Part shown: positions 1-64,000 of the stretch, piece by piece | Layout: every line of letters begins with the position of its first letter | Position numbering within the stretch: the first letter of the stretch is position 1 | Made by a program: the position numbers and the translations under genes | Assembly (NCBI RefSeq): GCF_029581275.1 | Contig: NZ_CP120742.1 | Span: 6,386,501 to 6,450,500, forward strand | DNA: 64,000 bases | Reading direction: 5' to 3' | Source: Micromonospora sp. WMMD1155 | Lineage (GTDB): Bacteria > Actinomycetota > Actinomycetes > Mycobacteriales > Micromonosporaceae | The notes under the pieces: generated by a model | Database searches by the model: none | The model's input: the letters and a program-made list of their open reading frames with translations, nothing else | What the model was told of the DNA's origin: nothing

Positions 1-1573
1 GGTCGTGCGTGGCGATCACGACGGCGGCGCTCGTGTCGCGGATCGCGGCGGTCAGTTCGTCGGCCAGGGTCGACGACAGGTGGTTGGTCGGCTCGTCCAG
101 CAGGATCAACGTGGGCCGCCCGGCCAGCGCCAACGCCAGGTCGAGACGGCGCTGCTGGCCCTGCGACATCCGCCCGACGGGGGTACGCGCCGCGACGGAG
201 TCCAGCAGCCCCAGCGATCCCAGCGACACGGCATCGGCGTCGGCGAGCACTCTGCGGGCGACGAGGAGCCCCACCCGGCGGGCGTACACCTCGTCGGCGG
301 TGAGGTCGGGGGTCTGCCCGGCGGTCTCCTGGGTGACCCGGGCGACCCGGGCGTCCTTCGCCGTCCAGACGTACCCGTCGGTGGGTTCCAGTGCGCCGGC
401 CAGCACCGCGAGCAGCGTGGACTTCCCGGCGCCGTTGGGCCCCGTGACGAGCAGCCGGTCCCCGCCGTCGACGGTGACGTCGACCGGACCGGGGAGTCGA
501 CCCTCGACCGCGACGCTCCGCAACCGCACCTGCGGCGCGCCCCGCCGCACCCCGAGGTCCGGCAACCGCAACGCCGGCGGTGGTTTCGGTACGTCGACGC
601 GGTGTGCCCGCAACGCGTCCTGCTGCCGGTGCAGCGCCTGCACGACACCCGGTGCACGGGACTGACGCTGATGCTTGCCGGTCCCCTTCTCCGGTCGCCA
701 GCCGGTGGAGAGCCGGTCGCGGGCCTTCGACACCGCGTCCTGTAGTCGTCGGTGCTCGACCTGCTGTTGCTCGTGGTCCTGCTCCCAGTGCTCCCGCTCG
801 CGACGACGCGCCTCCTGCCAGGCGTCGTAGCCGCCGGCGTACAGCCGAGGTTTTCCGTCCCGGGTCGGCTCCAGGTCGAGGAACCGGTTCGCGACGTCGC
901 GCAACAGCGCCCGGTCGTGGCTGACCACGGCGAGACCGCCGTCGTGTTCGCGGAGCCGAGCGGTCAGGAAGTCCAGGCCGTCGGCGTCCAGGTGGTTCGT
1001 CGGCTCGTCCAGCAGCAGCACGTCGTGGCGTGCGCCCAGCAGGCACGCCAACCGCACCCGGTAACGCTGCCCGACCGACAAGGTCGCCAGTGGACGGTCG
1101 CGGTCCGTGCAGGCGTCGAGTGCCTCCAGTGCCACATCGACGCGGCGTTCGGCGTCCCAGGCGTCGAGCCGGGTGGCGGCGTCGAGCGCGCTGGCGTAGC
1201 GGTCCCCGGCGGTCGGGTCGCCCTCGGCCACGGCGATGGCTGCCGCGTCCAGTGCGGCGACGGCGGCCAGCGACGCGGCCAGCGCCTCGGACGTCAGGGT
1301 GCCGACCGTCTCGCCCTCGCGGGCGGACAGTTCCTGGCGGGCCAGGCCGATCGTGCCGGCCCGCGCGACGGTGCCGCCGTCCGGCGTGATCAGCCCGGCG
1401 AGGACGTGCAGCAAGGTGGTCTTGCCGCGGCCGTTCTCGCCGACGACCGCTACCCGTGATCGGGCGGAGACGGTGACCGAGACGTCGTTCAGGACGCGAC
1501 GCGACCCGCGGGTCACGGTGATGGCGGTGGCGCGTACGTGCGCGCTGCCGCCCGCCTCGACGGGCAGGGACAT
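1..1573 (-). CDS. ABC-F family ATP-binding protein, C-terminus beyond the window
   Basis: About 524 residues are visible, read from the ATG at 1573 to the left edge without a stop. There are two ABC ATPase domains and no membrane segment, which defines ABC-F. Domain 1 has Walker [10 protein letters not shown], signature LSVGQ and Walker [14 protein letters not shown] charged linker rich in Arg and Gln follows. Domain 2 has Walker [10 protein letters not shown], signature MSQGQ and Walker [17 protein letters not shown] proteins act on the ribosome, and many actinobacterial members protect it from macrolides, lincosamides or pleuromutilins. A resistance role is an inference here, supported by the attenuator-like leader upstream. 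The end of domain 2 (switch histidine region) reaches the window edge, so only a short C-terminus is missing. Confidence 0.93.
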
Positions 1574-1624
1574 GGCTTCGTGGTTCGGGGTGAGGTTCAA
1601 CGGTGCTCCGCAGCTCGCGATGGA

Positions 1625-1704
1625 GCCGGGCAGCGGCTGACGGCCGCCCGGCGGGAACCGGGACGGCGAGCGCGAATTCAGCAGAAAGGACGCCGCCGTC
1701 AGCG
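1625..1704 (-). promoter_or_regulatory. candidate attenuator: alternative stems in the ABC-F leader
   Basis: Two mutually exclusive stems share one strand. Bases 1636-1644 (GCTGACGGC on the plus strand) pair perfectly with 1695-1703, which cover the stop codon of the leader ORF. The same bases also lie inside a second hairpin formed by 1625-1637 and 1643-1652. A ribosome stalled on the leader ORF would block the first pairing and allow the second, or the reverse. No T-run follows either stem, so whether this is transcriptional or translational control cannot be told from sequence. Confidence 0.45.
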
Positions 1705-1743
1705 GGCGGAGCGCACCTTCTGCGACCAGATACCTCGTGCCAT
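1699..1743 (-). CDS. 14-residue leader peptide upstream of ABC-F gene
   Basis: The ORF encodes [14 protein letters not shown] and ends with TGA, 125 bp before the ABC-F start. A good -10 hexamer (TAGCAT, 1756-1751) lies 7 bp upstream of the ATG, so the transcript may start at the ATG itself (leaderless), as is common in actinobacteria. Short ORFs of this kind act as antibiotic-sensing leaders for ABC-F and methyltransferase resistance genes. The peptide itself does not match a leader I know, so the role is inferred from position and from the competing stems that start at its stop codon. Confidence 0.45.
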
Positions 1744-1750
1744 GACAGCG

Positions 1751-1787
1751 ATGCTAGCAGCGCCGACGAGGCGCCTCGCGGGAATTT
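1751..1787 (-). promoter_or_regulatory. predicted promoter of the ABC-F leader, with AT-rich upstream box
   Basis: On the minus strand a -10 TAGCAT (1756-1751) is preceded by a 17-bp spacer and a poor -35 (GCGAGG, 1779-1774). Three bases further upstream is an AT-rich stretch GAAATT (1788-1783). An AT-rich box just upstream of a weak -35 is the known signature of WhiB7-activated promoters, which control ABC-F resistance genes in actinobacteria. The match is by eye only. Confidence 0.35.
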
Positions 1788-1856
1788 CACCCACCCTGCT
1801 GTCCCGCGTACCGGCATCGGTCGGCAATGACACGGTCGCAAAGCCGCAGTGCCCCG

Positions 1857-1935
1857 TTGATCGACTCGGCTTCTTGAAAGGCGGGGCGTCGCGGTAGCTC
1901 GGACACCGCGGTTTCCAGGAACCCGAGTCGATCAA
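1857..1935. repeat. 79-bp long imperfect palindrome
   Basis: The outer arms TTGATCGACTCGG (1857-1869) and CCGAGTCGATCAA (1923-1935) are perfect 13-bp complements. Inside them TTCTTGAAA faces TTTCCAGGAA, and CGCGGT faces ACCGCG near the tip, so nearly the whole segment can fold into one hairpin. It sits in the 326-bp gene-free stretch 1744-2069, which otherwise shows no coding signal. It could be a non-autonomous mobile repeat or an RNA structure. No second copy occurs in this window. Confidence 0.5.
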
Positions 1936-2069
1936 GTCGGGGATCAGGCAGTTGACCATCGGTCTGATTCGTCTACGACATCAGCTCCAAACGCTCCGTA
2001 TCGCAGCGGTCGACTGCCCCTACGTCGCGATAGCTACCGCCGGGGTCGGGGCAGCAGGGCGGCGGACGA

Positions 2070-2594
2070 TCAGTGTCGCTGGTAGATGCCGTGCTCACGG
2101 GTGAGCAACTGCTCGTCGATCAGGTAGCGGCGCAGCGTCGCGTGGTCCGACCCACCGGCTGCGCACCACTTCTTGAGCACGTCGTCGACGGCCCGCTCCG
2201 GATAACGGGTGCCCGGCGCGAACGACTGCTCGGCGATGTGTGCCAGCAACACCCGCCGCCGACCCCGCTGAGCCGGCAGAGCCACCAGGACGTCCCCCCG
2301 CAGGAAGGTCCGCAGCACCGGGTCGACGCCGGGATCGGCGTCGTCGGCCGGACGGCTGTCGCGGGCGGCCTCCCGCAGGGACGCCTGGTCGGGCGCGAAC
2401 GCACCGTCCGCGCCGGTGACGAGACCCGCCTCGGTGAGCCGGCGAACCCCGGTGAGCACCACCCGCACCGGCAGGCCGGTCCGCTCGGCGACGTCGGTCG
2501 CGCTGGTCGCACCCAGCACGATCGCCGCGAAGATCCGTCGCCGTCCGTCGTCGGCCAGGGCCCCGGCCAGAGCATGCGCAGTCACGCCGGTCAC
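2070..2594 (-). CDS. DUF2087 domain protein with N-terminal winged helix
   Basis: The product has 174 residues. Residues 1-65 resemble an ArsR/MarR-like winged helix (DDGRRRIFAAIVLGATSATDVAERTG, written here only in part: DDGRRRIFAAIVLG). The C-terminal part, with RYPERAVDDVLKKW and a closing HATLRRYLIDEQLLTRE, is typical of DUF2087, a small domain often linked to transcription regulators in actinobacteria. The gene follows marR on the same strand with a 33-bp gap, so the two may be cotranscribed. Its ligand and targets are unknown. Confidence 0.8.
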   Translation of the reverse strand: MTGVTAHALAGALADDGRRRIFAAIVLGATSATDVAERTGLPVRVVLTGVRRLTEAGLVTGADGAFAPDQASLREAARDSRPADDADPGVDPVLRTFLRGDVLVALPAQRGRRRVLLAHIAEQSFAPGTRYPERAVDDVLKKWCAAGGSDHATLRRYLIDEQLLTREHGIYQRH

Positions 2595-2627
2595 CCTTGC
2601 ATCGGCGGTACGCGCACCGCCAGGTAA

Positions 2628-3146
2628 TTATCCGGGACCTCGGTCAGCCTCCGGCGGCTGCTCGGCGACGAGCAGCACCCGGCGCAGCAGGTCGGAGAGG
2701 CGCCGCCGCTCGGTCGCGCTGAGCGCTCCGAACAGCCGGTGCTCCTCGGCGCCCTGGACCTCCATTGCCCCACGCCACGCGGCCTGCCCCGCCTCGGTGA
2801 GCTCCACGTCGACCCGTCGACGGTCGACTGTCGACGGAATCCGGCGCACGAAACCCCGCCGCAGCAATGTGTCCACCCGCGCCGTGATCGAGGCGGGGGC
2901 CATCGCCAGGTCCGCGGCGAGGTCCGAGGGCGCCGCCCGGCCTCGACGACCGGCCAGGGCGTGCAGTGTTTCGTACTCGTGGGCCGAGAGATCGAGATCG
3001 ACCAGGACCCGTTCCTTGACCGCCCGCAGGTGTCGGGTCAGTCGGATCATCCTGGTCACCGCCCCCTCGACGTCCGCGTCGAGGTCCGGAACCACAGGCA
3101 GCCAACGCTCGATGTGCCGGTCGGCGGCGTCCGGGGTCGGGGTCAC
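2628..3146 (-). CDS. MarR family transcriptional regulator
   Basis: The 172-residue protein has the MarR arrangement: an N-terminal dimerisation helix (residues 15-45), a winged helix around residues 55-115 containing DLAADLAMAPASITARVDTL, a wing with RIPSTVDRRRVDVELTEAG, and a C-terminal dimerisation helix. It is divergent from the MFS exporter at 3215 with a 68-bp gap that carries three direct repeats. The usual logic is repression of the exporter and of itself, relieved by a small aromatic or drug-like ligand. The ligand is not known. Confidence 0.9.
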   Translation of the reverse strand: MTPTPDAADRHIERWLPVVPDLDADVEGAVTRMIRLTRHLRAVKERVLVDLDLSAHEYETLHALAGRRGRAAPSDLAADLAMAPASITARVDTLLRRGFVRRIPSTVDRRRVDVELTEAGQAAWRGAMEVQGAEEHRLFGALSATERRRLSDLLRRVLLVAEQPPEADRGPG

Positions 3147-3164
3147 CGTACCAGCTTACCTCAA

Positions 3165-3209
3165 TGTCGAAATATTCATTGCCAAAATATTCGGTGTCGA
3201 AGTACCTTC
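3165..3209. promoter_or_regulatory. three 15-bp direct repeats between marR and MFS gene
   Basis: TGTCGAAATATTC (3165), TGCCAAAATATTC (3180) and TGTCGAAGTACCTTC (3195) repeat with an exact 15-bp period and are AT-rich against a very GC-rich background. They fill the divergent promoter region, so they are probable regulator-binding sites. MarR sites are usually palindromes, so a direct-repeat array is unusual. Confidence 0.6.
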
Positions 3210-3214
3210 GGGTC

Positions 3215-4447
3215 ATGGCTCACCCTCTGCGCAACCGCTCCTTCCGGCTGCTGTTTCTGGGTCGTACCGTCTCCGCCCTCGGCGACGCGGTGGTGCCCGC
3301 CGCGCTGGCGCTGGCCGTGCTGCGGGCCACCGACTCCACCGGCGCGCTTGCCGTCGTCCTCGCCGCGGCGATGGTGCCCCGGCTGCTCCTGCTGCCCCTC
3401 GGCGGTGTCGTCGCCGACCGCTTCGACGCCCGCCGGGTCGCCCTGCTGGCCGACCTGGTCCGCTGCGCCACCCAACTCGCGGTCGGTGTGGAGCTGCTCG
3501 GCGGTGACCCGTCGCTGAGCACCGTCGTCGTGGCGTCCGCGCTCGGCGGCGTCGCCTCGGCGTTCGCCATTCCGACCGCTTCACCGCTGGTCGCCGGCAC
3601 CGTCGAACCGGCCGACCGGCAGCAGGCCAACGCCTTGATGGGCATCACCGCCAACACCAGCCGCCTGGCCGGGCCGGCGCTGGCCGGTGCGCTGATCTGG
3701 GCCGCCGGGCCCGGCTGGGCGTTCATCCTGGACGGTGCGTCGTTCGCGCTCAGCGCCGCGCTCCTCATGGTGGTGCGGGTCCGTCACGTGCCGGTGCCGC
3801 GCCGCTCCGTCCTCGCCGACCTGCGGCACGGCTTCGGGGAGGTCCGCGCCCGCGACTGGTTCTGGACCAGCCTGATCGGGCACGGCGTGTGGAACGGCGC
3901 CGCCGCCGTGCTGATGACCCTCGGGCCGGCCGTCGCCATCGACCGGCTGGGCGGTGAGACGACCTGGGTGGTGCTGTTGCAGGCCGGTGCGATCGGAATG
4001 CTCACCGGATCGTTGCTGGCCGGTTGGGTCCGGCTACGCCGGCCGGTGCTGCTGGCCAACCTCGGGCTGGCCTGCTACGCCGCGCCGCTGTTCCTACTGG
4101 CCGTCGCCGCGCCCGCCCCCGCGGTGATCGCCGCGTACGCCGTGGCGCTGACCGCCCTCGGCTACCTCAACCCGGTCTGGGAGACCGTCGTGCAACACCA
4201 GTTTCCGCCCGAGGTCCTGGCCCGCGTCACCTCGTACGACTGGCTGGTGTCGTTGGCCGCCATGCCGTTGGGCTACGCGCTGGCGCCGTTGGCCGCCGAC
4301 GCGTTCGGCGCGCCGGTGCCCCTGGCCGTCGCCGGGTTGCTGGTCCTCGCCTCCTGCGCGGGCACGTCACTCGTGCCCGGCGTACGCCGACTCACCTGGC
4401 CGGCGACCCCGCAACCGCAACCGGCCGAACCCGCCGGCGTCCGCTGA
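3215..4447 (+). CDS. MFS transporter (drug-exporter type)
   Basis: The protein has 410 residues and about 12 membrane segments. It opens with MAHPLRNRSFRLLFLGR, the standard start of MFS exporters of the enterobactin-exporter/MFS_3 group, and contains the loop GGVVADRFDARRVALLAD, a variant of MFS motif A. I chose the ATG at 3215 because an upstream in-frame ATG at 3164 would translate the 15-bp operator repeats into a low-complexity leader. There is no clear Shine-Dalgarno. Divergence from marR suggests a substrate-induced efflux pump. Confidence 0.88.
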   Translation: MAHPLRNRSFRLLFLGRTVSALGDAVVPAALALAVLRATDSTGALAVVLAAAMVPRLLLLPLGGVVADRFDARRVALLADLVRCATQLAVGVELLGGDPSLSTVVVASALGGVASAFAIPTASPLVAGTVEPADRQQANALMGITANTSRLAGPALAGALIWAAGPGWAFILDGASFALSAALLMVVRVRHVPVPRRSVLADLRHGFGEVRARDWFWTSLIGHGVWNGAAAVLMTLGPAVAIDRLGGETTWVVLLQAGAIGMLTGSLLAGWVRLRRPVLLANLGLACYAAPLFLLAVAAPAPAVIAAYAVALTALGYLNPVWETVVQHQFPPEVLARVTSYDWLVSLAAMPLGYALAPLAADAFGAPVPLAVAGLLVLASCAGTSLVPGVRRLTWPATPQPQPAEPAGVR

Positions 4448-4452
4448 TGAGG

Positions 4453-4638
4453 TCAGGCGGCGTGGCGGATCAGCGCGACGAAGCGCCGCCACGACGCGGG
4501 GCTTACCGCCAGCGTTCCGCCGTCGCGATCCTTCGTGTCCCGCACCAGGACCACACCCGGCAGGTTGTCGGCGACCTCGACACAGTCACCGCCGTTGCCG
4601 CCGCTCCTCGTGCTCTTCCGCCACCGCGCGCCGGTCAT
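4453..4638 (-). CDS. DUF397 domain protein
   Basis: This 61-residue protein starts MTGARWRKSTRSGGNGGDC and contains the DUF397 hallmarks W-RKS-S--GG--CVEVA and VRDTKDRDGGTLAVS. The start at 4638 makes a 4-bp ATGA overlap with the stop of the XRE gene, so translation is coupled. Pairs of an Scr1-type XRE regulator and a DUF397 protein occur in many copies in Streptomyces and Micromonospora. In known pairs such as BldB/WhiJ-type loci the small acidic partner modulates the regulator. Confidence 0.88.
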   Translation of the reverse strand: MTGARWRKSTRSGGNGGDCVEVADNLPGVVLVRDTKDRDGGTLAVSPASWRRFVALIRHAA

Positions 4639-5405
4639 GTCCATGCTGCTGCCGCTTCTCTGAGGAGTGCCAGGGAACGCCCTCGGGGCAGTGCCTCTCC
4701 GCGAATCCGCTCCCACCGTCGCTCCAGATTAACAAGGTCCGATGGCTGGTCCAGGATCTGCGCCTGGGCCGCGCTGTCCACGTGCGCGACCCGGGAACCG
4801 TCCGGCATGTCCGCGATGGTGAACGGCCCGTCGAGCCCGGGGTAGCTGGGCGCGTCCGCCGGGACGATGTGCAACTGGACGGCGCCCGCTTCGGCGTGCC
4901 CGACCAGGCGCGCGAGCTGCGCGGCCATCAGGGCCCGGTCGTCGCCGACGCGCCGTCGCAGCACTCCCTCGTCCAGCACGGCCACCAGCAGGGGCCCGCC
5001 CTCTCCCGGGGCGAGGATCGCCTGCCGGTCGAGGCGTGCCTCGGTGAACTCGTCGATCGCCTCCGCCGCCAGCATCCCGCCGGCCAGGGTCGCCCGCGCG
5101 TACGCCTCGGTCTGCAACAACCCGGGCACCCACGCGAGTTGAAAGGACCGCAGCGTCACCGCCTCGCGTTCCAGGTCGACCCACGGCCGGAACCACACCG
5201 GCTCACGGCGGTGGCCCGCGTCCGGCCACAGCGTGTCGACGTCCTTGGCGAGGAGGTCGGCGACGGTCGCCCGGTGCCGACTCTGGGGAATGTGCCCCGG
5301 GTTCGCCCACCGGGCGACGGTCTTCGGGTGCACCCCGATCCGGTCGGCGAGGCTTTCGGCGGTGTGACCCGCTGCGGCGAGCGCTGCGACAAAGGCGTGG
5401 TTCAT
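4635..5405 (-). CDS. XRE family regulator with DUF5753 domain
   Basis: The product has 256 residues. Residues 1-60 form a helix-turn-helix (SLADRIGVHPKTVARWANPG). The remainder is the DUF5753 domain, with FQLAWVPGLLQTEAYARA, RLDRQAIL, LLVAVLDEGVLRR and VQLHIVPADAPSYPGLDGPF. The ATG at 5405 follows AGGAGAGG, a clear Shine-Dalgarno. Longer frames upstream are artefacts of high GC. The gene is translationally coupled to the DUF397 gene and is likely a WhiJ-like developmental or stress regulator. Confidence 0.9.
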   Translation of the reverse strand: MNHAFVAALAAAGHTAESLADRIGVHPKTVARWANPGHIPQSRHRATVADLLAKDVDTLWPDAGHRREPVWFRPWVDLEREAVTLRSFQLAWVPGLLQTEAYARATLAGGMLAAEAIDEFTEARLDRQAILAPGEGGPLLVAVLDEGVLRRRVGDDRALMAAQLARLVGHAEAGAVQLHIVPADAPSYPGLDGPFTIADMPDGSRVAHVDSAAQAQILDQPSDLVNLERRWERIRGEALPRGRSLALLREAAAAWT

Positions 5406-5540
5406 GCCGTCCTCTCCTGGTGCAAAGCGGCTGCGATGAAGACATAACGCAACGCTGTGTGCTTGTCCAGTGACTACCGGCAAAGTGCGGTGTAGACGGC
5501 GCGCCCGGCAGGGATTAGACCCGGCGGGCGCGTTCGTAGC

Positions 5541-5581
5541 GGGGCCGCTTCCGGTGGGCGAGCACTCCCGGAAGCGGCCCC
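5541..5581. terminator. perfect 14-bp hairpin upstream of the 5610 gene
   Basis: GGGGCCGCTTCCGG (5541-5554) pairs perfectly with 5568-5581 around a 13-nt loop. It lies 28 bp before the GTG start of the next gene and has only TT after the stem. It may be a terminator that insulates the gene from upstream transcription or a structured 5' leader. Confidence 0.55.
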
Positions 5582-5609
5582 TTCCAGACGCCGAGCAGAG
5601 GGAAGACCG

Positions 5610-5870
5610 GTGCCGGAGAGCAACGAAGAGTCCGGCCGGTTCCGGGCCGGGGACGTGGTCCTCCTGACCGACGCCGCGAGCGTGCAGTTCCGGAAACCGA
5701 TCGTCGTGCGGGTCATCCGCGAGATACCCGACCGGTACACCTACGACGGTTGGCTCTGGCTCGACGCGTACCAGCTGAACGCCAAGGGTGAAGCGGTGGC
5801 ACGGCGTGAACTGTTCGTGATGCGCGCGGGCGTACGGCGTTCGACCACCGCGCGGGCCACGGCCCGTTAG
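5610..5870 (+). CDS. small hypothetical protein
   Basis: The product has 86 residues: an acidic N-terminus (MPESNEESGRFRAGDVVLL), a central beta-rich segment with DRYTYDGWLWLDAYQLN, and an Arg/Thr-rich tail. No family is recognised. The GTG start follows AGAGGGAAG. The W/Y-rich core looks like a small beta-barrel. Its 3' end overlaps the convergent GNAT gene by 4 bp. It is divergent from the XRE regulator, so it may be that regulator's target. Confidence 0.6.
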   Translation: MPESNEESGRFRAGDVVLLTDAASVQFRKPIVVRVIREIPDRYTYDGWLWLDAYQLNAKGEAVARRELFVMRAGVRRSTTARATAR

Positions 5871-6439
5871 GCCAGTCGCGCGTGCAGGTGCATGTCGTGC
5901 CAGCCGTCGGCGTGGCGCATCGACAGTCGGGCCACTCCCTCCACGGCGAAGCCGGCCCGGGTGGCCACCCGGCACGACGCCGCATTGGCGGTCGAGTGCT
6001 CCAGGGCCAGCCGGTGCAACCCCGCCTGCGTGAAACTCCACCGGGTCATCGTGCGCAGCACGTCGGCGGCGATCCCCCGACCGCGCGCGGCCGGCACCAC
6101 CCAGTACGACACGTGCGCCGACGCCTCGGCCAGCAGGACGCCCCGCAACCCCACCTGACCGACGGGCCGGTCGTCGTCGCCGACGATCGCCCAACTAACG
6201 GCCGTCTCGTCGCGCCAACGGCCTTCCCACTGCGCCGTCCACGCCCGCGCCTCGTCGTCATCGTCCAGACGCAGGACGTGCCACCGCTGGATGTCGGGAC
6301 AGCCGAAGGCAGCCCGCACGGCCGTGGCGTCGTCGACGCGCCACGGCCGCAGCGCCAGCCCGGGGCGTACCGGAAGGTCTGGTTGCTCCTGGGCACCGAG
6401 GCTTCCGGCGGGCAGGGCGGGCGTGACGAGCGGCGGCAT
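5867..6439 (-). CDS. GNAT family N-acetyltransferase
   Basis: The 190-residue protein belongs to the RimJ/RimL-like branch: LALRPWRVDDATAVRAAF at the start, the acetyl-CoA loop VVPAARGRGIAADVLRTM, and HSTANAASCRVATRAGFAVEG near the end. Such enzymes acetylate protein N-termini, amines or antibiotics; the substrate cannot be told. The gene lies 22 bp downstream of the DinB-like gene in a three-gene minus-strand operon. Confidence 0.88.
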   Translation of the reverse strand: MPPLVTPALPAGSLGAQEQPDLPVRPGLALRPWRVDDATAVRAAFGCPDIQRWHVLRLDDDDEARAWTAQWEGRWRDETAVSWAIVGDDDRPVGQVGLRGVLLAEASAHVSYWVVPAARGRGIAADVLRTMTRWSFTQAGLHRLALEHSTANAASCRVATRAGFAVEGVARLSMRHADGWHDMHLHARLA

Positions 6440-6461
6440 CCGCCCATTATCGGGCCCGGCC

Positions 6462-6968
6462 TCACTCGCCGGTCGGGCCGCCCGCGAGTTCGGCGACCAC
6501 GTCGAGGTGACCGAGGTGTCGGGCGTACTCCTGGACCAGGTGGAACAGCACCCGCTCCAGCGACGCCGGGTCCGCGCCGTTCCAACGCGGCCCCGGGGCG
6601 CCGATCTCCGCCAGGTCGTGGGCCGTCACGACCGCGCTGGTGTGTGCGCCCTGCGCCCGCAGCGCCGCCACCAGGTCCTCCCGGGTCACGTCCGGGGCGA
6701 CGTACCAGCGGTCGTCGCGGCGGTCGCCCCACGGCTCGGCCACGTCGCGGCCCTGGAAGCCCCACTCGATCCAGCGCAACTCGACGTGCCGCAGGTGGGT
6801 GAGCAGTTCCAGCGGGGTCCACCCCGACGGCAGCCGACTGCTGCGCAGCTCCGACTCGTCCAACGCCGACACCTTGGCCACCATGGATTCCCGGAAGTAG
6901 TCCAGGTAGCGCAGGAAGACCTCGGTGCGGCTGCCGGCCGGGGCGGTGGGCTCGGGGAACGACGTCAT
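6462..6968 (-). CDS. DinB/DUF664 family protein
   Basis: The 168-residue four-helix-bundle protein contains LLTHLRHVELRWIEWGF and LVQEYARHLGHLDVVAEL, the conserved histidine motifs that bind a divalent metal in DinB/DUF664 proteins. In actinobacteria this fold includes mycothiol- and bacillithiol-dependent transferases. Its ATG overlaps the stop of the aldo/keto reductase gene (ATGA), so the two are co-translated. A thiol-dependent detoxification role is an inference. Confidence 0.88.
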   Translation of the reverse strand: MTSFPEPTAPAGSRTEVFLRYLDYFRESMVAKVSALDESELRSSRLPSGWTPLELLTHLRHVELRWIEWGFQGRDVAEPWGDRRDDRWYVAPDVTREDLVAALRAQGAHTSAVVTAHDLAEIGAPGPRWNGADPASLERVLFHLVQEYARHLGHLDVVAELAGGPTGE

Positions 6969-7996
6969 GGCCCGCTCGGCAGGTCACGGCCGCGCTGCCG
7001 CACACCCGCGCCGCCGTACGGGTAGTCGCCCACCGGCGGCGCGCTCGCCTCGTCGAGCAACCGCATCTGCTCGGCGTCGAGGTCCAGGTCGGCGGCGGTC
7101 AGGTTGTCGTCGAGCTGTTCGGTGGTACGCGCGCCGAGGATCACCGAGGTGACCGCCGACCGGGCCGCCAGCCAGGCCAGCGCCACCGCCGACATGGACA
7201 CGCCACGTTGCCCGGCGATCTCGCGTACCGCGTCGAGCACCCGCCAGGTGCGCTCCTCGGCGTTGCGTCCCGCGTACGCCTCGACGCCCCGCTCCGGGTT
7301 CTCGCCGAGGCGGGTCGCGCCGGTGGGGGCGTTGTCGCGTTGGTACTTGCCGGTCAGCCAGCCGCCGCCCAGCGGTGACCACGGCAGGATGCCGATGCCC
7401 TCGTTCTCGCAGACCGGCACCACCTCGAACTCGATCTCCCGGGCCAGCAGGTTGTACTGCGGTTGCACCGTCACGATCGGGGTGAGGTTGAGGTGCTGGG
7501 TGAGCAGGGCCGCCTTCTGCAACTGCCAACCGGTGAAGTTGCTGACGCCCGCGTAGCGGATCTTGCCGGCGCTGACCGCGTCGTCGAAGAACCGCAGCGT
7601 CTCCGGCAGTGGGGTGAGCGGGTCCCAGGCGTGCGCCTGGTAGAGGTCGACGGCCTCGACACCGAGTCGGCGCAGGCTGGCGTCCAGGGCGCGGGTCAGG
7701 TGCACCCGGGACAGGCCCGCGTCGTTGGCGCCCGGCCCCATCGGGAAGCGCCCCTTGGTGGCGATGACGAGGCGGTCCCGCACGTCGGGCCGGGCCCGCA
7801 GCCAACGGCCGACGATCTCCTCGGAGACACCGCGGGAGTAGACGTCGGCGGTGTCGATGAACGTGCCGCCGGCGTCGACGAACCGGTCCAGTTGGGCGAA
7901 GCTGCCCGCCTCGTCGGTCTCCGCGCCGAAGGTCATCGTGCCCAGACACAGGGTGGACACCACAGTGCCGGTGGCGCCCAGATTGCGATAGCGCAT
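6965..7996 (-). CDS. aldo/keto reductase
   Basis: The 343-residue protein starts MRYRNLGATGTVVSTLCLG and has the AKR barrel with the catalytic tetrad visible: D in FIDTADVYSRG, Y in the same motif, K in VIATKGRF and H in YQAHAWDPLTPL. The NADPH-binding C-terminus holds VILGARTTEQLDDNL. It reduces aldehydes or ketones with NADPH and resembles YajO/PhrB-like members. ATG at 7996 follows GAAAGGA. It is the first gene of the AKR-DinB-GNAT operon. Confidence 0.92.
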   Translation of the reverse strand: MRYRNLGATGTVVSTLCLGTMTFGAETDEAGSFAQLDRFVDAGGTFIDTADVYSRGVSEEIVGRWLRARPDVRDRLVIATKGRFPMGPGANDAGLSRVHLTRALDASLRRLGVEAVDLYQAHAWDPLTPLPETLRFFDDAVSAGKIRYAGVSNFTGWQLQKAALLTQHLNLTPIVTVQPQYNLLAREIEFEVVPVCENEGIGILPWSPLGGGWLTGKYQRDNAPTGATRLGENPERGVEAYAGRNAEERTWRVLDAVREIAGQRGVSMSAVALAWLAARSAVTSVILGARTTEQLDDNLTAADLDLDAEQMRLLDEASAPPVGDYPYGGAGVRQRGRDLPSGP

Positions 7997-8119
7997 ATCG
8001 TCCTTTCGGTCCGAGTGACAAAGCTGATCTTCGCACTCGCCCCGGCCACCCGCACACGGCACAGTGCCGAACCCCGGCACGGGCACCCACGCATCGACGC
8101 CGCCGGTCATCATGAGCGG

Positions 8120-9673
8120 GTGAGCGAGCCCGCGATCGACATCGACCGACCGCACCGCCCCACCCAGCCGCCGCCGTCGGCGACGCCACCCGAGCCGGGC
8201 GCGCCCACGCGCGGTCCGTGGCTGGTGGCCGCCGCCACCACCGTGACCCTGCTGCTGCTCGCCGACCGTTACGGCTACCACCGCGACGAGCTGTACTTCC
8301 TGCTCGCCGGTCGACACCTCGACTGGGGGTACGTCGACCAGGGCCCGCTGGTCCCGGCGTTGGCCCGGCTGCTCGACACGATCGCGCCGGGCAACCTGGT
8401 CGTGCTGCGTACCCCGTCGGCGGTGATGGCCGGTGCTGCGGTGCTGCTGGTCGCCGCGATCGCCCGCGAGGTGGGCGGCGGTCGGGGCGCGCAGGTCTTC
8501 GCCGCGGTGCTCGCCGCGCTGTCCGGCATCGTGCTGGCCGGCGGGCACCTGCTCAGCACCACCACCGTCGACCTGCTGGTGTGGCTGGTGGCGGCGTGGT
8601 GTGCGGTGCGGTTGCTGCGCACCGGTGACAGCCGGTGGGCGCTCGGCATCGGGTTGGCGCTCGGTGTCGGCATGCTCAGCAAGGTGCTGCCCGCATTGCT
8701 GGCCGTGGGGCTGCTCGCCGGGGTGCTCATCGCCGGGCCGCGTCGGCTGCTGCGGGACCGGTGGGTGTTCGCCGCCGCCGGGGTCGCCGTCGTGCTGGCC
8801 GCACCGAACCTGATCTGGCAGGCGGCGCACGGCTTTCCGCAGCTCGGGGTGGCTGCGTCCATCGCCGACGGGGACAGCTCCTACAGTGGTCGCCTCGACG
8901 CGTTCACCCTTCAGTTCGTCATCATCAGCCCGTACGCCGTGCCGATCTGGATCGCCGGGCTCGTGGCCCTGCTGCGGCGACCGGCGTGGCGGGCGTACCG
9001 GGCGGTGGGCTGGGCCTGGTTGGTCGTGGTCGGCATCGTGCTGATCGCCGGCGGCAAGGGTTACTACGACGCGCCGCTGCTGCTGGTCCTCACCGCGTGC
9101 GGCGCGGTGGTCACCGCCGGGTGGGCGTCGCGTGGGTCGGTCCGGCTGCGGCGGGGGCTGCTCGTGCTGGGTGTGGTGCCGTTCCTGCTGCCCAACATCG
9201 TGCTGTTGCTGCCGGTGCTGCCGGCCGACCGGTTGCCCGGTTTCGTGGTCGACGTCAACTACGACGCGGGTGAGACGATCGGTTGGCCGGCGTTCGCCGA
9301 CTCGGTCGCCGCCGTCCACGGTGGTCTGTCACCCGAGGAGCGCTCCCGTGCGGTCGTCCTGACGGCCAACTACGGTGAGGCGGGCGCGTTGGCCCGTTTC
9401 GGTCCGGCCCGTGACCTGCCCCGCGCCTACTCCGGGCACAACAGCATGGTCGACTTCGGTCGGCCACCCGCCGACGCGGACGTGGTGATCGCCGTCGGCT
9501 GGGACGGTCCCGGTCGGTTGAACTCCTGGTTCGAGTCGTGCACGCAGGCCGGGTGGGTGGACCAGCGGGTCGAGGTGGAGAACGACGAGAACGGCGGCCC
9601 GATCCACGTGTGCCGGGGGCTGCGGCGTCCGTGGGCGCAGATCTGGGACACCGAGGTACGCCACACCGGGTGA
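8120..9673 (+). CDS. GT39/ArnT-like membrane glycosyltransferase
   Basis: The 517-residue protein has about 11-12 membrane segments. After the first helix comes DRYGYHRDELYFLLAGRHLDWGYVDQGPL, quoted here by its key residues: DELYF with the conserved acidic pair, then DWGYVDQGP, the signature of the PMT_2 (PF13231) family. Such enzymes move a sugar from a polyprenyl-phosphate donor to lipid or protein on the outer face. I chose GTG at 8120 since the upstream frame runs antisense through the reductase gene. The acceptor is unknown. Confidence 0.85.
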   Translation: MSEPAIDIDRPHRPTQPPPSATPPEPGAPTRGPWLVAAATTVTLLLLADRYGYHRDELYFLLAGRHLDWGYVDQGPLVPALARLLDTIAPGNLVVLRTPSAVMAGAAVLLVAAIAREVGGGRGAQVFAAVLAALSGIVLAGGHLLSTTTVDLLVWLVAAWCAVRLLRTGDSRWALGIGLALGVGMLSKVLPALLAVGLLAGVLIAGPRRLLRDRWVFAAAGVAVVLAAPNLIWQAAHGFPQLGVAASIADGDSSYSGRLDAFTLQFVIISPYAVPIWIAGLVALLRRPAWRAYRAVGWAWLVVVGIVLIAGGKGYYDAPLLLVLTACGAVVTAGWASRGSVRLRRGLLVLGVVPFLLPNIVLLLPVLPADRLPGFVVDVNYDAGETIGWPAFADSVAAVHGGLSPEERSRAVVLTANYGEAGALARFGPARDLPRAYSGHNSMVDFGRPPADADVVIAVGWDGPGRLNSWFESCTQAGWVDQRVEVENDENGGPIHVCRGLRRPWAQIWDTEVRHTG

Positions 9674-9679
9674 CAGCGG

Positions 9680-10162
9680 TCAGCCGGTTCCGCTGGTGAG
9701 CCAGGTCTGGATGCCGGCCAGTGCCTCGGGGCCGGAGTCGGTGTCGACGTCGCGGGCGAGATCGGCGATCGTGACGGCGGCGAGCGCCTGCCGCCAGGCG
9801 TCCTCGGCTGCCCACATGGCGCGGGCGACCGGGCACGGTGTGGTGCAGGCGTCGGCCGGGGTCGCGAACGGGCCGCGCTGGCGGATCTCGGTGCAGACGA
9901 AGGTGGGCCCCGGCCCGTCGACGGCCCGCACCACGTCGAGCAGGGTGATGCTCTCAGGGGCGCGGGTGAGGACGTAACCACCGGACTTGCCCTGCACGGA
10001 GTGGATCAGACCGGCGCGGGCGAGGGACTGGAGCTGCTTGGCGAGGTAGCTGCTGGAGACGTCGTGCAGCTCTGCCAGCTTGGCCGCCGGGACCGGCGTG
10101 TCGCTGGCCGTGAGGACCACGCAGCAGTGCAGCGCCCACTCGACCCCGCCGGACATCTTCAT
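9680..10162 (-). CDS. rsrR: Rrf2 family redox regulator, RsrR-like
   Basis: The 160-residue protein starts MKMSGGVEWALHCC and has the Rrf2 winged helix with SSSYLAKQLQSLARAGLI and GKSGGYVL. It keeps Glu8 and His12, the unusual non-cysteine ligands of the [2Fe-2S] cluster in Streptomyces RsrR, plus cysteines at 90, 106 and 110. The divergent neighbour is an NmrA-like NAD(P)-binding protein, the same arrangement as the RsrR locus, and two 11-3-11 operators lie between them. I infer a one-electron redox switch acting on the neighbour gene. Confidence 0.88.
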   Translation of the reverse strand: MKMSGGVEWALHCCVVLTASDTPVPAAKLAELHDVSSSYLAKQLQSLARAGLIHSVQGKSGGYVLTRAPESITLLDVVRAVDGPGPTFVCTEIRQRGPFATPADACTTPCPVARAMWAAEDAWRQALAAVTIADLARDVDTDSGPEALAGIQTWLTSGTG

Positions 10163-10184
10163 GACGTCACCCTAGTCACCCCGT

Positions 10185-10237
10185 TACTCGGACTCATCGT
10201 ATCCGAGTATAGTTCTCGGACAGAAGAGGTCCGAGTT
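10185..10237. promoter_or_regulatory. two 11-3-11 inverted-repeat operators for the Rrf2 regulator
   Basis: Site 1 is TACTCGGACTC-ATC-GTATCCGAGTA (10185-10209, arms and spacer given separately). Site 2 is TTCTCGGACAG-AAG-AGGTCCGAGTT (10213-10237). Both share the core CTCGGA/TCCGAG and the 11-3-11 geometry described for RsrR class 1 sites. They are 28 bp apart in the divergent promoter and likely regulate both genes. Confidence 0.8.
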
Positions 10238-10292
10238 CGGCGGACTTGGTGAGCCGGACAGCGGACCACACACTCGCAGGAAGGTGCATACC

Positions 10293-11033
10293 GTGAAGAT
10301 CGCCGTACTGGGTGGGACCGGCCTCATCGGGTCGCAGGTCGTCAAGATCCTGCAGGACGCCGGGCACGAGGCCGTGCCGCACTCGCTGTCCACCGGGGTG
10401 GACCTGCTCACCGGGCAGGGGCTGACCGAGGCGCTCACCGGTGCCGAGGTCGTCGTCAACCTGACCAACTCGCCGACCTTCGACGACGCCTCCCCCGCCT
10501 TCTTCCAGACGACCATGGACAACCTCCTGGCCGCAGCCGGCAGCGCGGGCGTCGGGCACGCGGTGGTGCTCTCCATCGTCGGCGTCGACCAGGTGCCGGA
10601 CCTGGCCTACTACCGGGCCAAGGTCCTCCAGGAGGACATCCTCAAGGCCGGTCCCGTGCCGTACTCGATCGTGCGCGCCACCCAGTTCTTCGAGTTCGTC
10701 GAGGCGATCCTGTCCTGGACCGCCGACGACACCACGGTGCGTCTGCCCCGCACCCCGGTGCAGCCCATGGCCGCCGCCGACGTGGCGCAGGCCGTCGCCG
10801 ACGTCAGCATGGGCGCGCCGTTGCAGGGCATCCGTGACGTCGCCGGCCCCGACGTGTTCGCCCTCGACGAGCTGGGCCGGATCACCCTCGCCGCCCGTGG
10901 CGACCAGCGCACCGTCACCACCGACGACAGCGCCGGCATGTTCGCCGCCGTCCCCGGTGACGTCCTCATCGCCGCCGACGGCGCGGTCATCGCCCCCACG
11001 ACCTACCGGGAGTGGCTGGGACGCCAGGGCTGA
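10293..11033 (+). CDS. NmrA-like NAD(P)-binding protein (atypical SDR)
   Basis: The 246-residue protein opens with VKIAVLGGTGLIGSQVVK, a GxxGxxG Rossmann motif, and carries SIVGVDQVPDLAYYRAKVLQE (YxxxK-like) and SIVRATQFFEF, typical of NmrA/SDR_a5 proteins. The GTG at 10293 has AGGAAGG 8 bp upstream, preferred over the GTG at 10284. Homologues next to RsrR are thought to be redox-responsive NAD(P)-binding regulators or quinone reductases. It is the probable main target of the divergent Rrf2 protein. Confidence 0.85.
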   Translation: MKIAVLGGTGLIGSQVVKILQDAGHEAVPHSLSTGVDLLTGQGLTEALTGAEVVVNLTNSPTFDDASPAFFQTTMDNLLAAAGSAGVGHAVVLSIVGVDQVPDLAYYRAKVLQEDILKAGPVPYSIVRATQFFEFVEAILSWTADDTTVRLPRTPVQPMAAADVAQAVADVSMGAPLQGIRDVAGPDVFALDELGRITLAARGDQRTVTTDDSAGMFAAVPGDVLIAADGAVIAPTTYREWLGRQG

Positions 11034-11102
11034 CCCGCCGACCGGCACGCACGCCGCCGTGGCCGTCGAGCACCACGGCGACGTGCGGTACGGCCGCTCA
11101 GG

Positions 11103-11289
11103 TCAGGAGGACACCGCCAGTTCACGATCGAGCACCGGGTCGACGGCCGGGCGGCGGGGAAGCAGCAGCGGACCGGCGAGGATCAGCACTCCCGCGACGG
11201 CGATGGCCGTGCGAGGGCTGGTGGCGGCGGCGAGCAGACCGCCGAGCGCGCTGAGGACGGCGATGGCGGCGCTGCTGCCGATCGACCAG
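11103..11289 (-). pseudogene. C-terminal remnant of an MFS transporter
   Basis: A minus-strand frame encodes about 60 residues resembling the last membrane helices and tail of an MFS exporter (IGSSAAIAVLSALGGLLAA, then VAGVLILAGPLLLPRR). It ends in TGA at 11103 but has no start: an in-frame TGA lies directly upstream at the 3' end of the GNAT gene. The rest of the transporter is absent, so this looks like a deletion scar. Confidence 0.6.
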
Positions 11290-11291
11290 GA

Positions 11292-11855
11292 TCACTCCGG
11301 CTCTCGGGACCGCCACTCGTCGTCCAGGACCGCGAAGACCAGCTGGTCGGCCCACTCCCCCTCGAACAGGTAACTGGCCACATGGCGCGCCTCCTGACGC
11401 ATGCCGAGCCGCCTCATCAGACGAGCGGAAGCGTCGTTGCGCGCGTGGCACCGACCGTAGACACGATGCAGCCCGAACTCGGTGAAACCCCAGTCCACCA
11501 GCGCCGCGGCGGCCTCGGTGGCCAACCCACGACCACCGTGGTCCGGGTGGACGACGAACCCGAGTTCAGCCGTCCGGTCGGCCTCGCTGCGCCACACCAA
11601 CTCCACGTGCCCGATCACACCGGTCTGCCCCACCACGGCCACCGTGAGGCAGTCGCCCTCCACGCGCAGCGCGTCCTCACCGGTCATGGCGAGCACCGAC
11701 GCCCGCGACTGCTCCCGGGTACGCGGCCCGACACCACGCATCCACCGCGTGACGTCGGGCCTGCGCTGGTACGCGTACACCTCGTCGAGGTCGTCCGACC
11801 TGACCGGACGCAGCGTGAGCCGCGCGGTACGGATCGGGTAGGTCGGTGCGGACAC
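11292..11855 (-). CDS. GNAT family N-acetyltransferase
   Basis: The 187-residue RimJ/RimL-like acetyltransferase has LTLRPVRSDDLDEVYAYQ, an acetyl-CoA loop HPDHGGRGLATEAAAALV and CHARNDASARLMRRLGMRQ. The C-terminus HVASYLFEGEWADQLVFAVL is typical of enzymes that act on ribosomal-protein-like N-termini or amine drugs. It abuts the MFS remnant downstream and is divergent from, and close to, the esterase gene. Confidence 0.88.
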   Translation of the reverse strand: MSAPTYPIRTARLTLRPVRSDDLDEVYAYQRRPDVTRWMRGVGPRTREQSRASVLAMTGEDALRVEGDCLTVAVVGQTGVIGHVELVWRSEADRTAELGFVVHPDHGGRGLATEAAAALVDWGFTEFGLHRVYGRCHARNDASARLMRRLGMRQEARHVASYLFEGEWADQLVFAVLDDEWRSREPE

Positions 11856-11911
11856 CAGCCGATCCTAGGGTCGACCGATTCCTTTCGACCACGCTCGCGG
11901 TCGGTACCGGC

Positions 11912-12739
11912 ATGGACGCGATACGGAAGATGTACGCCCGCTGGGCAGCCGGAGACATGGGCGAGGACGACCAGTGGGGTGACGTGACGGCCGAGCCACG
12001 CGGCCTGGACTACCTGGAGGTGTCAGCGGACGGGGTGCCGGCGATGTGGCTCGTCCCGCACGGCGTCGGCCCGGACCGGGTGATCGTCGCGCTGCACGGC
12101 GGCGGTTTCGTCAGCGGTTCCCTCTACACCCATCGCAAGATGTACGGGCACCTCGCGAAGGCGGCCGGCGTACGGGTGCTGCTCGCCACCTACCGGCGGG
12201 CGCCGCAGTTCCGGCATCCGGCACAGACCGAGGACGCCGTCACCGCGTACCGGTGGGCGCTGACGGGCGGCCGGACGGTCGCGCTGGCCGGTGACTCCTG
12301 CGGCGGCGGTCTCGCCGTACAGGTCGCGCTTCGGGTGCCCGGCGCGGCCGCGCTGCTGTTGCTGTCTCCGTGGATCGGCATGGACCCGGCGCAGACCGCG
12401 ACCTCCTACGAGGAGAATGCGGCCACCGATGTGTTCTTCACCCGACCGATGGTGCAGGGTCTCATCCGGCAGTACCTGCCCGAGGGCGCGGACGGCCTGG
12501 CCCCCGACGTCAACGCGTTCCACGCCGACCTGTCCACGCTGCCCGACATCTACGTGCAGTGCGGTGGCGACGAGAGTGGTCGGGGTGACAGTGAGCGACT
12601 CGCGAAGCTCACCGGCGCCCGGCTGGACGTCTTCGACGGGCAGCCGCACACGTTCCAGATGGCCGCCGGGCGCGCACCGGTCGCCGACGAGGCGATCAGG
12701 AGGTTGGCCGTGTGGGTACGCCCGAAGCTGGGGTTCTGA
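11912..12739 (+). CDS. alpha/beta hydrolase, HSL-type esterase
   Basis: The 275-residue esterase (from MDAIRKMYARW) has the hormone-sensitive-lipase oxyanion motif HGGGFV, the nucleophile elbow GDSCGG, an acidic residue in QCGGDES and the catalytic histidine in DGQPHTFQ. It probably hydrolyses short-chain acyl esters. A start at 11846 is possible but would overlap the divergent GNAT gene. Its last 28 bp overlap the sigma-factor start, whose Shine-Dalgarno lies inside this gene. Confidence 0.87.
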   Translation: MDAIRKMYARWAAGDMGEDDQWGDVTAEPRGLDYLEVSADGVPAMWLVPHGVGPDRVIVALHGGGFVSGSLYTHRKMYGHLAKAAGVRVLLATYRRAPQFRHPAQTEDAVTAYRWALTGGRTVALAGDSCGGGLAVQVALRVPGAAALLLLSPWIGMDPAQTATSYEENAATDVFFTRPMVQGLIRQYLPEGADGLAPDVNAFHADLSTLPDIYVQCGGDESGRGDSERLAKLTGARLDVFDGQPHTFQMAAGRAPVADEAIRRLAVWVRPKLGF

Positions 12740-13599
12740 CCGAGACGTTCGAGGCGGAGCGCCGGGGCTTGTTCGCCCACGCGTACCGGATGCTGGGCGC
12801 CTATCACGAGGCCGAGGACGTCGTGCAGGACACCTACGTGCGGGCGCTGCGCGGCTGGGAGACGTTCGAGCGGCGTTCGTCGGTGCGCACCTGGCTCTAC
12901 CGGATCGCGACGAACGTCTGCCTGACCGCGATCGAAGGCCGCGGGCGGCGCGCCCTCACCTCCGACGTCAGCCCCGACGACCTCGGGCATCTGTGGGTGG
13001 AGCCGTTCCCGACGGATCCGCTGGACCTGGTCACCGCGCGCGAGAGTGTACGGCTCGCGTTCGTGGCCGGGTTGCAGCACCTCGCGCCCCGGCAACGCGC
13101 GGTCCTGCTGCTGCGGGAGGTGCTGGCCTTCTCCGCCGCCGAAACCGGTGCGGCACTCGACATGTCGGTGCCGGCGGTGAAGAGCGCACTGCAGCGGGCA
13201 CGGACACGCCTCGCCGAGGCCGCGCCCACCCGCGACGACGTGCTGGACGCGACCTCTCCCCGGGCCCAGGACCTGCTCGCCCGGTACATGGCCGCCTGGG
13301 AGGCATCCGACGCCGCCGCCTTCCGCGAGGTGTTGCGCGCGGACGCGGCCATCGAACCGGTCGGCTCGCCGACCCCCTACGCCGGCCGTGAGGCGTGCCT
13401 GGCCTTCGCGACGCCGGCGATGGGAGCCGCAGGAGACTGGAGAATGGTGGCGACCGAGGCGAACGCCCAACCCGCGGTGGTGGCATGGTTCCGGGGTGAC
13501 CTCTTCGGCGTGGCGGTGCTGACGGTCACCGAGGGAGGGATCGCGGCGATCACCCTCTTCGGAGACCCGCAGGCGGCGGAAGGGTTCACGGCCGCCTGA
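12712..13599 (+). CDS. sigma-70 factor (ECF, SnoaL-like C-terminal domain)
   Basis: The 295-residue protein has region 2 ([20 protein letters not shown], then [14 protein letters not shown]), region 4 ([19 protein letters not shown] and [17 protein letters not shown]) and about 110 extra residues shaped like a SnoaL/NTF2 domain ([21 protein letters not shown]). This matches the SigJ/TIGR02960-like ECF groups in which the C-terminal domain replaces an anti-sigma factor. The GTG start at 12712 follows AGGAGG inside the esterase gene, so the two are coupled. Confidence 0.9.
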
Positions 13600-13654
13600 G
13601 TCCGACGTGGGGCTTGGCGTCGACCCATGTGTGCAACGGTCTACTCTCGCCGGT

Positions 13655-14596
13655 ATGTCCGACTCCCGCCTGCTGCGCATCGGCACCCGCAACTCCCCGA
13701 TGGCGCTGGCCCAGGCCGAACGGGTCCGCGCGATGCTCACCGACCGGCACCCCGACGTCACCGTGGAGGTGCGGTCGATGTCGACCAGCGGGGACCGGTG
13801 GCTCGGCGACCTGGCCGCGCTGGGCGGCAAGGGGGCGTTCACCAAGGAGGTGGACGCCGCCCTGCTCAACGAGGACGTCGATCTGGCCGTGCACAGCGTC
13901 AAGGACGTACCCGGGGACCGACCGGCGCCCGCGGGCACCGTGCTGGCCGCCTACCTCGCCCGCGACGACGTCCGGGACTGCCTCGTCCACCCGGGCGGCC
14001 TGCGCATCGAGCAACTGCCCGTCGGCACCCGGGTCGGCACCTCCGCCGTCCGGCGGGTCGCGCAACTGGCCCTGCACTGGCCGAACCTCGTCCCGGTGGC
14101 CATTCGTGGCAACGCGAACAGCCGGCTGGCCAAACTCGACGCCGGTGAGGCGTACGATGCGCTCCTGCTCGCCGTCTCCGGTCTGCAACGGATCGGCCAG
14201 GCCGACCGGATCACCCACCCGATCGACGTCGACTCGATGATCCCGGCGGTCGGCTCCGGCACCCTGGTCCTGCAGTGCCGCGACGACGACGCGCGCACCC
14301 GCGAGCTGGCCACGAGCCTCAACGACCCGCGCACCTGGCGGGAGACCATGGCCGAGCGGACCATGCTGCACATCCTGCAGGGCAACTGTCACTCGCCGAT
14401 CGCCGCGCTCGCGCGCACCGAACCCGACGGTCGTCTCGGCCTGCGCGCGAGAGTCATCAGCCTCGACGGCAAGACCGTGCTCGACGTGCACGAGTGGGCC
14501 GCGGACCCGATCACCCTCGGGACGTCCGTCGCCGCAGCGCTGTTGCGCCAGGGCGCCCGTGAACTCCTCGACCTGCCCACCCACGGGTCGGCCTGA
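13655..14596 (+). CDS. hemC: hydroxymethylbilane synthase (porphobilinogen deaminase)
   Basis: The 313-residue enzyme joins four porphobilinogens into hydroxymethylbilane for haem and corrinoid synthesis. It shows [51 protein letters not shown], and the dipyrromethane cofactor cysteine in LQGNCHSPI (Cys245). ATG at 13655 was chosen; the -10-like TACTCT about 15 bp upstream suggests a short or absent leader. It stands alone here, outside any hem cluster, so it may be a second copy. Confidence 0.93.
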
Positions 14597-14602
14597 CCCG
14601 AG

Positions 14603-14648
14603 CCGGACCCGTCCGCCGGCCCGACCCGGACCCGTCCGCCGGCCCGAG
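14603..14648. repeat. two tandem copies of a 23-bp GC-rich unit
   Basis: Unit CCGGACCCGTCCGCCGGCCC plus three bases occurs at 14603-14625 and again at 14626-14648. The segment can form hairpins and lies between the convergent hemC and rox genes, so it may also serve as a termination zone. Confidence 0.6.
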
Positions 14649-14680
14649 CCGCAGGTGTCCGGGCCAGCGGACGCCGCCGA

Positions 14681-16192
<1,512 letters not shown>

Positions 16193-16252
16193 CTACGTCA
16201 ATCGCCCGACCGTGACGGAAAGGGGGAGCACCCACATCGCTGCAACGTTCAT
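16193..16252 (-). CDS. 19-residue upstream ORF of rox
   Basis: The ORF encodes MNVAAMWVLPLSVTVGRLT and is preceded by GAGGAGGTGAG, one of the strongest Shine-Dalgarno sequences in the window. It ends with TAG directly next to the GTG at 16192 that opens the rox frame, 40 bp before the better rox ATG. It may be a regulatory leader or couple translation into rox. No known peptide is recognised. Confidence 0.55.
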   Translation of the reverse strand: MNVAAMWVLPLSVTVGRLT

Positions 16253-16379
16253 GGGTCTCACCTCCTCGGGCAGGGTCACGTTCCGCAGCAGGCTACGAGT
16301 GTCGGCGTCGTCGCGTCCACCGCATTTCCGGCGCGCGCCGCCGTCCCAGACCGCGCCGACTCCGCAAGGTCCGCGTTGG

Positions 16380-16404
16380 TGCCGCCTGCAACGCGCAGGA
16401 GGCA
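16380..16404. promoter_or_regulatory. inverted repeat upstream of rox/HNH genes
   Basis: TGCCGCCTGC (16380-16389) and GCAGGAGGCA (16395-16404) pair with one mismatch around a 5-bp spacer. It lies in the divergent region between the rox leader and the HNH gene. Rifamycin-inactivating genes are known to carry a 19-bp palindromic rifamycin-associated element, but I cannot confirm that this is one. Confidence 0.35.
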
Positions 16405-16471
16405 GCACAGGTGGGGCGTTGGCCGGTCGCCAGCCGATCGGCTTGTCAGGGCGCTGGCCTAGCCTGACGAG

Positions 16472-16939
16472 ATGCTGTCGCAGGTGAAGGGCTTGGCCCG
16501 GCATTTCACTGAGGAGACCCTTCGCGCGTACCTCCTCGATCGTTCGGTCCGTCGAGACGACGGCTGCCTGATCGTGCGCGGTTACGGCAGCCAGCGGGGC
16601 GTTTACCAGAAGCTCGCCGGTCGGGCTTGGGCGCACATCGCGGCGTACGTCGCCTTCGTCGGCACCTTCGATCCGGACCTTGATGTGCACCACCTCTGCG
16701 GGGTCGCAGACTGCATCGAGCCCACCCACCTGCGGCAGGTGAGCCACGCCGACACCTGCCGCAACCGCACGCAGCAGCCGCACTGCCGCAACGGGCACGA
16801 GCGGGAGATCGACCCCGCGAGCGGTCGGTACCGCAAGGTCTGCCGAGTGTGCAACAACGAGGCGCAGAAGAGGTGGCGCTCGCGTCAGGCCGCAGAGGTC
16901 GCCGCCGCCCGTGCCGCTTACGGCCGGCAGGCGGGCTGA
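16472..16939 (+). CDS. HNH endonuclease-like protein
   Basis: The 155-residue protein has a phage-type HNH core: DVHHLCGVADCIEPTHLRQV, with the HH, N-equivalent and H positions, followed by a zinc-binding set C-RNR-----HCRNGHE and VCRVCNN, in which CxxC pairs are visible. Such proteins nick DNA in phages or mobile elements, and many actinobacterial genomes have stray copies. The C-terminus is a basic Ala-rich helix. No other phage gene is near it, so it may be a relic. Confidence 0.8.
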   Translation: MLSQVKGLARHFTEETLRAYLLDRSVRRDDGCLIVRGYGSQRGVYQKLAGRAWAHIAAYVAFVGTFDPDLDVHHLCGVADCIEPTHLRQVSHADTCRNRTQQPHCRNGHEREIDPASGRYRKVCRVCNNEAQKRWRSRQAAEVAAARAAYGRQAG

Positions 16940-17120
16940 GGTTCGGCACCACGGTCTCGACCAGTTGCTTGACCCTCCCTCTCTACCCTGTCGACGAACC
17001 CGACCTCGAACCCCTCCGGCGAATCGGCGTGCCCAGGCGTGCTCTGCGGAGCCCCGATTGAGCTGGCCCTTCGGGGGTGGGCCAACTGACGTGACGACGT
17101 TCGGGTCGACGCGTTCCCAC

Positions 17121-17801
17121 TCATCTCGATCTTCGTCGGCCGATGTCGACCTTGGCGAGGACCGGTAGGGCCACATCCCGGTTGTCGATGACGACGTCCG
17201 CGCGTTCGTGAGGCGCGCAAGCGGCGAAGTACAGCCGCTGGCCGCCGACGTAGCGGCCGAGGCTCGGATGTTCGGGATCCGGATGCGAGCCGTCGCGTCG
17301 GGCCATCCGTGCCACGGTGACGGGAAACGGCGCGTCAAGGAAGATGGAGAAGTCCCAGAACGCCACCAGCTCGTCACGGTGCAGGAACAGCCCGTCGACG
17401 ATGAGTACGGTGCCGGGCGCCGCGGTCCGCCACGCAAGATCCAGGACCTCGTCTGTCCGAAGATCATGGGCGGCGGGACGGTATCGGCGTGAGCCCTCGT
17501 GACCGAACGGCTCCAGCACGTTGTGGACGAGGGCTTCGTAGTCGTAACTGTCGAGCCAGAAGCCTTCCGGCGAATCCCGGCCACGGCGATGCCGCACATC
17601 ACGACGGTGATGAAAGTCGTCCGCCGACACGTGCACGACATCACGTCCCCGGCCAGTCAGCAACGTGGCCAACTCGCCGGCGAACGTCGACTTGCCCACC
17701 CCGTCGACCCCGTCAACGGCCACCCGTACGCACTGTGGCGCTGGGTAGGTCGGAACCATGTCGGCGACATCGTCAAGCAATTGCCCCCGCACGCCGTGCA
17801 C
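17121..17801 (-). CDS. uridine kinase-like P-loop protein
   Basis: The 226-residue protein has Walker A VDGVDGVGKSTFAGELA, an acidic DDFHHRR motif as in uridine kinases, DGLFLHRDEL for the lid/substrate region and DAPFPVTVARMARRD. It is of the actinobacterial uridine kinase-like group and probably phosphorylates a nucleoside or similar small molecule. I chose GTG at 17801 because GGAGGAACGGC precedes it. Bases 17802-18073 upstream hold no convincing gene and turn AT-rich from about 17980. Confidence 0.82.
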   Translation of the reverse strand: MHGVRGQLLDDVADMVPTYPAPQCVRVAVDGVDGVGKSTFAGELATLLTGRGRDVVHVSADDFHHRRDVRHRRGRDSPEGFWLDSYDYEALVHNVLEPFGHEGSRRYRPAAHDLRTDEVLDLAWRTAAPGTVLIVDGLFLHRDELVAFWDFSIFLDAPFPVTVARMARRDGSHPDPEHPSLGRYVGGQRLYFAACAPHERADVVIDNRDVALPVLAKVDIGRRRSR

Positions 17802-18073
17802 GCCGTTCCTCCATCCATGACCAGAAGCGCAACACGCTCCACGGATCGAGGACGTCACTCTGCCAGACGCCTGCGTCAGATCCGTGGGACCGGCATCGGG
17901 TTCACCGGCTACAGCGGTCTGCACCACGTCCGTCGGGGCAGGACAGCGCCCCGTCTACTCACACCACACCAGTCTGATTCATTACGCCCAAGAACTGTCA
18001 TTATGATGCACGTCCGATGCGCCCCTTTTGTGGTGATGAATTATTGGATTGTTGTTACCGATAAACCAGAAAT

Positions 18074-18120
18074 GCTGGCGCGGCGACTCCCGGTGGTGTT
18101 TCGGAGGACGCCGCGCCAGC
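18074..18120 (-). terminator. hairpin of the SDR gene, now separated by the transposon
   Basis: GCTGGCGCGGCG (18074-18085) and CGCCGCGCCAGC (18109-18120) are perfect 12-bp arms, with an inner CTCC/GGAG pairing. On the minus strand ATTTCT follows the stem. Removing the transposon and one target copy puts this hairpin just downstream of the stop codon of the SDR gene now at 24087, which is where a terminator is expected. Confidence 0.65.
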
Positions 18121-18129
18121 GATTGCGAG

Positions 18130-18157
18130 TGTCGGGTCTCAGCGAGATTGGCGAGTC
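18130..18157 (+). repeat. left terminal inverted repeat of the transposon
   Basis: The terminus TGTC (18130-18133) is followed after 14 bp by TTGGCGAGTC (18148-18157). The right end repeats the same bases at the same spacing in reverse. The inner 10-mer is the first of several presumed TnsB-binding sites. Confidence 0.9.
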
Positions 18158-18179
18158 ACGCCTTGTCGGTGGCGGACTT

Positions 18180-18209
18180 GTGGCGAGTTCTCATCCAAGT
18201 TGGCGAGCT
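18180..18209 (+). repeat. paired transposase-site repeats, left end
   Basis: GTGGCGAGTT (18180-18189) and TTGGCGAGCT (18200-18209) are spaced by exactly 20 bp. They match the terminal 10-mer and, with the bases between (CTCATCC), recur almost unchanged at 18993-19022. They are probable TnsB-binding sites. Confidence 0.75.
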
Positions 18210-18261
18210 GCCCTCGGCGTGCCGGACCGGGCAGCACTCCGCCCTGCTCGAAAATCGACGT

Positions 18262-18984
18262 ATGACGACGACTTCTCTTGCGCGGCAGACGGCTGACTCC
18301 TCTCCTGCGCTGCACTACTACGTGGTCTATGACGATGCGGGCGAACCGGAAGGGCTGTTGGCAGAGGAGTTCCTGCTCGCGGCGGACCACTCGTCCGCCG
18401 GTCTGGTGAGTGGCGGGTGGAGCCAATCGGAGGGCCGCTGGTGCGACGCGTCGGCCACGAGCCGGCGCCTACGCGTTGACGCCGCGCTACGAAAGCGAGT
18501 GACGCCCGTTGGGCGGGCAGCGGCGGCGGCACTCTATTGGGACCTTTGCGGGACCGATCTGCCGGAAGAGGCCGCTCTGCGGGCTTGTTTCGGCGCACCG
18601 CCGGCTCTGCCGCCGTCCCCCTTGCGGCTGAGCGGGTCCGAGCCCAGGCCGGGGTTTCACGAGACGCGCGTCTACCGGATCCTGTTTGCCGACGAGTTGA
18701 GCCCGGACGGCCTCGCGGCACTCAGTGAGGCGTGGCAGATGCCGGTCACCGGCGACCTTGCGGATCCCGAGGTGCGCATCCTGGGCGCGGTGCGCCGTCA
18801 GGTCTCCGGCGATGCCTTCCGTTGGGATCTACGCCGAGTCGCTGGGGGTGCCGCCTGGGGGCTGGATGTGACCTGCGATCTCCTCGGGGACCGTGATGAG
18901 GCGGTCGGCGTGCTGCTGCGCGGTCTGACAACGCAGATGCGGCAGCAGGGGCTGATCCCCGTCACCGTCGACCGTTTCCGCTGA
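18262..18984 (+). CDS. transposon cargo protein of unknown function
   Basis: The product has 240 residues and no family I recognise. It starts MTTTSLARQTADSSPALHYYVVYD and is acidic in its first third (DDAGEPEGLLAEEFLLAADH), with many Trp, Asp and Arg residues later, and ends QGLIPVTVDRFR. No membrane segment, signal peptide or catalytic motif stands out. It lies between the left-end repeat pair and a second copy of that pair, so it was probably gained as a cassette. No good Shine-Dalgarno precedes the ATG. Defence or regulation is possible but unsupported. Confidence 0.65.
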   Translation: MTTTSLARQTADSSPALHYYVVYDDAGEPEGLLAEEFLLAADHSSAGLVSGGWSQSEGRWCDASATSRRLRVDAALRKRVTPVGRAAAAALYWDLCGTDLPEEAALRACFGAPPALPPSPLRLSGSEPRPGFHETRVYRILFADELSPDGLAALSEAWQMPVTGDLADPEVRILGAVRRQVSGDAFRWDLRRVAGGAAWGLDVTCDLLGDRDEAVGVLLRGLTTQMRQQGLIPVTVDRFR

Positions 18985-18992
18985 GTGAACGG

Positions 18993-19022
18993 GTGGCGAG
19001 TTCTCATCCGAGGTGGCGAGGA
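18993..19022 (+). repeat. second copy of the transposase-site pair, upstream of tnsA
   Basis: GTGGCGAGTT (18993-19002) and GTGGCGAGGA (19013-19022) keep the 20-bp spacing and the intervening CTCATCC of the left-end pair. The second site overlaps GAGGAG (19018-19023), the likely Shine-Dalgarno of tnsA, so transposase binding here could repress the operon. Confidence 0.7.
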
Positions 19023-19033
19023 GTGATGTCCCG

Positions 19034-19813
19034 ATGCAGCGACAGCGGCGTGAAGGGCTTCCGGGCCCGGACGAGAACCTTGAGGTGATCTACCTGGACG
19101 GCCGGGGCGTCGAGCAACGCGTCCCCTGGGGCTGGCTGCCGGAGGTGGTCGATGAGCTGGAGCGGCCGGTGCGGTCGTTTCCGTCGTATCGGGGTCAGCG
19201 CAACTTCCCGGGCTGGTACTGGTCGGCGACGATGGGCCGCCGGGTCGGTTTCGAGTCGTGGGTGGAACGCGACCACCTGGTCGCGCTGGATTTCGACCCG
19301 TCGGTGACGGGGATCGTGTCGCAGCCGTTCTGGCTGCTCTGGCCTTGTGAGGGCAAGCCGCGCCGGCACGCACCGGACTTCCTGGTGCGCATGGACGGCG
19401 GGGCGGTGCTGGTGCTGGATTCGCGGCCGCTGGAGCTGGTCGAGGACGCGGATCGGCAAGCGTTCGCGGTCACCGATCAGGCGTGCGGGTTGCTGGGCTG
19501 GCGGTATGCGGTCTGGGACCGGTTGGAGCCGGTGTTGGTGTCCAACCAGCGGTGGCTGGCTGGCTACCGGCATCCGAGGTGCTTCGACGCGCAGGTCGCC
19601 GGGCGTTTGCTGGCGGCGTTCGCCAAGCCGCGTCCGTTGATGGACGGTGCCGAGGCCGCGGGGGATCCGTTGGGCACGTTGCCGGTGCTCTATCACCTGC
19701 TCTGGCGGCGGGAGTTGGTGGCGGACCCGTCGCTGGTGCTCTCGCATCGCACGGTCGTGCAGGTCGCTCCGGTGACAGACCGGCTGGCAATGGTGGGTGA
19801 GCGGGATGGCTGA
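19034..19813 (+). CDS. tnsA: TnsA-like transposase endonuclease subunit
   Basis: The 259-residue protein fits the actinobacterial TnsA-like heteromeric transposase endonuclease family. The nuclease core shows Glu74/Glu78 in FESWVERDHL, Asp115 in HAPDFLVRMDG and Asp129-Ser-Arg131 in LVLDSRPLEL. E. coli TnsA ends this motif with a lysine (E-x-K type); here Arg131 takes its place. TnsA cuts the 5' strands at the ends while TnsB cuts the 3' strands. ATG at 19034 is preceded by GAGGAG. The stop overlaps the tnsB start by 8 bp. Confidence 0.85.
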   Translation: MQRQRREGLPGPDENLEVIYLDGRGVEQRVPWGWLPEVVDELERPVRSFPSYRGQRNFPGWYWSATMGRRVGFESWVERDHLVALDFDPSVTGIVSQPFWLLWPCEGKPRRHAPDFLVRMDGGAVLVLDSRPLELVEDADRQAFAVTDQACGLLGWRYAVWDRLEPVLVSNQRWLAGYRHPRCFDAQVAGRLLAAFAKPRPLMDGAEAAGDPLGTLPVLYHLLWRRELVADPSLVLSHRTVVQVAPVTDRLAMVGERDG

Positions 19814-21923
19814 GCGGCCGGGTGTGTTGCGGGTCAACGACCGGGTGATCTTCGCGGGCGCCACGCACACGGTGGTGGCGATCTCGGGTAACGCGATCCG
19901 GTTGCTGTCGGCGGCCGGGACGACGACCGTGGTGGCGTTGCCGTTCCTGCTGTCCGCTGTCGATTTCGAGCTCGTCGGCGCGGCGCCGGCGTCGCGGGTG
20001 GACCCGCACGGGCTGTTGGACGCGCTGCCCGCGCAGGCGTTGCAGGCGGCGCGGGACTGGGAGCGGCACCTGATCGAGGTCGAGACCGGGCTGCCTCCGA
20101 ACGCTGAGGCGGATGCGGTTGCGCGGCCTGAGTATGACCCGGAAGTTCATCCGCTGGCTGTTCGGGAGGCGGCGAAGGCCGCGGAGTTGACGGCGGCCGG
20201 GTCGAAGACGAGTCTGCGCACGGTCCAGCGGATGCGCCGCCGTTACCGCGAGCAGGGGTTATGGGGTCTGGTCGACGCCCGGCACGCACGCGCGGCGAAG
20301 CCGACGGGAAACGTCGACGCGCGGGTGGTCGCCGCAGCGGCTGCGGTGGTCGAGGCGCAGACAGGCACGTCGACGGGCACGAAGTCGCGGGCGATCCGGC
20401 AGATCCGGCAGCTTCTCGACGACGAGCACGGCGAGGGTGTGGTCGCTTTGCCGTCGCAGGCGACCTGCTACCGGCTGTTGGAGGCGTTGTCGGCGGGCCG
20501 GTATTCGTTCGGGTCGGCGGTGACGCGCCGGCAGACAGCGAACAAGCCGGTCGGGGCCTACGCCGCGACCACGGCGAGCCGCCCGGGTGAGCAGGTTCAG
20601 ATGGACAGCACCCCGCTGGACGTCATGGCGGTGATGGACGACGGGATCCTCGGCCGCGCGGAACTGGTGCTGGCGATCGACATCGCGACCCGCACGATCT
20701 GCGCCGGGGTGCTGCGTCCGGTCGGAGCGAAGGCGGTCGACGCGGCGTTGCTGCTGGCCCGGGTGACGGTCCCGGAGCCGATGCGGCCGGGCTGGGATGC
20801 CGCGCTGGCGATGTCGGCGTCACGGATCCCGCACCAGCGGCTGGTCTCGCTGGACGCGCGGATGGCCCTGGCCGCGGCCAAGCCGGTGATCGTCCCGGAC
20901 ACTGTCGTGATCGACCACGGCAAGGTGTTTCTGTCCGAGGTGTTCCTGCGCGCCGCCGACACCCTGGGCATCTCGGTGCAGCCGGCGCATCAGCAGACGC
21001 CGACGGACAAGGCGATCGTCGAGCGGACCTTCGAGTCGATCAACACGCTGTTCTGCCAGCACGTCGCCGGTTACACCGGACGCGACGTGACCCGCCGCGG
21101 CGCCGACGTCGCTGAGCGGGCCGTCTGGACACTACCTGACCTGCAAGAACTGTTTGACGAGTGGGTGATCGCCGGGTGGCAGTCGCGCCCGCATGACGGA
21201 TTGCGGCACCCGTTCAATCCCGCGCAGGCGGCCTCGCCGAACGACGCCTACGCGGCCCTGGTCGCCGCGGCCGGCTACGTCCCAGTCGCGTTGACCGGTG
21301 AGGACTACATCGAGCTGCTGCCGGCGGACTGGCGAGCCATCGGTGACGGCGGCATCCAGATCGACTACCGCACCTACAACTGCGCCGAGCTGCGCCCTTA
21401 CGCCCGCAAGAACTCGGGCGTCGCCAGCCGGGCCGGGCGGTGGGAGGTCCACTACGACCCCTACGACGTCTCGCGGATCTGGGTCCGCAACCACCACCGG
21501 GGCGGCTGGATCACCGTCCCCTGGACTCACCACAGCGTGGTCGGGCAGCCGTTCGCCGACTTCACCTGGCGCGCGTCGCGCAAGGTCGCCGCCCAGCGTG
21601 GTCTGGACGACACCAACGAGATGGCCGTCTCGATCGTCCTTGCCGCCTTGCTGCGCCGCGCCGAGGAAGGCCCCGGCAGCCTCCGGGCGCTGGCGCGCAC
21701 CCGCACCGCTCATGCGATGGACAACCACCTGCCGCCGGAGCTGACCACCGCGGCGCTGGCCGGCCCCGCGCTCGCCGAACCCGTGCCACCGGCCGACCTT
21801 CCAGTTACACCCGGCCCGGAGCCCGAGCCGGAACTGGAGGAACGGCCGCAGGTTCTGGTCGGCGAGGTCGTGCCGTTCGCGTTGTTCGACCCGTTCGCCG
21901 ACGACCTGGAGGCGGGCCGGTGA
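19806..21923 (+). CDS. tnsB: DDE transposase, TnsB/TniA family
   Basis: The 705-residue protein has an N-terminal helix-turn-helix (SKTSLRTVQRMRRRYREQGL), then the integrase core with Asp267 in QMDSTPLDVMAV, Asp370 in VVIDHGKVFLSE and Glu406 in DKAIVERTFESI, giving a 35-residue D-to-E gap (DD35E). A Mu-type C-terminal beta-barrel follows (IQIDYRTYNCAELRPYA, WEVHYDPYDVSRIWVRN). It binds the end repeats and joins 3' ends to target DNA. ATG at 19806 was chosen; GTG at 19797 is also possible. The C-terminal tail is acidic and Pro-rich, as expected for contact with TniB/TnsC. Confidence 0.95.
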   Translation: MAERPGVLRVNDRVIFAGATHTVVAISGNAIRLLSAAGTTTVVALPFLLSAVDFELVGAAPASRVDPHGLLDALPAQALQAARDWERHLIEVETGLPPNAEADAVARPEYDPEVHPLAVREAAKAAELTAAGSKTSLRTVQRMRRRYREQGLWGLVDARHARAAKPTGNVDARVVAAAAAVVEAQTGTSTGTKSRAIRQIRQLLDDEHGEGVVALPSQATCYRLLEALSAGRYSFGSAVTRRQTANKPVGAYAATTASRPGEQVQMDSTPLDVMAVMDDGILGRAELVLAIDIATRTICAGVLRPVGAKAVDAALLLARVTVPEPMRPGWDAALAMSASRIPHQRLVSLDARMALAAAKPVIVPDTVVIDHGKVFLSEVFLRAADTLGISVQPAHQQTPTDKAIVERTFESINTLFCQHVAGYTGRDVTRRGADVAERAVWTLPDLQELFDEWVIAGWQSRPHDGLRHPFNPAQAASPNDAYAALVAAAGYVPVALTGEDYIELLPADWRAIGDGGIQIDYRTYNCAELRPYARKNSGVASRAGRWEVHYDPYDVSRIWVRNHHRGGWITVPWTHHSVVGQPFADFTWRASRKVAAQRGLDDTNEMAVSIVLAALLRRAEEGPGSLRALARTRTAHAMDNHLPPELTTAALAGPALAEPVPPADLPVTPGPEPEPELEERPQVLVGEVVPFALFDPFADDLEAGR

Positions 21924-22981
21924 GCACGCTGCCGATCGACGCCTTGGGCGATCTCCCGTCCGAGGTTCGTCACCCGCTGGCCACCAAGCAGGGCTGGGCC
22001 ACGTTCGTCGCCCAGATCAACCCCGAACCGCCGCGGCTGCTGCCCTCCGAGGATTGGAAGCGGCTGACCGCCTTCGAGCGGGACCTCTACAACGAGGCCC
22101 GCCAGGACTACCACTCGGCGTTGCTGCTGGTCGCGACCCCGGACATCAAGAGGATCATCCACACCGGCACGAAGCTGGTCGTGAACAACCGCGGCAAGCA
22201 GCTCGGTCGGCGCGGTCTGATCGTCTCCGGGGCCAGCGGCACCGGCAAGTCGACCTCGATCACCCAGCTGGGCAAGAAGTTCCAGATCGACCTGGAGCGG
22301 CGCAATCCCGGCGTCCGCGATCGCATCCCGGTCGTCTATATCGTGGTCCCACCCGACGCGACCCCGAAGATGCTGGCCACCGAGATGGCGGTCTTCCTCG
22401 GGTTGCCGACCTCGCCGCGCGACAGCCCCCAGTCGATCACCCATACCGTCGCCTCGGTGATGCGCCGGGTCGGCACCGGCATGGTCCTGGTCGACGAGAT
22501 CCACCGCATCGACCTGACCACCCGGCAAGGCAAGAACGCCTCCGACCAGCTGAAATACTTCTTCGACACGATCAGCGCCACGTTCGTTTACGCCGGCCTG
22601 GACCTCGACGAGCACGGCATGTTCTCCGGCATGCGGGGCCGGCAGATCGCCGGCCGGTTCATCCCGGTCAACACCATGCCGTTCACTCACCGCACCGCCC
22701 AGGACAAGCAGGACTGGGCCAAGCTCGTCGCGGCGATGGAACACGCCCTGCGGCTGCACCGCCACCAGAGCGGGACCCTCGTTGAGCAGGCCGCCTACCT
22801 TCATGACCGGACCGGCGGCATGATCGGCAGCCTCGACCAGCTCATCCACGAAGCCGCCAACGACGCCATCACCGACGGCACCGAGAAGATCACCAAGGCG
22901 CATCTCGACGCAGTCATCCTGGACATCGCCGCTCAGGCCCAGTTCACCCCGCCCCGCCAGCGCCGGGCAGGTCAGCGATGA
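21920..22981 (+). CDS. tniB: AAA+ ATPase of the transposon, TniB/TnsC family
   Basis: The 353-residue protein has Walker A GASGTGKST (residues 104-112) and Walker B MVLVDEIHRI with Asp192/Glu193. RQIAGRFIPVNTMPF and RTGGMIGSLDQLIHEAA match the TniB family. It polymerises on target DNA and passes target information from TniQ to the transposase. GTG at 21920 overlaps the tnsB stop (GTGA), so it is co-translated. Confidence 0.94.
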   Translation: MSTLPIDALGDLPSEVRHPLATKQGWATFVAQINPEPPRLLPSEDWKRLTAFERDLYNEARQDYHSALLLVATPDIKRIIHTGTKLVVNNRGKQLGRRGLIVSGASGTGKSTSITQLGKKFQIDLERRNPGVRDRIPVVYIVVPPDATPKMLATEMAVFLGLPTSPRDSPQSITHTVASVMRRVGTGMVLVDEIHRIDLTTRQGKNASDQLKYFFDTISATFVYAGLDLDEHGMFSGMRGRQIAGRFIPVNTMPFTHRTAQDKQDWAKLVAAMEHALRLHRHQSGTLVEQAAYLHDRTGGMIGSLDQLIHEAANDAITDGTEKITKAHLDAVILDIAAQAQFTPPRQRRAGQR

Positions 22982-23987
22982 AAACGTGGCAGCAGAGCGC
23001 CCAGCAACTCCCCGTCCAGGTCAGACCGGTCCGGGGCGAGACGACGATCTCTTTCGTCTTCCGGCTCGCCGAGGCCAACGAACTCGCCCGGCCCACGCTC
23101 CTACTGGGCGCCCTCGGCCTGCCCAACCGGGGCCTGACCCAGTTCCTAATCGACGACTACGAAGTCCGGCTCAACGCCCTGGCCCTGCAACGGCTGGAGA
23201 CCTTCACCGGCACGTCCCCGGGCTATCTGAAACGGTGCTGCCCGCACTGCACCACCCGGGCGACGCGCTGCCCGAGGAAATCCCCGCCACGCGCATCGTC
23301 AAAGCATGGAACCTGCGCGACCACTGCGACCACTGCACTGCCCGGCTCCCCGGCCGCCGAGCAGTCAAAGTTCACCCCTTGTATTTCCCCGTGCTCTGCC
23401 GAAAGCACCGTCGCTGGCTAGACACCAAGACCGACCTCACGAACACCCCAGAGATCCTCACCGCCCACCGCCGCCATGGCCGACTGCTCGCCGCCACGGG
23501 CGATCGCCAGTGGACCTACCAGCAGCTTCACCGCGCCACCTGGATCGTCGGCGAGTGGGCACGCCTCAGCTTCCGCACCCTCCCCCGGCTCCACGACATC
23601 TGGCAGACCAGAGGCAACGTCCTCCCCGGGCATCACAGCCCGTTCAGGCCCTCCGACCTGCTCGTCTATCCCGAAGCCGTCGGGCTGGCCGAGATCTTCT
23701 GCGATCTCGAATGGCGCCGCCACGTCGCGATGGTCCGAGACCTGGAGATGACGAACTTCTACAAACGCATCGCTGCACGCCTCAACCAGCCCCGCGACCT
23801 CGCCGACTGGCTCGGACGCTCCGTGATGCGCCTCCGCAAGCGAGGCGGCTACGACTGGGTGCCCAACCCGCTCCAGCACTGGATATCCCAGCACCGCAAC
23901 ACCCACAAGAAGACCCGCACCGAGTTCTACGAACGGCTCAACGGCTTCGGACGGACCCCTTTTCCGGAAACTCGCCACTTCAAATGA
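22978..23987 (+). pseudogene. tniQ: TniQ family targeting protein, one-base frameshift
   Basis: The N-terminus (VRPVRGETTISFVFRLAEAN and GALGLPNRGLTQFLIDDYE) is read from ATG 22978, which overlaps the tniB stop (ATGA). The rest, with a zinc motif CDHCTARL and VLCRKHRRWLD, lies one frame back. Adding one G in the run at 23234-23235 would give YLKRVLPAL and restore a 336-residue protein. TniQ normally recognises the target site. As read, translation leaves the TniQ frame and stops at 23421. No canonical slippery heptamer is present, so this looks like a mutation or a read error. Confidence 0.85.
23969..23978 (-). repeat. inner transposase site, right end
   Basis: AACTCGCCAC is the reverse complement of GTGGCGAGTT found at the left end. 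It lies within the last codons of tniQ, about 97 bp from the right terminus. Confidence 0.7.
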
Positions 23988-24047
23988 GGAACGATGACCA
24001 GTGACCACACCGAACCTAACTGGCGAACCGCAGTTCAACCCGGCTCA

Positions 24048-24075
24048 GACTCGCCAACTAAAACGAGGAGAGACA
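24048..24075 (-). repeat. right terminal inverted repeat of the transposon
   Basis: On the minus strand it reads TGTC from 24075, then 14 bp, then TTGGCGAGTC (24057-24048), matching the left end in sequence and spacing. The target duplicate GCGAG follows at 24076-24080. Confidence 0.9.
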
Positions 24076-24086
24076 GCGAGTGGCGG

Positions 24087-24866
24087 TCAGGCTGTCCGGT
24101 AGCGCGTGGCCAGCTCGGGGCTCTGCGCGGCGAACGCGGCGAGGTCGGCTCGGAAGACCGCGTCAAGGAGACCGGCGTCCTCGACACCCGGGGCGCAGAC
24201 GGTCTCCCCCAGTTCCAGGCCACGCAGGCTGGCGGTGACGACGTCGTCGGCCGTCATGCGAGGCACCCTGCTCATGTCCAGGCCCTGACGCTCGTGGAAC
24301 TCGGTGGCCACCACCCCCGGGCACACGACCTGCACGGTGACCCCGGTGCCCTCCAGCTCCGCGCTCAGGGTCTGCGAGATGGCGACGAGGTAGGCCAGGC
24401 TGCCGCCGTAGACGGCGCGGCGGGGCATCTGGGAGTGCGGGGCGGGGCCGCTGAAGGCGATCATGCCGGCCACGTTGATGATGGTGCCTTCACCCCGCTC
24501 CTGCATACCCGCGACCACGGCGCGAGTGAGCATGGTGGGGGCGAGGACCTTGACGTTGACCAGCTCGGCGGCCTTCTCGGCGGGGAGGTCGGCGAGCGGC
24601 ATGTAGTGGGCGACCCCCGCGTTGTTGACGAGCATGGTCAGCGGCTCGGTGGCGCAGACCTCGGCGACCGCCTCGATCCCCGCCGTGGTGGACAGGTCGA
24701 CGGCGACCGTCGTGACCGTGACCTCGGGGTGGGCGGCGGCCAACTCCTCCAGGCGGTCCTTGCGTCGGCCCACGATCACCAGGTCGTAGCCGTCGGCGGC
24801 CAGGCGTTCGGCGAAGGCCCTGCCGATCCCGGAGGTGGCGCCGGTGACGAGCGCGAGCTTGCTCAC
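24087..24866 (-). CDS. short-chain dehydrogenase/reductase
   Basis: The 259-residue SDR has the cofactor motif VTGATSGIGRAFAERLA, VGRRKDRLEEL after strand 2 (suggesting NADP), NNAGVAHYMPL and the catalytic Tyr/Lys region RAVYGGSLAYLVAIS. The last is unusual: the expected YxxxK reads YGGSLAYL, so the usual lysine is not where expected. GTG at 24866 follows GGAAG. It is divergent from an XRE regulator that likely controls it. The transposon inserted 6 bp downstream of its stop codon. Confidence 0.88.
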   Translation of the reverse strand: MSKLALVTGATSGIGRAFAERLAADGYDLVIVGRRKDRLEELAAAHPEVTVTTVAVDLSTTAGIEAVAEVCATEPLTMLVNNAGVAHYMPLADLPAEKAAELVNVKVLAPTMLTRAVVAGMQERGEGTIINVAGMIAFSGPAPHSQMPRRAVYGGSLAYLVAISQTLSAELEGTGVTVQVVCPGVVATEFHERQGLDMSRVPRMTADDVVTASLRGLELGETVCAPGVEDAGLLDAVFRADLAAFAAQSPELATRYRTA

Positions 24867-24993
24867 TGTTCTTCCTTCTTCCTGTGGTCGGCCGCCGCGG
24901 TCATCGCTCGGCGCCCGTGCGCTCGATGCGCCGGCACGAGGTGATTGTCGTGCTTTCTCATGCCCCAAGCCTGCGAAACGGCCGGGCGAGCAG

Positions 24994-25033
24994 CCAGACG
25001 TCTGGTCTTCCTGGGAACGCCGGTACCAGGAAG
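24994..25033. promoter_or_regulatory. candidate operators between SDR and XRE genes
   Basis: CCAGACGTCTGG (24994-25005) is a perfect 12-bp palindrome. Two bases later CTTCCTGG (25007-25014) and CCAGGAAG (25026-25033) form an 8-bp inverted repeat with an 11-bp spacer. Both lie in the 197-bp divergent promoter, nearer the regulator, and could be its binding sites. Confidence 0.5.
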
Positions 25034-25063
25034 GCCGGAGTCGGGGCGGGCACACTGGCAGTC

Positions 25064-25903
25064 GTGGCAACGACGGAATTCGGGCAGGCGGTGCGCCGCT
25101 GGCGCGAGCGGGTCCCGCCGGAGAGCGCCGGACTTCCTGTCGGCGGTCAGCGGCGTACCCCCGGGCTTCGACGCGAGGAGCTGTCCCAGCTCGCCGGGAT
25201 CTCCGTCGACTACCTCACCCGACTCGAACAGGGTCGCGCCACCAGCCCGTCGCCACAGGTCGTCGAAGCCCTCGCCAGAGCCCTACGGCTGGCCGCCCCC
25301 GAACGCGCGCACCTCTACCAACTGGGCGGGCTGCGGCCGCCGGGACCGGACAGCGTGCCCGCCCACCTCACGCCCAGCGTGCAGCGCGTGCTGGATCGGC
25401 TGACCCACACCCCTGTCGCCGTCTTCGACGCCGCCTGGACGCTCCTGCTGGCCAACCCGCCCTACGCCGCCCTCATGGGCGACCCGTCCGGACGGCACGG
25501 CCACCAGCGCAACGCGGTGTGGCGCAACTTCCTCGACCCCAGCGACCGGGTACGGCACACCCCGCAGTCACGGCACGCCCTGCAGAGCGCCTTGATCGCC
25601 GACCTGCGCACCGCCACCGCCCGCTACCCGGCCGACCAGCATCTCAACCGGCTGGTCGCCGAACTGCGCCTGCACAGTGACCTGTTCGCCGAGCTGTGGG
25701 ACACCGGCATCGCCGGTCAGCACGAAGCCGCCCGCAAGACGATCGTCCATCCGCACGTCGGCGCTGTCACCCTCGACTGCGACATCCTCACCGTCGCCGG
25801 CAGCGACCTGCGCATCATGGTCTACACCGCCGAACCCGGGACCGAGGACGCCGAGCGTCTCGCCCTGATCACCACCCTCGGCATCCAGACACTCGTCGGC
25901 TAG
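25064..25903 (+). CDS. XRE family regulator with MmyB-like ligand domain
   Basis: The 279-residue protein has an N-terminal HTH (RTPGLRREELSQLAGISVDY and LTRLEQGRATSPSPQVVEAL) and a C-terminal PAS-like MmyB domain (PVAVFDAAWTLLLANPPYAAL, VWRNFLDP). This family often regulates a divergent SDR gene, as here. The GTG at 25064 was chosen because the HTH domain begins directly after it. The ligand may be a fatty-acid-like or xenobiotic compound. Confidence 0.9.
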   Translation: MATTEFGQAVRRWRERVPPESAGLPVGGQRRTPGLRREELSQLAGISVDYLTRLEQGRATSPSPQVVEALARALRLAAPERAHLYQLGGLRPPGPDSVPAHLTPSVQRVLDRLTHTPVAVFDAAWTLLLANPPYAALMGDPSGRHGHQRNAVWRNFLDPSDRVRHTPQSRHALQSALIADLRTATARYPADQHLNRLVAELRLHSDLFAELWDTGIAGQHEAARKTIVHPHVGAVTLDCDILTVAGSDLRIMVYTAEPGTEDAERLALITTLGIQTLVG

Positions 25904-25980
25904 GGGTTCATCTGCGGCCGAGGATCGGCGCGATCGTCACCATACGATCGCTTCCCTTCTCATTATCGGAGGTCCGGGCC

Positions 25981-26955
25981 TTGACCGAGCTGTACCCGCC
26001 GATCGAGCCGTACGACACGGGCATGCTCGACGTCGGCGACGGCAACCGCGTCTACTGGGAGGTGTGCGGCAACCCGGCCGGTAAGCCGGCGCTGGTCGTC
26101 CACGGCGGCCCCGGTTCCGGATGTGGGGCCGGCTGGCGCCGGTACTTCGACCCCGACCGGTACCGGATCGTCCTGTTCGACCAGCGTGGTTGCGGCCGCA
26201 GCACACCGCACGCGAGCGACCCGGCGACCGACATGCGGCACAACACCACCTGGGATGTGATCGCCGACATGGAGCGGCTCCGCGAACGCCTCGGCATCGA
26301 CCGGTGGCTGCTGCACGGCGGCTCCTGGGGCTCCACGCTCATCCTTGCCTACGCGCAGCAACACCCCCGACGGGTGTCCGAGATCGTCATCGCCGCCGTC
26401 ACCATGACCCGGCGCGCCGACATCGACTGGCTCTACCGGGGCGTCGGCCGGTTCTTCCCCGAACAGTGGGAACGATTTCTCGAAGGCGCCCCGGGCACAC
26501 CCCGCGGCGGGGACGTCGTTGCCGCCTACGCCCGCCTCATGGAACATCCTGACCTCGCCGTGCGGGAACGGGCCACGATCGATTGGTGCGCCTGGGAAGA
26601 CGCAGTCCTGTCCGGAGAGACCGGCGGCGTATCCAACCCGTACGGCGACCGCCCTCCCGCGGCACGGCTGGCCTTCGTACGAATCTGCGCGCACTACTTT
26701 TCCCACGGTGCGTGGCTGGAGGAAGGCGCACTACTGCGCGACGCCGACCAGTTGGCCGGCATTCCGGGCGCCCTCATCCATGGCCGACTCGACCTGGGTG
26801 GACCGCTGCAAACAGCGTGGGACCTGCACCGGGCCTGGCCCGACTCCACCCTGACCGTGATCGAGAGCGCAGGACACCTCGGCACCACCGAGACGCGGGA
26901 GCACGTTCTGCATGCCCTCGACCGGTTCGCCGTCAACGACGCCCCTCGGGTCTAG
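25981..26955 (+). CDS. pip: prolyl aminopeptidase (alpha/beta hydrolase)
   Basis: The 324-residue enzyme removes N-terminal proline. It has VVHGGPGSGCGAGWRRYFD for the oxyanion hole, DQRGCGRSTPHAS, the nucleophile elbow GGSWGSTL, an acidic residue in HGRLDLGGP and the histidine in SAGHLG. The likely start is TTG at 25981, about 10 bp after GGAGG, since the product then begins at the usual TELYPPIEPYDTGML. It lies downstream of the XRE gene but has its own leader. Confidence 0.9.
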   Translation: MTELYPPIEPYDTGMLDVGDGNRVYWEVCGNPAGKPALVVHGGPGSGCGAGWRRYFDPDRYRIVLFDQRGCGRSTPHASDPATDMRHNTTWDVIADMERLRERLGIDRWLLHGGSWGSTLILAYAQQHPRRVSEIVIAAVTMTRRADIDWLYRGVGRFFPEQWERFLEGAPGTPRGGDVVAAYARLMEHPDLAVRERATIDWCAWEDAVLSGETGGVSNPYGDRPPAARLAFVRICAHYFSHGAWLEEGALLRDADQLAGIPGALIHGRLDLGGPLQTAWDLHRAWPDSTLTVIESAGHLGTTETREHVLHALDRFAVNDAPRV

Positions 26956-28020
26956 AACACGCGGTTGCGCCTGCGGCGGTTGATGCCGTACTCCACCGCA
27001 TGGCACTGCTTGGGTGGCGGCCGTTCTGTAACGCCCGGTCAGGGCCGGAGCCAGCGGTCGAACCAGGCCCGGGTCCGGCTCAGGACGTCGAGTTGGTGGT
27101 GGCGTTCCCGGATCGAGTGGCCCTCTCGCGGGTAGATCACGAACTCGTGTTCGACGTCGAAGTGGCGCAGCGCCCGGTGCAGGTACACGGCCTGCCCGAG
27201 GGGGACGTTGGTGTCCTCGGCGCCGTGCAGGATGAGCACCGGAGTGCGGATGTGGCTGGCGAAGGAGACCGGGCTGACCGCGTCGTGTCGGTGTGGGCCG
27301 ACGCCGGACCAGCCGGTGCTTCCACCGAGCGCCGCTTCGAACTGGCCGTTCTCCCCGGTCGCGGCGAGCATGCCCCAGTCGACGACACCGGCGCCGACCA
27401 GCGCGGCGCGGAAACGGTCGGTCTGGCCGACGGCCCACGCGGACATGAAGCCGCCGTGGCTCCACCCGGCGATTCCCAACCGGAGGGGGTCGGCGATGCC
27501 CCGGGAGATGAGGAGGTCGATGCCGGTCTGGATGTCGGTCCACTCCTCCTGACCGACCTGGCCGGCGACGGTGGCGGCGAACCGGTGGCCGTGGCCCTGG
27601 CCGCCGCGCGGGTTGGGCAGGAACACCGCGTAGCCGGCGGCGGCCAGCCATTGCGCGCTGGGGAACCAGAACAACTGGCAACGGTCGGCGTGGCGGTCGT
27701 AGGGGCCGCCGTGCACGATCGTGATCAGCGGGAACGGGCCGTCGGAGGCGGTTCGTCCGACCGGGAGTACGAGGAGGCCGTCGAGGGCGAGGCCGTCGGC
27801 AGCCTGATAGGCCAGCGGTTCCTGCGTACCGAGAGTGACCCCGCTCAGCTCTGGGCGAGTGTCGGTGATCATTCGTAGTGGCCCGGTCGGGGGCCCGACA
27901 TGGACGTCGACGGGTCGATACCGCCCACTGGTCAACGCGGCGATCGTCTCGCCGGTGCCGGTGGTGGTGAGGTCGCTCAGGCGTCCCGGATGCGTCGACA
28001 GGATCGTGAGGTCGGTCGAG

Positions 28021-28035
28021 CCGAGCCGAGCCGAG
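28021..28035. repeat. three CCGAG units causing the S9 frameshift
   Basis: CCGAG occurs three times in a row, after a near-copy TCGAG. With two units the upstream frame continues as VARLGSTDLTI; with three it does not. Since 5 is not a multiple of 3, unit gain or loss switches the frame. Confidence 0.8.
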
Positions 28036-28585
28036 CCACTGTCGTGTTCAGACCGTCGGCGAACACCACCAGTGCGGCGGCATCGGTCTGGCACAACTCG
28101 GTGGGGCACATCGACAGATCAGCGGTGCGGTTGCGCAGGACCCGGCTGCCCAGGGCGAGGTCGAACACGGCGGTACCGGCGTGCAGTGCCGGTGGGGTGA
28201 GGGCCAGGTAACCGAGGTGCCAACCGTCCTCAGCCGGCCACCAGGCCAGCGAGCGCGCGTCGGCCGCGACCGGTCCAAGGTCCTGCACGCTCCCGGTGAC
28301 GTGGTCGAACAGGTGTAGCCGGCCGCTGCGGGGGCCGTGGTCGTTGTCGGCGCTGGCCTGGGTGAGCACGGCGAGCGGGCCGCCGTCGGGCCGTTGTCGC
28401 AGTTCCACGACGTGTCGGTCACCGAACACGTCCGGTGTGGTGATGGTGCCCGTGTCGAGGTCGAGCAGCCGCAACCGGGCACGCGACTCCCGCTCGCCGG
28501 CGACGATGGCGTCGTCGCGGTCCCGGGCGCGGCGTTCGTCCTCCTCGGTGGGCTCGTCCTCGGCGAGCAGAGCGACGAGGCCGGA

Positions 28586-28657
28586 GGCGGCGAGGGGCAG
28601 ATCGCCGGACGCGGCGAGGGGCAGATGGTCGGGGGCGGCGAGGGGCAGATGGTCGAT
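28586..28657. repeat. three 24-bp tandem units inside the S9 gene
   Basis: Units at 28586-28609, 28610-28633 and 28634-28657 share GGCGAGGGGCAGAT. They encode three repeats of an 8-residue unit based on DHLPLAAP/S in the propeller domain. Being a multiple of 3, changes in copy number keep the frame. Confidence 0.8.
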
Positions 28658-29102
28658 GATGCCGGCACGCCAGGTGGTCAACGCGGTCACCGTGCCCTCG
28701 GCGACGGCGAACCTGTGCAGCTGAGGAGTGCCTCGGTCGGTGCGGTCGGACAGGAAGAACAACGCCCCCGAATCCTCCGACCAGCGTGGCCGAGACTCCG
28801 TCGCGGTGTCGGTGGTCACCCGGCGCGCCACGCCCACGTCGTCGACGTCGGCAAGCCAGACCTGGGTGTCGAGATGGTCACCGGCCCGGCTGACGGGAGC
28901 GAGGACGTAGCCGAGCAGACGCCCGTTCCGGGCGAGGACGGGGGCGCGCGGCTCTCGACCGTCGACCACCATGTCGGCGGTCAGACCTGTCATGCCGGTC
29001 AGTCTGCCAACATCAGCAGGGCGGGACGCGACCGGGCCGGAACACGGCGTCAGTCGGCTCACGAAAACGGGAACTCAGGGGCGGCTGCGGACAGGTACCG
29101 GT

Positions 29103-29687
29103 GTGACAGCTGAGATGCGGAGCCGAATCCGCGCGGGAGACACCGAGGCGTTCGGGGAACTCTTCGACGAGCACGCCGACGCGGTTCGTCGGCACGCGGT
29201 GTGGAGTGGGGGCGATCCGGCGCTCGCCGACGACGTGGTGTCGCTGACCTTCCTGGAGGCGTGGCGGATCCGTGAGTCGCTGCGCCCGGACGGTGGCGCT
29301 CTCCGGCCGTGGCTGCTCGGCATCGCCACCAACGTGCTGCGCAACCGGCGGCGGGCGGCGCGGCGGCACCGGGAGGCGCTGCGGCGGTTGCCGGCACGCG
29401 ACACGGTCCCCGACTTCGCCGACGAGGTGGTCGGCCGGCTGCACGACGCCGACCAGGTCGCCGCCGCGTTGGCGGCGCTGCGGGCACTGCGCCGGGCGGA
29501 CCGGGAGGTGTTCCTGCTGTGCGTGTGGTCGCAACTGGACTACGCGGCGGCCGCCGAGGCGCTGGGCGTACCCGTCGGGACGGTGCGGTCCCGGCTGTCC
29601 CGGGCCCGGACCCGGTTACGGGCGCTGGCCGAGCAGGAGATGGCACGTACCCGAAAGATCCCCGTCGAGCAGGGAGAGTACCGATGA
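29103..29687 (+). CDS. ECF sigma factor
   Basis: The 194-residue protein has region 2 (AFGELFDEHADAVRRHAVW, SLTFLEAWR, WLLGIATNVLRNRRRAARR) and region 4 (RRADREVFLLCVWSQLDYA and VPVGTVRSRLSRARTRLRAL). GTG at 29103 precedes the first domain. Its stop overlaps the following gene by ATGA. Such pairs in Micromonospora link a sigma factor with a membrane-bound partner that likely controls it. Confidence 0.92.
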   Translation: MTAEMRSRIRAGDTEAFGELFDEHADAVRRHAVWSGGDPALADDVVSLTFLEAWRIRESLRPDGGALRPWLLGIATNVLRNRRRAARRHREALRRLPARDTVPDFADEVVGRLHDADQVAAALAALRALRRADREVFLLCVWSQLDYAAAAEALGVPVGTVRSRLSRARTRLRALAEQEMARTRKIPVEQGEYR

Positions 29688-30616
29688 GCGAGCCCACCGC
29701 CCCCCACGTGCCGGCGCTCTCGGCGACGCGCCGCCAGGCGCTGCGACACCACCTGATGAGCGAGATCGGACGGCCGGTCCGACGGCCGCGGAGGATGCTG
29801 GTGCTCGCGCCAGCGGCGGGCGTGCTGACCGCCGTGGTCGCGGCCGGCGTGGTCGCCCAGCCGTGGGCGTCGGACAGTGCGCCGGTGGTCGTGGCGGTCG
29901 CGCCGGGCGAACCCGGCGGCGCGACACTGCTGCTGAACCGGATGGCCGACGCCGCCGTCGACAGGCCGGGGCCGTCGTCCGGCGAGGGCGAGTACGTCTA
30001 CATCCGCAGCCGGGGTGCCTTCGCTGAGTTCGGCGACGGTCCGGCCCGCCTGCAACCGGTACGCGAACGGGAGCTCTGGATCCCGCGGTACGAGCCGGGC
30101 GAGGGCCTGCTGCGGGAGCCACGCTTCGACGGACCCCTCGCGGAGGTGATCCCCCGGCGGTCGCGACTCGACGACGTGACGCCGAACGCGGTGCTCGTCG
30201 ATCTGCCCACCGACCCGGACGCGTTGCTGGCACAGCTCTACCAGGAGCGAGAGCAACGGGGCCGGGGCAACAGCCGCGACGGCGCGGCGTTCACCGCGAT
30301 CGGTGACGTCCTGCGCGAGTCGCTGATGCCGCCTGCGACGAGCGCGGCGCTCTACCGGGCGGCGGCGAAGATCCCCGGGGTCGAGGTGGTCCGTGGGGTC
30401 ACCGACGCGGCCGGTCGGCGGGGCATCGCCGTCGGGCACACCGAACTCGACAGACGCGACGAGTGGATCTTCGACGAGCGGACGTACGAGTACCTCGGTG
30501 AGCGCAGCTATCTCGTGGCGGACACCCCCGACGGACCGGCCGGCACGGTGCTGGGAACGACGGCGGTGCTGCAACGGGCCGTCGTGTCCACCCTCGGGGA
30601 GCGCCCGCGGCGGTAG
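29684..30616 (+). CDS. CU044_5270 family membrane protein, sigma-linked
   Basis: The 310-residue protein has a short cytosolic N-terminus (LSATRRQALRHHLMSEI), one membrane helix near residues 40-60 (MLVLAPAAGVLTAVVAAGVV) and a large outer domain with EYVYIRSRG and ERELWIPRYEPGEGLLREP. This is the pattern of CU044_5270 proteins, which follow ECF sigma genes in actinobacteria and are presumed anti-sigma-like. It has no clear zinc anti-sigma motif. ATG at 29684 is coupled to the sigma gene. Confidence 0.82.
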   Translation: MSEPTAPHVPALSATRRQALRHHLMSEIGRPVRRPRRMLVLAPAAGVLTAVVAAGVVAQPWASDSAPVVVAVAPGEPGGATLLLNRMADAAVDRPGPSSGEGEYVYIRSRGAFAEFGDGPARLQPVRERELWIPRYEPGEGLLREPRFDGPLAEVIPRRSRLDDVTPNAVLVDLPTDPDALLAQLYQEREQRGRGNSRDGAAFTAIGDVLRESLMPPATSAALYRAAAKIPGVEVVRGVTDAAGRRGIAVGHTELDRRDEWIFDERTYEYLGERSYLVADTPDGPAGTVLGTTAVLQRAVVSTLGERPRR

Positions 30617-30670
30617 CCGGTGCGCGCGTGACTTGACCCTCGACCGGGTCGAGGCCCGAGCATCGGCGGC

Positions 30671-31177
30671 ATGGACGACCAGCCCACACCCGACCCGACC
30701 ATGACGCGCATCATCGAGGCGGTGCAGCTCGGCCAGGCCGGTGACCCGACCCGAGCCCGGCACCGCCTCACCGCGTTGTGGGACGAGATCGGCGCCACCG
30801 GCGACGCGCTGCACCGCTGCACCCTGGCCCACCACCTCGCCGACCTGCAGGACACCCCCGAGGACGAGTTGGTGTGGGACGAACGCGCCCTCGCCGCCGT
30901 CGCCGACCTCACCGACGAACGCGCCCGACAGCACCACCACGCACTTCAGGTACGGAACTTCCTGCCGTCGCTGCACCTGAACCTCGCCGACGTGCACCGA
31001 CGACTGCGCGACACCGCCCGGGCCCGGGCACACCTGCACACCGCTCGTAGCCTCGCCGAGCACCTGCCGACCGACCAGTACGGCGAACTGGTCCGGGTCG
31101 GCGTCCAGCACGTCGAGCAGGCCCTCGCGGCGGGCTCCACCCGACGCCTCGACTCGCACCCCGCCGCAGCCGACTGA
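30671..31177 (+). CDS. TPR-like helical protein
   Basis: The 168-residue protein is all-helical with repeated short motifs (QAGDPTRARHRLTALWDEIG, then LHLNLADVHRRLRDTARARAHL), which resemble degenerate tetratricopeptide repeats. His is unusually common (HRCTLAHHLADL, QHHHALQ). No catalytic motif is seen. A scaffold or regulatory role is possible. It stands between the sigma pair and the convergent EamA gene. Confidence 0.72.
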   Translation: MDDQPTPDPTMTRIIEAVQLGQAGDPTRARHRLTALWDEIGATGDALHRCTLAHHLADLQDTPEDELVWDERALAAVADLTDERARQHHHALQVRNFLPSLHLNLADVHRRLRDTARARAHLHTARSLAEHLPTDQYGELVRVGVQHVEQALAAGSTRRLDSHPAAAD

Positions 31178-31199
31178 CGACGCCCGGCGGGCGCGGTGT

Positions 31200-32138
31200 C
31201 TACGGCGCTACCGCCGCTGGTTCAGCTGCCGGATCCCGTGGGGGGCGCTGTGCGCGGACCGACCGGCGCTGGAGCACGACGACGGCGGACAGCACCAGGG
31301 CGCCGCCGACGAGCTGCACCACTGTCAGGTTCTCGCCGAGGACCACCGTGGCGAGGACGGCGGTGACCACGGGTTCGACGGTGGACAGGATGGCGGCGGT
31401 CGACGGGCCGGTGCGCCGCAGCCCCGCGAAGAAGGTCAGCATCGCCGCGACTGTGGACACCACGGCGATGCAGGCCACCCAGAACCAGCCTCGCCACCCG
31501 AAGTCCAGGTGCACGCCGCCGGTGAGCAGGGCGCGGACGGCGAGGGTCCCGGCCGCGCCGGCCAACACCAGCGCGGACAGCACCACGGGTGCCATCCGGT
31601 GCACGACGGTGTCGGCGACCAGGATGTAGATCGTGTAGGTCATCGCGGCGCCGAAGGCCAGCAGCGCCCCGAGCGGATGAAAACCCACGCCACCGGCGCC
31701 GAGCAGAACCAGCAGCGTTCCGGCCGACGCCGCCACCAGCGCGGCGCCGCGCCTCGGGGAGAGCCGGTCGCGGCCGAGCAGCACCGCTCCCACTGTCACC
31801 AGGACCGGGTACGTGTAGAGGATCAGGGCCAGCAGCGAGGCGTCCATCAGTTGCAGGGCGGAGAAGAACAGACCCGCCTGGGCGGCGTAGCCGACGGCAC
31901 CCAGCCCGACGGCGACGGCCAGCACCTGGCGACCCGTCATCGCCGGCCGCCCGGGAGTGGGCGAAGCGCGGCGGAGACCCGGCCGCACCAGCAGGGCGAC
32001 CCCGAGCAGGACGGCGGCCAGGGTGAAGCGCACCAGCAGCAACTCCCCGGTCGGGACACCTGCGTCGTAGGCGAGCTTGCCGAAGATCGCCATGGCGCCG
32101 AAGCACGCCGCGGACAGGAGACACAGTGCTGCACCCAT
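31200..32138 (-). CDS. EamA/DMT family transporter
   Basis: The 312-residue protein has ten predicted membrane helices in two EamA repeats, opening MGAALCLLSAACFGAMAIFG and ending repeat two with TVEPVVTAVLATVVLGENL, the family's most conserved stretch. Members export amino acids or metabolites. The LysR gene is divergent with a 72-bp gap, the usual arrangement for an inducer-controlled exporter. Confidence 0.9.
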   Translation of the reverse strand: MGAALCLLSAACFGAMAIFGKLAYDAGVPTGELLLVRFTLAAVLLGVALLVRPGLRRASPTPGRPAMTGRQVLAVAVGLGAVGYAAQAGLFFSALQLMDASLLALILYTYPVLVTVGAVLLGRDRLSPRRGAALVAASAGTLLVLLGAGGVGFHPLGALLAFGAAMTYTIYILVADTVVHRMAPVVLSALVLAGAAGTLAVRALLTGGVHLDFGWRGWFWVACIAVVSTVAAMLTFFAGLRRTGPSTAAILSTVEPVVTAVLATVVLGENLTVVQLVGGALVLSAVVVLQRRSVRAQRPPRDPAAEPAAVAP

Positions 32139-32176
32139 GCAGCCAGGATCGGAGACCCGACCCGTCAGGTCCAGCG

Positions 32177-32198
32177 ATGATTCCCGCAGGTCAATCAT
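32177..32198. promoter_or_regulatory. inverted repeat between eamA and lysR
   Basis: ATGATT (32177-32182) and AATCAT (32193-32198) flank a 10-bp spacer in the divergent promoter, just before the LysR start. A-T-rich dyads of this size are typical LysR recognition sites. Confidence 0.5.
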
Positions 32199-32210
32199 TA
32201 CGATTTCCGC

Positions 32211-33128
32211 ATGATCGAGCTGGACCTGCGGCGGTTGCGCTTCCTGCGCGAGCTTGAGGAGCGCGGCACCCTGGCGGCGGTGGCGGCGGCTCTGGGTTAC
32301 AGCCCGTCCACCGTCTCCCAGCAACTCGCCCTGCTGGAGAGGGAGGTCGGCGTCCGGCTGCTCGACAAGGCCGGGCGCGGCGTGCGGCTCACCGATGCCG
32401 GGCAGCTCCTCGCCCAGCACGCCCGGGTGCTGCTGTCCGCCGCCGAGGCGGCGCAGGCCGACCTCGCCGCCCTCGGCGGCGACGTCCGCGGCACGGTCCG
32501 CGCCGGGGGCCTGCAGTCGGCGGCTCGCCGCCTGCTCATCCCCGCCGTGGCCCGGCTGCGGACCGAACACCCACAGGTCCGCGTGGAGATCTTCGAACTC
32601 GAACTCGAGCAGTCCCTGCCGGGTCTCCGCCTCGGCACCGTCGACCTGGTCATCGGCGACGAGTACGACAGCCATCCCCGCCCCCGACCGGCCGGTCTGC
32701 GGTTCACGCTCCTGCTCGAGGAGCCCCTGCGGATCGTGCTCCCCGCCGCGCATCCGCTCGCCCGGTCCGGTGGGCCCGTCGCGGTGGCCGACCTGCGTGC
32801 CGACATCTGGGCCGCCTCGGCCGAAGGCACCGGCCACCACGCCATGGTGGTCGGCACCTGCCGTGCCCTCGGCGGGTACGAACCCGACCTGCGGCACCGG
32901 TCCAACGACGCCGACGTCCAACTCGAACTGGTCCGCGCCGCGACCGCCGTCGCGCTCATGCCGGCCCTGACCCTGCCCCGTGACGACCCGGCGCTCGCCA
33001 TCCGGGACGTCGCCGAGGTCACCGTCGGCCGCCGGCTGGTCGCCGTCACCCGGGACACGCCCGCCGCCCCCGCGCTCATCGCCCTCCTCAGGGCGGTGAC
33101 GGAGCAGGTAGGCCGACTCGGCGGATAG
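32211..33128 (+). CDS. LysR family transcriptional regulator
   Basis: The 305-residue regulator has an N-terminal winged HTH (LRRLRFLRELEERGTLAAVA and LGYSPSTVSQQLALLEREVG) and a C-terminal periplasmic-binding-like ligand domain (GTVRAGGLQSAARRLLIPAV, GTVDLVIGDEYD). It probably controls the divergent EamA exporter and itself. Confidence 0.92.
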   Translation: MIELDLRRLRFLRELEERGTLAAVAAALGYSPSTVSQQLALLEREVGVRLLDKAGRGVRLTDAGQLLAQHARVLLSAAEAAQADLAALGGDVRGTVRAGGLQSAARRLLIPAVARLRTEHPQVRVEIFELELEQSLPGLRLGTVDLVIGDEYDSHPRPRPAGLRFTLLLEEPLRIVLPAAHPLARSGGPVAVADLRADIWAASAEGTGHHAMVVGTCRALGGYEPDLRHRSNDADVQLELVRAATAVALMPALTLPRDDPALAIRDVAEVTVGRRLVAVTRDTPAAPALIALLRAVTEQVGRLGG

Positions 33129-33247
33129 CGGAGCAGCGCAGCACGGGCGGCACCGACAGCACCCCAGCGTCGACAGTAGGTGTTTCCAGGGGCGGTCGGT
33201 GGGTGATCTCGATTGCCATCGCGGAGCGCACCTGCGAGGGTCGACGG

Positions 33248-33823
33248 ATGTCACCGGTGACCGGCGCCGACCTGCTCCAGGCGGCCGACGAGATGACGCG
33301 TGTGCTGCACCCGCACCGCGAGCGCGACTGGTCGGTGCCCGCCGGCACGTTGACGTGGAGCTGCTGGACCACCGCGGCGCACGTGGCGCACGACCTGCTC
33401 GCGTACGCCGGCCAGGTCACCGGCCGCCCGGACGACGGCTACCTTCCGTACGACCTGCGGGTCTCCCCCGACGCCGGCCCCGCGCAGACCCTCACCGTGG
33501 TCACCGCCTGCGCCGGGTTGCTCGCCGCCGCCGTCGACGCTGCCCCTGCCGACGCGCGGGCCTGGCACTGGGGCCCGTGCGACCCGGCCGGCTTCGCGGC
33601 GATGGGGGTGGCCGAGACCCTGCTGCACACCCACGACATCACGGTCGGCCTGGGCGTGCCGTGGCGACTACCGCGGCGGCTGAGCGCGCTGGTGCTGGGG
33701 CGACTCTTCCCGGACGCGCCGGACGGGCCCGTGCCGGACGTGCTGCTGTGGATGACCGGCCGTGGTGAGCTGCCCGGCCGGGCCCGGCGTACCTCGTGGG
33801 TTTGGCGTGCCGCCGTGGACTGA
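33248..33823 (+). CDS. maleylpyruvate isomerase N-terminal domain protein
   Basis: The 191-residue protein belongs to the mycothiol-dependent DinB-like group. It has LTWSCWTTAAHVAHDLLAYAG with the first histidine of the metal site and GVAETLLHTHDITVGLG with the later ones. Relatives isomerise maleylpyruvate or attach mycothiol to xenobiotics; the substrate here is unknown. ATG at 33248 follows GCGAGGG. An upstream start at 33203 is unlikely. Confidence 0.8.
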   Translation: MSPVTGADLLQAADEMTRVLHPHRERDWSVPAGTLTWSCWTTAAHVAHDLLAYAGQVTGRPDDGYLPYDLRVSPDAGPAQTLTVVTACAGLLAAAVDAAPADARAWHWGPCDPAGFAAMGVAETLLHTHDITVGLGVPWRLPRRLSALVLGRLFPDAPDGPVPDVLLWMTGRGELPGRARRTSWVWRAAVD

Positions 33824-33839
33824 CGGGCCGGACCGCGCG

Positions 33840-34403
33840 CTACCGCATCCGCCCCGGATCGAGCTGACGGACGGGCACCGGCAACACGTGCCGGTGCCCG
33901 TCCAGAGGAAAGGTCGGCGGCCGGGCGGGCAGCGTCTCCTCGTAGGCGAAGCCGCACTTCTGTGCCACCCGGCAGGACGCGACGTTGTCCACCTGGTGCA
34001 GCAGGTCCAGATGCGTCAGCCCGGGGAACCTGTCGAACGCCCAGCCGCTGAGCGCGGTGACCGCGCGCGGGGCGACGCCGCGCCCGCGCGCCCACGACGC
34101 GGTCCAGTAGCCCATTTCGGGAGCCGGGCGCTGCGGCGTGACGCCCTTGAGCACCACGTTCGCCACCAGCCGTGGACCGTCCGCGTGGTCCTCCAGGACG
34201 GCGAAGCTGTACCGGCGACCGTCGGCCCAGTCCCGTCGCGTCCGCGAAAGCCACTGCCGCCCCTCGTCCGGGCTGGTCACCGGCAGCCGCGTCCACCGGC
34301 GTAGCACCGGGTCCCGGTACGCCGCCAGCAGCGCGTCCAGGTCCTCGTCCACCCAGGGCCGCAGCGCGAGCTCCGCCGCCCGCAACTCGATCGCCATCCG
34401 CAC
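33840..34403 (-). CDS. GNAT family N-acetyltransferase
   Basis: The 187-residue RimJ/RimL-like enzyme has LALRPWVDEDLDALLAAY, an acetyl-CoA loop ASWARGRGVAPRAVTALSGW and LLHQVDNVASCRVAQKCGF. It is the third GNAT of this branch in the window (with 5867 and 11292), and all three contain the NxxSxR/V-A motif near the end. The start may also be Met3. Its substrate is unknown. Confidence 0.88.
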   Translation of the reverse strand: MRMAIELRAAELALRPWVDEDLDALLAAYRDPVLRRWTRLPVTSPDEGRQWLSRTRRDWADGRRYSFAVLEDHADGPRLVANVVLKGVTPQRPAPEMGYWTASWARGRGVAPRAVTALSGWAFDRFPGLTHLDLLHQVDNVASCRVAQKCGFAYEETLPARPPTFPLDGHRHVLPVPVRQLDPGRMR

Positions 34404-34428
34404 AGTGTGCCGGAGGCCGACCAGGCGG

Positions 34429-34917
34429 TCAGCGGGACCGGCGCCGCCACGGCAGCCGCCACCAGGTACGGCGGGACCGGCGCGGCGGGGCGACGACGGC
34501 CCGCTCGGTCGCTGGCGTCGACACGCTCGGCGGGGTGTGTTCGGCGCGCCAGCGGCGGAGCACCTCGTCGACGTTCACCGGGCGCACCACCACCCGGGGG
34601 CCGTCGGGGTTGCGCAGCCACGCCACGATCTGCGCGTTCAACTGCCCGACGACGTCGCGGACGGACTGTTCGGTGGGCAGGTCGCGGACCTCGTCGGGGA
34701 TCTGCTCGATGCGTCGGCGCAGGTGCAGCGGGGTGGGCAGGAGCAGGTCGCTGGGCAGCGCCTCGCGCTCCAGGAAGCTCTTGATCCACCAGGACTCGTC
34801 GTACGGCGTACCCCGGCCGGGGATCGGCTTGCCCATGCCGGGCAGGTCGTCGAACTCGCCGCGTTGCACGGCTCCCCGGATCTGCGCCTCCACGGCCGCT
34901 TCCCACGCTTCGGTCAC
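34429..34917 (-). CDS. DUF1992 (DnaJC28-like) protein
   Basis: The 162-residue protein has the DUF1992 signature: AVEAQIRGAVQRGEFDDLPG, then GKPIPGRGTPYDESWWIKS and REALPSDLLLPTPLHLRRRI. The same domain occurs in eukaryotic DNAJC28. The function is unknown. The C-terminus is strongly basic (RRSRRTWWRLPWRRRSR), which may bind nucleic acid or membrane. Confidence 0.88.
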   Translation of the reverse strand: MTEAWEAAVEAQIRGAVQRGEFDDLPGMGKPIPGRGTPYDESWWIKSFLEREALPSDLLLPTPLHLRRRIEQIPDEVRDLPTEQSVRDVVGQLNAQIVAWLRNPDGPRVVVRPVNVDEVLRRWRAEHTPPSVSTPATERAVVAPPRRSRRTWWRLPWRRRSR

Positions 34918-35114
34918 CCTGCGGCACCTCCCCTGGTCACGGTAACGCGCCGCCTGAGGGTGACGACGAGCCTCCGCAGGAGGTCAGCGCACCCGGCCCG
35001 GTGACCATTCCCGCCGAGGGCGCTACCGCAGGCCACCGGCCGCGAGGTGGCCCTCGGCCGGGATGTTCGTCCCGATTACGGTCGGTGTGGGGACTACCGG
35101 ACGGGGGGACATCG

Positions 35115-35765
35115 ATGGTGGGTTCGGGTGCGCTGCTGGGTATCGCGCTGGTCGCGTTGGGGCTGGTGCTGACCCCCGGTCCGAACATGGTCTACCTGGT
35201 GTCCCGCTCGGTGGCGCAGGGCCGACGGGCGGGGCTGGTCTCGCTGCTCGGGGTGGCCGCCGGTTTCGGGGTCTACCTGGCCGCGGCGGTCGCCGGTCTG
35301 GCCGCCGTGTTCGTCCTGGTGCCGACGCTGTACGCGGTGGTGAAGCTGGCCGGTGCCGGCTACCTGCTCTGGTTGGCCTGGCGGACGCTGCGCCCGGGCG
35401 GGCACTCACCGTTCCGGCCGGCGCCGCTGCCACCGGACCCGCCCCGGCGGCTGTTCACCATGGGCCTGGTCACCAACCTGCTGAACCCGAAGATCGCCAT
35501 CCTCTACGTGTCGCTGCTGCCCCAGTTCGTCGACCCGGCGCGCGGGCACCTGGCCACGCAGAGCCTGCTGCTCGGTCTGACCCAGATCGCTGTCGCGTTG
35601 AGCGTGAACGCGTTGATCGTGCTCACCGCCGGTTCCCTCGCGGGATTCTTCGCCCGCCGACCGGTGTGGCTGCGGGTGCAGCGGTGGGTGACCGGGACGG
35701 CTCTGGCCGCGCTGGCCGTGCGGATCGCCACCGACCGGTCCCGCGCGGCGATCGCCACGCCCTGA
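35115..35765 (+). CDS. LysE family amino acid exporter
   Basis: The 216-residue protein has six predicted membrane helices and the family signature LTPGPNMVYLVSRSVAQGRRAG near residue 20 (quoted in part: TPGPNMVYLVSRSVAQGR), plus GLVTNLLNPKIAILYVSLLP. It exports amino acids such as threonine or homoserine. ATG at 35115 follows GGGGGGA. The 197 bp upstream hold no other gene. Confidence 0.9.
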   Translation: MVGSGALLGIALVALGLVLTPGPNMVYLVSRSVAQGRRAGLVSLLGVAAGFGVYLAAAVAGLAAVFVLVPTLYAVVKLAGAGYLLWLAWRTLRPGGHSPFRPAPLPPDPPRRLFTMGLVTNLLNPKIAILYVSLLPQFVDPARGHLATQSLLLGLTQIAVALSVNALIVLTAGSLAGFFARRPVWLRVQRWVTGTALAALAVRIATDRSRAAIATP

Positions 35766-35773
35766 CCCGAGGG

Positions 35774-36598
35774 TCACCGCTCCCGGTGGCGACGGACCAT
35801 CCCGGCGGCCAGCGGCGCGGAGTCCAGGTCACCGGCGGCGAGCCGGGCGGCGAGGGTACGGCGTACCAGCCGGTCGGCCAGCGCGGGCGCGTGCCGGCCG
35901 ACGGCCATCTCCAGCCGCCCACGGGCGGTGGTGGCCACGTCCCGGGGGGCCCGACGGGAGGTGGCGGTACGCAGGATCGCCGCGACCACCCCCTGCACCG
36001 GCTCGGGGCGGGACACCCCCTGCAACGACAGTCCCGCCTCGGCGGTGCTGTCGTGGATGGGTGAGGCGACCATGCTCGGGTAGACGACGCTGACCCCGAC
36101 GTGGCTGCCCACCTCGTGCCGCAGCGCGTCGGCGTACGCCACCAGGGCCCGCTTGCTGACCCCGTACGCGGCGGCCAGCGGCAGGGGCAGCACCGCCATC
36201 CGACTGGCCACGAAGATGACCCGTCCATGGGCGGTGAACAGCGGTGGCAGGGCGGCGGCGGTGGTCCGCCACGCGGCGAGCAGGTTGACCTCCAGTTGCC
36301 GGCGGACCACCTCGTCGGGTGGCAGTTCGGCCGGGGCGGGGCCACCCACCCCGGCGTTGTTGATCAGCAGGTCGAGCCCGCCGAGCCGGTCGACGGCGGC
36401 CCGTACCGCCGGTGCCACGGCGTCCGGGTCGGTCAGGTCGCAGCCGAGCACCGGCACGTCGCCGTCCGGGCGGGCGTGCAGGTCGAGCCCCACCACGCGG
36501 GCGCCGGCGGCGGTCAGCGCCGTCCCGAGATGGCGACCGAAGGTGCCGCTCGCCCCGGTCACCAGCACCCGTCTGCCGACCAGGGACCGGGTCGTCAC
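35774..36598 (-). CDS. short-chain dehydrogenase/reductase
   Basis: The 274-residue SDR has VLVTGASGTFGRHLGTALTA, an acidic GLDLHA after strand 2 (NAD preference), NNAGVGG, a catalytic Ser in VIFVASRM and YGVSKRAL for Tyr/Lys. It resembles the SDRs paired with Baeyer-Villiger/FMO enzymes. The GTG start overlaps the FMO stop (GTGA), so the two are co-translated and likely act on the same ketone/alcohol substrate. Confidence 0.9.
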   Translation of the reverse strand: MTTRSLVGRRVLVTGASGTFGRHLGTALTAAGARVVGLDLHARPDGDVPVLGCDLTDPDAVAPAVRAAVDRLGGLDLLINNAGVGGPAPAELPPDEVVRRQLEVNLLAAWRTTAAALPPLFTAHGRVIFVASRMAVLPLPLAAAYGVSKRALVAYADALRHEVGSHVGVSVVYPSMVASPIHDSTAEAGLSLQGVSRPEPVQGVVAAILRTATSRRAPRDVATTARGRLEMAVGRHAPALADRLVRRTLAARLAAGDLDSAPLAAGMVRRHRER

Positions 36599-37923
36599 CG
36601 CCCCGCCCCGGCTCGGCGCGCGCCGGCCGCCGACTCCCGGGTCAACTCGGCCAGGTAGACGTCGAAGTCCACGCGCATCGCCGGGCGGCGTTGACCCCAG
36701 CGGGCGGTCGCGGCCCGCAGCTCGGCCCGGCAGGCGGCGCGCTGCCGATCCGGGTCGGGCAACGCGTACCGGCCGGCGAGGTTCGCGGCGACCAGTTTGG
36801 CCTGCGCCTCGACCAGGGGGAACGCGGACCCCGTGGACTGCACCAGCCCGACGAAGGTCAGGCCGGGGGCGTCGGGGTGGAACACGTGCCGGTACAGCGG
36901 CAGGCTGTCCGCGCCGTCGCCGAGCAGCGCCGGGTCGAGGAACGGGACGGCCACCCGGTAGCCGGTGCACCAGATGATCAGGTCGACGGTGTCGCTGCGG
37001 CCGTCGGTGAACTCGACCCGGTCACCCTCGATGAAGGCGACCCCGGGTCGGGCCTCGACGTCGCCGTGGGTGAGCCGGGACAGCAGCCCGTCGGAGAGGG
37101 TCGGGTGGTCCTGCAGGAAGCCGTGGCTCGGCGCGGGCAGCCCGTAGCGGGCGGGGTTGCCGACGGTGGTGCTCAGCATCGTCTGGCTGATGCGTTGCCG
37201 CAGCCGCCACGGCAGCCGGCGGGCCAGCGCACCGTTGAGGGTGTCCGAGGGGCGGCCCAGCAGGTACTTCGGCACCACCCAGACGCCCCGGCGCAGCGAC
37301 AACAACGTGCGGGTGGCGGCGTACGAGGCGTCCACCGCGATGTCCATCGCGGAGTTGCCGCCCCCGACGACGAGGACCCGTCTGCCGGCCAACTGCTCCG
37401 GACCCCGGTAGTCGTGGCTGTGCATCTGTTCGGCGGTGCAGGTGCCCGGGTACGGCGGGTCGGGCAGCTTGGGCACCCGGTTGTGTCCGTTGGCGACGAC
37501 CACCGCGTCGACGCCGACCTCGACCGGCCCGTCCGGCCCGCTCGCGGCCACCGTCCAGGTGCCGTCCGGATCGCGGGTGACCCGCTCGACGGTGTGGCGC
37601 AGCCGGATGTGCTCGCCCAACCCGAAACGGTCGGCGTAGTCGGCCAGGTATCCGGCGACCCGGGTGTGGTCGGGGTAGTCGGGCCAGTCGGTGGGCATCG
37701 GATGGTCGGCGAACTGGGTGCGGCCTCGGCTGGTGTTCAGGTGCAACGTCCGGTACGCCGGTGAGTCCGGTGCCCCGTACACCCAGAGGCCGCCGACCTG
37801 GTCGGCGGCCTCGAAGCAGACCACCGACGCGTCGACGTCGCGCAACGCCTTCACCGCGGCGAGCCCGGCCGCGCCGGCGCCGATCACCGCCACCTGAGGT
37901 GGTACGCCCATCGCCGCCCCCAT
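36595..37923 (-). CDS. flavin-containing monooxygenase
   Basis: The 442-residue enzyme has an FAD site AVIGAGAAGLAAVKALRD, a VGGLWVYG loop as in FMOs, a second Rossmann motif VLVVGGGNSAMDIAVDA for NADPH and LIIWCTGYRVAVPFLD. The FMO/BVMO fingerprint position (FxGxxxH) reads TCTAEQMHSHDY here. It would oxygenate ketones, amines or sulfides. The TetR operator 37926-37945 lies 3 bp upstream of the ATG. Confidence 0.9.
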   Translation of the reverse strand: MGAAMGVPPQVAVIGAGAAGLAAVKALRDVDASVVCFEAADQVGGLWVYGAPDSPAYRTLHLNTSRGRTQFADHPMPTDWPDYPDHTRVAGYLADYADRFGLGEHIRLRHTVERVTRDPDGTWTVAASGPDGPVEVGVDAVVVANGHNRVPKLPDPPYPGTCTAEQMHSHDYRGPEQLAGRRVLVVGGGNSAMDIAVDASYAATRTLLSLRRGVWVVPKYLLGRPSDTLNGALARRLPWRLRQRISQTMLSTTVGNPARYGLPAPSHGFLQDHPTLSDGLLSRLTHGDVEARPGVAFIEGDRVEFTDGRSDTVDLIIWCTGYRVAVPFLDPALLGDGADSLPLYRHVFHPDAPGLTFVGLVQSTGSAFPLVEAQAKLVAANLAGRYALPDPDRQRAACRAELRAATARWGQRRPAMRVDFDVYLAELTRESAAGARRAGAGR

Positions 37924-37925
37924 CT

Positions 37926-37945
37926 AATCCAACGTCCGATGGATA
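37926..37945. promoter_or_regulatory. TetR operator A, before the FMO gene
   Basis: AATCCA-N8-TGGATA (37926-37945) matches operator B at 38636 in both half-sites and the 8-bp spacer. It lies 3 bp before the FMO start and 22 bp after the TetR stop. It would repress the FMO-SDR operon. Confidence 0.72.
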
Positions 37946-37967
37946 ATCGTCGCCGGGCGGCGACCCG

Positions 37968-38615
37968 TCAAGGGGTGGGCGACCCGTACAGCCCGTCGAG
38001 CAGCCGATGCACGAACGCCCGGAACTCGCGCCGTTCCCGGGCGCCCGGCGCGCCCGCGGCCAACGCCACCACGTGAGCGTGGGTGGCCCACACCAGGCTG
38101 CGTACGGTGATGTGCGGGGTCGGTTCCACCAGCGCGCCGGCCGCCGCCGCGGCGCTGAGCAACTCGGCCACCAACCGGTACAACGGGTCGGCGTAGCGCT
38201 GGTCCAACTCGGCGTGCCGCTGTGGCTCCAACCAGCGACGCAGCCACAGCGCGGTGGTCTCCGGGCGGTCCTCCAAGAAGTCCACGAAGACGTCTACCAA
38301 CCCGTGCAGGGCCCGCCGCGCCGCGTCCGGCCCGCCGTCGATGGCGGCGCGGGCCTGCTCGGCGGCGTCGGTCAGGACCTCCCGCTCGGCGGCGAAGACA
38401 CGGGCGAAGCAGGCGTCGTAGAGCGCTGCCTTCGTACCCGTGTGGTGCGCGACGGTGGCGACGTCGACCCCGGCGGCGGCGGCGACCTCCCGCAGCCCGA
38501 CGGCGTCGAAACCCCGCTCGGCGAACAGCGCGGTCGCGGCGGTGAGCACCACCTCGCGGGTCGGTCGGGTCTCGTCGCGTCGCGGGCGACCCGGACGACG
38601 TCGGGGCATGGTCAT
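37968..38615 (-). CDS. TetR/AcrR family regulator
   Basis: The 215-residue repressor has an N-terminal HTH (REVVLTAATALFAERGFDAV, then GVDVATVAHHTGTKAALYDA) and a C-terminal all-helical ligand domain with HGLVDVFVDFLEDRPETTAL. The start could be any of the Met codons at 38624, 38615 or 38609. It is divergent from the transporter at 38673 and upstream of the FMO-SDR pair; matching operators sit beside both. Confidence 0.9.
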   Translation of the reverse strand: MTMPRRRPGRPRRDETRPTREVVLTAATALFAERGFDAVGLREVAAAAGVDVATVAHHTGTKAALYDACFARVFAAEREVLTDAAEQARAAIDGGPDAARRALHGLVDVFVDFLEDRPETTALWLRRWLEPQRHAELDQRYADPLYRLVAELLSAAAAAGALVEPTPHITVRSLVWATHAHVVALAAGAPGARERREFRAFVHRLLDGLYGSPTP

Positions 38616-38635
38616 GGCCGCCATTCTGCCCCTAG

Positions 38636-38655
38636 AATCCAGCAACCGTTGGATT
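38636..38655. promoter_or_regulatory. TetR operator B, between tetR and transporter
   Basis: AATCCA-N8-TGGATT (38636-38655) is a perfect dyad with the same spacing as operator A. It lies in the divergent promoter of tetR and the transporter gene. Confidence 0.75.
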
Positions 38656-38672
38656 GCGGAGAGGATGCGGCG

Positions 38673-40022
38673 ATGACCGGGCTCGACCGGCGGTCCACGG
38701 CCGCCACCGACGCGACGCTTCCCCGTGGCCCCCTGGCGGGCTTCGCGGCCGGCTCACTCGGCATGGGTGTCTGGGTGACGGTGCCCGGCCTGCTGCTGCT
38801 CTACTTCCTCACCGACGTGCTGGCCGTCGACCCGTGGCTGGCCGGCATCGCGCTGCTGCTGCCGAAGGTCGCCGACGTGCTGCTGCACCCCTGGGTGGGC
38901 CACCGCGCCGACGTCGAGCAGACCCGACGCGGCGACCGGCGTCGCCTGCTGCTGCTCGGCTGCGCCCTGCCGCTGGCGTTCGCCGCGCTGTTCGCGGTGC
39001 CCGATGGCCTGACCGGCGCGTCGGCGGCCGCGTGGGTGGCGGTGTTCTTCGTCGTCGGCAACCTGCTCTTCGCCGCCTACCAGGTCCCCTACCTGGCCAC
39101 CCCGGCCGACCTGCGCATCGGCTACGACGAACGCACCCGGCTGATGGCGTTCCGGATGGTCGTGCTGACCCTGGGCATCCTGGTGTCCGGCCTGCTCGCC
39201 CCGCTGCTCACCGGCGGCGACGCGGCGACCCGCGCCGGGTACCAGCGGATGGGCGTGGTCCTCGCCGTCGGGATGCTGCTGGCCATGCTGGTCGGCGTCG
39301 CCGGCATCACCCGGCTACGCGGATCGGCGGCGGACCGCACCCCGGCGGGGCACGGCGGATGGCGGGCACTGCGCACCGCGCTGCGCGACCGGCAGTTCCG
39401 CTGGCTCGTCGCCGCCTACCTGGCGATGTCCACCACCACCCACCTGGTGCTCGCCGGGGTGCCCTACTACGCCGAGTACGAACTGCGGGCCACCGGCCTG
39501 ACCACGGTGCTGGTGGCCGCGTTCGTCGCACCCGCGCTGCTGGTCACCCCGGCCTGGCTGGTGGTGGCCCGCCGCGTCGGCAAGCAACGGGCGCTGCTCG
39601 GCGCGCAGGGCGCGTTCGCCCTCGGGTCGCTGGTGCTGGCGGTGGGTCGACCGGCCGGCCTGCCGGTGCTGATCGGCGCGGTGGCGGTGCTCGGGGTGGC
39701 GTTCGCCGGCATGCAACTGCTGCCGTTCTCGATGCTGCCCGACGTGATCCGCGCGGCCCCCGGCTCCGGCGCCGGCACGTACACCGGGGTGTGGACGGCC
39801 ACCGAGGCCACCGGCGCGGCCCTGGGCCCGTACGCGTACGCCCTGTGCCTGGCCGTCGGTGGTTTCGTGGCCTCGACGGCCGGTGAGTCGCCGGTCCAGC
39901 CGGACGCGGCGCTCGCCGCGGTCCGCTACGGGTTCGGGTTGCTGCCGGCGGTGGCGATGCTGGCGGCCCTGCTGCTGCAACGCCGCTACACCCTGGACGG
40001 CACCGCCCGCACGACGAGCTGA
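38673..40022 (+). CDS. MFS transporter, GPH/MFS_2 type
   Basis: The 449-residue protein has 12 predicted membrane segments. LLPKVADVLLHPWVGHRAD corresponds to the conserved TM2 loop of the glycoside-pentoside-hexuronide:cation symporter family, and AAYQVPYLATPADL to its P-Y-ALxP segment. It probably takes up or exports the substrate of the FMO/SDR pathway. ATG at 38673 follows GGAGAGG. An open frame reaching back to 38007 is antisense to tetR and is not coding. Confidence 0.88.
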   Translation: MTGLDRRSTAATDATLPRGPLAGFAAGSLGMGVWVTVPGLLLLYFLTDVLAVDPWLAGIALLLPKVADVLLHPWVGHRADVEQTRRGDRRRLLLLGCALPLAFAALFAVPDGLTGASAAAWVAVFFVVGNLLFAAYQVPYLATPADLRIGYDERTRLMAFRMVVLTLGILVSGLLAPLLTGGDAATRAGYQRMGVVLAVGMLLAMLVGVAGITRLRGSAADRTPAGHGGWRALRTALRDRQFRWLVAAYLAMSTTTHLVLAGVPYYAEYELRATGLTTVLVAAFVAPALLVTPAWLVVARRVGKQRALLGAQGAFALGSLVLAVGRPAGLPVLIGAVAVLGVAFAGMQLLPFSMLPDVIRAAPGSGAGTYTGVWTATEATGAALGPYAYALCLAVGGFVASTAGESPVQPDAALAAVRYGFGLLPAVAMLAALLLQRRYTLDGTARTTS

Positions 40023-40048
40023 ACGGCCGGCACTAGACTTCGCCCTCG

Positions 40049-41206
40049 ATGGACGCCCAGCCCAGCACCACCGAAACCCGCCCGTGCGCCCACTGTGGAG
40101 CGCCGGTGCCGCAGCGAGTCGGCGCGGGCCGACCGTTTCGCTACTGCCGGGACAACGACGGCGCCTGCCAGCGCGCGTCCCGCAACAGTCGGATGCGGCA
40201 CCGCAACGCCCCCGGCCTGCCCGGTCAGGTGGCCCGCACCTGGGAGGCGGTGGACCGCCTCGACCAGATCGTCGAGACGTTGACCGAGTCGCTGCACGCC
40301 GAGTTGTCCCCGGTGGGCGTACAGCGGCAACTCGCGCAGGCCCGCGCGGAGGCCGCCGCCGAGGTCGCGGCGGCGCAGACCGAACGCGACGAGGCCCGCG
40401 ACGACGCCGAAGCCGCGGCGGCCGACGCGGCGCGCGCCCGCGAGCAGGCCCGTGCGGCCCGCGCCGAGGCCGACGACGCCCGGCAGCGCGCCGAGCAGGC
40501 GGCGCGGCGGGCCACCGCCTCCGACGAACGGGCCCAGCACGCCGAGGCGGCCCGCGACCAGGCGCGCCACGACGTCAGCGCCGCCGAGGCGTTGCGCGCC
40601 CAGGCGGAACGCGACCGGGACCAGGCCCGCGCCGAGGTGCGCGACCTGCGGACCGAGCGGGACACCGAGCGGCAACGGGTGACCGACCTGACCGTGCAAC
40701 GCGACGCGGCCCGCGCCGACGCCGAGCGGGCCACCCGGGCCGCCGCCGAGGCGACCGACCGGGCCGGGCGGTGGCAGGCCGAGGTGCAGGACGTGCGGCG
40801 TCAGATCGAGCAGGCCCGCGCCGACGCCGCGCGGACCCGCGCCGAGGCGGCCGACACCGCCCGCGCGCGGGAGCAGGCCGAACGGGCCCGCGACCGCGCG
40901 GTGGTCGCCGCCCAGCAGGCCGACGACGCCCGGCAGGAGGCCGCCGAACTCGCGGCTCGGCTGCGCGCCGAGCTGGCCGCGACCGTCGCGCACCGGGACA
41001 CGCTCACCGCCGACCTGGCCGCGGCCCGGCAGGCAACGGCCACCGCCGAGGGCCAGGTCACCGCCCTGACGGTACGACTCGACGCCGCCGAAACCGATCG
41101 GGACCTGGCCCAGCGGCGGGTGGCGCAGCTCGGTGACCAGGTCAGTGATCTGGCGTTGGCGTTGGCCCGGCTGGGTCCGACGCCGACGGGCGAGCCGAGT
41201 GCCTGA
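40049..41206 (+). CDS. zinc-finger/coiled-coil protein
   Basis: The 385-residue protein begins with a compact metal site (CAHCGAPV, then YCRDNDGACQRASRNSRMRH), four cysteines in the style of small DNA-binding zinc ribbons. From about residue 80 to 370 it is one long coiled coil of Ala/Arg/Glu/Asp heptads (AARAEADDARQRAEQAARRA and similar). No membrane segment is present. The layout recalls plasmid KfrA-like DNA-binding filaments or nucleoid proteins; this is an inference. It lies between a transporter gene and rbpA. Confidence 0.78.
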   Translation: MDAQPSTTETRPCAHCGAPVPQRVGAGRPFRYCRDNDGACQRASRNSRMRHRNAPGLPGQVARTWEAVDRLDQIVETLTESLHAELSPVGVQRQLAQARAEAAAEVAAAQTERDEARDDAEAAAADAARAREQARAARAEADDARQRAEQAARRATASDERAQHAEAARDQARHDVSAAEALRAQAERDRDQARAEVRDLRTERDTERQRVTDLTVQRDAARADAERATRAAAEATDRAGRWQAEVQDVRRQIEQARADAARTRAEAADTARAREQAERARDRAVVAAQQADDARQEAAELAARLRAELAATVAHRDTLTADLAAARQATATAEGQVTALTVRLDAAETDRDLAQRRVAQLGDQVSDLALALARLGPTPTGEPSA

Positions 41207-41365
41207 GCGGGCCGGCGCAACCTTCGCGGGGTCCGGGCGGTTAACATCCCCGGTGGCGGCGGACACGCCGCAGTCGCGACCTGCCCGGGATCACCTGGCC
41301 GGCTGACCGCCCGGGCCGGTTACCCTTGGTCCCGGTCCGCCCGTGGACGCCTCACGCCCTCGGGC

Positions 41366-41393
41366 GGGAATGGCTCGACGGGAACACACCGTT
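41366..41393 (+). promoter_or_regulatory. SigR-type promoter of rbpA
   Basis: GGGAAT (41366-41371) is followed after 18 bp by CGTT (41390-41393), the consensus of the thiol-oxidative-stress sigma factor SigR. In Streptomyces coelicolor rbpA is a SigR target, so the site supports conserved control. It lies 42 bp upstream of the rbpA start. Confidence 0.75.
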
Positions 41394-41434
41394 ACACCCA
41401 GAAGACCAGCACCACGAACGAGGGGAAGTCGATC

Positions 41435-41776
41435 ATGGGCGAGCGTATGCTGCGCGGAAGCCGCCTTGGCGCGGTGAGCTACGAATCCGACCGCAACACG
41501 GAGCTCGCGCCGCGTCAGACCCGCGAGTACCTCTGCGCCAAGGGCCACCAGTTCGAGGTGCCGTTCGCCGTCGACGCCGAGGTCCCGACGACCTGGGAGT
41601 GCAAGTTCGACGGCAGCGTCGCCCGACTCGTCGACGGCAGCGAACCGGAGCAGAAGAAGGCCAAGCCGCCGCGTACCCACTGGGACATGCTGCTGGAGCG
41701 GCGTTCGATCGCCGAACTGGAGGACATCCTCGAGGAGCGCCTGCAGGAGGTCCGGACCCGTCGCGGCCGCGCCTGA
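41435..41776 (+). CDS. rbpA: RNA polymerase-binding protein RbpA
   Basis: The 113-residue actinobacterial protein stabilises RNA polymerase holoenzyme with the main sigma factor. It has MGERMLRGSRLGAVSYESDR for the N-terminal tail, the core domain LCAKGHQFEVPFAVDAEVPT with WECKFDG, and the sigma-interaction domain HWDMLLERRSIAELEDILEE. The Cys pair of the core is kept. It is expressed from a SigR-type promoter and closed by a strong hairpin terminator. Confidence 0.97.
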   Translation: MGERMLRGSRLGAVSYESDRNTELAPRQTREYLCAKGHQFEVPFAVDAEVPTTWECKFDGSVARLVDGSEPEQKKAKPPRTHWDMLLERRSIAELEDILEERLQEVRTRRGRA

Positions 41777-41791
41777 GCCGCACGACGTACG

Positions 41792-41830
41792 ACGACGACG
41801 CCCCCGGGGTTACCCCGGGGGCGTCGTCGT
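41792..41830. terminator. bidirectional terminator between rbpA and fxsA
   Basis: ACGACGACGCCCCCGGGGT (41792-41810) is the exact reverse complement of 41812-41830, a perfect 19-bp stem. A short pyrimidine stretch (TCTCC) follows on the plus strand. It separates two convergent genes. Confidence 0.88.
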
Positions 41831-41839
41831 TCTCCGTGC

Positions 41840-42358
41840 TCAGTGGCGGCCCGGCTCCACGATCTCGCCCTCGATGGCCCGGCCGCCGTCGACCACCACC
41901 GGTTGCTCCGGTCGCGGGGTCGGTTGCGGCGCACCCTGGCGCACCCGCACCGTGCGGGGCCCGAACAGGTCACCGGCGACCATCGACGACACCCGCCGCT
42001 CGGTGGCGCGTCGCACCCCGGCGCGGGCCAGTCGCCGCACCGGCGGCACCAGCAGCAGCAACCCGGCCAGGCCGCTGACCAGACCGGGCACCGCGAGCAG
42101 CAACGCTCCGGCCAACCCGACGAGCCCGTCGGTCACCTGCCCGCCCGGTGGCTGCCCGGCCGCCGCAGCGGACCGGAAACCACGCCAGGCGCGCATGCCC
42201 TCGCGGCGCAGCAGCACCAACCCCAGCAGGGACGCCGCGAAGACCAGCAGCACGGCCACCCCGAACCCCAGTGCCCGCCCCACACCGACGAACACCACCA
42301 GTTCCAGCACCACCGCCAGCAACAGGGCCAACGGTACGAACCTCAGTCCTCGGCGCAT
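41840..42358 (-). CDS. fxsA: FxsA family membrane protein
   Basis: The 172-residue protein has two or three membrane helices with LELVVFVGVGRALG and GLVSGLAGLLLLVPPVRRLAR, the FxsA signature, and an acidic cytosolic tail. FxsA of E. coli overcomes F-plasmid exclusion of phage T7; the native role is unclear. It follows ppm on the minus strand with a 68-bp gap. Confidence 0.88.
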   Translation of the reverse strand: MRRGLRFVPLALLLAVVLELVVFVGVGRALGFGVAVLLVFAASLLGLVLLRREGMRAWRGFRSAAAAGQPPGGQVTDGLVGLAGALLLAVPGLVSGLAGLLLLVPPVRRLARAGVRRATERRVSSMVAGDLFGPRTVRVRQGAPQPTPRPEQPVVVDGGRAIEGEIVEPGRH

Positions 42359-42426
42359 CTCACCTCATCGCCATTCCCGCGAAACCCAGGGGCGTGTCCC
42401 GCCCATCCAGCATGACACGACCTCGC

Positions 42427-43236
42427 TCACGGCCACCGCGCCTGACCGGTGGCCGTGCCGTGCAGGCCACGGCGTACCGCCTGGCGGCGGTCCTGCACAC
42501 CCCAGGCGGTGATCCGCCACAGCGCCTCGGCCACGATCTTCGGGCTCATCTTGCTGTCCCCGCGTTCCCGCTCGGCGAACGTGATCGGCACCTCCACGAT
42601 CCGCACCCCGGCCTGGTGCGCCAGCCGGGACAGCTCCACCTGGAACGAGTACCCCTGGGAGGTCACCGACTCCAGATCGATGGCGTCCAACGCGCTGATC
42701 CGGTACACCCGGTAACCACCGGTGGCGTCCGAGACCGGCATGCCCAACGCCATCCGGGCGTACAGGTTCCCGCCGCGCGACAGCAGCAGCCGCCGCAACG
42801 GCCAGTTGAGCACGCGGGCGCCGCTGGTCCACCGCGACCCGATCACCACATCGGCGTCGCGGGCGGCGTCCAGCAGGGCGGGCAGGTCCTCCGGGGCGTG
42901 GGAGCCGTCGGCGTCCATCTCCACGACCGCCTGGTAGCCGTGCTCCCGGGCCCACCCGAACCCGGCCAGGTACGCCGCACCGAGGCCCTCCTTGCCGTGC
43001 CGGTGCATCACCTGCACGTGGGCGTCGCCGTCGGCGAGGGCGTCGGCGATCGCACCGGTGCCGTCGGGGCTGTTGTCGTCGGCGATGAGGATCCGCACCG
43101 CCGGGGCGGCACGCCGGACCCGGCCCACGATCGCCGCGATGTTGTCCGCCTCGTTGTAGGTGGGGATCACCACCAGCACCCGACCCACACCGGGCACCTC
43201 GTCCGGGCGTCGGATCGTATCGGTCGCCTGGATCAC
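42427..43236 (-). CDS. ppm: polyprenol monophosphomannose synthase
   Basis: The 269-residue GT2 enzyme makes polyprenyl-phospho-mannose from GDP-mannose, the donor for protein O-mannosylation and lipoglycans. It shows VLVVIPTYNEADNIAAIVGR, the DDNSPDGT nucleotide site, the DAD metal motif in EMDADGSHAPEDLP and GGYRVYR. GTG at 43236 follows GGAGGAACC. lnt lies directly upstream; in mycobacteria the two are fused as Ppm1. Confidence 0.93.
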   Translation of the reverse strand: MIQATDTIRRPDEVPGVGRVLVVIPTYNEADNIAAIVGRVRRAAPAVRILIADDNSPDGTGAIADALADGDAHVQVMHRHGKEGLGAAYLAGFGWAREHGYQAVVEMDADGSHAPEDLPALLDAARDADVVIGSRWTSGARVLNWPLRRLLLSRGGNLYARMALGMPVSDATGGYRVYRISALDAIDLESVTSQGYSFQVELSRLAHQAGVRIVEVPITFAERERGDSKMSPKIVAEALWRITAWGVQDRRQAVRRGLHGTATGQARWP

Positions 43237-43270
43237 GGTTCCTCCGCTCCCGCCGGCGTACCGGCTGTTG

Positions 43271-44980
43271 CTATCCGGGCATGATCCGCTGCCGCCGGCG
43301 CACCGTCGCGGCGCCGACCAGGGCCGCCGCGGCCAACGCGGCGAGCGCCACCTCCGGCCACCAACCGAGCCGGGTGGCGAGGGTACGTCCGTCGTCGAGG
43401 CGCAGCTGCCGCACCACGACCTCCCGGGTGTTGAACCCGGTGGCATCGCTTACCCGCCCGTCGGGTGCCACGAACCCGGACACGCCGACCGTGGAGGCCA
43501 TCAACGCGGGCCGACCGTGCTCGACGGCCCGCAACCGGACCATGGCCAGCTGCTGGCGGGCCTCCGCCACGTCGAAGGTGGCGTTGTTGGTCTGCACGAC
43601 GAGCAGTTGCGCGCCGCCGGTGACGGTGTCGCGGACCACAGCGTCGTAGGCGACCTCGAAGCAGATCACGTCACCCAGCACGGCCGGGCCGACGCGTACC
43701 ACGCCCGGGGTGCTTCCGGGCACGAAGTCGCTGCGGATCAGGTCGACCTGCTTGCTGACCATGCGGGCCACGTCACGCAGCGGCACGTACTCGGCGAACG
43801 GCACCGGGTGGCGTTTGGTGTACAGCTGGTCCAGGTCCGCGCCGGTGCCGGGCCGCCACAGGATGCCCGCGTTGCGGACCTGCCCGGCGCCCGGCCCGAG
43901 CAGCACCGCGCCGACCAGGATCGGCGCGCGGACGGTGTCGGCGGCCTGGGAGATCCGCGCCCCGGCGCTGGGGTTGCGCAGCGGGTCGATGTCGCTGGAG
44001 TTCTCCGGCCACACCACCAGGTCGGGTTGGCGTTGCCGGCCGGCGGCGACCTGGGCGGCCAGTTCGAGGGTGGCGTCGACGTGGTTGTTGAGGACCGCCT
44101 GCCGTTGGGCGTTGAAGTCCAGGCCCAGGCGCGGCACGTTGCCCTGCACGATCGCCACGGTGACGTCCGCGCCGGACCCGGCGGCGGCGACGGGCACCAG
44201 CAGCGCCCCGGCGGTCAGCGCGACGGCCACGGCGGCCGGTACGACAACCGGACGCCACCGCCGCGCCGCCGCAGCGCCATCTGGGCGCGGCGGGGCGGTC
44301 TGGGGGTCGGGCGCGGCGTCCAGCGGGCTGTGCGGGGGCGCGGTGGTGCCCTGCGGCGCACGACGACGGGCGACGGCCCATCCGCGCCAGACGGCGGTGA
44401 CGAGCAGCCCGCCGAGGAGCGCCACCGAGAACGTCACCAGCGGGGCGCCGCCCAGCGCGGCCAGGCGCAGCAGCAGGGAGGTGTCCTGGCTGAACGCCAA
44501 CCGCCCCCACGGGAACCCACCGAACGGGGTGCGGTCACGCAGCGCCTCCTGCCCGACCCACAGCAGCCCGGTCAGCACCGGCCACGACCAGCGGAGGCGG
44601 TCGACGAGCGGGGACACCCAGGCGGTGGCCGCGCCGAGCAGCGCCAGGTAGCCGGCCTGCAACAGCGACAGGAGCACCCACGGCAGGTAGCCGGTGTGCA
44701 GGTTCGTCCAGGCCAGCAGCGGGGCGAAGAACGCGACCCCGGTGAGGAAACCCAGGCCGGCGCCGGCGCGCAACCGCCGCCGGTGGGTGGCGGCGGCCAG
44801 CAACGCCACGCCGACCGGGGCCAGCGGCCACACCCCGTACGGGGGGAACGCCACCAGCAGGGCCAGCCCGGCGGCGATCGCCAGGGGCGCGGCGACGGGC
44901 AGCGGCAACGGCCGACCGGCGACGACCGGCGCGCCGGTCACCGTGGGCGCGTGGGTTTCGTCCCGCTCCAGCATCGTCAC
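43271..44980 (-). CDS. lnt: apolipoprotein N-acyltransferase
   Basis: The 569-residue membrane enzyme adds the third acyl chain to lipoproteins. It has about seven membrane helices then the nitrilase-like domain with Glu in VVWPENSSDIDPL, Lys in LYTKRHPVPFAEYVP and Cys in LGDVICFEVAYD. It ends with one further helix. GTG at 44980 opens the gene. It is paired with ppm 34 bp downstream. Confidence 0.94.
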   Translation of the reverse strand: MTMLERDETHAPTVTGAPVVAGRPLPLPVAAPLAIAAGLALLVAFPPYGVWPLAPVGVALLAAATHRRRLRAGAGLGFLTGVAFFAPLLAWTNLHTGYLPWVLLSLLQAGYLALLGAATAWVSPLVDRLRWSWPVLTGLLWVGQEALRDRTPFGGFPWGRLAFSQDTSLLLRLAALGGAPLVTFSVALLGGLLVTAVWRGWAVARRRAPQGTTAPPHSPLDAAPDPQTAPPRPDGAAAARRWRPVVVPAAVAVALTAGALLVPVAAAGSGADVTVAIVQGNVPRLGLDFNAQRQAVLNNHVDATLELAAQVAAGRQRQPDLVVWPENSSDIDPLRNPSAGARISQAADTVRAPILVGAVLLGPGAGQVRNAGILWRPGTGADLDQLYTKRHPVPFAEYVPLRDVARMVSKQVDLIRSDFVPGSTPGVVRVGPAVLGDVICFEVAYDAVVRDTVTGGAQLLVVQTNNATFDVAEARQQLAMVRLRAVEHGRPALMASTVGVSGFVAPDGRVSDATGFNTREVVVRQLRLDDGRTLATRLGWWPEVALAALAAAALVGAATVRRRQRIMPG

Positions 44981-45071
44981 CGCAGCTTCACCTCGATCAC
45001 GGGGCGAAGGTTACCCGGCTGCCGGTCCTGACGGCCGCATCGGGCAGGCGGCAGTGAGCGGTGGGGCGCGA

Positions 45072-45134
45072 TGATCAGGTGATGAGGAAGAGGTCGAGGA
45101 GGGACCGGCCGACCCACTTCTCGTCACCTGATCA
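45072..45134. other. long branched stem-loop
   Basis: TGATCAGGTGA (45072-45082) and TCACCTGATCA (45124-45134) are perfect 11-bp arms; GAGGAAG and CTTCTC extend them inward, and GGTCG/CGACC closes an inner hairpin. It lies in the 570-bp gene-free stretch between lnt and the kam cluster. It could be a terminator for one side or a small structured RNA. Confidence 0.5.
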
Positions 45135-45166
45135 CGGAAGGCGGCACGGGACGCGGTGGGGACGAA

Positions 45167-45196
45167 ATCGGGGCGCGGCGTAAGCCGCGCCCCGAT
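45167..45196. terminator. perfect 13-bp hairpin with GTAA loop
   Basis: ATCGGGGCGCGGC (45167-45179) pairs exactly with 45184-45196 around GTAA, a GNRA-type tetraloop. It has no T-run but is a strong termination candidate in a high-GC genome. Confidence 0.65.
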
Positions 45197-45552
45197 GCTC
45201 CCAGGCCCTTCCCGGCCGGTGTGGCGAGGATGGGGCACGACGACCTTCGGACCGACCGGACGCGGACTGGCTGCCCCCGCCGGGCCGTTGTCTACTGGCC
45301 GTGCACCTCACCCTGCCCATACACCGGTAACCGCGGCCGGTTCGCGCCGCCCCGCCGACCCCCGCCCGCTGGACCTGGCCGCCGCGACGATGATGCTGAA
45401 ACATGTCGCTCGGCCAGCGGACGAAGGGACGAAGCGAACAACAGCCGCTTCCCGTGGTAGGACTCAAAGACGGTACGTGCCGACCCCCGTCGGTTGTCAA
45501 CCCACACCCGGCCTGTCGTGTGTTGCGACACGGCGTGTCGGGTCGGCGCGTC
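45197..45552. other. gene-free stretch with several hairpins
   Basis: No convincing gene is seen. GCCGACCCCCGTCGG-type and CGTGT/ACACG inverted repeats crowd 45478-45545, just beyond the stop of the MutL-like gene. Bases 45380-45460 are less GC-rich than the surroundings. I looked for a B12 box and other common riboswitch cores and saw none. Confidence 0.4.
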
Positions 45553-46890
45553 TCAATGTGTCCGCAGATGGTGACGCAGCAGCGCCCCCGCCGCCGCCCG
45601 ATGCTCCTGGGCGAGGAGCCCTCCGGCGGCCAACACGTAGTCGGCGTCGACCACCGCGTCGGCGGCACGCGGCAACGCCCACCCACCGGCGTGATCGGTG
45701 AGGACCGCCGCCAACACCTGCCCGGACACGGGCGTCGGCGCGTGCCGCAGCACCCCACCGGAACCCACCAGCAACCGCACGTCACGCAGGTCCCGCCCGC
45801 AACGCTCACCGGTCGCGGCGCCCCGCGCGTGTCGCCGCAACGCCACCGTCGCCGCGAGGGTGGCGATCCGGGCGTCCACGGCCCGCTGCGCGTCGTCGAC
45901 GGCCAGGAACGCCGGGTCGGCGGCCCGACGGTCCGCGTCGGCGGCCAGGTCGGCGGCGTCGCCCGTGGTGAGCAGCCGCTCCTCCACGGCGGCGCGCACC
46001 ACCCCGGGGGCGCTCCACCGCATGCCCAGGTCCCCCTCGACGGTCCGGGCCCGCCAGAGGGTGCCGGCGACCTCCCGGCCGGGCCCGATGGCCCGCTCGT
46101 CGGGGGTGAGCACCGAGTACACGTCGGTGGTGGCCCCTCCCACGTCGACCACGGCGAGGTCACCGCCGATGGTGTCGGCGAGGACCTCCACACCGGTGAG
46201 GACCGCGTCCGGGGTGGCCGCGCGGACCAGCCGGGCGAACCGGGTGCCCCGCGACAGCCGTTTACCCCCGATGACGTGCCGCAGGAACACCGTGCGGATC
46301 GCCGCGCGCGCCGACGCCGGGGCGAGGACCCCGATGCGCGGTAGGACGTTCTCCGCCCCGGTCACCGGCACCCCGGCGGCCTCCAACAGCGCGGTGAGGT
46401 CGTCGCGGACGTCGGCGTTGCCCGCGTACACCACGGGTTTGCGCCACCGGGCGCGGGCCAGCCGCGTCGCGTTGTGGGTGACCGTGTCGGCGTCCCCGCC
46501 GTCGGTGCCACCGACCAGCAGCACCACGTCGGGTCGGGCCGCGCGCAACGCGGTCAGGTCCGCCGCGCCGAGCCTGCCCGCCGCCACGTGCACCACGTGC
46601 GCACCGGCGGACAACCCGACCCGCCGGCCCGCCTGCGCGGTGACCAGCGGCTCGTAGCCGATCACGGCCAGCCGCAGCCCACCACCGGCCGACGAGCACA
46701 CGTACCACGGCACGTCGCGGACCCCGAGCCCGGCGGTGGCCGCCGCGACCGCGGCGTCCAGGCCGTGCAACACGTCGGTGCCGACCGTGGTGGGCGCGGA
46801 CGCCGCACCCACCAGCGCACCGGCGGCCAGGTCCACCACCGCCGCCTTGGTGTACGTGGACCCGACGTCCGCGCAGACCGCCAGGGTCAC
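45553..46890 (-). CDS. MutL-like ASKHA-fold protein of the lysine mutase operon
   Basis: The 445-residue protein starts VTLAVCADVGSTYTKAAVVD, the phosphate-1 motif of the ASKHA ATPase fold, and has VVLLVGGTDGGDADTVTHNA and LAVVDVGGATTDVYSVL. This is the glutamate mutase MutL/GlmL family. Family members sit beside adenosylcobalamin mutases and are thought to reactivate them. GTG at 46890 follows AGGAGGACCT. As the last gene of the kam operon it may service KamDE. Confidence 0.88.
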   Translation of the reverse strand: MTLAVCADVGSTYTKAAVVDLAAGALVGAASAPTTVGTDVLHGLDAAVAAATAGLGVRDVPWYVCSSAGGGLRLAVIGYEPLVTAQAGRRVGLSAGAHVVHVAAGRLGAADLTALRAARPDVVLLVGGTDGGDADTVTHNATRLARARWRKPVVYAGNADVRDDLTALLEAAGVPVTGAENVLPRIGVLAPASARAAIRTVFLRHVIGGKRLSRGTRFARLVRAATPDAVLTGVEVLADTIGGDLAVVDVGGATTDVYSVLTPDERAIGPGREVAGTLWRARTVEGDLGMRWSAPGVVRAAVEERLLTTGDAADLAADADRRAADPAFLAVDDAQRAVDARIATLAATVALRRHARGAATGERCGRDLRDVRLLVGSGGVLRHAPTPVSGQVLAAVLTDHAGGWALPRAADAVVDADYVLAAGGLLAQEHRAAAGALLRHHLRTH

Positions 46891-46944
46891 AGGTCCTCCT
46901 GTTCGCGACTGCGGGGCTCGCAACCCCGGCTCACTCCTCGCGAC

Positions 46945-47337
46945 TCACGCCGACGCGGGGACGACCACGGTGCCGGTCGCGGTGACCGCCACGATCGGCG
47001 GGTCCAGGACCTCCGCGGCCGACTCGGAAACCTCCGGGCGACCCCGGCACACCACCACGCAGGCCAACTCCAGGGTGCGGCTGCGCGAGCCCACCCGCGA
47101 CACCCGCGCGGTCACCTCCACCACGTCACCGGCGTGGATGGGCGCGCTGAACCGCACGTCGGAGTACCCGGCGAACAACCCCTCGTCCCCGTCGGTGCGG
47201 ATGCACACCTCGGTCGCCACGTCCCCGAACAACCCCAGGGCGTACGCCCCGTCGACCAGGTTGCCCGCGTAGTGGGCGTGCGAGTACGGCACATACCGCC
47301 GGTGCGTCACCGTCAACCCGAGCCGTGCGTCGGTCAT
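46945..47337 (-). CDS. kal: 3-aminobutyryl-CoA ammonia-lyase
   Basis: The 130-residue hotdog-fold protein has HAHYAGNLVDGAYALGLFGD and ATEVCIRTDGDEGLFAGYSD, which match the Kal/beta-alanyl-CoA ammonia-lyase family. It removes ammonia from L-3-aminobutyryl-CoA to give crotonyl-CoA in lysine fermentation. ATG at 47337 overlaps the kamE stop (ATGA), so it is co-translated with the mutase. Confidence 0.9.
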   Translation of the reverse strand: MTDARLGLTVTHRRYVPYSHAHYAGNLVDGAYALGLFGDVATEVCIRTDGDEGLFAGYSDVRFSAPIHAGDVVEVTARVSRVGSRSRTLELACVVVCRGRPEVSESAAEVLDPPIVAVTATGTVVVPASA

Positions 47338-48140
47338 GCCATCGCCTTCCGCTGCGTGATCAGGGCGTGCACCAGGTAACTGGCCACCTCGCCGGGTGTG
47401 GTGCCCCGACCGAAGATCCGGTCCACACCCAACTCGTCGGTCATCGTCTCGTCGAACCGGGGACCACCGACGATCAGCAGCGGCCGCTTGCCCGCCGGCA
47501 TCGCCTCCCGGAACGCCGCGGACATCTCCCGGGTGTTGTGCAGGTGCGCGTCGCGTTGCGTGACGACCTGCGACACCAGCACCGCGTCGGCCTTCTCCAC
47601 CCGGGCCATCTCCACCAACTCCGGCACACTGACCTGCGCACCCATGTTGGTGACCTTCAACTCCCGGTAGTACTCCAGGCCCTTCTCCCCCGCGATGCCC
47701 TTGACGTTGAGGATCGCGTCGATGCCCACGGTGTGCGCGTCGGTGCCGATGCACGCACCGACGACCGACAGCTTGCGCCGCAACCGCTGCTTGATGACCG
47801 TGTTGACGTCCTTCGCCGACAACAGGGCGAAGTCGCGTTCCACCACCTGCACCGCGTTCAGGTCGACCAGGTGGTTGACCCGCCCGTACACCACGAAGAA
47901 CGTGAACCCGTCGCCCATCGGTTTGGCGTGCACCACCATCGCCGGGTCGATGCCCATCTTGCTGGCCAGCTGCACCGCCGCGCCCTCGGCCCGCTTGTCG
48001 TGCGACACCGGCAGGGTGAACGACACCTGCACCATCCCGTCACCGGTGGTGTCCCCGTACGGCCGCACGATCTGCTTGCTCACGCCGCCGCTGCGCGCCG
48101 GACCGCTGTGCTGGCCGGTTCGCTCGCTCCGCTCGCTCAC
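47334..48140 (-). CDS. kamE: lysine 5,6-aminomutase beta subunit
   Basis: The 268-residue subunit binds adenosylcobalamin and PLP. It has IVRPYGDTTGDGMVQVSFTL, the B12 motif GTDAHTVG with His136 and the PLP lysine in LNVKG (Lys147). The 11-residue gap between them equals that between His133 and Lys144 of the Clostridium enzyme. The GTG at 48140 overlaps the kamD stop but puts an odd SERSERTG leader, encoded by an intergenic repeat, in front; GTG at 48083 is an alternative start. Confidence 0.93.
   Translation of the reverse strand: MSERSERTGQHSGPARSGGVSKQIVRPYGDTTGDGMVQVSFTLPVSHDKRAEGAAVQLASKMGIDPAMVVHAKPMGDGFTFFVVYGRVNHLVDLNAVQVVERDFALLSAKDVNTVIKQRLRRKLSVVGACIGTDAHTVGIDAILNVKGIAGEKGLEYYRELKVTNMGAQVSVPELVEMARVEKADAVLVSQVVTQRDAHLHNTREMSAAFREAMPAGKRPLLIVGGPRFDETMTDELGVDRIFGRGTTPGEVASYLVHALITQRKAMA
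48115..48140 (-). repeat. intergenic GTGAGCGAGCG repeat, copy 1
   Basis: The 26-bp segment at the kamD-kamE junction reads GTGAGCGAGCGGAGCGAGCG and continues AACC. It is an imperfect palindrome and nearly matches a second copy at 49720-49745. It forms the start codon of kamE. Confidence 0.65.
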
Positions 48141-49693
48141 GCCGCCGCCTCCAGGATGTCGGTGGCCGGGTTGTAGTAGTCGGCCTCGTGCGCGGCGACC
48201 CCGTCGAGGCCCTTGCCCCGGTCCGCCGGCCGCTTCATGATCCCGAACGTGCCCTCGGCGATCGCCGTCAGCAACGTCTGCTCCCCGATGCGCTCCAACA
48301 GGTCCAGCGCCTCACCGAGCACCTGGTCGGCGCGCCGGCGGATGAACCCGCCCGGCGCCGGCACGAAGTCCTCGTGCAGCCCACCGGCCGCACCCAGCAC
48401 GTACCGCACGTTCTGCAGGGCGATGTCCCGGTCCGACAACCACGGCGTCACCACCGCCTCGGTCATCATCCCCACCAGTAGGATGCCCTGACCGGTCAGC
48501 GCCCCGGCCAGGTTGAAGAACCCGTCGAGCAGGTTGCCCCGGAACACGTCGCCGGTCATGTGCTTCGTCGGCGGCATCCACTTCAACGGCGCGTCCGGGA
48601 ACAACTCCCGCGCCAGCAGGGCGTGCGCCAACTCCAACCGGAACGACTCCGGCACCTCCGGGTTGATCTCGAACGCGTGCCCCAACCCCAACTGCCAGTC
48701 CGCCAACCCCGCCTCGTGCGCGAAGAACTCGTTGAGCAGCTGCGACACCGTCACCGTGTGCGCCTCGTCGACCGCGTCCGCGGTGGTCAGGTAGTTGTCC
48801 TCACCGGTGTTGATGATGATCCCGGCCCGGGCGTGCACCTGCCGGGAGAACCGCTGGTCGACGAACGTGCGCACCGGGTTGATGTCGCGGAACAGGATCC
48901 CGTACATCGAGTCGTTGAGCATCATGTCGAGGCGTTCCAACCCGGCCAGGGTCGCCATCTCCGGCATGCACAACCCGGACGCGTAGTTGGTCAACCGCAC
49001 GTAACGGCCCACCTCCTTGGACGACTCGTCCAACGCCGCGCGCATCAACCGGAAGTTCTCCTGCGTGGCGTACGTGCCGGCGAACCCCTCCCGGGTCGCA
49101 CCCTCGGGGACGTAGTCCAACAACGACTGCCCGGTGGAACGGATCACCGCGATCACGTCCGCGCCCGCCCGCGCCGCCGCCTGCGCCTGCGGGATGTCCT
49201 CGTAGATGTCCCCCGTCGCCACGATCAGGTAGATCCACGGCCGCTGCGCCGGGTCACCGTGCCGCTTGACGAGACGGTCCCGCTCCGCGCGCCGACGGTC
49301 GATGCGCCGGATGCCCGACCCGACCGCCCTACGCGCCGCGCTGCGGGCCGCCGTCGCCGCCCGCCCGGCCGGTACGCCGAAGCGCACCGACCCGGCCGCG
49401 GCCTTCTGCGCCAGCAACGTCACGTCGGTGAGGCCCTCACGCGCCAGGGCGTCGAACACCGGAACCGCCACCCCGTGCCCCAGACCGACGTCCGCGGCGA
49501 CCGCGTCGACGAGCCGGTTCACCCACGGAATACCGTCCGGATCGGCGCCGGTCACCCCGGCCAGCCGCAGCACCGCCCGCTCCACCGACACCGTCGTGTG
49601 GCTGCGCGCCAGGTCCACCACCGGCTGCCCGGCCCGACGCGCCAACTCCCGCGCCCGCGCCACCAGCACCGGATCGAGATCAAGCTTGCTCAT
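48137..49693 (-). CDS. kamD: lysine 5,6-aminomutase alpha subunit
   Basis: The 518-residue protein is the large TIM-barrel subunit that moves the 6-amino group of beta-lysine (or D-lysine) to C5. It has WIYLIVATGDIYEDIPQAQA, DVIAVIRSTGQSLLDYVPEG, TYATQENFRLMRAALDE, YASGLCMPEMA and KWMPPTKHMTGDVF, all typical of KamD. ATG at 49693 opens with MSKLDLDPVLVARARELARR. The product is 3,5-diaminohexanoate. Confidence 0.95.
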   Translation of the reverse strand: MSKLDLDPVLVARARELARRAGQPVVDLARSHTTVSVERAVLRLAGVTGADPDGIPWVNRLVDAVAADVGLGHGVAVPVFDALAREGLTDVTLLAQKAAAGSVRFGVPAGRAATAARSAARRAVGSGIRRIDRRRAERDRLVKRHGDPAQRPWIYLIVATGDIYEDIPQAQAAARAGADVIAVIRSTGQSLLDYVPEGATREGFAGTYATQENFRLMRAALDESSKEVGRYVRLTNYASGLCMPEMATLAGLERLDMMLNDSMYGILFRDINPVRTFVDQRFSRQVHARAGIIINTGEDNYLTTADAVDEAHTVTVSQLLNEFFAHEAGLADWQLGLGHAFEINPEVPESFRLELAHALLARELFPDAPLKWMPPTKHMTGDVFRGNLLDGFFNLAGALTGQGILLVGMMTEAVVTPWLSDRDIALQNVRYVLGAAGGLHEDFVPAPGGFIRRRADQVLGEALDLLERIGEQTLLTAIAEGTFGIMKRPADRGKGLDGVAAHEADYYNPATDILEAAA

Positions 49694-49719
49694 CGACCAT
49701 CCACTCGTTCCTGTGCCTG

Positions 49720-49745
49720 ATGGTTCGCTCGCCGCGCTCGCTCAC
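49720..49745 (-). repeat. intergenic GTGAGCGAGCG repeat, copy 2
   Basis: It reads GTGAGCGAGCGCGGCGAGCG then AACC at the end of the amidohydrolase gene, supplying its TGA stop. It differs from copy 1 at only a few positions over 26 bp. Confidence 0.65.
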
Positions 49746-51307
49746 GACGACCCTTCCTCGTAGATGACCTCACCGCGCAGCACCAGACGCCGACACACCG
49801 GCAACGGCGTCGGGTCGTCCGGACCCCGCAGCTCCGCGTCCTCGGCCAGCAACACCGGCAGACCCCGCTCCACTCCCGCCGGCGTCGACCACACCGCGAA
49901 CGTCGCCGGCGCACCCAAGGCGAGAACCCCCTCGACATCCAGGTGCACCGCCCGCCACCCACCCCGGGTGTGCGCGGCGAACGCCGAACGCACACCCATG
50001 CGCTGCGCCGGGTTGTGGTGCGCCGCCGCCGCCCGCACCGACCCCCACGGGTCCAGCGGCGTCACCGGCGAATCCGACCCGAACGCCAACGCCACACCCA
50101 CCGAGTGCATCGCACCCATCGGGTTCGACTCCAACGACCGGTCCAACCCCAACCGCGCCTCGTACATCCGGCCCGCGCCACCCCACAACCGGTCGAACGC
50201 CGGCTGCATGCTCGCCACGACCCCGTACTCCACGAACCGCGCGATCAACCGCTTGTTCATGATCTCCGCGTGCTCGATCCGGTGCCGGGCCGCGCGCAAC
50301 CGCTCCAAACCCACCGTCTCGGCCGCCGCCGCGAACCCGTCGAGCACCGTGCCGATCGCCGCGTCCCCGATCGCGTGGAACCCGCCCTGCATGCCGTGCG
50401 CCGCACAGTCCAGCAGGTGATCACGCACCTGCTCCGCCGTCAGGTACCCGTGCCCACACCCGTCGCCGTCACCGTACGCCTGCGACACGTGCGCCGTACG
50501 CGACCCCAACGCCCCATCGGCGAACAGGTCACCACCCGCGCCCACCGCACCCAACTCCCGGGCCCGCGCCGCACCACCCAACTCACCCCAGTACCCGTAC
50601 ACCTCCGGCACCCCCGCACCGGAGACGCCCAGCAACCCGGTGAAGTCCTCCTCGTCGGAGATGTCCGGGCCACCACACTCGTGCACCGCGGCGATCCCCA
50701 GCGACGCCGCGTGCGACAGGGCCACCCGCTGCGCGGCGACCCGCTGCGCCCGACTCACCGACCCCTGCGCCGCCGCCCGCACCACGTGGTGCGCGTCGCG
50801 CCGCAACCACCCCGACGCGTCGAACCCGGCCGCCTGCGCCGCCTGCGGACACGCCGCCAGCAGCGCCGACGACACCAACGCCGAATGGATCGACGCCTGC
50901 GACAGGTACACCCGCCGCCCACCGGCCGCCCGATCCAACGCCGCCGCGTCCGGCAACGACGGATCCGACCAACCCGACTCGTCCCAGCCGTGCCCCAACA
51001 CCACCGCGTCCGCCGGCAGACCCGCCGCGAACCCGGCCACCGCGTCCAACAACTGCGCCGCCGACCGCACCCCGGACAACTCCAGCCCGGACAACGCCAA
51101 CCCCGTGTCGGTGGCGTGCACATGCGCGTCGACGAACGCCGGCGTCACCAACGCCCCGTCCAGGTCCACCACCCGGTCGGCCGGCGGCGCGTCACCGTCG
51201 GTCCCCAACCAGGTGATCCGCCCACCGGACACCAGCAGCGCGGTAGCACTCGGCTCGGCGGGGCAGTACAGCACGCCGCCGCGGTACAACGTCGAGGGGT
51301 TCGTCAT
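49742..51307 (-). CDS. YtcJ-like amidohydrolase
   Basis: The 521-residue metal hydrolase has the first metal motif VDAHVHATDTGLALSG, a later HAIGDAAIG, RIEHAEIMNKRLI and the last aspartate in AFGSDSPVTPLDPWGSV, as in amidohydrolase family 3 (YtcJ). It hydrolyses amides or formamides; the substrate is unknown. Its place between kdd and kamD suggests a role in feeding or cleaning the lysine pathway, for example deacylating an N-acyl lysine, but nothing in the sequence fixes that. Confidence 0.88.
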   Translation of the reverse strand: MTNPSTLYRGGVLYCPAEPSATALLVSGGRITWLGTDGDAPPADRVVDLDGALVTPAFVDAHVHATDTGLALSGLELSGVRSAAQLLDAVAGFAAGLPADAVVLGHGWDESGWSDPSLPDAAALDRAAGGRRVYLSQASIHSALVSSALLAACPQAAQAAGFDASGWLRRDAHHVVRAAAQGSVSRAQRVAAQRVALSHAASLGIAAVHECGGPDISDEEDFTGLLGVSGAGVPEVYGYWGELGGAARARELGAVGAGGDLFADGALGSRTAHVSQAYGDGDGCGHGYLTAEQVRDHLLDCAAHGMQGGFHAIGDAAIGTVLDGFAAAAETVGLERLRAARHRIEHAEIMNKRLIARFVEYGVVASMQPAFDRLWGGAGRMYEARLGLDRSLESNPMGAMHSVGVALAFGSDSPVTPLDPWGSVRAAAAHHNPAQRMGVRSAFAAHTRGGWRAVHLDVEGVLALGAPATFAVWSTPAGVERGLPVLLAEDAELRGPDDPTPLPVCRRLVLRGEVIYEEGSS

Positions 51308-51311
51308 GACC

Positions 51312-52373
51312 TCAGTCTGCCGCGATCCGCGCCGCGAACAGCCGACGCACCCCCGGCTCGGCGCGCAGCAGCCCCAACGCCAACTCCGCGTGCCCCGGCA
51401 CGTACCCGTTGCCCACCAGCATCGTCACGTCCGCAGCCAACCCCTCCGCGCCCAACGCCGCCGCCGAGAAGCTCGTCGCCATCGAGAAGAAGATCACCGT
51501 GCCGCCGTCCGCGGTGGCCAACACCGCACCGTGCTCACACCCCGGCACGTCCACGCACACCACTGTCACGTCCGCCGGCGCGCCCAGGGCGGTGGTCACC
51601 GCCGTGGACAACCCCACCGGGTCCCGCGCGTCGGCCACCGCCACCACCGACGCCAACCCGGCCGCCGTCAGCGCGTCCCGCTCCGCCGCCACCGGAACCA
51701 CCCCGACGGTACGCGCGGCACCCGCCCGCCGCGCCGCCGCGAGCGACAGCGACCCGCTCTTGCCCGCCCCACCGATCACCGCGACCCGCACCGGCGTCGG
51801 GTCACCGACCCGACGACGGTCCTCGACGTAGCGCGACACCACCCGCGCGGTCAACGCGGGCGCCCCACACACGTCCAGCACGGCCAGGGACAACTGCGGG
51901 TCCTCGTCGTCGGGCAGCACCGCGGCGATGGAACGGGCGAACAGGATCGCCCACCCGTCACAGGGCACCTGCTCACTGCGCCCGTCCCAGCGGGCCAGCC
52001 CATCGGTGATCACCAGCGGCGTCAGCGTCAACGACACCAGGGTCGCCACCCGCTCGCCCACCTTCAGCCCCAGCGGGGACCGCCGACCGGCCTCCTCGAC
52101 CGTGCCGATCAACATCCCGCCGGACCCGGTCACCGGGTTCTGCATCTTCCCCCGGGTGGTGATGATCTCCAGCACCTCGGCGCGGACCGCGTCGCCGTCA
52201 CCGCCGTGCTTCTCCGACAACTGCCGGAAACTCGCCGCGTCCAGGTTCAGCCGCTGCACCCGGATCCGCACCTCGTTGGGCGCGATCTGCGCCGACGCGT
52301 CCAGGCGCCAGGCCGCCTGCGGCAGCACCCCCGCCGGTTGCACGACGCGGTGCAGCCCCACCGGTGACGTCAC
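51312..52373 (-). CDS. kdd: L-erythro-3,5-diaminohexanoate dehydrogenase
   Basis: The 353-residue enzyme oxidises 3,5-diaminohexanoate to 5-amino-3-oxohexanoate with NAD. It has NEVRIRVQRLNLDAASFRQL, the segment GKMQNPVTGSGGMLIGTVEE, which is diagnostic for Kdd, and the Rossmann motif VAVIGGAGKSGSLSLAAARR. It is the first gene of the minus-strand kam operon and 4 bp from the amidohydrolase. Confidence 0.92.
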   Translation of the reverse strand: MTSPVGLHRVVQPAGVLPQAAWRLDASAQIAPNEVRIRVQRLNLDAASFRQLSEKHGGDGDAVRAEVLEIITTRGKMQNPVTGSGGMLIGTVEEAGRRSPLGLKVGERVATLVSLTLTPLVITDGLARWDGRSEQVPCDGWAILFARSIAAVLPDDEDPQLSLAVLDVCGAPALTARVVSRYVEDRRRVGDPTPVRVAVIGGAGKSGSLSLAAARRAGAARTVGVVPVAAERDALTAAGLASVVAVADARDPVGLSTAVTTALGAPADVTVVCVDVPGCEHGAVLATADGGTVIFFSMATSFSAAALGAEGLAADVTMLVGNGYVPGHAELALGLLRAEPGVRRLFAARIAAD

Positions 52374-52514
52374 GCCAACCCTCCCCTGCCCAGCCGCCCG
52401 AAGCCCCGGTCAAGGCTCGCGTAACGGGAAAACTTACGGCAGACTAGTTTCTGTACCGAATATTTTCCAGTAGCCTTCGGGCCCGTCGATCAACAGCAAC
52501 ACCGAGGAGGGGCC
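52374..52514. promoter_or_regulatory. divergent promoter region of the lysine cluster
   Basis: This 141-bp gap separates kdd (minus) from kamA (plus). Its centre (52431-52480) is clearly AT-rich (GAATATTTTCC), as expected for promoters. It is too short for a cobalamin riboswitch and I see no B12 box. GAGGAGG lies just before the kamA GTG. Confidence 0.5.
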
Positions 52515-53906
52515 GTGACCCAGACCATCCCGCACCCCCGTCACGCCCCGGTCGCCACACCGACCGCCGGGCAGCCCTACGAATACCACCGCCGCCCCCT
52601 GGTCGAACCCGACTGGACCCGCTTCCCCGGCTGGCGCCACATCACCCGCGAGCAGTGGGAATCCGCCCAGTGGCAACGCGTCAACTGCGTCAAGAACATC
52701 AAGCAGCTCCGCGCCGTCCTCGGTGACCTCGTCGACGAGAGCTTCTACGCCGACCTCGAGGCCGACCAGAAGGCCCTGGCCACCATGTCCATGCTGGTGC
52801 CACCACAGATGATCAACACGATGGTGCCGGACGTGCCCCCCACCACCGAGGCGCTGCTCGCCGACCCCATCCGCCGCTACATGATTCCCGTCGCCTCCGA
52901 CCGACGCACCGACTGGCCCTCACACCCCTACGCCAGCCGCGACAGCCTCCACGAGCACGACATGTGGGTCGCCGAAGGTCTCACCCACCGCTACCCCACC
53001 AAGGTCCTCGCCGAACTGCTCTCCACCTGCCCCCAGTACTGCGGGCACTGCACCCGGATGGACCTCGTCGGCAACTCCACCCCCGCCGTCGACAAACTCA
53101 AACTCACCCTCAAGCCCGTCGACCGCTACGACGCCCACATCGCCTACCTCAAGGCCCACCCCGGCGTCCGCGACGTCGTCGTCTCCGGCGGAGACGTCGC
53201 CAACGTCCCCTGGCGCAACCTCGAGTCGTACCTCATGCGCCTACTCGAACTGGAGACGGTCCGCGACATCCGCCTCGCCACCAAGGCCCTCATGGGCCTC
53301 CCCCAGCACTGGCTGCAACCCGACGTGGTCGAAGGTCTGGAACGCGTCGCCCGCACCGCCGCCCGCCGCGGCGTCAACCTCGCCATCCACACCCACGTCA
53401 ACCACGCCCAGTCCCTCACCCCACTGGTCGCCAAGGCCGCCCAGACCGCCCTCGACGTCGGCGTCCGCGACGTCCGCAACCAGGGCGTCCTCATGCGCGG
53501 CGTCAACGCCACCACCCCGGAACTGCTCGACCTCTGCTTCGCCCTCCAAGGCGAGGCCGGGATCCTGCCGTACTACTTCTACATGTGCGACATGATCCCC
53601 AACGCCGAACACTGGCGCGTCCCGGTCTGGCACGCCCAGCAACTCCAGCACGACATCATGGGATACCTCCCCGGCTACGCCACCCCCCGCATCGTCTGCG
53701 ACGTCCCCTTCGTCGGTAAGCGCTGGGTGCACATGCTCACCGACTACGACCGCGAGCGCGGCATCTCCTACTGGACCAAGAACTACCGCACCTCCATCGA
53801 GTCCGCCGACCTGGAGGCGCTCAACAAGCGCTACGCCTACTACGACCCGATCGACACGCTGCCCGCCGACGGCCGGCAGTGGTGGACCGACCACCGCGAC
53901 GACTGA
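52515..53906 (+). CDS. kamA: lysine 2,3-aminomutase (radical SAM, KamA family)
   Basis: The 463-residue enzyme converts L-lysine to beta-lysine using [4Fe-4S], SAM and PLP. The cluster cysteines are 172, 176 and 179 in CPQYCGHCTRMD. VVVSGGDVANVPW follows, where clostridial enzymes have SGGDPL, and PRIVCDVPFVGKRWVH holds the probable PLP lysine. The substrate could be glutamate, as some KamA relatives use it, but the neighbours favour lysine. GTG at 52515 has GAGGAGG upstream. Divergence from kdd suggests shared control. Confidence 0.9.
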   Translation: MTQTIPHPRHAPVATPTAGQPYEYHRRPLVEPDWTRFPGWRHITREQWESAQWQRVNCVKNIKQLRAVLGDLVDESFYADLEADQKALATMSMLVPPQMINTMVPDVPPTTEALLADPIRRYMIPVASDRRTDWPSHPYASRDSLHEHDMWVAEGLTHRYPTKVLAELLSTCPQYCGHCTRMDLVGNSTPAVDKLKLTLKPVDRYDAHIAYLKAHPGVRDVVVSGGDVANVPWRNLESYLMRLLELETVRDIRLATKALMGLPQHWLQPDVVEGLERVARTAARRGVNLAIHTHVNHAQSLTPLVAKAAQTALDVGVRDVRNQGVLMRGVNATTPELLDLCFALQGEAGILPYYFYMCDMIPNAEHWRVPVWHAQQLQHDIMGYLPGYATPRIVCDVPFVGKRWVHMLTDYDRERGISYWTKNYRTSIESADLEALNKRYAYYDPIDTLPADGRQWWTDHRDD

Positions 53907-53914
53907 CCGCACCG

Positions 53915-53943
53915 ACGGCGACACCCCCGGGGGGTGTCGCCGT
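53915..53943. terminator. terminator of kamA
   Basis: ACGGCGACACCCCC (53915-53928) pairs with 53930-53943 to form a 14-bp stem, followed by TTTCC. It lies between kamA and the convergent gene at 53950. Confidence 0.9.
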
Positions 53944-53949
53944 TTTCCG

Positions 53950-55014
53950 TCACCGGCAGCTCAAACCCTCGACGTACCCCGCCCGCAGCGTCCCGGCCGC
54001 CACCTCGTCGGCGTACTCCCAGAACACCTCCGGCCAGTCACCCGCCTTGTCCATCTCCCGCAACACCCGCCACCCGTGACTGCCCCGCAGCGCCTCGGCG
54101 GCCCGGCGCACCCCGACCTCATCCCCGACCGCCCGCGCCCGCTGCCACTCCGCGATCCACCCACAACCCACCCGGGACGTCACCCCCACACCAAACTGGT
54201 ACGAGTCGCTCACCCCGATCTCCTCCAACGCGGCGACATCGAACCCCGGCGGCAGCGGCACGTCGGCGAGCACCTTCGCCGCCCGCTCCCGCACCGGCAT
54301 GGTCATCTCCGCCGGAAGCACCGCCAACCAGGTCCGCGCGTCCACCCGAACGACGTCCGAGAGAACCCGGTCCACGTCCTTACGCGACCAGTTCCCGGAG
54401 GTCTTCATCTCCACGACCATGTTGTCGCGGGGACGCACCAGCACCGTGAAATCACCGCTGAAGCTCTGGAACAGATCAGCCGGCCAACCGTCCACCCGCA
54501 CCGACCTCCCCGGGCCCGTCTCGCGCTGGTTGGCATACCGGTCCGCGTACACGGACGCCGAATACCAGTTCATCTCCAGTTCCCGCCCACCCCGGCGGAA
54601 CCTGACCACGCCATAGTCCTTGGAGAACTCGGACAGGGCCGTCACCGTCCAACCGGCCCGGTCGATCAGCAACCGTGGGCTCCTCTCCGCCGCCTCCATC
54701 ACCAGCGGCGAAAAGACGGCCCCGGCTCCCACACCCGCGCTGGCGATCGGCGAGACCCCGTCATCCTCAGCCTGCCCCCGTAACAGCATGGACGCCGGCA
54801 CGATGCTCAGGAGCACGGCCGCCGCGGTCAGGACACCCGCGAAGCGACGCACCCACACCCGCCGCCGCGGCATCCCGACGGTACGCCGGACCAACGACTC
54901 GGACATGATGTCCTCCAGGAGGGCCTGCTTCACCCCGCCGAAATCCCCCATCACCCCGAACCCACCCGGGTCGGCATCCCGAACCAGCTGGTCGACCCGC
55001 TCCCCTGTGGTCAT
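53950..55014 (-). CDS. membrane protein coupled to an ECF sigma gene
   Basis: The 354-residue protein has a cytosolic N-terminus, one helix near residues 60-78 (FAGVLTAAAVLLSIVPASML) and a long outer domain with VRFRRGGRELEMNWYSASVY and VDGWPADLFQSFSGDFTVLV. The family is not recognised beyond its resemblance to sigma-linked CU044-type proteins. Its start overlaps the sigma stop by one base. It may be a non-canonical anti-sigma factor. Confidence 0.72.
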   Translation of the reverse strand: MTTGERVDQLVRDADPGGFGVMGDFGGVKQALLEDIMSESLVRRTVGMPRRRVWVRRFAGVLTAAAVLLSIVPASMLLRGQAEDDGVSPIASAGVGAGAVFSPLVMEAAERSPRLLIDRAGWTVTALSEFSKDYGVVRFRRGGRELEMNWYSASVYADRYANQRETGPGRSVRVDGWPADLFQSFSGDFTVLVRPRDNMVVEMKTSGNWSRKDVDRVLSDVVRVDARTWLAVLPAEMTMPVRERAAKVLADVPLPPGFDVAALEEIGVSDSYQFGVGVTSRVGCGWIAEWQRARAVGDEVGVRRAAEALRGSHGWRVLREMDKAGDWPEVFWEYADEVAAGTLRAGYVEGLSCR

Positions 55015-55583
55015 CAGTCCTCCTTGCGGGTGGAAGTGGTCAGCACGTCGAGTACATGTCCGGGCGGCCCCGGGTCGTCACCGACCAACCCCCGCAACCG
55101 TGCCCGCGCCCGCGACAACCGGGTCCGCACCGCCGCCGCAGACACCCCCAGCACCGCCGCCACCTCATGCGGCTGCAACCCCTCCCAAACGGTCAGCATC
55201 AGCACCTCCCGGTCCACCTCCGGCAGACCCGCCAACGCCGCCCGAACGGCAAGCCGCTCCGGCACCGCACTGCCCGGATCCGGCACCGACGCGGCGATCT
55301 GCTGACGCAACCGCTCACCCAGGCGCTGCCGTCGGACACCACCACGGTGATGATTCGCCAGGACCCGCCGAGCCACCCCGTACAACCACAGCCGGGCCTC
55401 ACCGACGACCGGAATGTCCTGCCGACGACGCCACGCCACCAGGAAGGTCTCCGCGACGACATCGGCCGCGTCCTCCGGATGCGCGACGCGCCGCAACGCG
55501 TACGCCAGCAACGACTCGAAATCCTCGGCGTAGGCCCGCCGGAAGCGGTCCTCGTCCTGCCCTGTCCCGGAGCTCACATCCAC
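55014..55583 (-). CDS. ECF sigma factor
   Basis: The 189-residue protein has region 2 (DFESLLAYALRRVAHPEDAA, DVVAETFLVAWRR, ARLWLYGVARRVLANHHRG) and region 4 (LPEVDREVLMLTVWEGLQPH, VSAAAVRTRLSRARARLRGL). It is co-transcribed with the membrane partner downstream, as in the 29103-30616 pair. Its signal is unknown. Confidence 0.92.
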   Translation of the reverse strand: MDVSSGTGQDEDRFRRAYAEDFESLLAYALRRVAHPEDAADVVAETFLVAWRRRQDIPVVGEARLWLYGVARRVLANHHRGGVRRQRLGERLRQQIAASVPDPGSAVPERLAVRAALAGLPEVDREVLMLTVWEGLQPHEVAAVLGVSAAAVRTRLSRARARLRGLVGDDPGPPGHVLDVLTTSTRKED

Positions 55584-55647
55584 TCCATGTCCGGCGGGAC
55601 CTCAACCGTGACAGCCCACCCGACACGCGCCCGCCGAACCGACAGTC

Positions 55648-56604
55648 TCAGGCTCCGCCCAGCACCTCGGACAACGGTGCCGGCGTCAACCCTCGCGCGC
55701 GCAACCCGGCCAGGATGTGCGGCAACGCCTCATCGGTCATCGCGGCGTTCGCCTCGGTCACATGCATGATCACCACCGACCCGGGTCGTGCGTGGTCCAC
55801 CACCGCCCGCACCAACGGCTTCCACGCTGTCGCGAACGGATCGCCGCTGACCACGTCCCCGTCCACGACCGTCACGCCGAGCGGGGCCAGCGCGTCCAAC
55901 GCCGCCGCGTCGTGACAGAGCCCCGGGAAACGGAAGTACCGGGTCTGCCGACCCCCGTACGGTGCGATCACCTCGAACGTCTTCGCCACGTCGCCGCGCA
56001 ACTCGGTCACCGGCTTCGAGGGCAGGTCGTAACAGTCACCGGTGAACGCCGCGTGCCCGTACGTGTGGTTGGCCAACTCGAAGCGCGGATTGCCGGCGAT
56101 GCGCCGGGTCACGTCCGGATACCGCTGCACCCACTTGCCGGTCAGGAAGAACGTGGCCGGAACCCGCTCCCGCTCCAGCAGGTCGAGGATGCGCAGGTTG
56201 GCGTACGACTTCACCCGACCGGCACGCAGGTTGCCCAACATCGCGTCGGTCATGTCCGCGTCGAAGGTCAACGCGACCTTGTCACCGGTCCGCGGACCGT
56301 GGTTGACCACCGGCGCCCTGGTCCCGGTCGGCGTCGCGCCCGGCACCGAGGTGACAGCCGACGGCGACGGGGCACCTGCCGACGGCACGGCCGGGTCGGC
56401 ACCTGTGGACGGCGCCGCCGACGAGGCACCGACCGACGGCGCGACGGACGGTGTGGACGGGCTCGACGAGGCGGACGAGCCGACGAAGACCGGCTGGTCC
56501 GCAGGCGGCACCCGGGACGCCTCACACCCGGCAGCGCCGAGAGCCGCCACGACCAGCACGCCAAGAAACGGGCGAAGCCCAGCTCGGATCACGCCGCAGA
56601 TCAT
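55648..56604 (-). CDS. polysaccharide deacetylase lipoprotein
   Basis: The 318-residue protein has a lipobox (VVAALGAAGC, Cys27), a long Ser/Pro/Ala linker and a NodB domain. Metal and catalytic residues are visible: D-D in LTFDADMTD, H-H in ANHTYGHAAF, RFPG and the final VIMHVTEAN. It would remove acetyl groups from peptidoglycan or chitin-like glycans at the cell surface. The palindromes at 56689-56748 lie in its promoter. Confidence 0.88.
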   Translation of the reverse strand: MICGVIRAGLRPFLGVLVVAALGAAGCEASRVPPADQPVFVGSSASSSPSTPSVAPSVGASSAAPSTGADPAVPSAGAPSPSAVTSVPGATPTGTRAPVVNHGPRTGDKVALTFDADMTDAMLGNLRAGRVKSYANLRILDLLERERVPATFFLTGKWVQRYPDVTRRIAGNPRFELANHTYGHAAFTGDCYDLPSKPVTELRGDVAKTFEVIAPYGGRQTRYFRFPGLCHDAAALDALAPLGVTVVDGDVVSGDPFATAWKPLVRAVVDHARPGSVVIMHVTEANAAMTDEALPHILAGLRARGLTPAPLSEVLGGA

Positions 56605-56688
56605 CGCAGACGCGAAAGCGTCTCACTGTCCCCGCGTGCTGCGGTCGGGGCATCGCGCGGGAGTGCCTCTCCGGACCGCGCGGGAAGG

Positions 56689-56748
56689 TATCGCTCGCGT
56701 GAGCGATATACCTCAGAGTCATATTTATGCCTCTGCGGTATATCGCTC
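56689..56748. promoter_or_regulatory. overlapping palindromes before the deacetylase gene
   Basis: TATCGCTC-GCGT-GAGCGATA (56689-56708) is a perfect dyad. Its right half starts a second, longer one: GAGCGATATACC (56701-56712) pairs with 56737-56748, and CAGAG/CTCTG extends it inward, so 17 of 18 positions pair. The shared half-site allows two alternative structures. It may be an operator array or the terminator of ynfA. Confidence 0.6.
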
Positions 56749-56780
56749 AACAGCGACACGCCCCCGCGTCGTAACGCGGG

Positions 56781-57122
56781 TCAGGCGGAAATCCCACGCG
56801 GGGCGTACATGATGACAGCGACGCCGAGCAGGCAGAGCGCCGCGCCGGTCACGTCCCACCGGTCCGGGCGGAAGCCGTCCACCACCATCGCCCAGCCCAA
56901 CGACCCGGCCACGAACACCCCGCCGTACGCGGCCAGGATCCGGCCGAAGTTCGCGTCCGGCTGGAACGTCGCCACGAACCCGTAGCAGCCCAGCGCCACC
57001 ACCCCCGCCGCGATCCACCACAGGCCACGCTGCTCCCGCCAGCCCTGCCACACCAGCCACGCGCCGCCGATCTCCGCAAGCGCGGCCAGCGCGAACAACA
57101 CCAGGGAACGAAGCACCGTCAC
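56781..57122 (-). CDS. ynfA: YnfA family (UPF0060) membrane protein
   Basis: The 113-residue protein has four membrane helices with [40 protein letters not shown] and [20 protein letters not shown], the UPF0060 signature. Relatives resemble small multidrug exporters. No operon partner is seen. Confidence 0.92.
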
Positions 57123-57148
57123 CCGGCGACCCTAACCGCCGAACACGA

Positions 57149-57182
57149 CGGGTCCCCGGGCGACGCTGCGCCCGGGGACCCG
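57149..57182. terminator. terminator downstream of csbD
   Basis: CGGGTCCCCGGGCG (57149-57162) pairs perfectly with 57169-57182 around ACGCTG, 13 bp beyond the csbD stop. Confidence 0.8.
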
Positions 57183-57195
57183 CGAACCGCTCAGG

Positions 57196-57390
57196 TCACT
57201 TCGTGAAGGAATCCTTCATGTTGCGACCGGCGTCCTTGACGTTCTGACCGGCCTGCTTGGCGCGCGCGTCGCTCTGCTGGCTGGCGCCCTCGCCACGCAT
57301 CCGCTCGTTGTCAGTCATGTCGCCGACGCGCTCTCGCGCCGCGCCGGCCATCTGCTCGACCTTGTTCTTTGCCTTCTCGGTGAAGCTCAT
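57196..57390 (-). CDS. CsbD family stress protein
   Basis: The 64-residue protein starts MSFTEKAKNKVEQMAGAARE and is hydrophilic with paired KDAGRNMKDSF at the end, the CsbD pattern. In Bacillus CsbD is under SigB control. ATG at 57390 follows GAGGAGG. A strong hairpin ends the transcript. Confidence 0.88.
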   Translation of the reverse strand: MSFTEKAKNKVEQMAGAARERVGDMTDNERMRGEGASQQSDARAKQAGQNVKDAGRNMKDSFTK

Positions 57391-57547
57391 CGCGCCTCCT
57401 CGGTCTGGCGACTGTCCCCGCTCGCATCCCCGGCTTCCGGGTGCCGAAACCGGCGGTGCCGGTCGGCACACCCGCTAGGGCATCCTAGGAAGATAGGTTG
57501 TGGCGAGGGCCGCGAGATAACGGTGCGGTCGGTGGTTAACTGGCCGC

Positions 57548-58159
57548 ATGGGAGAGCTCCTGCTGATCCGGCACGGCGAGACCACCTGGAGCGCCAGCCT
57601 GCGGCACACCTCGTACACCGACCTGGAGCTGACCCCCGACGGCGAGCGACAGGCCCGCACCCTGGCCGCGTTCCTGGCCGGCCGGCGGTTCGTCACCGTG
57701 CTGGCCAGCCCCCGTTCCCGGGCACTACGCACCGCGCAACTGGCCGGCCTCACCGTCGACGCCGTCGACGAGGACCTCAGCGAGTGGAACTACGGCGAGT
57801 ACGAGGGCCGCACCACCGTCGACATCCACGCCGACCAGCCGCACTGGAACATCTGGACCGACGGCTGCCCCGGCGGGGAGTCCCCCGCGCAGGTCGGCGA
57901 GCGCGTCGACCGGGTGCTGCAGCGGGTCACCCCACTGCTCGACCGGGGCACCGTCGCGCTGGTCGGTCACGCGCACAGTCTGCGCGTGCTCGGCGCCCGC
58001 TGGATCGGCCTGCCCCCGTCCGCGGGTGGCCGGCTACGCCTGGAGACCGCCACGGTCAGCGCGCTCGGTCACGAGCACGGCCGGCAGGTCATCCTGCGGT
58101 GGAACCAGCCGGCTCCTCCGGCGCCCGGGACCGCGACCGACCCGGCGCCGCGGCACTGA
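57548..58159 (+). CDS. histidine phosphatase (phosphoglycerate mutase-like)
   Basis: The 203-residue enzyme has the catalytic LLIRHGETTWS, ASPRSRALRTAQL, EWNYGEYEG with the acid residue, and the second histidine in LVGHAHSLRVLG. It dephosphorylates a small phospho-metabolite, possibly a sugar phosphate. Its last 71 bp overlap the convergent Lrp gene. Confidence 0.9.
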   Translation: MGELLLIRHGETTWSASLRHTSYTDLELTPDGERQARTLAAFLAGRRFVTVLASPRSRALRTAQLAGLTVDAVDEDLSEWNYGEYEGRTTVDIHADQPHWNIWTDGCPGGESPAQVGERVDRVLQRVTPLLDRGTVALVGHAHSLRVLGARWIGLPPSAGGRLRLETATVSALGHEHGRQVILRWNQPAPPAPGTATDPAPRH

Positions 58160-58595
58160 TCTTCGGCGGCCGGTTCTCGTACGGGGTGGACAGCACCACC
58201 GTCGTGCGGGTCGTGACGTTCGCCGAGGTGCGGATCTCCTGCAACACCCGCTCCAGGTCGGTCGGGCCGGCTACCCGCACCAGCAACAGGTAGAAATCCT
58301 CCCCCGCCACCGAGTAGCAGGAGTCGATCTCGGGCAGGTGCGCCAGCCGCTCCGGCGCGTCGTCGGGCTGCGACGGGTCGAACGGGCGGATCGCCACGAA
58401 CGCGGTCAGCGGCAGGTCCAGCGCCTCGAACGACACCCGGGCGGCGTACCCCTTGATCACCCCGCGTTGCTCCAGCCGGCGCACCCGCTGGTGCACGGCG
58501 GACACCGACAGCCCCACCTTCTCGGCCAGGTCGGTGTACGACAGACGGCCGTCGGCGGTCAGCGCGGCGACGATAGCGCGGTCGATCTCCTCCAC
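58089..58595 (-). CDS. Lrp/AsnC family regulator
   Basis: The 168-residue protein has an AsnC-type HTH (DRAIVAALTADGRLSYTDLA and VGLSVSAVHQRVRRLEQRGV) and a RAM domain (FVAIRPFDPS, SCYSVAGEDFYLLLVRV). GTG at 58595 is preferred; TTG at 58604 is possible. It follows the M24 peptidase-acyl-CoA dehydrogenase pair on the same strand with an 84-bp gap, so it may control amino acid breakdown. Confidence 0.9.
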   Translation of the reverse strand: MEEIDRAIVAALTADGRLSYTDLAEKVGLSVSAVHQRVRRLEQRGVIKGYAARVSFEALDLPLTAFVAIRPFDPSQPDDAPERLAHLPEIDSCYSVAGEDFYLLLVRVAGPTDLERVLQEIRTSANVTTRTTVVLSTPYENRPPKISAAAPGRSRSRAPEEPAGSTAG

Positions 58596-58679
58596 GGCGT
58601 GCAACCTACCGGGAAAACCGCCCGACGGCGACGCAGTACCCGGCGCGGCCAGCGTGGGCCGCGCCGGCACCCGTCGTCC

Positions 58680-59822
58680 TCAGCCGCGCGCCAGGGCCCG
58701 GGAGATCACCATCCGCTGGATCTGGTTGGTGCCCTCCACGATCTGCAGCACCTTGGCCTCGCGCATGTACCGCTCCACCGGGTGGTCGGCGACGTAACCC
58801 GCGCCGCCGAGCACCTGCACCGCGTCGGTGGTCACCCGCATCGCCATGTCGGTGGCGAAGAGCTTCGCCTTGGCCGCCTCGATGGCGTACGGGCGGCCGG
58901 CGCCGCGCAGCCGGGCCGCCGCGAGGGTCAACGCGCGGGCCGCCGAGATCTGGGTGGCCGCGTCGGCGAGCAGGAAGCCCAACCCCTGGAAGTCGATGAT
59001 GGACCGGCCGAACTGCTGCCGCTCCCGGGCATAGCCGACCGCGTAGTCCAGCGCCGCCTGGGCCAACCCGACCGCGCAGGCCGCGATGCCCAACCGGCCG
59101 GAGTCCAGGGCGGACATCGCGATGGTGAAGCCCTCCCCCTCACCGCCGATCAGCCGGTCGGCCGGCACCCGCGCGTCGTCGAAGGCGATCTGGGCCACCG
59201 GGGAGGCGCGCAGACCCATCGTCCGCTCGGCGGCCTGCGGGGCGATGCCGGGAGTGCCGGCGTCGGCGAGCAGGCAGGAGATCCCCTTCGGGCCGGGCCC
59301 GCCGGTGCGGCAGAAGACGTTGTAGAAGTCGGCGGTCCGGGCGTGGGTGATCCACGCCTTGGTGCCGGAGACCAGGTACGCGTCGCCGTCGCGCACCGCC
59401 CGGGTGCTCAGCGACGCCGCGTCGGAGCCGCCCTGCGGCTCGGAGAGGCAGTACGCGCCCAGCAGCTCGCCGCCGATCATGTCCGGCAGCAGCTTGCGCT
59501 GCTCGTCGCTGCCGAACGCCGCCACCGGGTAGCAGGACAGGGTGTGCACGCTGACCGCCTCGGCGACCGCGAGCCAGCGGCTGGCCAGGATCTCCAGCAC
59601 CTGCAGGTACACCTCGTAGGGCTGGGCCGCGCCGCCGTACTCCTCGGGGTAGGGCAGGCCCAGCAGGCCGGCCCGGCCGAGGGTACGCAGCACCTCGCGG
59701 GGGAACTCGGCGCGCTCCTCGAAGGCGGCGGCCTTCGGCGCGAGCTCGCGGTCGGCGAGCTCGGTGGCGAGACCCAGCAGGTCGTGGGCCTCGTCGGTGG
59801 GCAGGATCCGGTCGACAGTCAT
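58680..59822 (-). CDS. acyl-CoA dehydrogenase
   Basis: The 380-residue flavoenzyme has AYCLSEPQGGSDAASLSTRA for the FAD loop, AWITHARTADFYNV and the C-terminal VQVLGGAGYVADHPVERYMR with IQRMVISRAL. It adds a double bond to acyl-CoA, probably short or branched-chain. The start overlaps the M24 gene stop by ATGA. Confidence 0.94.
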   Translation of the reverse strand: MTVDRILPTDEAHDLLGLATELADRELAPKAAAFEERAEFPREVLRTLGRAGLLGLPYPEEYGGAAQPYEVYLQVLEILASRWLAVAEAVSVHTLSCYPVAAFGSDEQRKLLPDMIGGELLGAYCLSEPQGGSDAASLSTRAVRDGDAYLVSGTKAWITHARTADFYNVFCRTGGPGPKGISCLLADAGTPGIAPQAAERTMGLRASPVAQIAFDDARVPADRLIGGEGEGFTIAMSALDSGRLGIAACAVGLAQAALDYAVGYARERQQFGRSIIDFQGLGFLLADAATQISAARALTLAAARLRGAGRPYAIEAAKAKLFATDMAMRVTTDAVQVLGGAGYVADHPVERYMREAKVLQIVEGTNQIQRMVISRALARG

Positions 59823-60934
59823 AGCGCGATGAGCTCCGTGGGGGTGGTGTTGAGCCGTTGCACGCCGTCCGGGGTGCAGACGACGATGTCCTCGATGCGG
59901 GCGCCGTGCCGGCCCGCGAGGTAGATGCCCGGTTCGATGGAGAACGCCATCCCGGCCTCCAGGGGCCGGTCGTTGCCGGCCACCAGGTAGGGCTCCTCGT
60001 GACCGTCGAGCCCGATGCCGTGACCGGTGCGGTGCAGGAACGCCTCGGCGTAGCCGGCGGCGGCGATCGGCGCCCGGGCCGCGGCGTCGGCCTGCGCGCC
60101 GGTGACGCCGGGTCGCACCGCCGCGACGGCGGCGCGCTGGGCGTCGCGCAGCACCGCGTAGTAGTCCAGGAAGTCGGTCGGCGCGGACCCGCCGGCCAGG
60201 TAGGTGCGGGTGCAGTCGGAGCGGTAGCCCGACGGCATCGTGCCGCCGATGTCGACCACCACCGGCTCACCGACGCCGATCGGGCGGTCCGAGGTGCCGT
60301 GGTGCGGGCTGGCTCCGTTCGGTCCGGACGCCACGATGACGAATTCGACCGTCACGTGCCCGGTGGCCCGGATCGCCGCGGCGATGTCGGTGGCGACCTC
60401 GACCTCGGTGCGGCCGGGGCGCAGCCACTCACCCATCCGCAGGTGCACCTCGTCGATGGCCGCGCCGGCCTCGGCGAGCGCCGCCACCTCCGCCGCCGAC
60501 TTGCGGATGCGCAACTCCCGCAGCACGTCACCGGCGAGCCGTTGCGCGGCGTCGGGGAGCGCCGCGCGCAACGCGAGGACCTGCTCGGCCCACATCCGGT
60601 CGGCCAGGCCGACCGCCGCGACCGGGCCGTCGAGGGCGGCGACGACCAGGGGGTACGGGTCGGTGCCGTCGACGTGGTCGACGATGCGTACCCCGGTGGC
60701 CGGTGCGGGGGACGCCTCCGCCGCGGGACGTTCCAGTCTCGGCACGATCAGGGTCGGCTCCCCCTCGGCGGGCAGCACCAGGCAGGTGAGCCGCTCCCCC
60801 GCGTGGGCGTCGTACCCGGTCAGGTACCGCAGGTCGGAGCCGGGCGCGAGCAGCAGGGCGTCCAGGCCGGCGGCGGCGGTGGCGCGCTGCGCGGCGGTCA
60901 GCCGGTCCGGCGGATACAGCTCGTCGGTTCCCAC
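59819..60934 (-). CDS. M24 family metallopeptidase (Xaa-Pro type)
   Basis: The 371-residue enzyme has an N-terminal creatinase-like domain (LLAPGSDLRYLTGYDAHAGE) and the pita-bread domain with all five metal ligands: D in VVVDIGGTM, D in YRSDCTRTY, H in HRTGHGIGLDGHE, E in FSIEPGIYL and E in RIEDIVV. It removes residues before proline. It heads the operon with acyl-CoA dehydrogenase and Lrp. Confidence 0.94.
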   Translation of the reverse strand: MGTDELYPPDRLTAAQRATAAAGLDALLLAPGSDLRYLTGYDAHAGERLTCLVLPAEGEPTLIVPRLERPAAEASPAPATGVRIVDHVDGTDPYPLVVAALDGPVAAVGLADRMWAEQVLALRAALPDAAQRLAGDVLRELRIRKSAAEVAALAEAGAAIDEVHLRMGEWLRPGRTEVEVATDIAAAIRATGHVTVEFVIVASGPNGASPHHGTSDRPIGVGEPVVVDIGGTMPSGYRSDCTRTYLAGGSAPTDFLDYYAVLRDAQRAAVAAVRPGVTGAQADAAARAPIAAAGYAEAFLHRTGHGIGLDGHEEPYLVAGNDRPLEAGMAFSIEPGIYLAGRHGARIEDIVVCTPDGVQRLNTTPTELIAL

Positions 60935-61008
60935 GCCGTCAGCTTAACGGTCGTTTGGGCCAGTGCGGAATCCGGACAACCGGCACGAAGGAAATCCACC
61001 GGCATTGA

Positions 61009-61038
61009 TTGACTCGGACAGTTAACACTCTTTAAGAT
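61009..61038 (+). promoter_or_regulatory. predicted promoter of the chitinase gene
   Basis: TTGACT (61009-61014), an 18-bp spacer and TAAGAT (61033-61038) fit a housekeeping promoter, in an AT-rich patch about 100 bp before the start codon. No chitinase-type direct repeat pair was seen. Confidence 0.5.
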
Positions 61039-61138
61039 TTGGCTGCCTCGAGGCCCACCCGTTCCTGCGTCCCCGCACCTCCCGCCCACGACAACCCTGC
61101 GTGGGCGGCGTCGTCCCCCGCCCACGGGAAGGCCCCCG

Positions 61139-62506
61139 ATGTCCTCACCACTGCGCCGCGCCCTCGCCGCCGGCCTGCTCGCGTTGGCCACCGCAGCCGC
61201 CACCCTCACCGTCACCTCCACCGCCGCGCAGGCCGTGGTGCTGCCGAACAACTTCAAGAGCGTCGGCTACCTGCCCTCCTGGGCCGGCAACATCAACACC
61301 ATTCAGTACAACAAGCTGACCCACATCAACTACGCCTTCATCCTGCCCAACAGTAACGGCAGCCTGCAGGGTGTCGACGGGGCGCGACTCTCCTCACTGG
61401 TCTCCCAGGCGCACGCCAACAACGTGAAGGTCTCGATCGCGGTCGGCGGCTGGAACGACGGCAACGACTCCGCCTTCGAAGCTCTCGCCGCCAACTCCAC
61501 CAGCCGCACCGCCTTCGTCAACAACCTGGTCAACTTCGTCAACCAGTACAACCTCGACGGTGTCGACATGGACTGGGAATACCCCGACCCGGGCGCGTCG
61601 GCCAGCAACTACACCGCACTCATGACGCAGCTCAGCAGCGCGATGCGCAGTCGCGGCAAGCTGCTCACCGCCGCCGTGGTCAGCGAGGGCACCACCGTGC
61701 AGGGCGTACAGACGGCCGTCTTCCCCCTGGTCGACTGGCTCAACATCATGGCCTACGACGGCGGCAGCCCGCACGCCAACTACGACTGGTCCATCAACGC
61801 CGTCAACGGGTGGAAGGCCCGCGGCCTGCCGGCCGGCAAGGCCGTGCTCGGCATCCCGTTCTACAGCCGCCCGGTCTACTACAACTACTCGTACCTGGTC
61901 GGCCTGGACCCGGCGAACGCCAACCGCGACTGCGCCACCATCAACGGCTCGCAGCAGTGCTGGAACGGCATCCCGACCGTCAAGCGCAAGACGCAGTGGG
62001 CCCTGGCCAACGCGGGCGGCGTGATGAACTGGGAGCTGAGCCAGGACACCAGCGGCTCCACCTCGCTGCTCAGCGCGATGTACGACACCATCATGGGCGG
62101 CACCACGCCCCCGCCGAGCGGTCGTACCGGCCGGATCACCGGCATCGGCGGCAAGTGCGTCGACGTGGCCGCGGCAAGCACCGCCAACGGCGCCGCCATC
62201 CAGCTCTACACCTGCAACGGCACCAACGCGCAGACCTGGACCGTGGCCGGCGACGGCACGCTGCGCGCCCTCGGCAAGTGCGCCGACATCACCAGCGGCT
62301 CGACCGCCAACGGCGCGAAGGTCCAACTCTGGGACTGCAACGGCAGCGGCGCCCAGGTCTGGCAGGCACAGTCCAACGGCACGCTGCGCAACCCGCAGTC
62401 GAACAAGTGCCTGGACGCCACCGACAACAGCTCCGCCGACGGCACCCGACTGCAGATCTGGGACTGCTTCGCCGGCGCCAACCAGCGCTGGACGCTCCCG
62501 GCCTGA
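61139..62506 (+). CDS. secreted GH18 chitinase with CBM13 domain
   Basis: The 455-residue protein has a signal peptide (cleavage likely after residue 32, TAAQA), a GH18 catalytic domain with the diagnostic DGVDMDWEYP (Glu is the acid), MAYDGG and MNWELSQD, a short PPPSG linker, and a C-terminal ricin-type CBM13 with repeated Cys and QxW-like motifs (AQTWTVAG, AQVWQAQ, NQRWTLP). It hydrolyses chitin outside the cell. ATG at 61139 follows GGAAGG. Confidence 0.95.
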   Translation: MSSPLRRALAAGLLALATAAATLTVTSTAAQAVVLPNNFKSVGYLPSWAGNINTIQYNKLTHINYAFILPNSNGSLQGVDGARLSSLVSQAHANNVKVSIAVGGWNDGNDSAFEALAANSTSRTAFVNNLVNFVNQYNLDGVDMDWEYPDPGASASNYTALMTQLSSAMRSRGKLLTAAVVSEGTTVQGVQTAVFPLVDWLNIMAYDGGSPHANYDWSINAVNGWKARGLPAGKAVLGIPFYSRPVYYNYSYLVGLDPANANRDCATINGSQQCWNGIPTVKRKTQWALANAGGVMNWELSQDTSGSTSLLSAMYDTIMGGTTPPPSGRTGRITGIGGKCVDVAAASTANGAAIQLYTCNGTNAQTWTVAGDGTLRALGKCADITSGSTANGAKVQLWDCNGSGAQVWQAQSNGTLRNPQSNKCLDATDNSSADGTRLQIWDCFAGANQRWTLPA

Positions 62507-62516
62507 CGGTTCGCAC

Positions 62517-62551
62517 GGTCCCCGGTCGACGCCCAGCGTCAGCCGGGGACC
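62517..62551. terminator. terminator between chitinase and HxlR gene
   Basis: GGTCCCCGG (62517-62525) pairs with CCGGGGACC (62543-62551); inner GACGC/GCGTC extends the stem. TTTGC follows. It serves chitinase and overlaps the stop codon of the convergent HxlR gene. Confidence 0.85.
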
Positions 62552-63426
62552 TTTGCGTGTGCCCGGACCACGGTGAGCATCTCGTCCACCGAGCCCGCCG
62601 GGTCGGTGACCGGGAACTGCACGGCCCGCACCACCGCCGTCGGGTCGACCAGCAGCGTCAACCGCTTGAACCGGGTCATCCCGCCCGCCCGGAAGACCGG
62701 CAGCAGCAACCCGGCGGCCAACCGGCCGTCCTGGTCGGACAGCAGCGGGAACGGCAGTTCGGCGTACGCGGCGAAGTCGGCGAGTTGGTCGGGCCGCTGG
62801 GTGCTGACGCCGTACACCCCCACCTCGGCCGCCTGGAACTGCGGATGCCGCTTGGCGTACGTGGTCGACTCCAGGGTGCAGCCCCGCGCGCCGGGGATCT
62901 CCGCCCAGCCGGGCGGATAGTCCGGCCGGACCGGCGCGTACGCCCCGGGGAAGAAGTAGAGGACGCTCCACGTGCCCGTCGCGGCCACCGCGACCGGCCG
63001 ACCGTGCGAATCGGGCAGGACGACGTCGGGCAACCGCCGCCCGACCAGTTCGTGCGCCCGGCGCGCCTCGGCGGACCCGGCGTCAGCCGTCGCGGTCACC
63101 TCACCGTCGCCCATCAGATGTCTCGTCCCCCAGTCCTGGAGGGCGATGAGGACCGGCAGCAACCCCTCGCCTCTCGCGGTGAGCAGGTAGTCGTAGCGCG
63201 GTGGGTGTCGTGAGTACGGCCGACGCTCCAAGACCCCGTGCTCGACCAGGGAGCCGAGGCGCTCGGTCAACGCCCGCCGGCTGACGCCCAGCTCGCGTTG
63301 CAGGCCGTCGAAGCGGGTCGTTCCACCGGCGACGTCGCGCACGATGAGGAACGTCCACCAGTCCCCCAGCACGCCGAGCGCCTGCGCGATGCCGCAGTCC
63401 GCGTCGGCAAGATCTTCTCGCCGCAC
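62539..63426 (-). CDS. HxlR regulator fused to a peroxiredoxin-like domain
   Basis: The 295-residue protein has an HxlR winged helix at 1-105 (DCGIAQALGVLGDWWTFLIV, SRRALTERLGSLVEHGVLER) and from about 125 a thioredoxin-fold domain (LVGRRLPDVVLPDSHGRPVA, WSVLYFFPGAYAP, VGVYGVSTQ). The likely peroxidatic cysteine is in PGARGCTLES, set about 15 residues later than in typical Prx proteins because of an insert. I infer a one-protein peroxide or thiol sensor. A 7-3-7 operator lies in its promoter. Confidence 0.85.
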   Translation of the reverse strand: MRREDLADADCGIAQALGVLGDWWTFLIVRDVAGGTTRFDGLQRELGVSRRALTERLGSLVEHGVLERRPYSRHPPRYDYLLTARGEGLLPVLIALQDWGTRHLMGDGEVTATADAGSAEARRAHELVGRRLPDVVLPDSHGRPVAVAATGTWSVLYFFPGAYAPVRPDYPPGWAEIPGARGCTLESTTYAKRHPQFQAAEVGVYGVSTQRPDQLADFAAYAELPFPLLSDQDGRLAAGLLLPVFRAGGMTRFKRLTLLVDPTAVVRAVQFPVTDPAGSVDEMLTVVRAHAKVPG

Positions 63427-63452
63427 CCACTACCTCCGTTGCTCCCGCTCCG

Positions 63453-63478
63453 ACTATAGTCCGTTCCAGTTTGGAACG
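63453..63478 (-). promoter_or_regulatory. HxlR gene promoter with operator
   Basis: CGTTCCA-GTT-TGGAACG (63462-63478) is a perfect 7-3-7 dyad. On the minus strand TATAGT (63458-63453) is a good -10, so the dyad sits over the spacer/-35 region, where binding would repress. It may also serve the plus-strand MFS remnant. Confidence 0.65.
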
Positions 63479-63506
63479 CACTGCGCGGCGAACGGGGGCG
63501 GACGAC

Positions 63507-63602
63507 ATGCGCGTCGGAGATCGGGCCGGTGTGTTCTGGCGCTGGTGGACCGCCGGCACGACCAGCATGGTCGGGTCGGCGGTCGGCTCGGTCGCCCGGT
63601 GA
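63507..63602 (+). pseudogene. N-terminal MFS transporter remnant
   Basis: ATG at 63507, after a G-rich Shine-Dalgarno-like stretch, encodes 31 residues, MRVGDRAGVFWRWWTAGTTS then MVGSAVGSVAR, and stops. RxxxFWRxWTA--xS--GSAV is the usual beginning of MFS exporters. The remainder is absent. It faces the HxlR gene, as an exporter controlled by it would. Confidence 0.5.
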
Positions 63603-63698
63603 CCACACCGACGGCCTTTTGCCGGGCCGGACGGCATCCGGGGTCATAGCCTGGATCCGGGGACGTCCGTGCGGGCGACCCCGACCGGGAGGTCCGCC

Positions 63699-63926
63699 GT
63701 GGCAGCGAACGACACGAACCGGGCGACGACACGTCGCCGCCGCCAACTCTGGGCCGGAGTCCTGGCGCTCGTCGGGCTGGTCCTGCTGATCCTCGGCCTC
63801 ACCGTCGCCGACGGTGTCGCCGCCTGGATCGAGGTGCTGGTCGCGGTCCTGCTGCTGGTGACCAGTTACGTGGTGCAGCACCTGGCGCGACGCGAGACCG
63901 TCTACCGGCACGACGACCGGGGCTGA
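63699..63926 (+). CDS. small two-helix membrane protein
   Basis: The 75-residue protein starts VAANDTNRATTRRRRQLWAG and has two membrane helices (VLALVGLVLLILGLTVADGV and AAWIEVLVAVLLLVTSYVV). GGGAGG precedes the GTG at 63699. The family is not recognised. Confidence 0.65.
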   Translation: MAANDTNRATTRRRRQLWAGVLALVGLVLLILGLTVADGVAAWIEVLVAVLLLVTSYVVQHLARRETVYRHDDRG

Positions 63927-64000
63927 CCGCGCCGGACGGCCGGGGGTGCCCCGGATCGTCGGAGGGCTGTGCCAGGCTGTCCGGCGTGGCACAACGACCC

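Follow-up and report, generated by a model that had tools for sequence, protein, structure and literature searches.

The window, i.e., the whole stretch of 64,000 nucleotides analysed here from Micromonospora sp. WMMD1155, contains a compact Tn7-like element with tnsA, tnsB, tniB, and tniQ genes, one cargo gene, and, to its left, a conserved AT-rich site resembling and linked to dif (Table 1).

Table 1. Features of the Tn7-like element and of its left flank (window coordinates).
Feature	Coordinates	Strand	Basis or remark
Conserved ~95-bp AT-rich dif-linked site, apparent attachment site	17982..18074	+	model R1
Dif-like core with half-sites flanking the 6-bp spacer CTGTCA (17995-18000)	17987..18008	+	alignment
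Second, AT-rich dyad of the site, degenerate in the window copy	18038..18074	.	alignment; half match to R1
Hairpin with 19-nt arms between site and element	18074..18120	.	also in G017, without element
Target duplication GCGAG, left copy	18125..18129	+	direct reading and end-pair script
Tn7-like element, 5946 bp	18130..24075		between the GCGAG copies
Left end: TGTC tip and TnsB-type repeats at 18149, 18181, 18201	18130..18207	+	repeat listing
Cargo gene, 723 bp, 240 aa, host-type	18262..18984	+	genus-wide family search
Truncated inner left end beside tnsA, 28 nt, 93% identical to 18180-18207	18993..19020	+	repeat listing
tnsA-like endonuclease gene, start uncertain	19013..19813	+	NF033179
tnsB, DDE transposase gene, start uncertain	19806..21923	+	Mu-transpos_C; match to Tn6677 TnsB
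tniB/tnsC, AAA+ ATPase gene	21920..22981	+	PF05621, E 8e-17; match to Tn6677 TnsC
tniQ, in two frames, broken at ~23225-23250	22978..23987	+	comparison with relatives
Right end	24048..24075	-	direct reading and end-pair script
Target duplication GCGAG, right copy	24076..24080	+	direct reading and end-pair script

Both ends of the element fit TGTC-N14-TTGGCGAGTC in inverted orientation; direct reading gives TGTCGGGTCTCAGCGAGATTGGCGAGTC from position 18130 and, inverted, TGTCTCTCCTCGTTTTAGTTGGCGAGTC, whose final base is 24075. When equal 5-mers were sought by script outside inverted TG.../...CA ends around the transposition genes, this pair with GCGAG ranked first by a narrow margin, with 18 of 34 end bases alike against 17 for the runner-up. 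The inverted ends and the outside 5-bp duplication described in an earlier sequence-only reading were thus confirmed in two ways; its range of 18125..24080 has the exact ends but takes in the duplications, which flank the element proper. The search for the termini proposed in the same reading recovered these ends in the window's own genome (two of the three TGTC-N14-TTGGCGAG matches), but across the genus the pattern alone is at chance level, matching 41 of 160 genomes, as did a reversed control (rows counted by hand). Since the end repeat itself contains GCGAG, the target site duplication (TSD) alone is weaker evidence than 1/1024, and the ends rise above chance through the combination of the pair, the TSD, the subterminal repeats, and the relatives. 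TGT/ACA ends, subterminal repeats, and a 5-bp TSD, as in Tn7-like elements, are all present. Matching 5-bp TSDs with TGTC ends were found in six of nine elements located beside the dif-linked site (window, G062, G050c2, G184, G071, and G089); within the fetched stretches, none was found for G069a, G111, and G142. The four 5158-bp copies in G132 have identical 120-bp ends and four different TSDs.

The proposed gene order tnsA-tnsB-tniB-tniQ was borne out by NCBIfam and Pfam matches, that of tniQ being sub-threshold. The tnsA product scored 290 bits against its NCBIfam model (cut-off 110). The active site of TnsA, E/D/K, gives 5'-strand cleavage; in the window motif, E ... HAPDF ... LDSRP, Arg stands where Lys is expected, and in 27 copies printed this position is Arg in 20, Leu in 2, Lys in 1, and unread by the script in 4. 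As the window and most relatives read have Arg there, the cut-and-paste movement ascribed to TnsA became less secure, even though the family match holds. Residues D266, D369, and E405 of TnsB, invariant in 16 aligned copies (window's included), we read as the putative DDE triad, and a DDE TnsB with an adjacent TnsC-type ATPase is what is found in Tn7-like elements. The first frame of tniQ gave a TniQ match of 18.4 bits (cut-off 27). Two relatives read this gene in one frame, which disfavours a programmed frameshift, and the G062 homolog is a single 335-aa frame with a PF06527 match above the cut-off. The element was therefore wrongly called complete: with tniQ frameshifted, the window copy has probably lost the ability to find its target unaided. 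Among the ORFs scanned, which fill most of the 5.9 kb, Pfam and NCBIfam gave neither a Cas-like nor a recombinase or resolvase match, and the listed repeats of the element included no CRISPR array; the Cas effector or array that marks CRISPR-associated transposons was thus not seen inside.

The element is a Tn7-like transposon of a large, widespread actinobacterial family. A related TnsB occurs in 350 stretches of the GTDB contig collection, in 24 of the 160 genus genomes (window genome included), and in 39 of 354 Micromonosporaceae genomes, and a TnsB clade dominated by Actinobacteria has been reported (Benler et al., 2021, PMC8649781). The "small actinobacterial branch" of the sequence-only reading is thereby contradicted, while its view of a Tn7/Tn5053-like element that bears TnsA, has exact ends, and is flanked by a 5-bp duplication was upheld. 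In a tree of 97 TnsB sequences, the clades termed here i, ii, and iii are separate; G184, from outside the tree, was assigned to clade i by 91% identity over residues 1-301 and by its ends. It retains only part of tnsB, and tnsB of G069a is split.

The window copy of the conserved site (G000:C1:6404482-6404574), ~43 kb from dif at 6361661, matched model R1 with 67.1 bits (E 6.4e-19), being itself one of the 28 copies used to build the model. R1 matches 159 of the 160 genus genomes (window genome included) and 243 of the 300 Micromonosporaceae genomes searched, which represent 27 of the 44 genera; by a hand count of rows, 138 of the 194 genomes from other genera of the family have a match. In the 113 genomes in which site and dif were both seen on one contig, they lie a median of 42.4 kb apart (range 3.4-198 kb), with the same relative arrangement in 101. 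The core has the dif-like pattern ATAA-N6-TTATG, with AGAA instead of the usual ATAA in the window. Across 45 aligned cores, gathered with patterns already requiring most core bases, ATAA is kept in 42 and TTATG in 44; 3 of 20 fetched foreign copies failed the script's match. Half-sites, a 6-bp spacer, an apparent single copy, and a link to the terminus make the site dif-like, as judged on these pattern-gathered copies. Outer half-site pairing reached 174 of 238 cells in 17 foreign copies, a value equalled in 1 of 2000 shuffles, and was not above shuffles in the 28 model copies (219 of 392 cells; 874 of 2000 shuffles). The second dyad is a reverse-strand half match to R1 (E 0.0013). Genes near the site vary, the best-shared cluster occurring in 13 of 27 loci. 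The idea of an Rfam RNA was dropped, positions 17000-25000 being without match up to E 0.1.

Eight of 51 fetched element sources carry an R1 match; the 43 without one include the source of G184, in another genus, where a diverged site beside the element was read by eye, one (L034) adjoining a matching source, and some short contigs. Nine elements of three clades thus lie beside the site, the left end towards it in 9/9. The left end is 119-132 bp from the core in clade i (window, G062, G069a, G050c2, and G184; 132 bp from the spacer centre in the window), 51-53 bp on the opposite side of the site in clade ii (G071, G089, and G111), and 99 bp in clade iii (G142). Solo left ends repeat these distances (G077, 123 bp; G020, 130 bp; G069, 53 bp). 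All five clade-i copies in Micromonosporaceae with a readable left flank are at the site, a count that leaves out G113a, whose contig is too short to tell. Since relatives from three clades meet at the same landmark, it looks like a docking site. The earlier account of the element stands in part, target specificity having been absent from it.

We consider it likely that the element moves by Tn7-type transposition with a dif-linked attachment site near the terminus, at a set distance and with the left end inwards, and a host protein is probably involved. At each end, TnsB would bind the TTGGCGAG-type repeats and, with the divergent TnsA, would excise the element; a small TniQ together with TniB (TnsC) would select the target, and insertion would create the 5-bp duplication. 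The predicted target is the dif-like site, apparently single-copy and near the replication terminus; insertion would leave the left end facing this site, a set distance away. A candidate host protein, possibly a Xer-like recombinase or another dimeric protein, probably marks the site by binding its dyads and would be sensed by TniQ or TniB. On the best reading, the kind of transposon is already known and the kind of target is new. With less assurance, we propose that Micromonosporaceae may possess a second dif-like site, for recombination or as a landmark, ~40 kb from dif with its own DNA-binding host protein, and that at least three Tn7-like lineages may use this complex as a beacon.

It is rather doubtful that TniQ reads the site DNA directly, like TnsD at glmS, without a host protein. 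Distances are narrow inside each clade, and three at-site relatives, one per clade, have a full-length TniQ above the TniQ cut-off, as such reading would predict; however, the three clades, with TniQs only 27-30% identical to one another, converge on one site from both sides, and the three TniQs are small (310-345 aa, with starts chosen by us). Elements that use additional target selectors have been suggested to be marked by a small TniQ lacking a large C-terminal extension (Faure et al., 2023, PMC10293859). With three clades that differ in TniQ but share one site at set distances, reading of the DNA by TniQ can be tested directly against reading of a DNA-bound host protein.

The cargo gene, placed between the outer left end and the truncated second one, encodes a protein without a match in Pfam, NCBIfam, PADLOC, or PHROG. 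Its family occurs in 80 of the 160 genus genomes (window genome counted; some are fragments), which rules out a transposon-specific gene. Where "almost no cargo" was noted previously, this one gene is present; it may have been captured by a duplicated left end. A host gene of the cargo type adjoins the dif-linked site in some other species. We find it unlikely that an earlier insertion left the outer left end behind and that the unit 18130-24075 with its GCGAG copies is a chance composite instead of the product of a single transposition. The second left end adjoining tnsA, the overlap of GCGAG with the end repeat, and the narrow lead of the end pair would fit such a composite, as would G077, which has the same left end and cargo (86.8% identity over 18130-18987) and no transposase genes in the 19 kb fetched. 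Against it, the TSD copies match and the inverted ends lie precisely at the outer tips; moreover, G077 does not share the window's spacer between site and end, and in G017 that spacer is present where element and cargo are both absent, findings that speak for insertion of the composite.

Flanks were compared in 43 elements (15 genus copies and 28 named loci with at least 17 of 26 matching end bases), reduced to 42 by dropping one that lacked 100 bp on each side; some of the ends may have been picked wrongly. That the site is no more than a regulatory or operator region of the usual kind and the elements merely favour AT-rich intergenic DNA is very improbable, for although 34 of the 42 elements have a left flank AT-richer than the right one (p 7e-6), a palindrome rises above shuffles in 13/42 left and 5/42 right flanks, and four Streptomyces relatives lie beside a palindrome that we take to resemble a TetR operator, the paired palindrome test over the 42 is not significant (Wilcoxon 0.077), the genes by the site differ among genomes, and one dif-linked locus per genome is reached by three clades at narrow distances. 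A general rule of insertion always beside a palindrome was rejected on the same counts. A copy count for a Nocardia palindrome was discarded as uninformative because the pattern fixed a 6-base spacer and the observed site has 7. The hairpin was rejected as the target, being unseen in the flanks of G062, G069, and G077, which share the 95-bp site, and so was the 3' end of an SDR gene, as the SDR occurs in G135 and five other genomes without an element there.

The dif-linked site is not a universal target of the transposon family: of 79 loci, R1 matched 3, each of them from Micromonosporaceae, and the loci from outside Micromonosporaceae show nothing but other flanks. G069b and the four G132 copies sit away from the site. 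Among the candidates listed for the 160 genomes (at most four scored per genome), no convincing contiguous junction joins 18129 to 24081, close to the outcome that the sequence-only reading had named as contrary to it; one weak junction-spanning match in G065 (73%, E 7e-5) was no better than many background matches. G017 has the left flank to 18127 and G135 the right flank from 24084, each without the element, and since each flank exists alone, we read the missing junction as local rearrangement.

With Tn7 and the Tn7-like transposons of the actinobacterial TnsB clade (Benler et al., 2021, PMC8649781), the element shares TnsA, TnsB, TnsC/TniB, and TniQ, TGT...ACA ends, repeated TnsB-type sites, a 5-bp duplication, and attachment-site insertion in one orientation; it may belong to clade 2 of that study. 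It differs in its 5.9 kb and single cargo gene (against medians of 14 to 29 kb given there), in Arg in place of Lys in TnsA, and in its non-coding dif-linked target. The TnsB clade to which it likely belongs is described there as lacking any experimentally characterised member. The site would give actinobacterial Tn7-like transposons a place of attachment and points to an unexplained, conserved landmark by the terminus in a family of antibiotic producers; docking sites like this on the chromosome would be of use for gene insertion in Micromonospora and Salinispora.

Transposons of the Tn5053/Tn402 family have TGTC ends, lack TnsA, and carry internally both TniR, a resolvase, and its res site. 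The window element resembles them in its TGTC ends, TniB, a single TniQ, and insertion beside a recombinase-type site; in contrast, it has TnsA and no resolvase in the ORFs scanned, and its target is chromosomal, whereas theirs are plasmid res sites. This family has been described as "res site hunters" (Minakhina, 1999, cited in PMC11406308), and Tn5053 is reported to use resolvase-bound res sites. The ISAjo2 type of the IS1202 family, as described in PMC10132070, likewise has a TnsB-like transposase, TGT/ACA ends, a 5-bp TSD, insertion beside a dif-like site in a fixed orientation and at a fixed distance, and spacer-adjacent ATAA and TTATG as the best-kept target bases; it is a one-gene IS located 5 bp from dif/pdif, whereas the elements described here have TnsA, TniB, and TniQ, and 51-132 bp separate them from a second, dif-like site. 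Other relatives were found near dif: in L326, whose ends were not found, dif lies ~0.8 kb before tnsA; in L324 it is ~430 bp from the left end; and in Kribbella L317, of the sister group of clade iii, the element lies 65 bp from dif itself.

Comparison of the flanks of delimited elements showed that several of them adjoin one common AT-rich, dif-like sequence (the site; GC 0.43 vs. 0.72 for the window), and the Tn7-like transposon of the window stands beside this site in a defined orientation and at a distance that falls within a narrow range. A simple core pattern matches 66 of 160 genus genomes, with no match for the reversed control; the window's copy, having two mismatches to this pattern, is outside those 66. 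The sequence-only model R1, derived from an alignment (A1) of 28 site copies including that of the window, matches 159 of the 160 genomes, the exception being a fragmented assembly (G113), and 243 of 300 family genomes (outside the genus 138 of 194, by our own row count). Most genomes have one or two R1 matches among the matches listed, and the site is probably single-copy, because in the eight element sources with an R1 match the second hit covers half of the same locus on the reverse strand.

The Frankia dif, as quoted by Kono et al. (2011; PMC3025954), fits the dif pattern used here, which is present in 157 of the 160 genus genomes. In 113 genomes with both sequences seen on one contig (pairs among the matches listed, different-contig genomes being left out), the site lies 3.4–198 kb from dif (median 42.4 kb), in the same relative arrangement in 101; in the window's genome, which consists of one 7.34-Mb contig with the window starting at C1:6386501, this distance is about 43 kb. 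The window also carries an HNH endonuclease ORF (16472–16939; phrog_826, E 1.2e-20), with a similar ORF near the site in several other genomes, and a strong local GC skew at 48000–56000, where the two 4-kb bins give -0.21 and -0.25, compared with -0.07 to +0.06 for the remaining bins.

The elements adjoining the site belong to three TnsB clades, which are separate in a FastTree tree of 97 TnsBs; the G184 element, absent from this tree, was placed by 91% identity over residues 1–301. The left end faces the site in every site-linked element and relic (solo left end) tabulated below. Of 51 fetched element sources, eight gave an R1 match to the site, and a ninth copy (G184), diverged and with arms changed on both sides, was read by eye. 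Matching target site duplications (TSDs) were identified for six of the nine site-linked elements and were looked for but not found in G069a, G111, and G142. About 9 kb separates the left end from tnsA in G050c2; tnsB is split in G069a and partial in G184. The site of G069 (L035) is occupied on both sides, by a clade i element and a clade ii solo left end.

Features of the window element and distances (bp) from the centre of the core spacer to the left end; G-numbers denote genomes, and letters or c-numbers copies within one genome
Feature	Window position	Distance	Remark
Site	17982–18074		about 95 bp
Full-length element	18130–24075	132	5946 bp, one copy; clade i
Cargo gene	18262–18984		between outer and second left ends
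Truncated second left end	18993–19020
Clade i, other elements		G062 125, G069a 119, G050c2 121, G184 125	site reading towards element (also window)
Clade i, relics		G077 123, G020 130
Clade ii		G071 51, G089 51, G111 53; relic G069 53	opposite side of site
Clade iii		G142 99

The core was compared in 45 copies (28 from A1 and 17 of 20 fetched from other genera, three being unmatched by the script). ATAA (42/45) and TTATG (44/45) flank a 6-bp spacer, mostly CWGTCA, these counts arising partly by construction, since the gathering patterns already demanded most of these bases. The same two motifs are likewise the best-kept part of the dif-like targets of IS1202-type elements, according to PMC10132070. 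Pairing between the outer half-sites exceeds that of shuffled controls in the 17 copies from other genera, though not in the 28 A1 copies, and a second, longer dyad follows the core within the same 95 bp.

TnsB would bind the repeats at the element ends, TnsAB would excise the element, and TniQ/TniB would sense the site. Because three clades with small TniQs (310–345 aa in three examined), 27–30% identical, converge on the site, we tend to favour recognition of a host protein on it over direct reading of DNA. Tn5053 at res offers an analogue (PMC11406308), and for IS1202 elements the authors of PMC10132070 suggest a possible interaction of the transposase with dif-bound XerC. Among the literature matches listed (titles and abstract openings, subscription journals being thinly covered), no account of the site or of a dif-linked Tn7-like target was found, which is weak evidence.

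Related TnsBs occur in 24 of 160 genus genomes (E≤1e-50; own genome included) and in 39 of 354 family genomes, representing 10 of 44 genera (E≤1e-120; own genus included). In the GTDB contig collection, 350 stretches encode a relative, the best 79 loci being from Streptomyces, Nocardia, Rhodococcus, Mycolicibacterium, and others. The family is mobile, as G132 carries four copies of 5158 bp that share identical 120-bp ends and differ in their TSDs. In a Kribbella relative, which belongs to the sister group of clade iii, 65 bp separate the left end from dif itself. Two further loci of the 79 contain dif: in L324 it lies some 430 bp away from the left end, and in L326, for which no ends were found, roughly 0.8 kb ahead of tnsA. 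Two separate Streptomyces TnsB clades adjoin one host-specific palindrome beside the left end (L265, L269, L288, L296), which looks like a TetR operator, and two Nocardia clades adjoin another (L261, L313). These cases hint at one targeting rule; a general test of the palindrome-beside-left-end rule was not significant.

The ends, TSD (GCGAG), and gene order (tnsA-tnsB-tniB-tniQ) proposed in the sequence-only reading were borne out by the window sequence. The tnsA product matches NCBIfam NF033179 (TnsA-like heteromeric transposase endonuclease subunit), and the TnsA motif of the family, E...HAPD...(V/L)D(V/C/S)R, ends in Arg in 20 of 27 copies, Leu in two, and Lys in one, four being unread by the script. 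The tnsB and tniB products match the Mu-transpos_C and TniB profiles and, by sequence comparison, Tn6677 TnsB and TnsC, respectively. Three acidic residues of TnsB, read as a DDE triad, are invariant in all 16 aligned copies, including the window's. In three relatives, L034 (G050c2), L041 (G144), and L057 (G050b), tniB is broken up by inserted DNA of 1.7 to 5.7 kb. The earlier reading of a complete transposon had to be corrected at tniQ, which is split over two overlapping frames, whereas the G062 and G069 homologs read in one. Barring an assembly error, this copy therefore carries a frameshift, at about 23225–23250, and is probably defective.

The earlier view of almost no cargo also had to be corrected, the first gene inside the left end being cargo of host type. 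Its family is present in 80 of 160 genus genomes (window genome included; some fragments), and in G008 such a gene starts directly beside the site with no element in between. G077 has the same left-end/cargo junction as the window, with no transposase genes within the 19 kb fetched. A simple account would be that a neighbour of the attachment site was captured between two left ends. A second left-end-like array is also present in G069a, about 250 bp further inward.
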